41,221 nucleotides of DNA, from positions 1-41,221 of the forward strand of contig JAFGER010000008.1 in assembly GCA_016931495.1 (NCBI GenBank), written 5' to 3'. Positions 1 through 41,221 of the stretch are shown here, piece after piece. Position 1 is the stretch's first letter. Every line of letters begins with the position of its first letter. The stretch is from Chlorobiaceae bacterium. GTDB lineage: Bacteria; Bacteroidota; Chlorobiia; Chlorobiales; Chlorobiaceae. Position numbers and translations under genes: made by a program. Under the pieces are notes generated by a model, which saw only the letters and a program-made list of their open reading frames with translations, was not told where the DNA came from and did not search any database.

Positions 1-113
1 AAGCCTCTCTTTTACGGCTCTTTTTTCAGTCGGAGACTGGCATGCCTGACAGAGAACCAGACAGACAGAAAGCGTCGGAAACAGCCACCACCTGAAAACC
101 GATTTCCTCTTGT

Positions 114-1196
114 TCATCGCTCTTTTCCTTCGTTTTGCGATTCATTTACCAGAGAAAGCAGTTCATCCAGGCTTTCCTTCTCGACCGGCCTGCAACCCTC
201 GCCGGAGACGTACTTCCACTTGTGCTCGCCGTTCAGGGTTTCAATCTCGATATGCCTGATGTCCGATGCCCCGGGTATAACCATGCAGCCGGCTCTTTCG
301 AGCGCCCGCTGCGTCCAGTATGCCGTTATACCCTCGCCGACAAGACCAATCTGCCTTACGCCTTCGCGACTGAAGCGGAACGAGCCGGAAAACGGATCGA
401 ACTCGAACCCGTTCCGCTTGAAAGCGTGTTCGAGATGGCCGTCGAGCACGAGTGATTCGGGAATGGCGGCAACCATTGCCGATGAAGAGCCTCCCGAAGG
501 ATTCATCAGCCAGATCCTGTCGGCAGCCTGAAGGGCGAGATCGAGTTCGTGGGTGGAAAGCACAACCGCTTTCCCCTGTTCCTTTGCAAGCGTTTTCAGA
601 AGCTTTATGATTTCGAGCCGGTTCGGCAGATCGAGATGCGCTGTCGGCTCATCGAGCAGAATCACGGGCGTATCCTGCGCGATGGCCCGCGCGATCATCA
701 CCTTCTGGCGCTCGCCGTCGCTCAGCTCACCGATATGCCGGTGGGCGAACGCCCGCGTTCCGGTGGTTTCGATAGCCCGTCGCACCACCTCCTCATCCGC
801 GTCGCTCAGCTTGCCCATCCAGCCGGTGTAGGGGTAACGGCCAAGCGCCACCAGCGCATAGACCGACATATTGCCCGTCATGACCCGGTCGGTCAAAACG
901 AGGCTCAACAACTTCGCCGTCTCTTTCGGATGCAGCCCGGCCATCTCACACCCCTTGAGGAGCACCGATCCCGAAAGGGGCTGCTGCACTCCGGCCAGCG
1001 TGCGCATCAGGGTCGATTTCCCCGAACCGTTCGGCCCCAACAGACAGACCAGTTCGCCCGGCGCGAGATCGAGGTCGAGGCCGCCCGCAACGACTTTGGA
1101 GGCCGGATGCGACGGCTTGCGCCGGGCAATGAACTCCCGCCGTCGCAAGCGATAACCGATGGCGAGGTTGCGGGTCTGTATCATGCTGTCGTTCAT
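114..1196 (-). CDS. btuD: Cobalamin/iron-complex type ABC transporter ATPase
   Basis: Cytoplasmic ATPase of a type II ABC importer, here probably for corrinoids. The protein (360 aa) has Walker A GPNGSGKST, signature LSDGERQKVMIARAIAQ, Walker B VILLDEP and switch histidine VVLSTHELD, so it should hydrolyse ATP. About 90 residues follow the nucleotide-binding domain (FRFSREGVRQIGLVGEG onward), longer than a minimal BtuD/FepC; this tail may be regulatory. I chose the ATG at 1194-1196, which overlaps the permease stop as ATGA; the open frame continues upstream only as an arginine-rich shadow of the permease gene. It is last in the riboswitch-headed operon. Cobalamin as substrate is inferred from the riboswitch; the sequence alone would also fit haem or siderophore transport. 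Confidence 0.85.
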   Translation of the reverse strand: MNDSMIQTRNLAIGYRLRRREFIARRKPSHPASKVVAGGLDLDLAPGELVCLLGPNGSGKSTLMRTLAGVQQPLSGSVLLKGCEMAGLHPKETAKLLSLVLTDRVMTGNMSVYALVALGRYPYTGWMGKLSDADEEVVRRAIETTGTRAFAHRHIGELSDGERQKVMIARAIAQDTPVILLDEPTAHLDLPNRLEIIKLLKTLAKEQGKAVVLSTHELDLALQAADRIWLMNPSGGSSSAMVAAIPESLVLDGHLEHAFKRNGFEFDPFSGSFRFSREGVRQIGLVGEGITAYWTQRALERAGCMVIPGASDIRHIEIETLNGEHKWKYVSGEGCRPVEKESLDELLSLVNESQNEGKER

Positions 1197-2284
1197 GCAA
1201 ATGACGATTTGAGGTTTCGCTGGCGAACGATCACCCAGATGACCACGGGAGAGCCGACCAGAGCGGTCACGGCATTGATCGGAAGCGTGGTCTGCGCGCC
1301 CGGCATCTGCGCGATCACGTCGCAGACCAGCATCAGAATCGCCCCCATCAGGGTGGCGCTGGGCAAGAGGAAGCGGTGATCGGAGGTGTTGAGGATGGAG
1401 CGGGCCATGTGCGGCACGGCGATGCCGATGAAGCCGATCGGGCCGCAAAATCCGGTGACGCTTCCGGCCAGGAGGCTGGTGGCCAGAATCACGAACAGGC
1501 GAATGGAGAAGGTGCCCATGCCGAGGCTCCGGGCGTAGCTTTCGCCAAGCAGCATGACGTTGAGCGGCTTGGAGGCCGCGAACGAAATCAGGAGGCCGAC
1601 GCCCACGACGACAGAAAGCACCGCAAGCTGCGAGCCGAACACGCCACCGAGGCTGCCGAAGGTCCAGATCAGGTAGTCCTGGATCTGTTCGGGAGCGCTG
1701 AAGTACTGCCAGACGCTGATGACCGAGATGGTGATGTTGCCCACCATGATGCCGACGACGAGCAGCACGACGTTGTCCTTGATCCGCACGGCAACCGCCA
1801 GCACCACGAGCAGGATGGCCATCGCCCCGAGCGAGGCGGCCAGGACAACAAGCCAGCTTCCGCCGAGGCCGAGCTGACGGATAGCGAAAGCGTTGGCCGC
1901 GCCGCCGCTCGCCAGCATCACCACCGCAACGCCGAGGCTCGCGCCCGCCGAGATGCCGAGCACCGACGGCCCGGCAAGCGGATTGCGGAACAGCGTCTGC
2001 ATCTGGAGTCCGCTGACCGAGAGCGCCGCTCCGGCAATCACCGCCGTAATCGCCTTCGGTAGCCTGATCGTCGTCACGATCTTCTCCCAGGCCACCGGCT
2101 CCTGATCGCTTCCGAACAGAATCGCCACGACGCTTTTCAGCGGAATCGACACCGAGCCGAGCGCGATGTCGAGCATGAAGAGCAGCACGAGCAAAAACAG
2201 CATGAAGAGGATCATCCCGCTTTTCGGCACGAGCGATGGCCATGGATGGGCCGGGGCGCGAAGTTCTGAAACCGTGTTGCTCAT
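1193..2284 (-). CDS. btuC: BtuC/FecCD-family ABC permease
   Basis: Inner-membrane permease of 363 aa, the normal size for the BtuC/FecCD family, which forms a homodimer of about ten helices per subunit. The sequence is a series of hydrophobic segments, with the family regions SGLQMQTLFRNPLAGPSVLG (about 107-126) and GFCGPIGFIGIAVPHMAR (about 277-294). It starts 1 bp after the binding-protein stop and its stop overlaps the ATPase start, so the three subunits are translationally coupled. Substrate assignment to cobalamin rests on the upstream riboswitch. Confidence 0.88.
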   Translation of the reverse strand: MSNTVSELRAPAHPWPSLVPKSGMILFMLFLLVLLFMLDIALGSVSIPLKSVVAILFGSDQEPVAWEKIVTTIRLPKAITAVIAGAALSVSGLQMQTLFRNPLAGPSVLGISAGASLGVAVVMLASGGAANAFAIRQLGLGGSWLVVLAASLGAMAILLVVLAVAVRIKDNVVLLVVGIMVGNITISVISVWQYFSAPEQIQDYLIWTFGSLGGVFGSQLAVLSVVVGVGLLISFAASKPLNVMLLGESYARSLGMGTFSIRLFVILATSLLAGSVTGFCGPIGFIGIAVPHMARSILNTSDHRFLLPSATLMGAILMLVCDVIAQMPGAQTTLPINAVTALVGSPVVIWVIVRQRNLKSSFA

Positions 2285-2285
2285 G

Positions 2286-3497
2286 CTACTTCACCTCCCG
2301 GTAAAAGGTGAACTCCCCCTCGCTGATGCCGTGAGCGCGAAGCAGCCCCGGATGCACAATCATCACCAGATCTTTCAGAATCAGATCGGGCCTGACCACG
2401 CCGAACTCCCAGTAGGCATTGCCACCCGCCGCGTTGAGCTGCCGGTTGTTGTTCCAGACGCGCCGCTCTTTTACCGACCGCATCTGGCCGAAGCGGGAAT
2501 CGACCGCGACCAGCTCGTCGAGGGTCGAAGCGGTTCCGGTATTCAGCCAGTAGTCGGCTTCGAGCGCCACCGGCCAGACCGCCTCGATGGTGAGCGGCAC
2601 GCTTCCGGTTCCCGCCAGATCACGCCAGTGGTACGAGGCCCCAGCGTCCCGGAGCATGGCCGCCACGTAGCTACCGCCCGCCGGGACATACCACGAATCT
2701 TTTACCGGCAGGCCGGTCAGCACGGTCGGGCGGTTTGGCAGATTCCGGGAAAGCGCGGCGATCTTCAGGTACGAAGATTCAATCGCGGCAAAACGCTCAC
2801 GGGCAAGCTCCTCCTTGCCGAGCAGCGCGCCGAAAAGCTTCACCCACTCCGCCCGCCCAAGCGGCGAAGACTCCAGCCAGTCGGCCACCACAAGCACCGG
2901 CACGCCCATCTGCCGAAGCGCCTGGTAACCGGATTTGCGGGATGGGGGCAGAACGGGAACGCAAACAATATCCGGATCGAGCGCCAGAACCGCTTCCTGA
3001 TCGGGGCTGAACGGCATACCGATCTCCGTGATTTTCCCCGCCGCTATCCGCTGCCTTACCGACGGCGTATTGACCATCTCCGTGCGTGAGACTCCGGCAA
3101 TGCAGCCGCTTTGGCCAAGCAGATCGATAAAGCCGATATGCGTGGTTGAAAATACGGCAACCCGCCTGACCGGCGTGTGAATGACCGTGTAACCGGCAAA
3201 ACCCGATGGCTGAGGCTTGCCCTCCGGAAGCAGAAGGTATCGAAGCGTATCAGGGTAAGCTTCCTGACCGGCCATGACCTCCAGCACTGTAGCCTCACCC
3301 CGGCGGAAAAGCCTGAATCGTCGGGCATACTCGATAGTGTTCCGAAGAGAATCCGGCGCGAACGCCACGCTCTCCGAATGCTTTTTCCCTTCGGAAGGCG
3401 TGCCGCATCCCGCGAGCAATGCCGCCTGCAACAGGATGACGCCAAGAACCGGCAGCGCACCCAAACAACGGATGCTTCTGTAGAATCGCTTCATCAC
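2286..3497 (-). CDS. btuF: Periplasmic corrinoid/iron-complex binding lipoprotein
   Basis: Substrate-binding protein of 403 aa. The N-terminus (MMKRFYRSIRC, then a hydrophobic stretch) ends in the lipobox LLAGC, so it should be lipid-anchored. The body has the two-lobe class III binding-protein pattern: RRVAVFSTTHIGFIDLLG, EAVLALDPDIVCVPVL, and the C-lobe TVLTGLPVKDSWYVPAGGS. It is longer than E. coli BtuF (about 266 aa), mainly through an N-terminal insert of roughly 90 residues before the first Rossmann lobe. It should deliver ligand from the TonB receptor to the permease encoded next. Ligand identity is inferred from the riboswitch. Confidence 0.82.
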   Translation of the reverse strand: MMKRFYRSIRCLGALPVLGVILLQAALLAGCGTPSEGKKHSESVAFAPDSLRNTIEYARRFRLFRRGEATVLEVMAGQEAYPDTLRYLLLPEGKPQPSGFAGYTVIHTPVRRVAVFSTTHIGFIDLLGQSGCIAGVSRTEMVNTPSVRQRIAAGKITEIGMPFSPDQEAVLALDPDIVCVPVLPPSRKSGYQALRQMGVPVLVVADWLESSPLGRAEWVKLFGALLGKEELARERFAAIESSYLKIAALSRNLPNRPTVLTGLPVKDSWYVPAGGSYVAAMLRDAGASYHWRDLAGTGSVPLTIEAVWPVALEADYWLNTGTASTLDELVAVDSRFGQMRSVKERRVWNNNRQLNAAGGNAYWEFGVVRPDLILKDLVMIVHPGLLRAHGISEGEFTFYREVK

Positions 3498-3500
3498 CGG

Positions 3501-3806
3501 TCAGTCGAGATATTCAACAAACTGCTCGAACTCCTCACGCGGAGGAAAAGAGATCGCACCTGCCGCGCACTCCCTCTCACAAGCAGAACACAGTACAATG
3601 CACCGGTAGGGATTGGCCACCTGCATTTTCGGCCGCCGGCGCAGCCCTTCTTCCACAGGCCCGGATGCGAAGACCTCCTTCGGACAGAAATCGTAACAGG
3701 AACTGCAACTGTTGCACAATTCAGGATCGATCACGGGATACCATGCGATCTGTTCGCGGGGGACAGTCAGTCGCCGTTTTCTTCTTTCACTTTTGCCGTT
3801 CATCAT
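3501..3806 (-). CDS. Small 2x[4Fe-4S] ferredoxin-like protein in the B12 operon
   Basis: A 101-aa protein with two iron-sulfur motifs: CNSCSSCYDFCP, a canonical CxxCxxCxxxCP, and CIVLCSACEREC, a looser CxxxCxxCxxxC. A basic N-terminus (KSERRKRR) precedes the cluster domain, and there is no signal peptide, so a cytoplasmic electron-transfer role is likely. The frame is open to a GTG at 3849-3851, but I prefer the ATG pair at 3801-3806; neither has a strong Shine-Dalgarno. It lies between the receptor and binding-protein genes and ends 3 bp before the latter. A role such as reducing the cobalt of an imported corrinoid is inference from position only. Confidence 0.75.
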   Translation of the reverse strand: MMNGKSERRKRRLTVPREQIAWYPVIDPELCNSCSSCYDFCPKEVFASGPVEEGLRRRPKMQVANPYRCIVLCSACERECAAGAISFPPREEFEQFVEYLD

Positions 3807-3883
3807 GAACTCTGGTCTTGATAATTTCGCCAGCCCTCCAGCCACAACCACACCATGGCAGGAGGCACTGACAGAGAAACAAA

Positions 3884-5788
3884 TCAGAATGAAACCGCGT
3901 ACCCGACCCGGACAAGCCGCCCCGGATCGTAATAAGCATAACGGCTGGTTGCCGATTCAATCAGGTTACCTGTTGTCTGAATCTCGGTATCGAACAGATT
4001 TTCAACAGCGACCGTGACATTGCCAAGCCCTGCTTTTACCCGCCCGGAAAGATCGAAAGCGGTATAATTGTCAAGATTGTCCTGACGGCCGGCAAGTATC
4101 CGGCATTTCAGGTCGAGACCGAAGGGTGTCGAGGTATAGGCGATGCCGAAGGTATTCTGGAATTTTGGACCCGGCTGGTACTTTTCTCCATAGATATCTT
4201 CCGACACAGGATCCGCCCAGTACCCAGCGGCCGATAGCGAGATCCTGCCGGGAAACCCTTCCTCGTCATAAAACGGACGCAGCCCCAACTCCCATTCAAT
4301 GCCTTTCGAACCGTATGCTCCAGCGTTGAAATACTTATACGGCTTGCCATGCATGCGGTCGATCTGGATTTTGTCGTCATAGGTCATCCAGAATCCGGAG
4401 ACCCTTGCCGAAGCGCAATCGCAGTTCCACTTGACCCCGGTCTCGTAACTCCAGCCCGATTCCGGCTTGAGATCGGGATTTCCTTTTATGGTTTTGCTGT
4501 CATAGTAAAGCTGTGTAAACGTCGGCACCTGAAATGCCTTGCCAGCATTGGCAAACAGGCTGAGATCGTCCGACGCTTTCCACGTAATACCCGCACTTGG
4601 CAGAAAGACGTTATGATCAGTTGTTTCCGCCTCGTTGTCGATGAACTGCTCCCGCCCGCCAAGCGTCAGGATGACGCCGTCGCCAAAACGCTTTTTCAGT
4701 TCGGCAAAGAGTCCGTAATCGTCTCGCGACTTCTCGCCATAGATGTTGGAATATTCGGCGTAGCGATGCACATAGTCGGCACCTACGGTCAATTCAAAAC
4801 CGTGCGAAAAAAGAAAACGGTAATCGGTCTCGGCGCCGTAGTTGTAATTCAGACGTTCGACCTCCGCATCGAATACATCATCGACATAATCGGTCTGGAT
4901 GCGGTTGTCGTGCATACCGAACAGCTTTGCCTTGAACACCTCAGTTTCATAGCGAATATTGAGAAAATGAAAATCGCTCTGCTGATCGGTGCGTTCGACC
5001 TTACCTGAATCGTAACGATCGATGAACCCCGTTTCGTAACCGGCATACTGATAATCGATGTAGGTATTGGCAAACGGCGACACGTTGAGGTTGAACATGT
5101 ACCGGTCGGTCTCGTCGAGGGCATTGGTATAGTTGCTGCTGAACTGGCGGCCGACATTGTCAAGCTCACCCATATGCTGGTAACGGAAACCGATATTGAC
5201 ACCCGGCAGATTGACACTCACGCCGTGGTTCATCCACGACTCGTTACCGAATTCAACCGAAGCGGTTGCCGATGTTGTATCGGTTGGTTTCTTTGTAACG
5301 ATATTGATCACGCCAGACATGGCATCCGCGCCATACAGCGTCGAGGCTGCTCCTTTGAGCACCTCGATCCTCTCGATCTGGTCAACGGAAATAGCACTGA
5401 GATCATACCCTTTCGAAGCGGCCTGCTGGACAGGCATACCGTTGACGAGAATGAGTTCCCCATCGGCCATACCCCTGATGTAGAGTGCGCTGTTCATGCC
5501 GAGCTTGTTGATACCAAGGGGAGCGAGAGACTTGTACCCGAGACCGCCTATCCGCGAGAGCGCTTCGATGGCGTTTGTTGCGCCAGTCTTTTTCAGTTTT
5601 TCGCTGTCTGCGACGGTTACGAACCGGGAGCTTTCCTTTTCCTTTACAGAAAAACGGCTACCGGTCACCACCAGCTCATCTGCCACATAACCCAGCGCCA
5701 GTTGATCGGCGCCTGAGGGAGAGGCGGCGGGTGCAGTACTGGCGCAAACCATACATGCGGCCAGAAACGCTAAAGTTTTTTTTGTCAT
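3884..5788 (-). CDS. btuB: TonB-dependent outer-membrane receptor (BtuB-like)
   Basis: A 634-aa outer-membrane gated channel. It has a signal peptide (MTKKTLAFLAACMVCAST, likely cleavage near residue 22), then a TonB box DELVVTGSRF at about 38-47. The plug domain contains LYIRGMADGELILVNGMPV and STLYGADAMSGVINIVTKK. The rest is an aromatic-rich beta-barrel ending RLVRVGYAVSF with a terminal Phe, as expected for BAM recognition. Size matches BtuB (about 600 aa). It is the first gene after the cobalamin riboswitch. The 281 bp between start and aptamer would hold the expression platform; I could not pick out a clear terminator or ribosome-binding-site sequestrator there. Confidence 0.9.
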   Translation of the reverse strand: MTKKTLAFLAACMVCASTAPAASPSGADQLALGYVADELVVTGSRFSVKEKESSRFVTVADSEKLKKTGATNAIEALSRIGGLGYKSLAPLGINKLGMNSALYIRGMADGELILVNGMPVQQAASKGYDLSAISVDQIERIEVLKGAASTLYGADAMSGVINIVTKKPTDTTSATASVEFGNESWMNHGVSVNLPGVNIGFRYQHMGELDNVGRQFSSNYTNALDETDRYMFNLNVSPFANTYIDYQYAGYETGFIDRYDSGKVERTDQQSDFHFLNIRYETEVFKAKLFGMHDNRIQTDYVDDVFDAEVERLNYNYGAETDYRFLFSHGFELTVGADYVHRYAEYSNIYGEKSRDDYGLFAELKKRFGDGVILTLGGREQFIDNEAETTDHNVFLPSAGITWKASDDLSLFANAGKAFQVPTFTQLYYDSKTIKGNPDLKPESGWSYETGVKWNCDCASARVSGFWMTYDDKIQIDRMHGKPYKYFNAGAYGSKGIEWELGLRPFYDEEGFPGRISLSAAGYWADPVSEDIYGEKYQPGPKFQNTFGIAYTSTPFGLDLKCRILAGRQDNLDNYTAFDLSGRVKAGLGNVTVAVENLFDTEIQTTGNLIESATSRYAYYDPGRLVRVGYAVSF

Positions 5789-6069
5789 TGACTTACTGCT
5801 ATCTGTCAGTTACTGAAAAATGATGAACTGACTATCAGGATTGTCAGGGGGAGGCAAAAGAAGAGGCCTGACGACAAGCGCCGTAAAACCGCAGCAATCA
5901 AAACAGAAGCACGCCCGAAACTGGCTGACGCAACCGGAAGCAAGGCTCAAGCCTTACTACAGTTGCCTGCCTGATGAACAGGTGTCGAAACGACGAATGG
6001 ATGAAGCACGGTTTTCACATGAATCTTTGCCTGAGACTATAAACCCGTAGTCCGTTATTTGTGCAAATG

Positions 6070-6287
6070 CATGACTGGCAGGTCTCCTGACTTTGACGGC
6101 ATCGAGCGCCTTCAGACCTTCCCGCAGTTTTCCGTGGAGGAAAACCGGCAGTGACCTGAAAGCCCGCCTTGCGGATCCGTGTGGCCACGGAATCTGCCCG
6201 GCGGTTAACCGTTGTACAGTTGCGGGTACAGTGTACGAATCTCACGTACTTCCCTATTCTCCGGCTTTTAAACCGGCACCTGTCATG
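6070..6287 (-). promoter_or_regulatory. Cobalamin (AdoCbl) riboswitch aptamer
   Basis: Reading the minus strand, the conserved cobalamin-aptamer blocks appear in order: AGGTGCC near the 5' end, GGGAAG, ACCCGCAACTGTAC, GTCACTGCC, and the B12 box AGTCAGGAGACCTGCC (plus-strand 6077-6092). The ends close as P1: CATGAC at 6282-6287 pairs perfectly with GTCATG at 6070-6075. The length (218 nt) is normal for the class. It sits upstream of the TonB receptor gene in the same direction and presumably shuts off the uptake operon when adenosylcobalamin is plentiful. Confidence 0.95.
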
Positions 6288-6465
6288 GCGAGAAAGAACT
6301 TGTTAATGGCCCTAAATACCGAATCTTTAGCTGATTTGCAAACGCTCAGATGAAATGGTAAACCAGGAATGTGAACCTCAGCAGAGCAGAAAACGCTCTT
6401 GATCCTGTCAATGAAGAATACCTTCGCACCAGTGGTACAGCCAGCACCCGATCCGGAATTCTCGA

Positions 6466-7116
6466 TTATTCCCCGATCTTCAGGAACCGGCAGTACGTCG
6501 CCCGTGAAATCTTCAGGGTGCTGCATATCTCCCCGCCTCCCCGCACCTCTCCCGTCTTCTGCCGCGACTCATCGAGAGCCTGCTTTCGCACGTGCCGGGC
6601 GGTGCCGGATTGCGTCCAGATCGGCACGGCTTCCCCGATGATTTGCCGCTCGCTGATCGGGCCGAAATACCTCGAATCGAAGCTACAGGAAGATGGATTG
6701 AGGACGGCGACTTCTGCATTTTGAAGCCGTCGGTTGATCGAAAAAACGGGCAGCGGCTGGCCGGTTCGATCAACGGTTTCAACCGCCCCGAAGTCCACGT
6801 AATTGACGAAACATCGACCGGTTTTCGTGCTCAGAAGATCACCGTTTGTACCGGCAATCGGCTTGATGAGAAACGCGCCGTCTGGAAGCCATCGGCGTTG
6901 TCTGACCAGAGCTTTGACCGATTCGGGAACCGGAAAAACTACCAGATCACCACGTTCATAATCCGGTTTTTGGACGACCAGATAGAGGCCGTGTGGAAGG
7001 CTGTCCGTGGCGTTGTAGATGATAACCGGGCGGGCAAAAATGGTCGCGCCAAGAGCGAAAAGGCCGGTCACGAACAGGGCGAAAAACAGCCCGCGAAAGG
7101 CGCTTAGCTTTGGCAT
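6466..7116 (-). CDS. traF: TraF-type S26 signal peptidase (conjugal transfer maturation protease)
   Basis: A 216-aa membrane-anchored serine protease of the S26C family (TraF/LepB-like), which on conjugative plasmids matures the pilin. One N-terminal transmembrane segment (LFFALFVTGLFALGATIFA) precedes the catalytic serine in NATDSLPHGLY. The catalytic lysine lies in AFLIKPIAG, and the downstream box SRYFGPIS matches the family. I chose the ATG at 7114-7116, giving a 13-bp overlap with parA; the longer frame upstream is antisense-like shadow. Without other transfer genes it is probably a leftover of a mobile element. Confidence 0.82.
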   Translation of the reverse strand: MPKLSAFRGLFFALFVTGLFALGATIFARPVIIYNATDSLPHGLYLVVQKPDYERGDLVVFPVPESVKALVRQRRWLPDGAFLIKPIAGTNGDLLSTKTGRCFVNYVDFGAVETVDRTGQPLPVFSINRRLQNAEVAVLNPSSCSFDSRYFGPISERQIIGEAVPIWTQSGTARHVRKQALDESRQKTGEVRGGGEICSTLKISRATYCRFLKIGE

Positions 7117-7679
7117 TCTGTCATCATCTTCAGCATTGCGCTTTCGCTGCATCCACGGCCTTCGAGCATTGCGCTCAGGCGGTGGAAACCGTCGTCCGGA
7201 GCCGTTTCGACTCCGTAGCTCTTCAGCACCTGCTCGGCGTCGCCCTTGAGTCCGCCTCGAACCGGCACCGTGTTGAGCACGGCAAGCGCTTGCGTTTTGG
7301 CGAGCGCCGCGAGGTCGATGGTCGTGGTGATGGCTTTCAGGTCGAGCAAGGATGGACGGCACGCAACCAGCACCAGATCGGCCAGACGAGCGGCGGCAAG
7401 CGCTGCCGATTCGGAGTGCGGAGCGGTGTCGATGATGACGAGCGCCGCTCCGTTTTGGTGCGCTGTCTGGAGGATTTCCGGAAGGCGCGAAGCCTGCGCT
7501 GAGACCACGACCGGAGCGTCGTCCTGACGGAGATCATGCCAGCTCTTGGCGCTTGCCTGGGGATCGATGTCGATCACCGCGCACTGGTGGCCGGAGCGCA
7601 CCGCTGCAACGGCGAGGTTCAGAGCGATGGTGGTTTTTCCGGCTCCGCCTTTCTGGGAGATGACCGCGATGGTTTTCAT
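7104..7679 (-). CDS. parA: ParA-family partition ATPase
   Basis: Walker-type ATPase of 191 aa that binds nucleoid DNA and moves plasmid-like DNA. It starts MKTIAVISQKGGAGKTT (deviant Walker A KGGAGKTT), followed by AVIDIDPQASA (A') and LVIIDTAPH (Walker B). It lacks the N-terminal HTH of long ParAs, so a separate DNA-binding partner is expected. The C-terminus (HRLSAMLEGRGCSESAMLKM) looks slightly shorter than relatives near 210 aa. The ATG at 7677-7679 was chosen because the P-loop begins at once; the upstream extension crosses the 8-bp repeats. The stop overlaps traF by 13 bp. No parB-like gene is visible. Confidence 0.88.
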   Translation of the reverse strand: MKTIAVISQKGGAGKTTIALNLAVAAVRSGHQCAVIDIDPQASAKSWHDLRQDDAPVVVSAQASRLPEILQTAHQNGAALVIIDTAPHSESAALAAARLADLVLVACRPSLLDLKAITTTIDLAALAKTQALAVLNTVPVRGGLKGDAEQVLKSYGVETAPDDGFHRLSAMLEGRGCSESAMLKMMTECQS

Positions 7680-7694
7680 GATGGCACGGTTTCG

Positions 7695-7758
7695 TGTTGA
7701 CTTGATGGCTTGCCAGCACTCCAGCATGTTGACATGCCAGCATGATTGCTTGCCAGCA
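7695..7758. repeat. Eight contiguous 8-bp units upstream of parA (candidate parS/operator)
   Basis: The segment divides without gaps into eight 8-bp units: TGTTGACT, TGATGGCT, TGCCAGCA, CTCCAGCA, TGTTGACA, TGCCAGCA, TGATTGCT, TGCCAGCA. TGCCAGCA occurs three times, and TGTTGAC- and TGAT-GCT twice each, all in register. This lies in the 103-bp gap between the HTH gene and parA, starting 15 bp before the parA ATG, a typical place for a centromere or an autoregulatory operator. Function is inferred from position and phasing. Confidence 0.65.
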
Positions 7759-7782
7759 GGCTGACCTGTTGCTCACGCTGTT

Positions 7783-8133
7783 TCACTGGTGTTTCTTTCT
7801 GCTGGATTTGCGAAGGGTCAGGTAGGTATCGACCGCGCGTTCGATCTCTCCGGGGCCGTCATTCTCCCCCTTTTCAAGCCACTCATTGAGCTTGCGCTCG
7901 GAGAAGTAGAGGCGCTTGGTCTTTTTGATGTAGGGAATCTGGTTGCGCTGGACGAGGCCGTAAATGGTAGGTACGGCAAGCCGCAGGAAAGTCGCGGCTT
8001 CGGCAACGGTAAGGAGTCGGTCTTTCGGTTCGCCGGATGTCAGGACGGTAGCGAGTTCCTGCCGGACGATGATCCGGATCGCCGCCATCAGCCGCTCATC
8101 CGGCGATACCGCGCGTGTCTGGGAATAGTCCAT
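7783..8133 (-). CDS. Excisionase/MerR-like helix-turn-helix protein
   Basis: A 116-aa DNA-binding protein. A single winged-HTH of the excisionase (HTH_17) type lies at about residues 45-95: LLTVAEAATFLRLAVPTIYG, then IPYIKKTKRLYFSERKLNEW. Such proteins direct excision by a tyrosine integrase or repress small operons. The basic C-terminus (TLRKSSRKKHQ) would help DNA contact. I chose the ATG at 8131-8133 over an upstream in-frame ATG at 8217, because the extra 28 residues run through the hairpin at 8191-8224. It could also be the DNA-binding partner of ParA, since it is adjacent and upstream. Confidence 0.75.
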   Translation of the reverse strand: MDYSQTRAVSPDERLMAAIRIIVRQELATVLTSGEPKDRLLTVAEAATFLRLAVPTIYGLVQRNQIPYIKKTKRLYFSERKLNEWLEKGENDGPGEIERAVDTYLTLRKSSRKKHQ

Positions 8134-8190
8134 CGTGCTGAAATCAAGAGTTATCAAACAACATCGATGGAAATCTCGCACAAACAAGTA

Positions 8191-8235
8191 ACCCCGTTCA
8201 ACCACCATGGGGGTCAAACGGGGTATGTTTTTTTT
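8191..8235 (+). terminator. Hairpin with T-tract at the distal end of CRISPR array A
   Basis: ACCCCGTT at 8191-8198 pairs with AACGGGGT at 8217-8224; eight T residues follow at 8228-8235, overlapping the degenerate outer end of the last repeat. On the plus strand this is a classical intrinsic terminator, although no plus-strand gene precedes it. On the minus strand the hairpin follows the array trailer with a weaker T-rich tail and could end the pre-crRNA. Confidence 0.5.
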
Positions 8236-8635
8236 GACATTCGCTATGCGTGCAATGAAATGATAAGAAATAACGAAAAATCCGGCTTCCAGTCTGTATT
8301 TCGCTTATGTCGCAATACGCTATGCGTGCAATGAAATGATAAGCTGCGAGTGGCTTGCCATGAACCGCTCGGCACAAAGAGTCGCAATTCGCTAAGCGTG
8401 CAATGAAATGATAAGTCGCATTCACATTCGGCGCCGGTATTCCATACTTCGCGTGTCGCAATTCGCTATGCGTGCAATGAAATGATAAGTCGCTTACGAT
8501 ACAGCTCTTACCCTATTCGATTTTGAGGTCGCAATTCGCTATGCGTGCAATGAAATGATAAGAATGATGAAGGTATAGTTATTCCTGCTAAATCACCAGA
8601 GTCGCAATTCGCTATGCGTGCAATGAAATGATAAG
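8233..8635 (-). CRISPR. CRISPR array A: 6 repeats, 5 spacers
   Basis: 35-bp repeats at 8233-8267, 8309-8343, 8381-8415, 8455-8489, 8528-8562 and 8601-8635; spacers of 41, 37, 39, 38 and 38 bp. On the plus strand the repeat begins GTCGCAATTCG and ends GAAATGATAAG. The leftmost repeat is degenerate at its outer end, marking the trailer, so the leader is on the right and transcription is leftward. In that sense repeats end in ATTGCGAC, a typical type III 5' handle. The repeat at 8309 carries AATACG as in array B, and the one at 8381 has TAAGCG. Expression would depend on the cas6 and cmr genes elsewhere in the island. Confidence 0.97.
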
Positions 8636-8884
8636 AGTGCCTCTGGAAACCCACGCCAGTTGCGGCTCTCTGGCGCGAAAACCGGAGGATCGGTAATTTT
8701 CAGTAATGCCAAGGGACAATTGGTCTGTTTTCAAGAGTGTGAATATCAGTAACGTTTTGCAAATCAATATGTTACAGCTCAACCGGAGGATCCCGCTCTG
8801 GCTATTTCCCCGTATCGCTATAAACCATAATACATTAAGTCGCTTTTTTCTGGTTTTGAGATGAGCTGAAAATTATCCTCCGGT
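8636..8884 (-). promoter_or_regulatory. Leader region of CRISPR array A
   Basis: 249 bp without a gene between the last repeat of array A and the cas1 relic, the same length as the leader of array B. It holds three copies of an ACCGGAGGAT motif: 8681-8690 and 8782-8791 direct, and inverted at about 8875-8885. The outer copies extend into an imperfect inverted repeat, 8678-8703 against 8866-8886. I could not assign a promoter with confidence. Confidence 0.55.
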
Positions 8885-9151
8885 TTACCACTCCGTCCGG
8901 TACGGTTCATACTCAGGCCGGGTGCCGTCGAGTACCTCTTTCATTTTCTGCGCCTGCATTTCCATGTGCCGACGGATGTTCATCGTCTTCCCGCTTGACG
9001 GGTCAAGAGCATCCTCCCACATCCTCTGCTCGAACACGGCCAGAAATGTTTCTCTCGCTTCATCCAGCAAAAAGAATCCACTCTTGTCTTTACGATAATA
9101 AAAATCCTTGTTTCTCAGAATCCCTTTGTCCTGTGGAGAAAGAAAACCGAT
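8885..9151 (-). pseudogene. cas1: Relic of a cas1 (probably RT-cas1) 3' end
   Basis: The frame reads ILRNKDFYY, then ETFLAVFEQRMWEDALDP, MNIRRHMEMQAQKMKEVL and EYEPYRTEW, closely matching the C-terminus of the intact RT-Cas1 at 13169 (ILRKKDFYY, TFLSVFERRMWENAVD, MNIRRHMEWQVHKLKDVL, EYEPYRTIG). Upstream the frame continues as IGFLSPQDKG, which aligns to IGFLHAEDKG of the intact protein, about 26 residues further N-terminal there, so an internal in-frame segment is lost. No RT domain and no remaining Cas1 is present; the E and D catalytic residues are gone. It sits beside array A exactly as the intact gene sits beside array B. Confidence 0.88.
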
Positions 9152-9170
9152 GCCGTGGCAGCGAGCAGTT

Positions 9171-10031
9171 TCAAGTCATCGAGACAATTCGCAAGAGTGT
9201 CGCAAGCTTATCGGCAAAGAACGGAACACTCCACAGTTTGAGGCTTTGCTGGTATGCGGGCGGCAGGAACGGGGCGACATCCTGCGCGGCATCAGACCAG
9301 TTTATGGAAGCGATGGTTTCGTTCATTGCGGTGTCGAGCCAAGCCCCGCTGACGACTTGTTGCTTTCCCGCCCACGGGCCGTACTGGTTCAGGGCGTTTT
9401 CAAGAAGTTGCAGATTCGGAGAAACATTCTGGCTGACATACCATCCGAAGTCGAACCAGTCGCGTCCCTTGATAGAGGGGCGGCAAAGGAGTGCATGAAT
9501 CTTGAGGGAGAAATTGCTTGAGAGTGTCTGGGCGCAGAGTTCAAAATCGAGCGGAAAATCGAGATAACGGTATTCAAAATCCGAACCGTCAGGTGGCTGG
9601 GTATCGATTTCGAGCTTGACCTTCAATTTGCGCCCGCTTTGCGATTCGTAAAACGAAAGATTGAGCTGACGCGCAAATGAGTCGTCCTTCAGCAATGCCT
9701 GACGCACGGCGCGATCCATCTTCGTGCGATCCACAAGTTCGCACCGGATGCCGAAATCGGCCATGACCTTGCCGAGAGTGTCGAGATAGCTGCTCCACTG
9801 AAACTCCTTGTCAGGGGTACGCAGGATGAAGTCGAGGTTTTCAGAAAATCGTGGCAGCTCGTGCAAAATGCGGAGGGCGGTTCCTCCCTGAAAGGCGGCG
9901 GTCTCGAAAAAACCTCCACGCCACAACCCGTAAAGCGCGACATCCTGAAGAATCTCTTTAAGTGCCTGTTCCTCGTGCATTGCGTCCGGAGCCGCATAAC
10001 GCTCCAGGCGCTTTCGCAGCAGATCGATCAT
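9171..10031 (-). CDS. abiEii: AbiEii/AbiGii-family nucleotidyltransferase toxin
   Basis: A 286-aa toxin of a type IV toxin-antitoxin/abortive-infection system. The DNA-polymerase-beta-like nucleotidyltransferase motif is GGTALRILH followed by RFSENLDF (GG...R.S.DLDF pattern), and a later conserved basic element KIHALLCRPSIKGRDWFDF matches the family K..AL..R...RD..D motif. Relatives transfer nucleotides to tRNA acceptor ends and arrest growth during phage infection. The ATG overlaps the antitoxin stop by 4 bp. The gene ends 19 bp before the cas1 relic begins, so the pair occupies the place where the rest of that cas1 gene would have been. Confidence 0.9.
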   Translation of the reverse strand: MIDLLRKRLERYAAPDAMHEEQALKEILQDVALYGLWRGGFFETAAFQGGTALRILHELPRFSENLDFILRTPDKEFQWSSYLDTLGKVMADFGIRCELVDRTKMDRAVRQALLKDDSFARQLNLSFYESQSGRKLKVKLEIDTQPPDGSDFEYRYLDFPLDFELCAQTLSSNFSLKIHALLCRPSIKGRDWFDFGWYVSQNVSPNLQLLENALNQYGPWAGKQQVVSGAWLDTAMNETIASINWSDAAQDVAPFLPPAYQQSLKLWSVPFFADKLATLLRIVSMT

Positions 10032-10678
10032 CGGGCCAACTCCTTTTGCAGGGACGAGATGAACGCGCCCATGCGTTTGTGCTGATAAACCGGCCTCAAG
10101 CGTTGCAGATGCTCGTTATCAATGACTGAAAGTTCATCCTCATCGATGCGCATTCCTTCGATCAGACTTCCGAGGCCGGGGTAGTCGAGTTTGCGCAAGC
10201 AGAACAGGTCAAGCAGCGCCCGTAACGGTTGCGCTATCAGGCAACTGCGTCCCGCGAAAACTTCCCGATCCACTCCTTCCAGAAAGTAGCCCCTGTTCAG
10301 CGCTAACGGATAGTAGAGAAATTGACCAAAATCGGGAATATCAAGAGTTTGGCGTCGCCGATCCGGCGTGACGGACATCGTAACCGGCGTCGATTCGGGA
10401 ATCCAGCCATGAAAGCTGAGCGCGGTTTCAAACGAGATGTACGATCCGGGAAGGAGCGCTTGCGCCAGCGCGAAAGGGTGTGCCTTGGTCTGCTGCGCGG
10501 CTGATGCGAGCAGGTATCGCCCACGGCGCAAGCGCAGCAGTTCGCCCCGGTTCAACGCGCGGTTCACCAGATTGTACCGGCGTTGCGGCGTACCATCGAG
10601 CAAGCGGGCCAACTGCGCGTCAGTAATCACACGCCCGGCCAGTCCTGCTTTTTGGATGTGTTCTGTCAGCTTGCTCAT
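10028..10678 (-). CDS. abiEi: AbiEi-family antitoxin / transcriptional autorepressor
   Basis: A 216-aa protein with an N-terminal winged-helix (ITDAQLARLLDGTPQRRYNL, NRGELLRLRRGRYLLA) of the AbiEi_4/DUF4095 type and a C-terminal antitoxin domain (YISFETALSFHGWIPESTP, LIAQPLRALLDLFCLRKLDY). Family members repress their own promoter and neutralise AbiEii without direct complex formation. It is first in a two-gene operon, coupled by a 4-bp overlap. Inverted repeats at 10690-10713, just upstream, are candidate binding sites. Confidence 0.9.
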   Translation of the reverse strand: MSKLTEHIQKAGLAGRVITDAQLARLLDGTPQRRYNLVNRALNRGELLRLRRGRYLLASAAQQTKAHPFALAQALLPGSYISFETALSFHGWIPESTPVTMSVTPDRRRQTLDIPDFGQFLYYPLALNRGYFLEGVDREVFAGRSCLIAQPLRALLDLFCLRKLDYPGLGSLIEGMRIDEDELSVIDNEHLQRLRPVYQHKRMGAFISSLQKELAR

Positions 10679-10689
10679 TAATGCAAGAT

Positions 10690-10713
10690 ACTTTCACATA
10701 TTGAAAGTTTCAA
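10690..10713. promoter_or_regulatory. Overlapping palindromes upstream of abiEi (candidate operator)
   Basis: ACTTTCA (10690-10696) and TGAAAGT (10702-10708) form a perfect 7-bp inverted repeat, and TTGAAAGTTTCAA (10701-10713) is a second, overlapping palindrome. They lie 12-35 bp upstream of the abiEi ATG. AbiEi proteins are known to bind inverted repeats in their own promoter, so this is the likely operator; binding is inferred. Confidence 0.5.
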
Positions 10714-10789
10714 ACATTTTTTACAGAAGAAAAGTAAGTGAGAATGGATGGCTGAAAATTGACAATTGATAATGAAAGAAATCTTGTAG

Positions 10790-10811
10790 GGGCAGGCCCT
10801 TGCGGCTGCCC
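10790..10811. repeat. GGGCAG...CTGCCC hairpin at the trailer of CRISPR array B
   Basis: GGGCAG at 10790-10795 pairs with CTGCCC at 10806-10811 around a GC-rich loop, embedded in GTAGGGGCAGGCCC, a kind of intergenic palindrome common in many bacterial genomes. It ends 2 bp before the outermost repeat of array B and could terminate the leftward pre-crRNA, though no long T-tract follows. Confidence 0.5.
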
Positions 10812-10813
10812 TT

Positions 10814-12919
10814 CCCGCAATACGCTATGCGTGCAATGAAATAGAAAGTCCTCTCCGCTTTGCATGCGATAATCGCAGTGCGGGCATCGTGGTCGCAATA
10901 CGCTATGCGTGCAATGAAATAGAAAGAACTGGGTAGCATATCATTCAAAGAAATGTCTAGATATTGGTCTTGTCGCAATACGCTATGCGTGCAATGAAAT
11001 AGAAAGAATACTGGCGAGTGTCTCTTTTTCTCAGGGCTGTTCCCACAGTCGCAATACGCTATGCGTGCAATGAAATAGAAAGTATCTACCATCAATCAAC
11101 CACTACAGTCCGAGCAAGGCTAATCTTAAGTCGCAATACGCTATGCGTGCAATGAAATAGAAAGCGGAAATGGATACAGGCGACACGGAAGTAACGACAG
11201 AGTCAAACTAGTCGCAATACGCTATGCGTGCAATGAAATAGAAAGCGGTAGAGGAGCAAGTGATCGAGTGTGCAAACACGCTGTCGCAATACGCTATGCG
11301 TGCAATGAAATAGAAAGTTGTGTTGTCGCAGACCCAAGGAGGACAGATCCTGTTTAGTCGCAATACGCTATGCGTGCAATGAAATAGAAAGACGACGACT
11401 TTTCGACGAGATACCGGAAGTACGTTTCTGAGGTGTTGTCGCAATACGCTATGCGTGCAATGAAATAGAAAGGAGGTGAAAGCAATATTCACAACTATAA
11501 ACAGGAGGAAAAATGTCGCAATACGCTATGCGTGCAATGAAATAGAAAGTCCGGATTAGTGCTGACGATGGCGGAACCTGCCCGTGCTGGTCGCAATACG
11601 CTATGCGTGCAATGAAATAGAAAGAGCGGTATGCCGATCCGCCGAAGGATCATCGGTTTGGTCGCAATACGCTATGCGTGCAATGAAATAGAAAGTTCGC
11701 GGCTTCGATGGCGGTCGCCATCGAAGCCGCGAAACGAGATGATATCCGGATCCTCATCGAGGAGAGTCGCAATACGCTATGCGTGCAATGAAATAGAAAG
11801 GCGGGGCAGAAGCGGACGAAAACGGATATGGATATGAAGTCGCAATACGCTATGCGTGCAATGAAATAGAAAGTTTGGTTCAAAAGAGCATTTTCATATG
11901 TTAGTATTTAAAATACCTGATGGTCGCAATACGCTATGCGTGCAATGAAATAGAAAGCAGTGTAAGTATTGCTGCTAGGCCTGTTCATTCTGTTTGTCGC
12001 AATACGCTATGCGTGCAATGAAATAGAAAGTAGACGATTTTGTCGCGGCTATGGGGCAAAGTGAGTTGCAGGTCGCAATACGCTATGCGTGCAATGAAAT
12101 AGAAAGAATGCGGCCCACAAAGCAGAAAAGTATTTTATTTAAAGGGTCGCAATACGCTATGCGTGCAATGAAATAGAAAGTTCCTTTGGATTCCCAATGA
12201 ATAATTTGACCCTGGAGGTTGTCGCAATACGCTATGCGTGCAATGAAATAGAAAGATTTCCACCTCGGTGGTCAGTTGTGTGGTAGAGCACCGTCCAGTC
12301 GCAATACGCTATGCGTGCAATGAAATAGAAAGTGCCTCAATCATTCACATAGGCACCCCGATTCTCTCACAGAAGTCGCAATACGCTATGCGTGCAATGA
12401 AATAGAAAGCGACTGTTGTGGGCGACAGTGCCTCTTTCCTCTTTTGTCGCAATACGCTATGCGTGCAATGAAATAGAAAGTCTTTGCTGGCATACTGATG
12501 TTCGGCATGGTTTTCAGGCGAAGTCGCAATACGCTATGCGTGCAATGAAATAGAAAGCGCCGTAGTCACGCCTGACGCCACGATTGCCGGCAAGTCGCAA
12601 TACGCTATGCGTGCAATGAAATAGAAAGTCACTGCGCTCAATATGACGACCGGTGGCCGAAAGGAGAGTCGCAATACGCTATGCGTGCAATGAAATAGAA
12701 AGCCGGCGCACAGACACTCCTCAAGGGGATGAACGTAAGTCGCAATACGCTATGCGTGCAATGAAATAGAAAGCATTGAACGTACCGTCCGCCTCGAAGA
12801 CCTCATGGGGGAGTCGCAATACGCTATGCGTGCAATGAAATAGAAAGAGGCAAGTCGGTGTCTGAGGTCCGGGCCATGCTGGCTGTCGCAATACGCTATG
12901 CGTGCAATGAAATAGAAAG
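10814..12919 (-). CRISPR. CRISPR array B: 28 repeats, 27 spacers (type III-B)
   Basis: 35-bp repeats start at 10814, 10892, 10972, 11048, 11130, 11211, 11283, 11357, 11438, 11515, 11590, 11661, 11766, 11839, 11923, 11996, 12072, 12146, 12221, 12298, 12375, 12446, 12523, 12594, 12668, 12739, 12813 and 12885. All seem identical except the first (two outer mismatches), which marks the trailer at left; the leader and RT-cas1 are at right. Plus-strand repeats begin GTCGCAATACG and end GAAATAGAAAG. Read leftward, hairpin ACGC-ATA-GCGT is followed directly by ATTGCGAC, fitting Cas6 cleavage with an 8-nt handle. Spacers are 36-49 bp, except one of 70 bp at 11696-11765. Variable spacer length is usual for type III. 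Confidence 0.99.
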
Positions 12920-13168
12920 TGTACCCTTGAAAACGCTTGACTGGCGCGGGTTTGCGGGGGCGATTTCATAGAATCCCCCGTTTTCAGCGATTTCAAGGAA
13001 CATACGTTTGCTTGTCTGTGTCGTCGAGGCTTGTAACATCCTTCAAAATAATCAGTTAGAGCATATCATAGAATCTTTGTGTGGCGTATTTCCTGCATCT
13101 CATTGTTTTTAAATAAAATAGCTACTCTTGTGACTGCCCCGGACCGGTTCGTGAATTATCCTCTGGTT
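12920..13168 (-). promoter_or_regulatory. Leader region of CRISPR array B
   Basis: 249 bp without a gene between the leader-proximal repeat and the stop of RT-cas1. The middle is AT-rich (for example TTTTTAAATAAAATAG near 13107-13122). GATTCTATGA occurs twice on the minus strand. The part next to cas1 (AATTATCCTC-GGTTT) matches the equivalent place in leader A. It should carry the promoter for pre-crRNA and the site where RT-Cas1/Cas2 adds spacers. Confidence 0.65.
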
Positions 13169-15340
13169 TTATCCGATTGTCCTGTACGGCTCATACTCCA
13201 CCCTCTTTCCTTCCAGCACATCCTTGAGCTTGTGCACCTGCCACTCCATGTGCCGCCGGATGTTCATCGCCTTGCCGGTTTGATGATCGACGGCGTTTTC
13301 CCACATGCGGCGCTCGAAAACCGAAAGAAATGTTTTCCGCCCCTCGTTCGACAAAAAGCACCCACCTCTCTGCTCATGATAATAAAAATCCTTCTTTCTG
13401 AGAATTCCTTTGTTGAGCGAGTAGAGCACCAGCGAATCGACAATCGTGCGAAACTCTTCGACAAGATCGTTAACAAGCGCCGGATTCCCCTTGTCTTCTG
13501 CATGGAGAAACCCGATATACGGGTTCATCCCTTTCATCCGCACAAGCGAAAACATATTGGCGTGCAGCAGTGAATAGCCGAAACTGAGCAAGCTGTTGAC
13601 CGGATCGGTCGGAGGCCTGCGAACACGGCGGAACTTGTCAGTGTAAAACGGCAGCTCTTTTTTGAACAGCAGCCCGAACAGCTCGAAATAGAGCGCCGCC
13701 GCCTTGCCTTCGAAGCCTCTGAGCGACTCGATGCTCTCACAGGTCTGCGCCCGGTCGGCAAGGGTGTTCAATGCGTTGAGATGATGGTCGAACCGCTCTT
13801 TCAGCTCCCCGTTATGCTCCCATGCCGTAGCCCGCCGCTTGCGGATCAACGTTCGGGAGTTGTGGATTTTGACTGCCACGATGTTACGCGCGATTTCGAG
13901 AGAAAACGGTTCGTCAAGTGACCGAAGGTACTGAAAACGTTCAGCAGCCGAGTTGTCGGCAGTGGTGGCTTCGAGCCGCCCGAAGTAGGAACCGTGCTGC
14001 GACAGAAAGGTGACCGGGATTTTGTTCCTCATGCAATACTGCATGGCCGGGGTGGTGAGAGCGATGTTGCCGAACACGAGAATCTGCTCGATCCGTCGGA
14101 CAATGACCTCGTTAAGCTGCTGCTCCCCTTTTTCGATACTGAACCGTTCACCATCTTTCCTGAGGATGCTTCCCTGTTCTTGCAAATAGAGAGTGTTCAG
14201 CAGCGGAGAGTAGAGCTTGTCGAGCGCTTGCTTTTTCTCATGCTGGCGCAGACGGTCTTCCTTGACGGTTCTGGCAAGAAAATCCTCTACGGAAACCTGC
14301 TTTTCATCGAGACTTTGCAGCAGCTTTTCGCCAAACTCGGTTTTGAGAAGCTCTTCTTTTGTCAGCCGAACGGTACCAAAGTCCCCGGCTTCAAGCTCGA
14401 ACTCTCCCTTGTCGTTCAGGCCGGTTTTCGGAGCTTTGCGCAGCTTCAGCCTGCCAAGTTTGTCGTACCAGCGTTCGGGGTGCATTTTGGTTGGAAGCAC
14501 CAGCGACCGGATAAAGAGGTAGCCGAGATATTTGAACCCTTCCGAAAAGGTAGTGATGCGCGTTTTCTGGTCGTTGAGGTTGAGCTTGAGTTCGGCAAGA
14601 AGCTCTTCGGAAAGACGAAGCGCAGCTTCCGCTTTCGGTTTTGATTTGCACAGAATGAGGAAGTCGTCGGCAAAGCGCACCAGTTTGAAGCCTTGTTGCT
14701 CGATCTGCTCGTCGAATTTGTCAAGGTAAAGGTTCGCGAGCACCGGCGAGATCGGGCAACCCTGCGGTAAGCCGATACTGTTTTTCATTCGCGGATTGAT
14801 TCCGTCGTGAATTTCAGCCGTGAGCCATGCGTGGAGCAAATGGGCCAGTTCCTTGTCGTCGCAGAGTTTAGCGAACCGTTCCAGCAGCAAGGCGTGATCG
14901 ACGTTGTCGAAAAAGCTGCGAATGTCGGCATCGACAACCCACTGGTAGCCGAGGTTCCGGAGCCGCTCGATTTCACGAGCGGCGGTCATGCGTGACAGGC
15001 CGGGCCGGTAGCCGAAGGTGTTCGCGCCGAGCTCAGACTCGACCAGCGGCATGAGCACCATAGCGGCAGCGGTTTGCGCAACCCTGTCCATGACCGTCGG
15101 AATCAGCAGGGTTCGCACCGATCCATCAGGTTTCATCATGGGGAGTTTCAGGAGTGGCTGAGGCTCATACGTGCCGGTGAGCAGTTGCCTGCCAAGAGCC
15201 TGAAGATGCTCCTCGATGCGCAAGGAGTAGTCGAGAATGGAATTGCCGTCACATCCCGGCATTCCGTCGTTGGATACGACCTTGTTCCATGCCTGGAACA
15301 GGGTTTCCGGTAAAGCCATCTGGTTGTAAAGCCATCCCAT
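13169..15340 (-). CDS. cas1: Reverse transcriptase-Cas1 fusion protein
   Basis: A 723-aa adaptation protein. Residues about 1-300 are a group II intron-like reverse transcriptase: motif A VVDADIRSFF (catalytic D139), then IGLPQGCPISPVLANL (190-205), and the YxDD box as FADD (223-226). A linker follows, and residues about 380-723 are Cas1: GFEGKAAALYFELF (E544), IGFLHAEDKG (H613) and ALVNDLVEEFR (D625), so both metal sites look intact. No N-terminal Cas6 domain is fused; cas6 is separate at 25743. RT-Cas1 proteins of type III systems can acquire spacers from RNA. It is transcribed away from cas2 and toward leader B and array B. No strong Shine-Dalgarno precedes the ATG, so the exact start is moderately sure. 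Confidence 0.97.
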   Translation of the reverse strand: MGWLYNQMALPETLFQAWNKVVSNDGMPGCDGNSILDYSLRIEEHLQALGRQLLTGTYEPQPLLKLPMMKPDGSVRTLLIPTVMDRVAQTAAAMVLMPLVESELGANTFGYRPGLSRMTAAREIERLRNLGYQWVVDADIRSFFDNVDHALLLERFAKLCDDKELAHLLHAWLTAEIHDGINPRMKNSIGLPQGCPISPVLANLYLDKFDEQIEQQGFKLVRFADDFLILCKSKPKAEAALRLSEELLAELKLNLNDQKTRITTFSEGFKYLGYLFIRSLVLPTKMHPERWYDKLGRLKLRKAPKTGLNDKGEFELEAGDFGTVRLTKEELLKTEFGEKLLQSLDEKQVSVEDFLARTVKEDRLRQHEKKQALDKLYSPLLNTLYLQEQGSILRKDGERFSIEKGEQQLNEVIVRRIEQILVFGNIALTTPAMQYCMRNKIPVTFLSQHGSYFGRLEATTADNSAAERFQYLRSLDEPFSLEIARNIVAVKIHNSRTLIRKRRATAWEHNGELKERFDHHLNALNTLADRAQTCESIESLRGFEGKAAALYFELFGLLFKKELPFYTDKFRRVRRPPTDPVNSLLSFGYSLLHANMFSLVRMKGMNPYIGFLHAEDKGNPALVNDLVEEFRTIVDSLVLYSLNKGILRKKDFYYHEQRGGCFLSNEGRKTFLSVFERRMWENAVDHQTGKAMNIRRHMEWQVHKLKDVLEGKRVEYEPYRTIG

Positions 15341-15380
15341 AGCATTGAGAAGTGTAGTTGTTTGGGGATGTTGAAGAAAA

Positions 15381-15402
15381 ATAACAATATTTCTTTTGTT
15401 AT
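15381..15402. promoter_or_regulatory. Inverted repeat between divergent RT-cas1 and cas2
   Basis: ATAACAA (15381-15387) and TTGTTAT (15396-15402) form a perfect 7-bp inverted repeat in the 94-bp divergent intergenic region. The AT-rich surroundings would suit back-to-back promoters, and the repeat could be an operator for both adaptation genes. No regulator is identified. Confidence 0.35.
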
Positions 15403-15434
15403 AGCTTCAAACAGGTTGACCGGGAGAACGTCAT

Positions 15435-15722
15435 ATGATGCGTTTTGTGCTTGTCACCTATGACATCGAAAATGATCGCCGAAGGACGAAAATCCACAAG
15501 CTCCTTGAGGGGTATGGTTCTGCCGTTCAGTACAGTGTGTTCGAGTGTTTCATTTCCGAGGAGGATTACGCAGAGATGAGACTGCGGCTCCAACGGCTGC
15601 TCGACGCCAACCATCCAGAGGACAGCGTTCGCTATTATGTGCTGTGCCGAACCTGCGTCGAACGAGTCGAAATCGACGGAAACAGGGATTTTGAAATTCA
15701 CAGCCCGTTTGTCATTTCGTAA
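15435..15722 (+). CDS. cas2: Cas2 adaptation endoribonuclease-fold protein
   Basis: A 95-aa ferredoxin-fold protein that bridges two Cas1 dimers during spacer integration. The N-terminal strand FVLVTYDIENDRRRTKIHKL contains the conserved Asp of Cas2 (YDI), then LEGYGSAVQYSVFECFIS and YYVLCRTCVERVEIDG follow the family pattern. Length is typical. A GGGAGA element precedes the ATGATG start. It opens the plus-strand operon and is divergent from RT-cas1 across 94 bp. Confidence 0.95.
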   Translation: MMRFVLVTYDIENDRRRTKIHKLLEGYGSAVQYSVFECFISEEDYAEMRLRLQRLLDANHPEDSVRYYVLCRTCVERVEIDGNRDFEIHSPFVIS

Positions 15723-15761
15723 TGATGTATTGATGTCTGTCAATCGAACGGAGACGCTGCA

Positions 15762-16325
15762 ATGCCCGACATAATGAACCAGCAAAACCTGTTTGTGCTC
15801 TTTACTTTTGCCGCCGGTGTCGTGTCGATACTGGAGATTCTGGAATTTCTTTTTACCAAAAACATTCCATGGCTTGTCCGCTTGCTTCAAAAAGCATGGC
15901 GACGTCTGACGCGCTTCTTTCGCAAACGGCAAGCCGGGCTGACCATGATCCTGAATTGCTCAGGCCATCCGGTTCACCCTGCGCAGAAAAGCGCTATCGA
16001 AAATCTGATGCACTGGCAGGAAGCCGAAGTGCTCAATGTGGCTCTGGGCAACGTGCCCGAAGATGAGCACTTCATACCGGCAATCGAAAAAGCGATTGAC
16101 CGCCTCGACCTGACCTCGAAGGATTGGGAACAGCCGATAGTAGTCATCCCGGCTGGTTACGCACCGATCTGGTCAGTTCTCCAGCCAATCCTGCACGGCC
16201 GCTTGGGACACTTCCCCGATGTGGTGCGGCTTCGACCTGTCGATCCACTCACCGGAGTCCGGTACGAAGTAGCTGAAATCATGCCCCTGCAACAGTTGCG
16301 GCACGAGTCGAGGGGAAAAAGGTAA
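15762..16325 (+). CDS. Membrane-anchored Csx15-like type III CRISPR accessory protein
   Basis: 187 aa in two parts. Residues about 10-31 (LFVLFTFAAGVVSILEILEF) form one transmembrane helix, followed by a basic amphipathic stretch (QKAWRRLTRFFRKR). Residues about 61-187 resemble the Csx15 family: MILNCSGHPVHPAQ, IVVIPAGYAPIWSVL, ILHGRLGHFPDVVRLRPV and YEVAEIMPLQQLR. Csx15 proteins are linked to type III CRISPR and have been discussed with the CARF-like cyclic-oligoadenylate binders and ring nucleases; that role is from memory of the family and is not shown here. The basic segment after the helix suggests a cytosolic C-terminal domain. GGAG precedes the ATG; the gene follows cas2 by 39 bp in the same operon. 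Confidence 0.72.
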   Translation: MPDIMNQQNLFVLFTFAAGVVSILEILEFLFTKNIPWLVRLLQKAWRRLTRFFRKRQAGLTMILNCSGHPVHPAQKSAIENLMHWQEAEVLNVALGNVPEDEHFIPAIEKAIDRLDLTSKDWEQPIVVIPAGYAPIWSVLQPILHGRLGHFPDVVRLRPVDPLTGVRYEVAEIMPLQQLRHESRGKR

Positions 16326-16338
16326 AACAGGAGGAGGT

Positions 16339-16761
16339 ATGCCTGATTCAATCAGAGACTGGATAAGCTTTGTTTCAGAAATTATTGGCGCGCTTGGCAT
16401 TATTCCGGCAGGTTATGCTGGAATAAGACTTTACCTGCAACGTAAAGAGAAACAGCGGCTCAACCAGATTGTTTCGGTTATGCTCGAATGCACCGAAACG
16501 AAGCAAAAAATCGTTCCATTAATGCTCGTCAGGCGAAAGGACATCACAAGAGCGGAATTACAGGGTATCCTGGGCACTATCAAGATGAAAGAAGACGGCA
16601 AAAGGTACAAGCTTAATCACCTGAACACAAAAGAATTCTGGGCGGATATTGAACGGTTACAGGCTTCAGACAACAAAGACAGCGAACATGACAAGCTCGT
16701 CATCCCGTGCAGTTCAAAAGAGATTGAGCAGTTCGATTCAGATGTGGTCAAGCCCCTATAA
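16339..16761 (+). CDS. Small single-pass membrane protein of unknown function in the type III operon
   Basis: 140 aa. One hydrophobic segment at about 9-33 (ISFVSEIIGALGIIPAGYAG) is followed by a basic junction (QRKEKQR), which points to a cytosolic C-terminal domain of about 100 residues. That domain (LMLVRRKDITRAELQGILGT, LNTKEFWADIERLQ, LVIPCSSKEIEQFD) has no nuclease motif I can recognise. Its first part could be a small winged-helix-like fold. AGGAGG stands 4 bp before the ATG and only 13 bp separate it from the Csx15-like gene, so the two are probably co-translated. It could be a membrane effector, a partner or an inhibitor; no function is claimed. Confidence 0.75.
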   Translation: MPDSIRDWISFVSEIIGALGIIPAGYAGIRLYLQRKEKQRLNQIVSVMLECTETKQKIVPLMLVRRKDITRAELQGILGTIKMKEDGKRYKLNHLNTKEFWADIERLQASDNKDSEHDKLVIPCSSKEIEQFDSDVVKPL

Positions 16762-16994
16762 GACAGTCAAGGGGAAGAATAAAGTCTTTTTCCTGATGTT
16801 GTTGACAAAGCAAGAAAAAAAGCGTAACGTGAACAGAGTGCACAGGCCCAGCTCATGATGATGATCCAGTATGCCCCCCTCTTTAGCCTTCCAATTGTGC
16901 ACGTGTAGTACCTTGTACAGGGTATGAGTTTCCCCGGCCCTGATCTGCGATTTTCGGTAGAATGTCTTTTTGAAGCGCATTACCCCGTACCGTT
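16762..16994 (+). promoter_or_regulatory. Intergenic region before cmr2 with a possible promoter
   Basis: 233 bp without a gene. TTGACA at 16802-16807 is a perfect -35 box; 17 bp later TAACGT is only a weak -10. It may give the cmr genes a promoter separate from cas2 and the membrane genes. No strong terminator or Shine-Dalgarno is visible before the cmr2 ATG. Confidence 0.3.
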
Positions 16995-18821
16995 ATGTCG
17001 AGTCAGCAGTACTTGTTTCTCTTTACCATCGGCCCCGTTCAGGGCTTCATAGAGCAGGCGCGCAAGACTCGTGATCTTTTTGCAGGGAGCCAGATTCTTT
17101 CTGTGCTAACTGATGCAGCGATGAACAAGGTTGCCGAGATTAACGGAACCAATTCGTTTGTTTTCCCTCACAAAGGTTCTACCTCAAAGCCCAATCGTTT
17201 TCTGGCCATAGTAAGCACCGATGATATTCAGGCATTTGGCGATGCGATCGAAGCAGCTGTCCGCACAAAATGGGCACGATTGGCGACCGAGTCATTTCAT
17301 TCGGCAGGGTTGCCTGAAAGCCTGCCGATCCTTGATGAGGCACTTATCGCTGATTTATCCAAACACTCTTGTCTTGAGCTTATTGCACGGCAATCATCCA
17401 TAGCTGCTCGCCAAATTGCGGAGTTTCCCGACGTCTATTGGGCAGCAATTGAGTATGATGGTACTGATTATGTTTCAAAGAGTAGTAAGCTGGAACAGCT
17501 CCTCGCTGGAGTGAAAAACGTCAGGATGTTTTGTCAGCTTAACGAGGAAGAGGGTAGCCGAAAGTGCGCTCTTGATGGGCAGCGTACAGCGCTCTTTTAT
17601 CGATCAGGTATTGATAAGAATGGGAAAGAACGAAAGCCAAATTATCTTTCGAATGAAAGCGACTCAATAAAAGGTACGCTATTGGATCCTGGAGAAGCCC
17701 TGAGCGCGGTCTCTCTGGTTAAACGGTATTACCGGAAAGATGAAAGAGGATTTCCATCGACAGCAGAGATTGCTATGATGGATCGCTGTTATAACAATGA
17801 AAAGAGCTGGGAAGATACCTGCAAAAAATATTTTGATTGCGAGGTTGACTATCAGTTATTCTATAAAGAGAACCTGACGAAAAAGAGTCTTGAGAAGCAG
17901 GGGATAAAAACAATAACAGACGCTGATCTTGATAAAATCAGCAACGATTTTTGTGCGCTTACGGGCAATAATCCGACAAAATATTATGCTTTGCTTCTGT
18001 TCGATGGAGATGATTTCGGGGAGCTTTGGTCTGGTGTAAGGCTTCATAAAGGAGCCAATCTGATGGATTTTCAGAGAAAACTGGCGGAACAGCTTCACAA
18101 CTATGCAGCAAAAGCTCGCTGTTGCCTGGACAAGCCGAAAGGGCAAGCCGTTTATACCGGCGGTGATGACTTTTTGGGGTTCGTCAATTTGAATTTCCTG
18201 TTCAAGGTACTGGCTGAGTTGCGCCAAACGTTCGATGAGATTGTCTCTGAGCCGCTGAGAGATGAGCTGATGGAGGGGAAAAGAATAACCTTTACAGCAG
18301 GAGTTGCGATTGCCCATTACAAGACTCCGCTTGGGGAGGTGCTTAAAAAGGCCAGCGCGGTGGAAAAACGGGCAAAAGAGCTTCGATCCGAAAAGGATGC
18401 ATACGGTATTGCTGTCATGAAGCACTCGGGTGAAACGCGAGAGGGCTTTCTTCCATTCAACAGTTCCGAACAGACTGATACCCTCAATGCCTTAAAGAGG
18501 GTAGTTGATGAGCTGCAACACCCGAAAGGTTTTTCAAATACTTTCATTCATGCATTTGCTCGGGAGATGCACTCTCTGGTGGACAGAGAAGAAGGAGCTG
18601 TTGGCCTGAATGACAAGGCACTGCGCACTGAACTTGGTCGGCTGCTTTCTCGTTCAGCGAAAACCTTTGGTAGCGAGAAAGAAAAAAAGGTCGATGATTG
18701 CCTTGAGGTTGTGGATTCATTGAGATACACCTCAGAAAGTGCCTTAGGAATACAGAATTTCCTCTCCATACTCGAAATCTGTGATTTCATCAAACGTGAA
18801 ACCTCGAAGGATCAGTTATGA
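16995..18821 (+). CDS. cmr2: Cas10/Cmr2, HD-less cyclase subunit of the type III-B complex
   Basis: The large subunit of the Cmr effector (608 aa). It opens directly with the Cmr2 motif TIGPVQGFIEQARKTRDLFA (11-30), so the N-terminal HD nuclease domain of longer Cas10 proteins is absent. Palm 1 contains LLLFDGDDFGELW (GDD at 338-340) and palm 2 the cyclase motif YTGGDDFLGF (GGDD at 389-392), both intact, predicting synthesis of cyclic oligoadenylates when target RNA is bound. It should not cut DNA through an HD site. The stop overlaps the cmr3 start as ATGA. Confidence 0.95.
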   Translation: MSSQQYLFLFTIGPVQGFIEQARKTRDLFAGSQILSVLTDAAMNKVAEINGTNSFVFPHKGSTSKPNRFLAIVSTDDIQAFGDAIEAAVRTKWARLATESFHSAGLPESLPILDEALIADLSKHSCLELIARQSSIAARQIAEFPDVYWAAIEYDGTDYVSKSSKLEQLLAGVKNVRMFCQLNEEEGSRKCALDGQRTALFYRSGIDKNGKERKPNYLSNESDSIKGTLLDPGEALSAVSLVKRYYRKDERGFPSTAEIAMMDRCYNNEKSWEDTCKKYFDCEVDYQLFYKENLTKKSLEKQGIKTITDADLDKISNDFCALTGNNPTKYYALLLFDGDDFGELWSGVRLHKGANLMDFQRKLAEQLHNYAAKARCCLDKPKGQAVYTGGDDFLGFVNLNFLFKVLAELRQTFDEIVSEPLRDELMEGKRITFTAGVAIAHYKTPLGEVLKKASAVEKRAKELRSEKDAYGIAVMKHSGETREGFLPFNSSEQTDTLNALKRVVDELQHPKGFSNTFIHAFAREMHSLVDREEGAVGLNDKALRTELGRLLSRSAKTFGSEKEKKVDDCLEVVDSLRYTSESALGIQNFLSILEICDFIKRETSKDQL

Positions 18822-19867
18822 GTTTTGTCGCTCTCAATGCGTTTGACACCCTCTTTTTTCGTGACGGCAAGCCGTTTTCGATGGGTGAAGAGACTTGGGC
18901 AAACGGTCTCTTTCCCCCTCCCCTATCCGTGGTGTATGGAGCGTTGCGTACGGCATACTTTTCAGAGCATATCGGGGAGTTAAAGAAGGCCAATCAGGTA
19001 GATGATCATACTTCTGATTTGAGAATAAATTTTTTCGCCTATCACGGAGGCGGCAAGTACTTTTATCCATGTCCTTTGGATATTGTTCGAAAAAAAGGCA
19101 AAAAAGGTGAGCAAGAGTTCAGCTTACTGGAACTCGTTGAACGGGGGTGCGATTCTTGCTCCAGTTTGGGGGAAGATTTGCCAATGCTGCTTCAATTTCA
19201 AGGGCAAGTGGAGGCGGCTTCAGGGTTGATTGATGAGATTTCACTAAATGAATACCTGCAAAACAGCTCGTTGCCTCCAGATCTTTTAAATATAGATAAT
19301 TACCTGCGAGAAGAGCCGAAAATCGGAATTAGCAGAAATAATTGTACAGGTTCCGCCGACGAGGGGATGCTATACAGGGTTGGAATGAAACGGATGAATG
19401 AGCTAAGTTTGGCGGTTGGGTATAGCGGACTTAATATTACAGGCTGTCTGATGCGACTCGGCGGAGAGGGAAAGTCAGTATCAGTTTCTGAATTGTATGA
19501 GAATCCGCATGTTCAAGGGGTGAGTGTATTGCAAGAAAAAGATGATTTCTTCAAGCTATATCTTGCGACTCCGGCGATTTTCAATGAAGGATGGCGTCCT
19601 TTGCCGTGTAAAATCCCTGGCGCAAAGCTTGTTGCCGCTGTTATCGGAAAGCCCTTGTATATCGGTGGCTTTGATATGAAGCTAAAAAAGCCAATAAACG
19701 GCCAACGCTCTTACCCTAAACCTATGCGACGGGCTGTTCCTGCAGGTAGTGTATATTACTATCAGGGGACTGCTGATGTTCAAGGAGATTCCATATCAGA
19801 TTATGGTGATAAACAGGGCTACGGCATTTATTATATTGGAAAGGTAAGCAAGGGGTATTCAATATGA
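18818..19867 (+). CDS. cmr3: Cmr3 (Cas5-group RAMP) subunit
   Basis: A 349-aa RAMP that caps the crRNA 5' handle end of the Cmr complex next to Cas10. The start is characteristic: FVALNAFDTLFFRDGKPFSM, then ANGLFPPPLSVVYGALRTAY, the usual Cmr3 beginning. Glycine-rich RAMP signatures occur near the middle and C-terminal half (GYSGLNITGC, KQGYGIYYIGKV). Length is normal for Cmr3. It overlaps both neighbours as ATGA: cmr2 upstream and the CARF nuclease gene downstream. Confidence 0.92.
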   Translation: MSFVALNAFDTLFFRDGKPFSMGEETWANGLFPPPLSVVYGALRTAYFSEHIGELKKANQVDDHTSDLRINFFAYHGGGKYFYPCPLDIVRKKGKKGEQEFSLLELVERGCDSCSSLGEDLPMLLQFQGQVEAASGLIDEISLNEYLQNSSLPPDLLNIDNYLREEPKIGISRNNCTGSADEGMLYRVGMKRMNELSLAVGYSGLNITGCLMRLGGEGKSVSVSELYENPHVQGVSVLQEKDDFFKLYLATPAIFNEGWRPLPCKIPGAKLVAAVIGKPLYIGGFDMKLKKPINGQRSYPKPMRRAVPAGSVYYYQGTADVQGDSISDYGDKQGYGIYYIGKVSKGYSI

Positions 19868-21156
19868 ATTGCATCGTGACAACTGTTGGAGCATCACTTT
19901 TCACAAATTATCTGGAAGTGTCTGATTTTATCAAAGCTGATTATAAGGCCATAAAAGATTCTTTGCATCAGGATTGGGATAATAAGCAAGTACGAATTAA
20001 TAGCATTAAGAAGCATGCCGACTTCAAGAACTGGATTTCTTGTAACCTCAAGGATTCGTGTGCGGAAATTGCAAGTTTGCTGAAAATAATTGAATGTCAA
20101 AATGAAGATGTGAGAATTCACTTGTTGGCAACTGATACGGTTCTCTCCAGGCTGGCCGCCGAATTGATTATGGAACAAACTATTAAACATCCGGTGACAG
20201 GCGAGGAAGTGACTATCGATTTTTACCCAAAACGGGATGTGATTACTGGTTTGAGGATTGATAATGCTGAAGTTTTCCAGACTGAAGGCTTGCATCAGTT
20301 TGTTAAGCGCTTTGCTGGCTTGAATAGCCAGTATGGGCCATTAATTCTTAATGTGACGGGTGGTTATAAAGGTTTGATCCCATATCTGACATTGATTGGC
20401 CAGCTCCATAAGGTGCCTGTAATGTACAAATTTGAGGAGTCTGAGGCTTTGATTACGATCCCGCAGTGGCCAATCAATTTTGATTTGGAACTTGTTGCTG
20501 ATTATGGTGATCAACTTTCTAATCTAAAAAATATTAATATTGACGATAAGTTGATTCTTGAGAAAAATCATCTTCTTGATACCGATGGTGAGCGAACAAC
20601 GCTTGGTATAATATTAACAGAATATGTTAAAGAGGTGGATAGAAGTAAATTTTTGAATGATAACCTCAGGGGCGATTGTGCTGAATTCCGATGGTATGAA
20701 TATTATGTTTCTGAATACCCTGGCTGGAAAGTGCGCAGGTCTGTTGGGATGGGACGTCAAGAAATTGCTGGAAAAAGAATAGAGAAAGAGGCTGATATTG
20801 TAATTGAGGGTGATGGTAAAATCATAATAGCTGAATCCAAATCATTAAAGTATATTTATAAGTTTGGGGAGAGGCTCAATACTCAAATAAGCGAATTATT
20901 GCGGGAGTTCAGGGAGGGTGGAATTGATGTTAATGAATATCATCTGTGTATGTACTCTGCACGTGCAGACTACATATCCGAGTACTCCCAAAACTCGACA
21001 ATATTGAGTGCGCAAAAGCTTGTTCACCAATGCTATCCTGATTGCAAGTTTGTTCTTAAATTTATGCGAAATGTTCTTGAGTTGCAGAGTTTTATGCATA
21101 AGTCTTTTTCGGATATACAAAAGGATATACAATCATTAACGTTATCAGCCACTTAG
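19864..21156 (+). CDS. CARF-domain PD-(D/E)XK nuclease, candidate cOA-activated effector
   Basis: 430 aa. The N-terminal half is a CARF domain: IVTTVGASLFTNYL at the first strand, VRIHLLATDTVLSRLAAEL, and the ligand-loop signature ILNVTGGYKGLIPYLTLIGQ (161-180). The C-terminal half (about 265-400) fits a PD-(D/E)XK nuclease: E274 in AEFRWYEYYV, D311 in EADIVIEGDG and E324-x-K326 in IIIAESKS. This architecture resembles Card1/Can2-type effectors, which cut nucleic acids when cyclic tetraadenylate is bound; ligand and substrate here are inferred. It is placed between cmr3 (ATGA overlap) and cmr4 (4-bp gap), inside the complex operon, and its sequence is clearly AT-richer than cmr2 or cas6, suggesting later insertion. 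Confidence 0.85.
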   Translation: MNCIVTTVGASLFTNYLEVSDFIKADYKAIKDSLHQDWDNKQVRINSIKKHADFKNWISCNLKDSCAEIASLLKIIECQNEDVRIHLLATDTVLSRLAAELIMEQTIKHPVTGEEVTIDFYPKRDVITGLRIDNAEVFQTEGLHQFVKRFAGLNSQYGPLILNVTGGYKGLIPYLTLIGQLHKVPVMYKFEESEALITIPQWPINFDLELVADYGDQLSNLKNINIDDKLILEKNHLLDTDGERTTLGIILTEYVKEVDRSKFLNDNLRGDCAEFRWYEYYVSEYPGWKVRRSVGMGRQEIAGKRIEKEADIVIEGDGKIIIAESKSLKYIYKFGERLNTQISELLREFREGGIDVNEYHLCMYSARADYISEYSQNSTILSAQKLVHQCYPDCKFVLKFMRNVLELQSFMHKSFSDIQKDIQSLTLSAT

Positions 21157-21160
21157 TGCC

Positions 21161-22180
21161 ATGTTTCGAGAAGCAACCCCACTCCTTCTGATATGCGAAA
21201 CGCCGCTTCATGCCGGTTCCGGTGATGACCTCGGTGTTGTCGATCTGCCGATCCAGCGAGAACGGCACACCTCATTTCCAAAAATCGAAGGCTCTTCATT
21301 GAAAGGAAGCTTGCGTGAGGCGTTTGAGAATAAATTGACTGAAACTGAGGAGCGCAAGAAAATTCATCTTGCCTTTGGGTACGATGACAAAACGCCCGAA
21401 GATAAAGCTGTTAAAGACCATTTTGGTGAAGACAAGCAGTTTCAAGGGGCATTGGGGTTCACTGATGCTCGTTTGTTGCTCTTTCCCGTAAAGTCGATGA
21501 AAGGGGTGTTTGCCTGGATTACCTGCAAGAGAGTGATTGAACAGTTCAGGAAAGATTTGGAGTTGAGTGATTGCAATTGGAATGGGGGCGTCCCCAAGGC
21601 AAACACCGTGCCTAACGTGCCCAATAAATGTGAGTTGTTGTTTTCGGAGAATAAGGTCGTTTTGGAAGAGTACACATTCAAAGTGACAATAGATGATGAT
21701 ACCACGAAATTGGCTCAATGGCTTGCAGATAAACTGTTTGAGCCGGGTTCTTACTGGCATGGACACCTCTCGAAAAACCTAGTGGTTTTGTCGGATGATG
21801 ATTTTACGGATTTTGTGAATTTGTCCACCGAGGTGATTACCAGAACAAAAATCAATAACGAGACAGGCACCGTTCAGGATGGAGCGCTCTTTACCGAAGA
21901 GTATCTGCCATCGGAAAGCGTCCTGTATTCACTTGCTCTGTTCAGCCCACTGTTCCACACAGATGATAAAATTAAACCCATTATGCCTGAAACATGGGAC
22001 GGGGTGCGTAATCAAGGAAAAGAGGTGGAGGCGGTTAAAGAGTTTTTTAAGAAAAGGCCGCCAGTCGTTCAGATTGGCGGAAATGCAACACTTGGCAAGG
22101 GGCTGGTCAGAACAAAATTAGTGACTTCAGTGGTGGAGACATCTCAAGATGCGGCTTCTTCGGGAGGAGATAAAGAGTGA
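21161..22180 (+). CDS. cmr4: Cmr4 (Cas7) backbone RNase subunit
   Basis: A 339-aa RAMP that forms the backbone filament and cleaves target RNA at 6-nt intervals. The N-terminal signature ETPLHAGSGDDLGVVDLPIQ contains the conserved catalytic aspartate (D28) in the VVDLPIQRE loop, followed by FPKIEGSSLKGSLREAF, the standard Cmr4 glycine-rich RAMP motif. Near the C-terminus VQIGGNATLGKGLVRTKL is also typical. RNase activity is thus expected. It ends in a GTGA overlap with cmr5. Confidence 0.95.
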   Translation: MFREATPLLLICETPLHAGSGDDLGVVDLPIQRERHTSFPKIEGSSLKGSLREAFENKLTETEERKKIHLAFGYDDKTPEDKAVKDHFGEDKQFQGALGFTDARLLLFPVKSMKGVFAWITCKRVIEQFRKDLELSDCNWNGGVPKANTVPNVPNKCELLFSENKVVLEEYTFKVTIDDDTTKLAQWLADKLFEPGSYWHGHLSKNLVVLSDDDFTDFVNLSTEVITRTKINNETGTVQDGALFTEEYLPSESVLYSLALFSPLFHTDDKIKPIMPETWDGVRNQGKEVEAVKEFFKKRPPVVQIGGNATLGKGLVRTKLVTSVVETSQDAASSGGDKE

Positions 22181-22653
22181 ACCAAAGACTTCAAACAGAG
22201 CGCAACCGGGCTGAGACCGCATACCGGTATGCAGATGAAGGCGTTAATAAGTATGGGAAGAAAACCTCAGGGCAGCAAGCTGATAATGGTGAGGGGAGCG
22301 ATGTAAATTACAAGTCAATTGTTGACAAGCTTCCGGCTCGCATACTCAATAACGGTTTGGGCGTTGCCGTAGCCTTTCATTTTTCAAAGAGCAAAAATAA
22401 AAAGGGAGAGGAGACTGTCTATGGCTATGTTTGCAATCAACTTCGTCAATGGCTGTTTGATCAGGGGCATGTTCAAGGAAGTGCAACCATATCCAAATTT
22501 GCCCGTGAAGTCGTGACGTTGTCGCCTGCAGATTCAAGGGCCGCAACCAACGAAGCTCTTGCATTTCTGACATGGCTACGGCGATTTACTGATGGGCTTA
22601 GTTCTCAATCAAACGATAACAGCAGTTCCGATGGAAGTACAGGAGAAAGCTAA
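22177..22653 (+). CDS. cmr5: Cmr5 small subunit
   Basis: An alpha-helical small subunit (158 aa) of the second filament of the Cmr complex. It begins with GTG overlapping the cmr4 stop: NQRLQTERNRAETAYRYAD, then YKSIVDKLPARILNNGLGVA and YVCNQLRQWLF, and the final LAFLTWLRRFTDGL, all in the family order. A low-complexity Asn/Ser/Gly tail (SSQSNDNSSSDGSTGES) follows. A glycine- and Gln-rich insert (KKTSGQQADNGEGSD) separates helices 1 and 2. The next gene overlaps its end and encodes a second Cmr5-like domain. Confidence 0.92.
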   Translation: MNQRLQTERNRAETAYRYADEGVNKYGKKTSGQQADNGEGSDVNYKSIVDKLPARILNNGLGVAVAFHFSKSKNKKGEETVYGYVCNQLRQWLFDQGHVQGSATISKFAREVVTLSPADSRAATNEALAFLTWLRRFTDGLSSQSNDNSSSDGSTGES

Positions 22654-23296
22654 ACTCTACCGGGATACAAAAGGAGTCTGGCGGGTAAGGGGGGTTAATG
22701 CAAAGAAGAAAGACAAGGGGATGGCTGTGCCACAAGCGTTGTTGAGTAAGCTGAATGAGGCTTGTGATGGAAAGGGCGTTACGGTTATGAAGATTGATGG
22801 CCAGATTAAAAAAGTTCTTTTTCAGGATGGTGACGTTCATGAGGTCGTTAAACAGGATACTCATAAGATGCAAGAATCAGAGCAATCACTTCGACAGAGT
22901 ATGCATGGGGATGCGGTATCATCTGAGGTGCAGGGTGATGGCGAAATGAGCTGTGCTGTTCTCGCCTATGAATGTGCATTGGATGTCCCTAAGAGTCTTG
23001 GAAAAGAGTATAAAAATCACGCGAAATCTCTCCCAATGATGATGCGTACCAATGGACTCGGTGCGACATTCGCTTATCTGGAAAGCAAGGAAAGCAAAGA
23101 TGGCAAGCATTTTGAGCGGCTCAAAGAAGACATCATGAAATTATTAAGAAAAATAGAGCCAAGTCTGGATGAGGAAAATCTTTCTTCACAAAGTCTGGCA
23201 GCGAGGGATTCGCGGGTCATCAAGGAGCTGACGAAAGAGACCATCCTTTTTTTAGGCTGGCTGAGTCGTTTTGCATCAGGTTTAATCGAGGGGTGA
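22631..23296 (+). CDS. Second Cmr5-like protein with an N-terminal extension
   Basis: 221 aa from the ATG at 22631 (another in-frame ATG is at 22592; neither has a clear Shine-Dalgarno). The C-terminal 120 residues match Cmr5: MSCAVLAYECALDVPKSLGK, KSLPMMMRTNGLGATFAYLE, and the end ETILFLGWLSRFASGLIEG. About 80 N-terminal residues (YRDTKGVWRVRGVNAKKKDK, then MKIDGQIKKVLFQDGDVHEV) have a beta-rich look and no counterpart in Cmr5. It overlaps cmr5 by 23 bp and ends 1 bp before cmr6. It may be a paralogous small subunit giving a mixed second filament, or a regulator that mimics Cmr5. Confidence 0.8.
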   Translation: MEVQEKAKLYRDTKGVWRVRGVNAKKKDKGMAVPQALLSKLNEACDGKGVTVMKIDGQIKKVLFQDGDVHEVVKQDTHKMQESEQSLRQSMHGDAVSSEVQGDGEMSCAVLAYECALDVPKSLGKEYKNHAKSLPMMMRTNGLGATFAYLESKESKDGKHFERLKEDIMKLLRKIEPSLDEENLSSQSLAARDSRVIKELTKETILFLGWLSRFASGLIEG

Positions 23297-23297
23297 A

Positions 23298-24443
23298 ATG
23301 ACAAAGAAGAACAAACAGACAATGGGTGGTGGAGCACATGCCTCTCTTCAAGATCAATTGATTGCCAAGAGAATGGCGACAAAAGAGCAGTTGCCAGCGG
23401 AAAGAATACCTCAAACACAGAAATTCGAACAAGAGAAGAATGATAAACCTCTGATTGGCGAGATATTTTTGCCTGCGGATACACAGGCTTTGTTAAAGGA
23501 TTGGGAGCCAGATAATTTTGCTTTAAAGCTCAATCGAAAAGTATTGTTTGTCTCTGATAAGCAAAATAAACCTCCCAAGCCTGCCCTGTTTAAGAGTAAA
23601 ACAAAGTATAATGATGCGTATAATGTTGATTTTATTTACAAAAAAAATCTGGTCGATTCAATTTCGGATAGGCACTTTGAGGCGATAAGAAGCTTGGGCT
23701 TGATATTGCATTGCGAGCCATTTATGACGGACTGGCGTCTCATTGTCGGGATTGGCAATGAATCGGTGTATGAAACATCCATGACACTGCATCATGTGCA
23801 TGGTTTTCCCTACATACCGGGCAACGCTGTTAAAGGTATTGTCAGAAGCTGGATTATCAATGAAATATTTGGTAATGTGGGGTCATGTCCGGATGAACTC
23901 GATTATCCTCTTGTTAACGCTGAATACAGGGCCTATCAGGATGAGGGATTTTGTCGCCTTTTTGGTTGCCCGGAAACGACAAGAAAAGTCGTGTTTGTAA
24001 ATGGCGCACCTGATAAGGTTAATGGTAATTACAGATACGAAACATATGAGACTGTCTTTAAAAAAGCACATCAAGGTAAAGTCATTTTTTTCGATGCTTA
24101 CCCCATCTCAATACCTAAGATTGAAACAGATATAATGAACCCGCATTTTAGTGACTATTACAGAGATCAGGCGGGAAAACAATCTCCCGCCGATTACCTG
24201 ACACCGGTTCCCATTCCGTTTCTGACGGTGAAGGCTACTACTTTCCGATTTATTCTCGGAATTAGGGAGAGTGAGAATAGCGTTATTCCCGAGGGTAGTC
24301 TTCTGGAGCGAGGCATACCACTGCTTGATGTCGCAAAACAGTGGCTAACAAATGCGTTAAGCGAGCACGGTATCGGAGCGAAAACGGCAGTAGGCTACGG
24401 GTTGATGTCTACATCACCAAAAAGCCAAAAAATAACAGATTAG
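23298..24443 (+). CDS. cmr6: Cmr6 (Cas7-group RAMP) subunit
   Basis: A 381-aa RAMP at the crRNA 3' end of the complex. The diagnostic region is WRLIVGIGNESVYETSMTLH, then HHVHGFPYIPGNAVKGIVRS, with the C-terminal HGIGAKTAVGYGLM glycine-rich element. The first 130 residues or so are a Lys/Gln-rich, probably flexible extension (KKNKQTMGGGAHASLQDQLI and onward), so the protein is longer than many Cmr6 homologs. GGGGTGA before the ATG serves as Shine-Dalgarno and overlaps the previous stop. Confidence 0.93.
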   Translation: MTKKNKQTMGGGAHASLQDQLIAKRMATKEQLPAERIPQTQKFEQEKNDKPLIGEIFLPADTQALLKDWEPDNFALKLNRKVLFVSDKQNKPPKPALFKSKTKYNDAYNVDFIYKKNLVDSISDRHFEAIRSLGLILHCEPFMTDWRLIVGIGNESVYETSMTLHHVHGFPYIPGNAVKGIVRSWIINEIFGNVGSCPDELDYPLVNAEYRAYQDEGFCRLFGCPETTRKVVFVNGAPDKVNGNYRYETYETVFKKAHQGKVIFFDAYPISIPKIETDIMNPHFSDYYRDQAGKQSPADYLTPVPIPFLTVKATTFRFILGIRESENSVIPEGSLLERGIPLLDVAKQWLTNALSEHGIGAKTAVGYGLMSTSPKSQKITD

Positions 24444-24465
24444 AGAATATATACATCTATCGATT

Positions 24466-25572
24466 ATGCACACCATCACGTTTACCTGCGAAATTATAAC
24501 CCCCATGTTTCTTGCCGGAGCTGATGGTTTAACACCGGAGCTTCGTGCCCCATCAATTAAAGGGGCGCTTCGCTTCTGGTGGAGGGCAATGCACGGAGAT
24601 ATGTCTGTATCAGACTTGAAAAAAGCCGAGACGGAGATTTTTGGTGGTGTTGGTGAAAACGCAAGACGCAGTTCAGTGACGATAAGTGTTGGTGAAAAGT
24701 GTCCTCCCATTGTGGTACATAACAATATTGGTATAGACCAACAGCAATGGCCGGGTACAGGTTATCTGTTATATTCAGTGCTATATATGCAAGAACGAGA
24801 TTGTTTTAAGACGGGTTCAGAGTTTATTCTTTCCATTTCATCATATAATCCGGAAAAGCTTAAGGAAGTTGTTAATGCATTTGTTTGTCTTGTTTTATTT
24901 GGTGGTATCGGAAGTCGCTCAAGGAGGGGGGCTGGATCAATTTTTGTAAAAGAAATCGGTGGCAATGCTAAAGATCAGCTTAAGGATATTACCAAGATTT
25001 TGAACATGTCAGAAATCGAGAACCCCAAACAGTTTGTTGCGCATTTGAAAAATACTATAAAAATTTTGGTTAACTCTTCTCCTGCCGAAGGTAGTTACTC
25101 AGCTTTAAATAGCTCATCCTTGTATGTTATGGAGCCAAAGGCAGACTGGCTACGGGCTCTTGAATTTATTGGGCTGAGATTTAAAAAAATAAGAGATAAT
25201 ATAAAACACGATGTTGGTGGAACACCCAACTTTGGCATTCCGGTTCAGCACTCTAAAAAGAGTGATAAGCCAAAACTGATGATGATTGCCGGAATAGCAT
25301 CTAAAGAAAGCGCTGATAACTGGAGGGTACATAAACTGTCTGAACGCAGAGCCTCTCCTCTCGTCATTAAAGTTATTAAAACGAAAAATAACCTATATTT
25401 TCCAGTTGCATTGCATCTTCAGGGGCAGTTCCTTCCCAAAGGTCAATTTATTCTTGATAAAAATGCATCTGTGTTAAATTTGGGTGGAGACAGAGCGTTG
25501 AGTCCAAATGACGGTTATATACAAAATAAATTTCTTGACACTCTCAAAGAAGGTGAATCAATAACTTTTTAA
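24466..25572 (+). CDS. cmr1: Cmr1 (Cas7-group RAMP) subunit
   Basis: A 368-aa RAMP that with Cmr6 caps the 3' end of the crRNA and helps target recognition. The N-terminus ITFTCEIITPMFLAGADGLT and ELRAPSIKGALRFWWRAMHG are the Cmr1 hallmark, and a second glycine-rich element GGIGSRSRRGAGSIFV follows at about residue 150. The gene lies 22 bp after cmr6 and is the last cmr gene; a 170-bp repeat-bearing gap then separates it from cas6. The gene is AT-rich like cmr3-cmr6. Confidence 0.94.
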   Translation: MHTITFTCEIITPMFLAGADGLTPELRAPSIKGALRFWWRAMHGDMSVSDLKKAETEIFGGVGENARRSSVTISVGEKCPPIVVHNNIGIDQQQWPGTGYLLYSVLYMQERDCFKTGSEFILSISSYNPEKLKEVVNAFVCLVLFGGIGSRSRRGAGSIFVKEIGGNAKDQLKDITKILNMSEIENPKQFVAHLKNTIKILVNSSPAEGSYSALNSSSLYVMEPKADWLRALEFIGLRFKKIRDNIKHDVGGTPNFGIPVQHSKKSDKPKLMMIAGIASKESADNWRVHKLSERRASPLVIKVIKTKNNLYFPVALHLQGQFLPKGQFILDKNASVLNLGGDRALSPNDGYIQNKFLDTLKEGESITF

Positions 25573-25590
25573 GGTGGGAGCGTCTTAAGG

Positions 25591-25661
25591 GAAATTGGGC
25601 TGATGCCCTGATTTATTTTGTTTGTTCTTTACAACCCCGGCTTGAAAGCCGGGGCAACTGA
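25591..25661 (+). repeat. Dispersed paired-palindrome element, copy 1
   Basis: Two palindromes, ATTGGGCTGATGCCC and ACCCCGGCTTGAAAGCCGGGG, are separated by about 25 T-rich bases. The arrangement matches, in reverse complement, the element at 41151-41221. A further GGGCTGAAGCCC lies at about 25689-25700. It fills most of the 170-bp gap between cmr1 and cas6 and may act as a terminator between them. Confidence 0.7.
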
Positions 25662-25742
25662 ACAGCCATTTAAGATTGAATGTCCGTCGGGCTGAAGCCC
25701 TCCTGAATATGAGAAAACCGGGCTAAAAAACTTTAACCACTC

Positions 25743-26534
25743 ATGCGCATAACACTCGAACTTTCACATCGTCATTCGTTTGTGACGGTGCCGATCAATC
25801 ACTCCTACCTGATCTCCTCCCTGATCTATAATGTCATCGACCGGAGTTCGAGCGAGTATGCGGAGCGGTTACATGAGCAGGGATACCGGCTGGAGAATCG
25901 GGCGTTCAAGTTGTTTACCTTTTCGCCTTTGAATCCGGGGCATCACCGGAAATGGGTGATGCACGAAAACGGGACGATGAGCACCAGAGAACGGCAGCTC
26001 CATCTGACGATTTCGTCGCCGAAGAATGAGTTCATCGAGCATCTGGTTCTCGGGCTGCTGCACGAGCCGTTTGTTTCGGTCGGCAAGGAGCGGTTCAGAG
26101 TCGAGACGGTCAGGAAGCTCGATCCGCCGCTGTTTTCAGGCGATATGCGATTCGTGACGCTCTCGCCGCTGGTGTGTGCGACAAAGAGCGAAGCAGATCA
26201 ACATCCGCAATACCTGTTTCCTGGCGATCCCGATTTCAAAAGAGTGCTCGTGGCCAACCTTTGCCGGAAGTACGAGGTTCTGCACGGCAAGCCGATTGCC
26301 TGCAATGAGGATGTGGTGACATTTGAACTCGATCCCGATTACTTGTCCAGAGTGAATGGCAAGGTCCAAAAGCTGATCACCCTGAAGGAGGGGCGAAGCG
26401 ACGAGTCAAAAGTAAAGGGAACGCTCGCGCCGTTTCGGCTGGTGGCTCCTCCAGAGCTGATCGAAGTGGGCTACGAATGCGGGTTCGGCGAAAAGAATGC
26501 GCAAGGTTTCGGGATGGTCAAGGTCAGCTCTTGA
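25743..26534 (+). CDS. cas6: Cas6 pre-crRNA endoribonuclease
   Basis: A 263-aa RAMP endoribonuclease that should cut each repeat 3' of its hairpin. The C-terminal glycine-rich loop GFGEKNAQGFGMV is diagnostic of Cas6, and the double ferredoxin-fold layout is seen in RITLELSHRHSFVTVPINHS, YNVIDRSSSEYAERLHEQGY and QLHLTISSPKNEFIEHLVLG. The catalytic histidine cannot be assigned from sequence alone. It is GC-rich, like RT-cas1 and unlike the cmr3-cmr1 genes before it, and is set apart by 170 bp. It converges with the unknown gene at 26543, with only 8 bp between. Confidence 0.92.
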   Translation: MRITLELSHRHSFVTVPINHSYLISSLIYNVIDRSSSEYAERLHEQGYRLENRAFKLFTFSPLNPGHHRKWVMHENGTMSTRERQLHLTISSPKNEFIEHLVLGLLHEPFVSVGKERFRVETVRKLDPPLFSGDMRFVTLSPLVCATKSEADQHPQYLFPGDPDFKRVLVANLCRKYEVLHGKPIACNEDVVTFELDPDYLSRVNGKVQKLITLKEGRSDESKVKGTLAPFRLVAPPELIEVGYECGFGEKNAQGFGMVKVSS

Positions 26535-26542
26535 AAAAACGT

Positions 26543-27511
26543 TTACTGCTCGCCAGAAACCTCCCGGCTACTCCTTCTTAACGCCGTCTGTGTCTTGTAT
26601 GGCAACCAGTCGAAAGTGCAAATCCGGCTCCTGCCGGTCGGCTCCCCCTTGGCTTTGCTCAGAATATCCCAGACAGAGTTCTTGCTCAGATCGGTAACAC
26701 CGGTTTTGGAACGGTAGGCAAAATGCCCGAAAAGCCACTCCCGAAGAGTTGTCCAGGACTCATGCAGAAGGCCGTTATAGGACAACCTGCGAAATACTTC
26801 AACGAGTTGGTTCTGGTTGCCGTTGAACACCAGCTTCTGGCTGACCGTCTGTCCCTGAAGCACAGCTTTCAAAGCCACGCAGTCAGCGGGATCGAAAAAA
26901 ACTTCCAGACAATCCAGCAGCTCTGCAAGCTGCTCATCCGTGAGGTTTAGCTTGATTGCGTCCCGATGACTGGCCTTGGACTCGACATTTAACGTCCCGC
27001 CCATCAGCCCTTCGATGGTACCGGCATAATCGGGATAATTCCGAAGCAAGGCATTCATAAAAGATCGCTCCGGCTTTCCGTGTCGGTATCTCAGTTCATC
27101 GAAAAGGTAGGAGAGCGCACGTGAGAGCGTGACAAAGACACCTTGAAGCGTATCGAAGCCTTCATCGAGGTCGTTGATGAATTCGGCATTGTAGAGTTCT
27201 GAAGATCGATAACTCTCGCCCTTCGGCACCTGCAATCGCAGGAACTCCTGCCTGCGATCACGATATTCGTAGGGAATTTCAGATTCTTCGCGTCGTGCTG
27301 TCGATTCAGCTCTCTTGTCAATCTCCCTCATGCGTTCGAGCACAAAGGTGATCATGCCTTTCAGTTCATGATCGTGCAGGCAGGCGACGAATGGCTTTTC
27401 AGCCCCGGCGGTTTTTCTAGTCACGCCGCAGAGCATCTGCAAATCAGACGACTCCATCAGCCGGTGGCCGATGTATTCCCATTTCTCGCGTTGGTCTTCA
27501 TGCTTCTTCAT
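26543..27511 (-). CDS. Unknown protein co-transcribed with the integrase
   Basis: 322 aa, not recognised. It is soluble and charged, with no signal peptide or membrane segment. The N-terminal half looks helical (ITFVLERMREIDKRAESTAR); the last 60 residues (SVWDILSKAKGEPTGRSRIC, then FDWLPYKTQT) have a compact, conserved look. The ATG at 27509-27511 was chosen because CCGGAGAAG precedes it at the right distance; it overlaps the integrase stop by 14 bp, so the two are translationally coupled. A regulatory role for the element, as with RteC-like genes beside Bacteroidetes integrases, is only a guess from location. Confidence 0.7.
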   Translation of the reverse strand: MKKHEDQREKWEYIGHRLMESSDLQMLCGVTRKTAGAEKPFVACLHDHELKGMITFVLERMREIDKRAESTARREESEIPYEYRDRRQEFLRLQVPKGESYRSSELYNAEFINDLDEGFDTLQGVFVTLSRALSYLFDELRYRHGKPERSFMNALLRNYPDYAGTIEGLMGGTLNVESKASHRDAIKLNLTDEQLAELLDCLEVFFDPADCVALKAVLQGQTVSQKLVFNGNQNQLVEVFRRLSYNGLLHESWTTLREWLFGHFAYRSKTGVTDLSKNSVWDILSKAKGEPTGRSRICTFDWLPYKTQTALRRSSREVSGEQ

Positions 27512-28670
27512 GATCTTCTCCGGATGCAATACTTGGCATCATGGCTATCGTGCTCCGCTTGGTTCTCGGCTGTATCTTGGCGTAGCGCATGGTGGTTTTT
27601 CGATCACGATGACCAAGAATATCACCCACGGCATCGAGATCAGCGCCGACATTGAGCAGCATGGTTGCGCCTGTGTGACGTGCCCAGTGGGGCGACAGCT
27701 CCTGGGACGCCCAACTGAAATGGTATCTGATTTCAGGTGGAAGTTCATCGCCAAACCTCTCGAAAGCGCGTTGCGCCCAAGTCTTGAGCATCAGCCCAAA
27801 CCACTTCTTGTGGCCAATATCGAAGATGGGATCATGTACCGTCAATTCTCTGCCAAGTCTTGCTTTTGCCAGCTCCCTTGCCTGATTGAGATAGACCAGC
27901 CCTTGCTTTGGGATCGGAATGGACTCGATCCGCTGCTTCTTTCCTTGCCGGAAATAGACCTCAAAACCGCCATCGGATGAGGGGCGGATATTCGCTTCCG
28001 ACAAAACGGCAAGATCGCCTGGCCGAACGGGCACAAAACAATTGAACAGAAAAGCAACTCTCCGGCCTTTGTGCCGATGAGGAGTCTTGGCCATAAGCAT
28101 GACCTCCTCGAAGTAGAGATACTTGATCTCGCCCTCTTTTTCCGTTATCTGCTTGACCAATTCATTTGGATTTTCTTCGATAAACCCGTCGCGGATCGCC
28201 ATACCAATGGCCTGCCGGATTTTGGTGGAGTAGGTTCGGGCGGTGTTCTGCGAATAGTGTTCCAGCAGATATTTCTGGAACTGCTGTAGCCAGTGATTAT
28301 CGATCTCCTGAAACTCAAGGCCATCAGGCTCGATTTTGGCAAGGCAAGTGATTGCATCTCGCCAGTTTTCACGGCTCTTGGCATTGGTTACCGTATCGAT
28401 GATCTGCTCGCAATAGGCCACAAAATCCCCTCGCCGGGGCGATTGCCCCCGGAAGCCGACGACGGCCCTGCTGATCTCAAGTCGGCGCTTGGCAGCGACA
28501 TCCTCACAAAAATGGACTGCCTTGCGATAATTCGCCTTGTCCAGTGGATTGGCAATGACGTTGAGCGGCTCGTAATCGCGCTTGCCGTCCTGATAGATGT
28601 CGAGGTAAAACGAGTGGTGCCCCTTGGTCAGCTTGCCCTTGAGCACCCGATGCCGCAAAATGATCCTCAT
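27498..28670 (-). CDS. int: Tyrosine recombinase / phage-type integrase
   Basis: A 390-aa site-specific recombinase. The N-terminal arm and SAM-like core-binding domain (about 70-190) are followed by the catalytic domain with Arg I in VPVRPGDLAVL, the HxxR box in SPHWARHTGATML and the nucleophile Tyr in TTMRYAKIQ. All expected catalytic groups seem present. The ATG at 28668-28670 is chosen because GGAGG lies 8 bp upstream; the longer frame to 28757 crosses the AT-rich promoter region. The gene is 175 bp from tRNA-Val, the usual position of a tRNA-targeting integrase at the edge of its element. Confidence 0.92.
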   Translation of the reverse strand: MRIILRHRVLKGKLTKGHHSFYLDIYQDGKRDYEPLNVIANPLDKANYRKAVHFCEDVAAKRRLEISRAVVGFRGQSPRRGDFVAYCEQIIDTVTNAKSRENWRDAITCLAKIEPDGLEFQEIDNHWLQQFQKYLLEHYSQNTARTYSTKIRQAIGMAIRDGFIEENPNELVKQITEKEGEIKYLYFEEVMLMAKTPHRHKGRRVAFLFNCFVPVRPGDLAVLSEANIRPSSDGGFEVYFRQGKKQRIESIPIPKQGLVYLNQARELAKARLGRELTVHDPIFDIGHKKWFGLMLKTWAQRAFERFGDELPPEIRYHFSWASQELSPHWARHTGATMLLNVGADLDAVGDILGHRDRKTTMRYAKIQPRTKRSTIAMMPSIASGEDHEEA

Positions 28671-28802
28671 AAAAGCCCTCCAATACTGTTTTCCGCACCA
28701 ATTCCGTATAACAATGGTGTAACAAAAACAATATAAAAAAGGCTTAAAAACGCTCAAAAACGCGGAAAATGGGGCTTTTTCGGGGGATTTTCAGGAAAAG
28801 AA

Positions 28803-28835
28803 AAAGTCCTGTAAGCCTTTATCTTACAGGACTTT
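28803..28835 (-). terminator. Intrinsic terminator of tRNA-Val
   Basis: A perfect 11-bp inverted repeat (AGTCCTGTAAG at 28805-28815, CTTACAGGACT at 28823-28833, extendable by two A-T pairs) with a 7-nt loop. On the minus strand it is followed by TTTTTCTTTTCC. It begins about 10 bp after the tRNA 3' end. Confidence 0.9.
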
Positions 28836-28845
28836 AGGAGGGATG

Positions 28846-28919
28846 TGGGCGATAGAAGATTCGAACTTCTGACCTCTACCGTGTCAAGGTAGCGCTCTAA
28901 CCAACTGAGCTAACCGCCC
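28846..28919 (-). tRNA. tRNA-Val (GAC anticodon)
   Basis: 74 nt. The acceptor stem pairs GGGCGGT (5') with ATCGCCC (3'), discriminator A. The D arm contains TTAGCTCAGTTGGTTAGAGC; the anticodon stem CTACC/GGTAG encloses loop TTGACAC with anticodon GAC, which reads GUC/GUU valine codons. The T arm is AGAAGTTCGAATCTTCT. The 3' CCA is not encoded. An integrase gene lies immediately downstream, so this tRNA is a likely integration target. Confidence 0.97.
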
Positions 28920-28992
28920 TTGTGAGAAGGCCTTAATATAGGACTTTCTCACTTCAATACAAACTGTTTTTCAGATTCTTTTCACTGGTTTC

Positions 28993-30312
<1,320 letters not shown>

Positions 30313-30329
30313 TGGATAGCGGTTGATAC

Positions 30330-30390
30330 GTGAGCCACAGGATTCGAAGTCCTGTGGCTCACGAGTTGGGCTGAAGCCCCTGGTTTTTTG
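30330..30390. repeat. Perfect 13-bp hairpin plus GGGCTGAAGCCC palindrome before clpX
   Basis: GTGAGCCACAGGA (30330-30342) pairs perfectly with TCCTGTGGCTCAC (30350-30362) across a 7-nt loop. A second palindrome GGGCTGAAGCCC (30368-30379) is followed by a T-tract on the plus strand. The second part resembles half of the paired-palindrome elements at 25591 and 41151. The hairpin lies 18 bp upstream of the clpX start and could terminate read-through from the upstream minus-strand genes or sit in the clpX leader. Confidence 0.6.
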
Positions 30391-30463
30391 ATAAACTATG
30401 CTCCGGCAAGTCGAAACGGGAATTGTCCTTGCTGACAGAGGCGACCGTTCAGCCGCCTGATAC

Positions 30464-30733
30464 TCACAATCCCATGCGGGCGAGGCTGTCGAGCACGTGC
30501 TGGATCATCATGCTGAGGCGGGGATGCTCCTCCTCGAAGTGGCTGACGGCGTCGCTCATGCGATCGGTCAGGCTCTCCTCATTGTCGGCAGCTTCCTTGC
30601 CGCCTTCGACGAGTTTCGAGATGTCCTCATTCAGCGTGGCGAGCACCTCGCCGGTCTTTTCATCGACCGTTCCGAGCTGGCCCAGCTCCTCGTGCAGGGT
30701 TTCGAGCAGTTCCCTCAGTTTTTGCTGTTCCAT
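30464..30733 (-). CDS. DUF4404-like small helical protein
   Basis: 89 aa, all helical and acidic ([20 protein letters not shown], then [20 protein letters not shown]). The pattern of an N-terminal LRELLxxLHxEL helix and a C-terminal EEEHPRLxxxIxxVLDxLAxMGI segment is that of the DUF4404 family, whose function is unknown. It lies 63 bp downstream of gltD on the same strand and may be co-transcribed with gltB and gltD. Confidence 0.8.
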
Positions 30734-30796
30734 ACAACGTATCCGGATTTATTCAGCTTTTTCGTTCTCTTGCAACACTCCCGCTTGCCGATTCGT

Positions 30797-32272
<1,476 letters not shown>

Positions 32273-32308
32273 AGGTCGTAATACGTTGTTCAGGCGACTC
32301 GCCCAATT

Positions 32309-35300
32309 TCAGTTCCCCGAAACACGGGAAGGATCATGCACGTTCTTCTCGAAGGCGGCCATGACGGCATCGTCGCCGGTCAGGCCCATCGCTTCGACCT
32401 CTTTCATCGCTTCGACGGCGCGCTTGTAGTCGTTCGGCAGCACCCTGACGAAACGCTGTGAGGCGTTCGGCCACTCGGCGAGCAGGCCCGAAGCGAGCGA
32501 GCTGCCGGTTACCGCCGCGTGCTGCTCGATCTTCGAGCGGAGCCACTCCAGCTCCTCTTCGGCTTCGACCGCCGAGAGCGAGACCATTTCGGGATTGCAG
32601 CGTCCGGCGAACGCGCCATCGACGTCGTAAACGTAGGCCACGCCGCCCGACATGCCCGCCGCGAAGTTGCGCCCGGTCTTGCCGAGAATGACCACCTTGC
32701 CGCCGGTCATGTACTCGCAGCCGTGGTCGCCCACCGACTCGACCACCGCCTCCATGCCGCTGTTGCGCACGCAGAAGCGCTCGCCCGCCATGCCGCGAAT
32801 GAACGCCTCGCCGGAGGTCGCGCCATAGAAAGCCACGTTGCCGACGATGATGTTCTCCTCCGGCGTGAACTTCGAGGACTTGTGCGGATAGGCGATGATC
32901 CTGCCGCCCGAAAGTCCCTTGCCGATGTAGTCGTTGGCGTCGCCAACCAGCTCGATGGTCATGCCTTTCGGAATGAACGCCCCGAGGCTCTGGCCCGCCG
33001 AGCCGATGAATTTGAGGTGGATGGTGTCATCCGGAAGTCCGGCGCTGCCCCATGCCTTCGTGACCGCGTGGCCGACAATGGTGCCCGCGACACGGTTGAT
33101 GTTCTTGATCGGCAGCGTGGTCGAAACCTTCTCGCCGCGCTTGATGGCCGGTTCGCAGATGGTCATGAGCACGCGCATGTCGAGGCTCTCTTCGATGCCG
33201 TGATCCTGCGACGCGGTGCAGTAGGGCGTGTCGTTGTCGCCGGTATCGACCTGATGCAGCATCTTGGAGAGATCGACCCCCTTCGCTTTCCAGTGCTCGA
33301 TGGTGCGCGACGTGGCGAGCAGGTCGGAGCGGCCCACCAGCTCGTTGAGCGTGCGGATGCCGAGCTTGGCCATGTATTCGCGCACGCCCTGGGCGAGGAA
33401 GCGCATGAAGTTCTCCACATCCTCCGGCTTGCCCTTGAAGTTCTTGCGAAGCTCCGGGTTCTGCGTGGCGATGCCGACCGGGCAGGAGTCGTCCTGGCAG
33501 CAGCGCATCATGATGCACCCCATGACAACCAGACCGGTGGTGGCGAAACCGAACTCCTCGGCGCCGAGCATCGCCGCGATGACGATGTCGCGGGCGGTCT
33601 TGAGCTGGCCGTCCGCCTCGACGACGATGCGGCTGCGCAGGTTGTTGAGCATGAGCGTCTGGTGCGTTTCGGCCAGGCCCAGCTCCCACGGCATACCGGC
33701 GTGCATGATGCTCGAAACCGGCGAAGCGCCCGTGCCGCCGTCGTGGCCGCTGATGAGCACCACGTCGGCGTGAGCCTTCGCGACGCCCGCCGCGATGGTG
33801 CCGACGCCGACCGTCGAGACCAGCTTGACGTTGATGCGCGCCGACGGATTGGCGTTCTTGAGATCGAAGATGAGCTGCGCCAAGTCTTCGATCGAGTAAA
33901 TATCGTGGTGCGGCGGCGGCGAAATCAGCCCCACGCCGGGGGTCGAGTGGCGAGTTTTGGCAACCCACGGATAGACCTTGGTGCCCGGAAGCTGGCCGCC
34001 CTCGCCGGGCTTTGCGCCCTGCGCCATCTTGATCTGAATCTCCTCGGCGTTGGCCAGGTACTCGCTGGTGACGCCGAAGCGGCCCGACGCGACCTGCTTG
34101 ATGGCCGACATGCGGCTGTCGCCGTTGGCGTCGCGCACGAAGCGCTCCGGATCCTCGCCGCCCTCGCCGGTGTTGCTCTTGCCGCCAAGGCGGTTCATCG
34201 CGATGGCGAGCGTCTCGTGCGCCTCCTTGCTGATGGAGCCGTAAGACATGGCGCCGGTCTTGAAGCGCTTGACGATCGACTCGACCGGCTCGACCTCGTC
34301 GATGGAGACCGGTTTGCCGGGGAACCGGATATCCATGAGACCGCGAATCGTGCAGTAGTGCTCGCTCTGGTCGTCGATGAGCTTTTCGTATTTCTTGAAC
34401 AGCTCGTAATCACCCGTCCGGCACGACTGCTGGAGGTAGTGGATTGTTTCCGGATTGAAGAGATGGAACTCGCCGTCATGACGCCACTTGCGGTCGCCGC
34501 CGGCCTCCAGGCCGCGATTGACCTTGTTGCCGCCGGGCGGGAATGCCCCCTCGTGACGCTTGCGAGCCTCTTCGGCGATGGTGTCGAGCCCGATGCCCTC
34601 GATTCTCGACGGCGTCTTGGTGAAGTAGGTATCCACCACCTCGGTGTTGAGGCCGACCGCCTCGAAAATCTGCGCGCCGCGATAGCTCTGCACGGTCGAG
34701 ATGCCCATCTTGGCCATCGTCTTGACCACGCCCTTCACGGTCGCCTTGACGTAGTTCTTGATCGCCTTCTTCTCGTCAAGCGTGATACGCCCCTGGGCTA
34801 CCTGCTGGCGGATGGTTTCAAAGGCGAGGTAGGGATTGATCGCACCTGCGCCGTAGCCGATCAGCATCGAGAAGTGGTGAATCGTGCGCGGTTCGCCGGA
34901 CTCGACGATCAGGCCGACCTTGGTTCTGAGGCCCGCGCTGATGAGGAAGTGGTGGAACCCGGCAAGAGCGAGAAGTGCCGGAATCGGTGCACGCGACGGC
35001 TCGAGTTCTCCCTTGTCGGAGAGAATGATCATGTTGACGCCGTCATGATTGATCGCCTTTTCGGCCTGACGGTACAGGTCCTGCATCGACTCCTGGATGC
35101 CCTGGCCGCCCTCTTCGACATTGTAGAAAATGGGCAGCGTGATTGCCTTGAAGCCCGGCTTGTCGATGCCGCGAATCTTTTCGAGGTCTTCGTCGGTCAG
35201 AACCGGATGAGGAATCCTGATGCGGCGGCAGTTGATTTCGTCCGCTTCGAGCAGGTTGCCTTCGGTGCCGAGCATGACCGTCGTCGAGGTGACGATCTCC

Positions 35301-36925
35301 TCGCGGATCGAGTCGATCGGCGGGTTGGTCACCTGCGCGAAGAGCTGCTTGAAGTAATCGTACAGCAGCCTCGGGCGATTCGAAAGTACGGCGAGCGGCG
35401 TATCGTTACCCATCGAACCGATGCGCTCGATACCGTTCTGCGCCATCGGCCTGATCTGGAGCGTGAGGTCTTCGTTGGTGTAGCCGAACGCCTTCTGGCG
35501 GGCGGTGATGCTGTAGTTGTCCTCGTCGGGGTTCTTCATGCGCTCGCGCTCCGGCAGCGAAGCGAGATCGATGACGTTCCGCTCGATCCACTCCGTATAG
35601 GGCTTCTCCGAAGCGATGCTCTTCTTGATCTCCTCGTCGGAGATGATGCGTCCTTCGCTGGTATCGACCAGGAACATGCGCCCCGGCTGGAGGCGATCCT
35701 TCTTAACGATCTTTTCGGGATCGATGTCGAGCACGCCGACCTCGGAGGCCATCACCACCAGGTCGTCGCTTGTTATATAGTAGCGCGACGGGCGGAGGCC
35801 GTTACGGTCGAGCACCGCGCCGATCTGGATGCCGTCGGTGAAGACCACCGACGCCGGGCCGTCCCACGGCTCCATGAGGCAGCTGTGATATTCGTAGAAC
35901 GCGCGTTTTTCGGGATCCATCGACTCATTGCCTGCCCACGGCTCCGGAATAACCATCATGGCCGCATGAGCCATCGAGCGGCCGCACATGACGAGCAGCT
36001 CGAAAGCGTTGTCGAGCGTGGCCGAGTCACTGCCCTCTTCGAGCAGGATCGGCTTGATCTCTTCGAGCGCGCCCTTGAAGATGGAGGACTGCATGTTCTT
36101 TTCGCGCGCCTTCATCCAGTTCACGTTGCCGCGAAGGGTGTTGATCTCGCCGTTATGGCTCAGGAAGCGGTAGGGATGGGCGCGGTCCCAGCTCGGGAAG
36201 GTGTTGGTGCTGAAGCGGGAGTGCACCATCGCGATGGCGCTCTCCATATCGGGGTCACCCAGTTCGGGATAGAACTCCTCGACCTGCTCCGGGTTGAGCA
36301 TGCCTTTATAGACAATCGTGCGGGCCGAAAAGCTCGACACGTAGAAGTAGCCGCTGCCGAGAAGGCCGGCGGTGAAGCGGACGCGCTTGAAAATACGGCG
36401 GCGGATGATGTAGAGCTTGCGCTCGAACTCGATATCGGTCATATTGTCGTTGCCGCGACCGACGAAAATCTGCTTGACAACCGGCTCTTGTGAACGGGCG
36501 GTCTGTCCGAGGGTGGAGTTGTCGGTCGGCACCTTGCGCAGGCCGAGATATTTCTGGCCTTCGGCCTGAACCATCTGACGGCAGATATCCTCGATGGCGC
36601 GGCGCTGCGAGAGGTCGGGCGGAAGAAAGACCATGCCGACACCGTACTGGCCAGCGGGAGGAAGTTCGATGTTGCGCTGGGCGCACACTTTACGCATGAA
36701 CTTGTCGGGAATCTGCATCAGAATACCAGCGCCGTCACCGGTGTTCTTTTCATAACCGGTGGCTCCGCGGTGCTTCATGTTCACCAGCACCTGCAAGCCC
36801 TGCTTGATGATCTGATGAGACTTGACCCCTTTGATGTTGGCGACAAATCCTACACCGCAGGCATCATGCTCGAACTGTGGATCGTACAGCCCCCCTTCAT
36901 GCTTTGCTTTCATATTTTCAGGCAC
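32309..36925 (-). CDS. gltB: Glutamate synthase large (alpha) subunit
   Basis: 1538 aa, the standard GltB size. The class II glutaminase nucleophile is Cys23 in [14 protein letters not shown], implying removal of a 22-residue propeptide. The glutaminase domain is followed by the central domain and the FMN-binding synthase barrel ([20 protein letters not shown], then [12 protein letters not shown]). The 3Fe-4S cysteines are in [15 protein letters not shown]. The C-terminal right-handed beta-helix (GXXG repeats such as [34 protein letters not shown]) closes the protein. With GltD it makes the NAD(P)H GOGAT used for ammonium assimilation. A 1324-aa antisense open frame across it is a GC-rich shadow. 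Confidence 0.98.
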
Positions 36926-37057
36926 ATCAATTCAGAAAAATTCAAAAAAACGGGACGTTCCTCGTTCAAAGGGCAGAATATAAGGTATTGGACGAAAAAA
37001 TCCTGACCATTTAAGACAACTGCGGACTCCGCTTCAGAACGACCGGCAAAACGAAGC

Positions 37058-37107
37058 GAGACCGAAGTCCGGAAGGCAAACAGGCCCTTCCGGAAAACTC
37101 CGGTCTC
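37058..37107 (-). terminator. Interrupted stem downstream of gpmA
   Basis: GAGACCG (37058-37064) pairs with CGGTCTC (37101-37107), and inside it TCCGGAAGG (37068-37076) pairs with CCTTCCGGA (37086-37094). The structure begins about 15 bp after the gpmA stop on the minus strand. It lacks a good T-tract on either strand, so it may be a transcript-end stabiliser rather than a textbook terminator. Confidence 0.5.
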
Positions 37108-37122
37108 TGCACACCGCGAAGC

Positions 37123-37866
37123 TCAGGCCTTCCCCTGTTTGGCCACGGCTTCCTGGGCTTTTTTCAGCTCCTCCTGGTCGCCCAGGTAATAGCTCCTGAT
37201 CGGCTTCAGGTCATCGTCAAGCTCATAGACAAGCGGAATTCCGGTCGGAATGTTCAGCCCGACGATATCTTCATCCGAAATATTGTCGAGGTACTTGACC
37301 AGCGCCCGGAGCGAATTGCCGTGCGCGGTAATGATGACGCGCTTGCCGTCGCGGATCTGCGGGGCGATGGTCTCGTGCCAGTAGGGCAGGAAGCGGGCGA
37401 CCGTGTCCTTCAGGCACTCGGTGGCGGGCAGCTCTCCGGAAGCGAGGCTGGCGTAACGGGCATCGTTGCCGGGCCAGTACTCGCTGTCGGCGCTGAGCAC
37501 CGGAGGCGGCGTGTCGTAGCTGCGGCGCCAGACGAGCACCTGCTCGTCGCCGTGACGCTGGGCGGTCTCGACCTTGTTCAGCCCCTGGAGCGCACCGTAA
37601 TGACGCTCGTTCAGCCGCCAGTTCTTGATGACCGGAATCCACATCAGATCCATCTGGTCGAGCACCGTCCAGAGCGTCCGGATGGCTCGCTTGAGCACCG
37701 AGGCATAGGCCATGTCGAACACGAATCCCTCGTCCTTCAGGAGCTGACCGGCGGCTTTGGCCTCTTCCCTTCCTTTTTCCGAAAGATCGATATCAACCCA
37801 GCCGGTAAAACGGTTCTCCCTGTTCCACTGGCTTTCGCCGTGCCTCAGCAGGACAAGTTTCTTCAT
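37123..37866 (-). CDS. gpmA: 2,3-bisphosphoglycerate-dependent phosphoglycerate mutase
   Basis: A 247-aa glycolytic/gluconeogenic enzyme interconverting 3- and 2-phosphoglycerate in the cytoplasm. The phospho-acceptor is His9 in [18 protein letters not shown]; Glu87 in [12 protein letters not shown] and His182 in [16 protein letters not shown] complete the catalytic set. Length and all main motifs match dPGM. AAGGAGCG provides a good Shine-Dalgarno upstream of the ATG. It is transcribed alone, with an interrupted stem after it. Confidence 0.97.
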
Positions 37867-38218
37867 GTAACGCTCCTTGTAGCTCTATTGGTATATTTTC
37901 AAAAAAAAGGAAAGAGTGCGCCATCAACAGGCCTGTCAATTTAATATTCTGGAAACCCAATCTCAAACATTCTCTCAGCACCTTTACGGAGGTCGGCGCT
38001 CCCCTTTTCGCGTCAGGCGGGAGCGGTTTTTTTCTGCTCCGTCGGGCTGCTTGTATGGCATTATCGATCAAAATGTTCTATCTTATATGATTTTTGACGC
38101 TTGATGAGCAAACCTGACTCAATGGCACGGGAAAATGCTGTCCATCGGATGACGGAACCAATCAGCGATGCCCTCCGGGCAGTACCTCAGTAATCAGCAC
38201 GTATCGGATCTGAACACC
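37867..38218. other. Divergent intergenic region between gpmA and the flavoprotein gene
   Basis: 352 bp with no supported gene. It holds the gpmA Shine-Dalgarno at the left end, a GGAGC/GCTCC hairpin with a T-rich loop near 38020-38042, and an AT-rich stretch (38060-38100) that could contain a rightward promoter. Short open frames here have no family look. Confidence 0.5.
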
Positions 38219-39481
38219 ATGAACGTCAACAATTTCAGATTTACGCTCGGCGGAAAAGAGTATGTCCCTATCGTGATCGGCGGCATGGGAGTCAACATCT
38301 CCACTTCAGAGCTTGCACTCTCCGCGGAACGGCTGGGCGGCATCGGCCATATCTCCGATGCCGAGGTCATGCAGGTTTGTGATCAGATTTTCGGCACCAC
38401 CTACACCAGCGACAAACGCCAGAGGTACGCCTCGAACTTCAACAATCCGGACAAATCGAGCATCCAGTTCGATCTGGAACTGCTGGCCGAAGCGCAGAAA
38501 CGGTATATTGACCATACGGTAAGCCAGAAAACCGGCAACGGGGCGATCTTCGTGAACTGCATGGAGAAGCTCACGATGAACAACTCCGCCGCGACTCTCA
38601 AGGTGCGCTTGGAGGCAGCCATGGACGCGGGCATTGACGGCATCACACTCGCCGCCGGCCTGAACCTCAGAACCCTCGACCTCATCAGTGCGCATGAACG
38701 GTTCCGCGATGTCAAGCTCGGTATCATCATCTCTTCGGTGCGCGCGCTCTCGATTTTCCTGAAGCGAGCCATCCGGCTTGAGCGGCTACCCGACTATATT
38801 GTGGTCGAAGGACCTCTTGCGGGTGGCCATCTCGGCTTCAGCCCGGACGACTGGCAGTCGCAAAGCCTGCAAAGCATCGTGGCCGAAACCATCGCCTTCC
38901 TCAAAAAGGAGAATCTCGACATTCCGGTCATACCGGCAGGCGGCATCTTCACCGGCACCGACGCGGTGGAGTACCTGCAGATGGGTGCTTCGGCGGTTCA
39001 GGTCGCAACCCGCTTCACCATCGCGCAGGAAGCGGGCCTCCCGGACGAGGTCAAGCAGCACTATATCAATGCCAGGCCGGAGGATGTCGAAGTCAACACC
39101 GCCTCCCCCACCGGTTACCCGATGCGCATGCTCAGGCAGTCCCCCACCCTTCAGTACGGCATGAAACCCAACTGCGAAGGACTCGGCTACCTGCTCGACA
39201 ACGAAGGCAAATGCCCCTACATCGACGACTATTTCAAGGCGCTCGAATCGAGGAACCCCGGCGATGGCCGCTTTGTCGTCAAGAACCACACATGCCTCTG
39301 CACCGGCATGGCCCGCTACGACTGCTGGACCTGCGGCCACACGGTTTCGCGCCTGAAGGAGACCACCAACCTTCTGCCCGACGGCTCCTGGCAACTGCCC
39401 ACGGCCGAGGAGATTTTCAACGACTACCTCCTGAGCGAAAACCACGCCATCACGAAACCGGAAATCGGAAAAGGACGCTGA
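38219..39481 (+). CDS. Nitronate monooxygenase-like FMN TIM-barrel protein with a Cys-rich tail
   Basis: A 420-aa flavoprotein of the 2-nitropropane dioxygenase/FabK-like family. The FMN-barrel signatures are PIVIGGMGVNISTSELALSA at the start, VVEGPLAGGHLGF in the middle, and VIPAGGIFTGTDAVEYLQMGASAVQ for phosphate binding. The C-terminal 100 residues are unusual, with CLCTGMARYDCWTCGH (C-x-C, C-x-x-C) that might bind a metal or iron-sulfur cluster. I chose the ATG at 38219 because family members start just before the IxxGGMG motif; an in-frame ATG at 38168 would add 17 residues. The true substrate cannot be read from sequence. Confidence 0.85.
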   Translation: MNVNNFRFTLGGKEYVPIVIGGMGVNISTSELALSAERLGGIGHISDAEVMQVCDQIFGTTYTSDKRQRYASNFNNPDKSSIQFDLELLAEAQKRYIDHTVSQKTGNGAIFVNCMEKLTMNNSAATLKVRLEAAMDAGIDGITLAAGLNLRTLDLISAHERFRDVKLGIIISSVRALSIFLKRAIRLERLPDYIVVEGPLAGGHLGFSPDDWQSQSLQSIVAETIAFLKKENLDIPVIPAGGIFTGTDAVEYLQMGASAVQVATRFTIAQEAGLPDEVKQHYINARPEDVEVNTASPTGYPMRMLRQSPTLQYGMKPNCEGLGYLLDNEGKCPYIDDYFKALESRNPGDGRFVVKNHTCLCTGMARYDCWTCGHTVSRLKETTNLLPDGSWQLPTAEEIFNDYLLSENHAITKPEIGKGR

Positions 39482-39666
39482 AGCCGGAGGGATTTTTGCC
39501 TCAGAGGTACGGATAGCTTACCTTAGATGAAAAGGAGCTGGCGCGGCTGACGTGTCTGCTCCGAAGCATCAGGGCGCCTCCCGACACATCATCATTCCGC
39601 TTTGCGGGAACAGGCACTTGTTCGTGGCGCTCACCATTTCGGTACCGAAACCAGCTTCCTGCCGGT

Positions 39667-40674
39667 ATGAAGCGTCATCTGTTTTCCTGGTTGAGGCTGT
39701 CGGCCTCATTCATCACACTCCTCATGGCGGCCATCGCCGTCAACCAGCTCTACAGCCTGTCGATGCTGCTTGAAAGGCTCGTTCCCTTTTCGGGTTATGC
39801 ATTCCTTCTGCTCTGGGCAATCTTTTTCAGCATAACGGCCATAACCGGCTACCGACTCTGGAGAGCGCCGAAGGTTCCTGCGCTGGCCGACCGGGAGGGC
39901 GGGAAAAATTACGACGAATACATCAGCTATCTTTCAGGAGCGCTCGCGCCGCACGCCGTCCAGCCGGACGCCGGGAAAAATGGGGGTGACCTGCGATGGG
40001 TCAAGACCAACCTGAAGCTGCACGAAGTCGATGCGCTCAACGCCACCAAAACCGTCGCCACCAAAAACTTCTTCATCGGCGCTTTCGCGCAAAACACCTC
40101 GTACGGCACGACCACCTCGCTGATGAACAACCTCAAGCTTGTCTGGAAAATCTATTCAGGCTACTACCGCAATCACTCGGCCAAGGAATTTCTGGTGCTG
40201 CTCCGCTCGGTCTATGAGTGCCTGCCCCTGTCAGACTTCAACAAGGACGAACTTCCGGCGCACATCAAACCCATCATCCAGAGCTCGTTCAGCAACACGC
40301 TCTCCTCGCTGCTGCCGGGCGGCAACCTGCTGACCCCGTTCTTCCTCAACCTGTTCCTCGCGGGCGCGACCAACACCTACCTTACCTGCCTGGCCGGCAT
40401 CATCACCTCGAAGCACTGCCAGATGCTCTCGCTTGAAGACAAGCAGGAGATCGTGCAGCAAAGCATGTTCGAAGCGGCCTTCATGCTCAGGGAGATCGTC
40501 AAGGAGTGCAACCCGATTCTGTCGGTAACGATCAGCAACGCCGTCAAGAAAGCGGGCATCGAAAGCCTTGACACCGTCTCGGCCCCCTCAACGGGCAGTA
40601 GCGTTGCCCAGGACATCGTCTCCCACCTGGCCAGCTCGATCAAGCACATTATAAGAGAAAGCGGAATGGAGTAG
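39667..40674 (+). CDS. DUF697-like membrane protein
   Basis: 335 aa. Two N-terminal transmembrane helices (ASFITLLMAAIAVNQLYSLS; YAFLLLWAIFFSITAITGY) are followed by a cytosolic region, then a semi-hydrophobic segment GNLLTPFFLNLFLAGATNTY with TCLAGIITSKHCQ, which resembles the DUF697 signature. Function is unknown; some relatives occur beside GTPases, but none is here. Start is the ATG after CCTGCCGGT. The gene is followed at 66 bp by the SMR transporter gene. Confidence 0.7.
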   Translation: MKRHLFSWLRLSASFITLLMAAIAVNQLYSLSMLLERLVPFSGYAFLLLWAIFFSITAITGYRLWRAPKVPALADREGGKNYDEYISYLSGALAPHAVQPDAGKNGGDLRWVKTNLKLHEVDALNATKTVATKNFFIGAFAQNTSYGTTTSLMNNLKLVWKIYSGYYRNHSAKEFLVLLRSVYECLPLSDFNKDELPAHIKPIIQSSFSNTLSSLLPGGNLLTPFFLNLFLAGATNTYLTCLAGIITSKHCQMLSLEDKQEIVQQSMFEAAFMLREIVKECNPILSVTISNAVKKAGIESLDTVSAPSTGSSVAQDIVSHLASSIKHIIRESGME

Positions 40675-40740
40675 CAGCCGATGACCATGATTGCCGACAA
40701 GACCAAGCGGAATGAATCAATGTTCCGGAGGAGCTGAATT

Positions 40741-41061
40741 GTGGCCTGGGTGATGCTTTTTGTTGCCGGGCTGTTCGAGTGCGCCTGGGCGGTGGGGCTC
40801 AAATATTCCGAAGGCTTCACGCGGCCAGTGCCGTCGGCGCTGACCATCGCGGCGATGCTCGTCAGCTTCTGGCTGCTTTCCGTGGCGATGAAAACCGTGC
40901 CGGTCGGCACAGCCTACGCCGTGTGGACAGGCATCGGCGCGGCGGGCGTCGCCGTGGCGGGAATGCTGCTCTTCGACGAATCGCGCGACCTTGCGCGGCT
41001 GCTCTGCATTTTCCTGATCATCGCCGGGGTCGCGGGGCTGCGGGTACTCGCAGGGAAGTAA
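40741..41061 (+). CDS. sugE: SMR-family transporter, Gdx/SugE type
   Basis: 106 aa, four helices, the full length of a small multidrug resistance protein. [20 protein letters not shown] has the essential Glu (E13), and [16 protein letters not shown] in helix 3 is the Gdx/SugE form rather than EmrE. Such proteins act as antiparallel dimers exchanging guanidinium for protons. The start is GTG with GGAGGAGCTGAATT upstream as Shine-Dalgarno. No guanidine riboswitch is visible in the 66-bp upstream gap. Confidence 0.9.
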
Positions 41062-41074
41062 GCCGGGAGGTTCA

Positions 41075-41119
41075 GGTGGACGCTGTGTACTTGGTGGACA
41101 CAATGGACGGAATGGACGG
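41075..41119. repeat. TGGAC short repeats after sugE
   Basis: GGTGGAC occurs at 41075 and 41093, and ATGGACGG at 41103 and 41112, a short imperfect tandem array in the intergenic region. It is non-coding by appearance; the minus-strand frame merely gives Val-His repeats. Confidence 0.45.
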
Positions 41120-41150
41120 AAATTATTACTTCGACCACTAAAACTCTTAA

Positions 41151-41221
41151 ACAATTGCCCCGGACTTTAGTCCGGGGTTTATGGATAAGAAAAAAGAAAT
41201 AAGGGCTTTAGCCCAATCTCT
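41151..41221 (-). repeat. Dispersed paired-palindrome element, copy 2
   Basis: CCCCGGACTTTAGTCCGGGG and GGGCTTTAGCCC separated by about 30 A-rich bases; reverse-complemented it aligns with 25591-25661 along its length, including ATTGGGC and CAATTG/CAACTG at the ends. It runs to the window end and may continue. It probably also ends sugE transcription. Confidence 0.7.

What the first reader, a model, noticed from the sequence alone, without database searches (positions are those of the whole stretch)
11696..11765. A 70-nt outlier spacer containing a perfect 18-bp fold-back
All other spacers of array B are 36-49 bp. This one is 70 bp and begins with an 18-nt arm (11696-11713), a 2-nt loop (GT) and its exact reverse complement (11716-11733), followed by 32 more bases. 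The part from the second arm onward reads as one open frame (AIEAAKRDDIRILIEE), so it looks like an ordinary gene-derived spacer to which an inverted copy of its first 18 nt was added. Such a snap-back product is what a polymerase copying its own 3' end would make. Because Cas1 here carries a reverse transcriptase, this may be a trace of RT self-priming during spacer capture. The resulting crRNA would also self-fold.
Basis: partly seen in the sequence, partly recalled or inferred. Interest (0 to 1): 0.75.

Follow-up and report, generated by a model that had tools for sequence, protein, structure and literature searches.

The report
CRISPR spacer with fold-back copied end
One memory unit of a bacterial CRISPR array carries an extra stretch that mirrors its own sequence, and a sister case whose origin could be traced shows that such a stretch can be copied by folding back, most likely before storage and by the reverse transcriptase built into the CRISPR machinery.

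Summary
Spacer 11696-11765 is 70 nt (the other 26 of array B are 36-49) and begins with a perfect 18-bp hairpin, 2-nt loop, flush with the repeat. The locus has RT-Cas1, Cas2 and III-B Cmr genes; the crRNA strand is minus, so the hairpin is at the crRNA 3' end. No source was found.

Two results support fold-back synthesis. (1) In a related RT-Cas1 array a 51-nt outlier with a flush 11-bp hairpin has its source in the same genome: 44 nt identical; the outer 7 nt are not in the source and are the exact reverse complement of the opposite arm, starting where a natural CCCG-G-CGGG ends. (2) Flush hairpins (arm >=7, loop <=6): 13 of 1466 RT-set spacers against 3.24 expected (all 13 among the 1371 at loci with verified RT); non-RT arrays 6 of 2632 against 6.28.

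RT-Cas1 makes snap-back products in vitro (PMC11014452, passages). That it made these is inferred. Only 1 of 8 hairpin spacers searched was traced.

The parts
11696..11765 (-). 70-nt outlier spacer; in crRNA sense 32 nt, then 18-nt arm, AC, 18-nt arm
   Evidence: strand
11696..11713 (.). outer arm, inferred fold-back copy
   Evidence: inferred by analogy with L074
11714..11715 (.). 2-nt loop GT
11716..11733 (.). inner arm, inferred template of the copy
11734..11765 (.). 32 nt outside the hairpin, first part of the crRNA guide
10814..12919 (-). CRISPR array B, 28 repeats, 27 spacers; repeat with two changes at the left end
12920..13168 (-). leader side of array B, aligned with the flank upstream of the first repeat in five relatives
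13169..15340 (-). RT-Cas1 fusion, 723 aa, FADD motif present
   Evidence: Pfam RVT_1 3e-38 and Cas_Cas1 3.1e-89; motif read by eye
15435..15722 (+). Cas2
   Evidence: PF09827, 2.9e-23
16995..25572 (+). type III-B effector genes (Cmr2, Cmr3, three RAMP proteins, two Cmr5) with a Cas_APE2256 protein
25743..26534 (+). Cas6
   Evidence: PF01881 and PF21350
8233..8635 (-). array A, 6 repeats, near a cas1 remnant at 8895-9129; strand inferred from its similar repeat

Best explanation
The spacer records a snap-back product. A prespacer strand of ordinary kind (in window terms the minus strand, about 50-56 nt) had a short inverted microhomology at its 3' end (probably GGCG..CGCC around the AC/GT loop). 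The 3' end folded back, annealed, and was extended along the same strand until the copied arm was 18 nt; the molecule was then integrated by RT-Cas1/Cas2 at full length. The polymerase was most likely the RT of RT-Cas1, acting on a cDNA or other single strand. Shown: the anatomy; RT-Cas1 and Cas2 genes; the same kind of event read directly from a traced protospacer in a relative's array; an excess of flush hairpins in RT arrays only. Inferred: that this spacer had the same history, that it happened before integration, that the RT rather than another polymerase copied it, and that the starting molecule was RNA or cDNA.
For: Exact hairpin flush with the repeat in the longest spacer of the array. 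L074: spacer of 51 nt in an array otherwise 34-40 nt; source in the same genome (G260:C50) inside an ORF with a DUF4347 domain; 44 nt identical, the outer 7 nt not in the source and exactly templated by the opposite arm, breakpoint at the natural CCCG-G-CGGG. Flush hairpins in the RT set 13 of 1466 vs 3.24 expected from DNA of RT loci outside arrays (P 3.5e-5; 1.4e-4 without the window); non-RT control 6 of 2632 vs 6.28 expected; RT vs control Fisher p 0.0038, 0.0074 without the window. With only loci where an RT fused or next to Cas1 was verified: 13 of 1371, p 0.0024, 0.0049 without the window; no RT at any of the 80 control loci. Of 9 spacers in the RT set at least 10 nt over their array median, 4 have a hairpin flush or 1 nt from an end, against 20 of 1466 overall; of 4 such in the control, which hold altered repeats, none. 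M. mediterranea RT-Cas1/Cas2 makes snap-back DNA on unblocked 50-nt RNA and DNA templates, the RT-deleted protein does not, and RNA-linked products mostly end before the template's 5' end (PMC11014452, passages); a group II-like RT primes snapback on 2-nt microhomology (PMC12337344, passages).
Against: No source for this spacer, so the added arm is not shown here. Only 1 of 8 hairpin spacers searched was traced. The hairpin criterion was chosen after the first set was seen; the two sets collected afterwards give 4 vs 1.13 expected (P 0.028), neither significant alone (0.06 and 0.21). At other thresholds RT vs control gives p 0.010-0.029, and 0.025-0.061 without the window. Imperfect flush hairpins are also somewhat raised in RT arrays (arm >=9 with one non-pair: 8 vs 3.6 expected over both sets), which natural RNA hairpins would also give. 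Five of the 9 long outliers have no terminal hairpin. PMC11014452 names snap-back as a route it cannot exclude but argues against it.
Confidence: 0.75

Rival explanations
1. The protospacer itself had the hairpin (for instance a terminator or another RNA stem); ends of RNA fragments stop at hairpin bases, so spacers taken from RNA end flush with natural stems.
For: Would also be RT-specific; imperfect flush hairpins are mildly raised; perfect hairpins of >=18 bp exist in genomic DNA, 11 in 2.66 Mb; partial look-alikes of the palindrome centre occur in relatives (G070, 93% over spacer bases 10-36, E 3e-4; G079, 89% over 7-33 on both strands, E 0.03).
Against: Refuted for L074, whose source has only 4 of the 11 bp. 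RT spacers show no general hairpin excess: counts 2-8 nt from an end lie near the expectation, the excess is at 0-1 nt. The spacer is also a length outlier.
Confidence: 0.13
2. Fold-back synthesis before integration, but by a host DNA polymerase on single-stranded DNA rather than by the RT (a variant of the best explanation).
For: The product would look the same; 6 of 2632 control spacers have flush hairpins too.
Against: Control flush hairpins do not exceed the genomic expectation (6 vs 6.28), while RT arrays do.
Confidence: 0.2
3. Template switching during replication of the array after integration (quasipalindrome mutation).
For: A known source of inverted duplications (recalled, no call).
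Against: The copy ends exactly at the repeat/spacer junction here and in L074, and the flush position is what is in excess; it should hit non-RT arrays equally, which show no excess.
Confidence: 0.05
4. Assembly or amplification artefact.
For: The window comes from a fragmented assembly (106 contigs); most RT loci are from MAGs; no reads available.
Against: The repeats on both sides are intact; similar spacers occur in independent assemblies, including plasmid records described as complete (L236, L247).
Confidence: 0.04

Closest known systems
Snap-back DNA synthesis by M. mediterranea RT-Cas1/Cas2 (PMC11014452, passages seen)
   Same: A strand folds its 3' end back on a short complementary stretch and copies itself, often incompletely; about 50-nt templates
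   Different: Seen in vitro and argued there to be an unlikely spacer route; here the products sit in natural arrays, and in one case the breakpoint is read against the source
RT-linked type III-B spacer acquisition (PMC5513706, passages seen; Silas 2016 recalled)
   Same: RT with Cas1 and Cas2, III-B effector, spacers mostly without a traceable source
   Different: Spacer sequence that is partly not in its source
Snapback by G2L4 RT (PMC12337344, passages seen)
   Same: Group II-like RT priming on 2-nt microhomology
   Different: DNA repair enzyme, no CRISPR

Membership tests
RT-Cas1 type III-B CRISPR system | RT domain fused to Cas1, Cas2 nearby | tested here: met
RT-Cas1 type III-B CRISPR system | Cmr effector genes and Cas6 | tested here: met
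RT-Cas1 type III-B CRISPR system | spacers acquired from RNA | not testable with these tools
   needs acquisition assays
Snap-back-derived spacer | perfect inverted copy flush with the spacer end, small loop | tested here: met
Snap-back-derived spacer | outer arm absent from the source | tested here: inconclusive
   met for sister spacer L074; no source found for the window spacer
Snap-back-derived spacer | inverted microhomology at the breakpoint in the source | tested here: inconclusive
   met for L074 (CCCG-G-CGGG); not testable for the window without a source
Snap-back-derived spacer | depends on RT activity | not testable with these tools
   only the association with RT arrays was tested
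Natural RNA hairpin protospacer | full hairpin present in the source | tested here: inconclusive
   not met for L074; unknown for the window

The most novel reading that the evidence does not exclude
Fold-back-primed synthesis is a regular side route by which RT-Cas1 turns single strands into prespacers that can be integrated, so that natural RT-Cas1 arrays hold chimeric spacers, partly templated by themselves; part of the untraceable spacers of these systems may be such products, and their breakpoints would report the strand and priming used.
Probability: 0.35. Interest if true: 0.85.

Novelty: new variant of a known kind. Interest (0 to 1): 0.72.

Why it matters
How RT-Cas1 converts RNA into an integrable duplex is not settled. 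Spacers that keep a fold-back scar are natural records of the synthesis step, with readable priming site, strand and copy length, and they can be looked for in existing acquisition libraries. They also mean that a spacer need not equal its source, which matters for protospacer searches and for RNA-recording tools built on RT-Cas1.

Tried and rejected
Source of the window spacer: none in its own genome (assembly 92.65% complete), 100 relatives by DNA, 60 relatives by protein, phages and plasmids by DNA and protein, viral contigs by one 18-mer and two degenerate patterns, PHROGs. There are weak partial hits: in 25 relatives at E <= 0.1, in 4 phage and 49 plasmid records at E <= 10, in one relative by protein at E 0.49; each covers only part of the spacer and I take them as chance. 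The best (L009) covers the palindrome centre only.

Sources of other hairpin spacers: L074 found in its own genome (nothing in viral contigs, 46 and 72). L043, L045, L075 (96), L256 (97), L236 and L247: only the array copy or nothing; for L236 and L247 the host chromosomes were not searched. The 18-mer of L045 hit four viral contigs, 22-25 of 44 positions identical, not taken as a source.

Perfect against imperfect flush hairpins as a test between snap-back and natural stems: inconclusive. A first profile script fixed the arm length and missed long arms; replaced by 36. Dropped before counting: 52 of 1067 RT-set spacers (repeat under 33 nt or median spacer over 45, taken as mis-cut), and by the same rule 7 of 324 and 2 of 136 in the test sets (136 is the sum of the 'new' column in 71). 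The rule was not applied to the control; with it the control falls to 504 spacers with 0 flush hairpins. A late check showed that 95 of the 1466 RT-set spacers (L052, L067, L068, L258, L262) lie at loci where only Cas1 was found; none of the 13 flush hairpins is among them. L193 was parsed many times over by the array finder and de-duplicated by sequence.

Full report
Observation. Array B (10814-12919) has 28 repeats and 27 spacers. The spacer at 11696-11765 is 70 nt; the other 26 are 36-49 nt. Its first 38 nt form a perfect 18-bp hairpin with loop GT. No other array-B spacer has a perfect inverted repeat above 6 nt. The pairing ends at the repeat junction. Its open-frame argument does not help: all 70 nt are open in one frame (the 23-codon reference was accepted without a stop).

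Setting. RT-Cas1 (13169-15340, minus; RVT_1 3e-38, Cas_Cas1 3.1e-89), Cas2 (15435-15722), Cmr2, Cmr3, three RAMP proteins and two Cmr5 genes (16995-25572) and Cas6. The RT motif FADD is visible in the translation (motif recalled). Repeats of the closest relatives can be read to end in GGATTGAAAC or GGATTGCGAC, and the right flank of array B aligns with the flank upstream of the first repeat in five relatives. So the leader is on the right, the crRNA strand is minus and the spacer is number 16 from the leader. In crRNA sense it reads 32 nt, arm, AC, arm. Folding repeat-spacer-repeat as RNA gives the hairpin (17 pairs and a 4-nt loop), with the 32 nt outside it in two small hairpins (z -5.5). 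Type III crRNAs are trimmed from the 3' end (recalled), so the spacer may still guide.

Search for its source. None in the own genome, 100 relatives by DNA, 60 relatives by protein, phages, plasmids or viral contigs; only weak partial hits. This says little: of the RT-linked spacers of Arthrospira virtually none could be traced (PMC5513706, passages).

Survey. RT-Cas1 loci came from genome searches and one scan with a profile (80 loci kept of 257 relatives). An array finder gave 94 array readings, some of the same array twice, and 1067 distinct spacers, 1015 after dropping arrays taken as mis-cut. The longest hairpins were strikingly flush with a spacer end. The expected number was taken from hairpin density in 80 of these loci outside arrays. 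Arm >=7, loop <=6, flush: 9 observed, 2.11 expected; arm >=9: 5 and 0.39. Control: 80 cas1 loci without RT from the same phylum, 2632 spacers: 6 and 6.28; 1 and 1.68. Two further RT sets fetched afterwards, 13 plasmid loci, ten with a fused RT-Cas1 and three with RT and Cas1 in neighbouring genes, and ten new loci of the window's phylum found with the profile, together gave 4 observed against 1.13 expected, P 0.028. All: 13 of 1466 against 3.24, P 3.5e-5; without the window 12, P 1.4e-4; RT vs control Fisher p 0.0038, 0.0074 without the window. Other thresholds give p 0.010-0.029, and 0.025-0.061 without the window. The criterion was chosen after the first set was seen.

Check of the sets. A later profile search of each locus found RT fused to Cas1 in 109 and next to it in 5 of the 123 RT-set loci; 7 had Cas1 only and 2 RT only. 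The 95 spacers from such loci hold none of the 13 flush hairpins, so the corrected count is 13 of 1371 (p 0.0024; 0.0049 without the window), and 12 of 1270 for fused RT-Cas1 alone (p 0.0031). No control locus had an RT by this search; 17 of 80 control loci also had a Cas1 too distant for the profile.

Position. By distance from the nearest end the RT-set counts are 13, 7, 3, 5, 3, 2, 3, 3, 3 for 0-8 nt, while the control is flat (6, 5, 4, 4, 2, 6, 5, 4, 5): the excess sits at the end.

Length. Nine RT-set spacers exceed their array median by 10 or more; four (window, L074, L043, L247) have a hairpin of at least 7 bp flush or 1 nt from an end; five (L098, two in L260, L261, L262) do not; L262 is a Cas1-only locus. 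In the control four do, all holding altered repeats, none with a terminal hairpin of that size.

The traced case. Its 28-nt unpaired part occurs twice in G260: in the array and at C50:1845-1872. The source matches spacer positions 8-51 exactly (44 nt) and then departs. On the antisense strand the source reads ...ACATAACCCCGCCGGG|TTGACC and the spacer ...ACATAACCCCGCCGGG|GTTATGT; the last 7 nt are the reverse complement of ACATAAC upstream on the same strand. A random 7-nt addition would match with chance 6e-5, but the spacer had been picked for its hairpin, so this is no P value; what the source adds is that the outer 7 nt are not in it and that the breakpoint is the end of a natural CCCG-C-CGGG inverted microhomology (the 3' GGG can pair with CCC over a 3-nt loop). 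The 44-nt prespacer and the 7-nt copy add up to 51. The source lies in an ORF of at least 714 aa with a DUF4347 domain beside what look, from the translations, like fatty-acid synthesis genes, so it is probably host DNA or mRNA. The strand that folded is antisense to this ORF, as a first cDNA strand would be. This excludes a natural hairpin for L074 and is hard to explain by later mutation, because the addition sits exactly at the prespacer end.

Mechanism and who did it. M. mediterranea RT-Cas1/Cas2 gives snap-back products with unblocked 50-nt RNA and DNA templates; the RT-deleted protein does not; RNA-linked products mostly stop before the template end; the authors list snap-back followed by loop cleavage as a route they cannot exclude but argue against (PMC11014452, passages). 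A related RT primes snapback on 2-nt microhomology (PMC12337344, passages). Together with the RT-specific excess this makes the RT the likeliest polymerase; it is not shown. RNA or DNA as the starting strand cannot be told.

Against. One traced case of eight searched. Imperfect flush hairpins are mildly raised in RT arrays, so some flush hairpins may be natural stems. Control arrays differ in subtype and spacer length; among spacers of 34 nt or more the counts are 11 of 1278 RT-set and 4 of 1925 control.

Print. Seven searches of the paper library (RT-Cas1 with spacer and palindrom or hairpin; reverse transcriptase, CRISPR and snap-back; CRISPR, spacer, hairpin and self-priming; CRISPR, spacer acquisition and snapback; CRISPR array and palindromic spacer; CRISPR, spacers, inverted duplication and reverse transcriptase) listed no paper whose title or abstract start describes fold-back scars in natural arrays; only passages of three papers were seen, and subscription papers and preprints are not held.

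Noticed in passing
window 8895-9129: 71% copy of the 3' end of RT-cas1 near array A: looks like the remnant of a second, decayed adaptation module.
   Followed up: no
window 9171-10678: AbiEii-like toxin gene (PF08843) with an upstream partner gene (no Pfam match) between the two arrays.
   Followed up: no
window 22177-23296: Two overlapping genes in a row both match Cmr5.
   Followed up: no
L193 (G172), around 5251-6081: Some CRISPR repeats of a non-RT array are interrupted by a 20-nt insert carrying a small palindrome (CCCGCCAGGGCGGGACAAGT) (read).
   Followed up: no
L043:13322, L247:21106, L256:206: Hairpins exactly 1 nt from a spacer end, two of them in long outlier spacers: possibly an untemplated nucleotide added after the fold-back copy.
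   Followed up: partly
L256:206 and 277: Two neighbouring spacers of one 14-repeat array have a 10-bp (1 nt from end) and an 8-bp (flush) hairpin; no source found for the second.
   Followed up: partly
L180:2344: A control (non-RT) spacer of normal length with a flush 12-bp hairpin, so such spacers are not exclusive to RT arrays.
   Followed up: no
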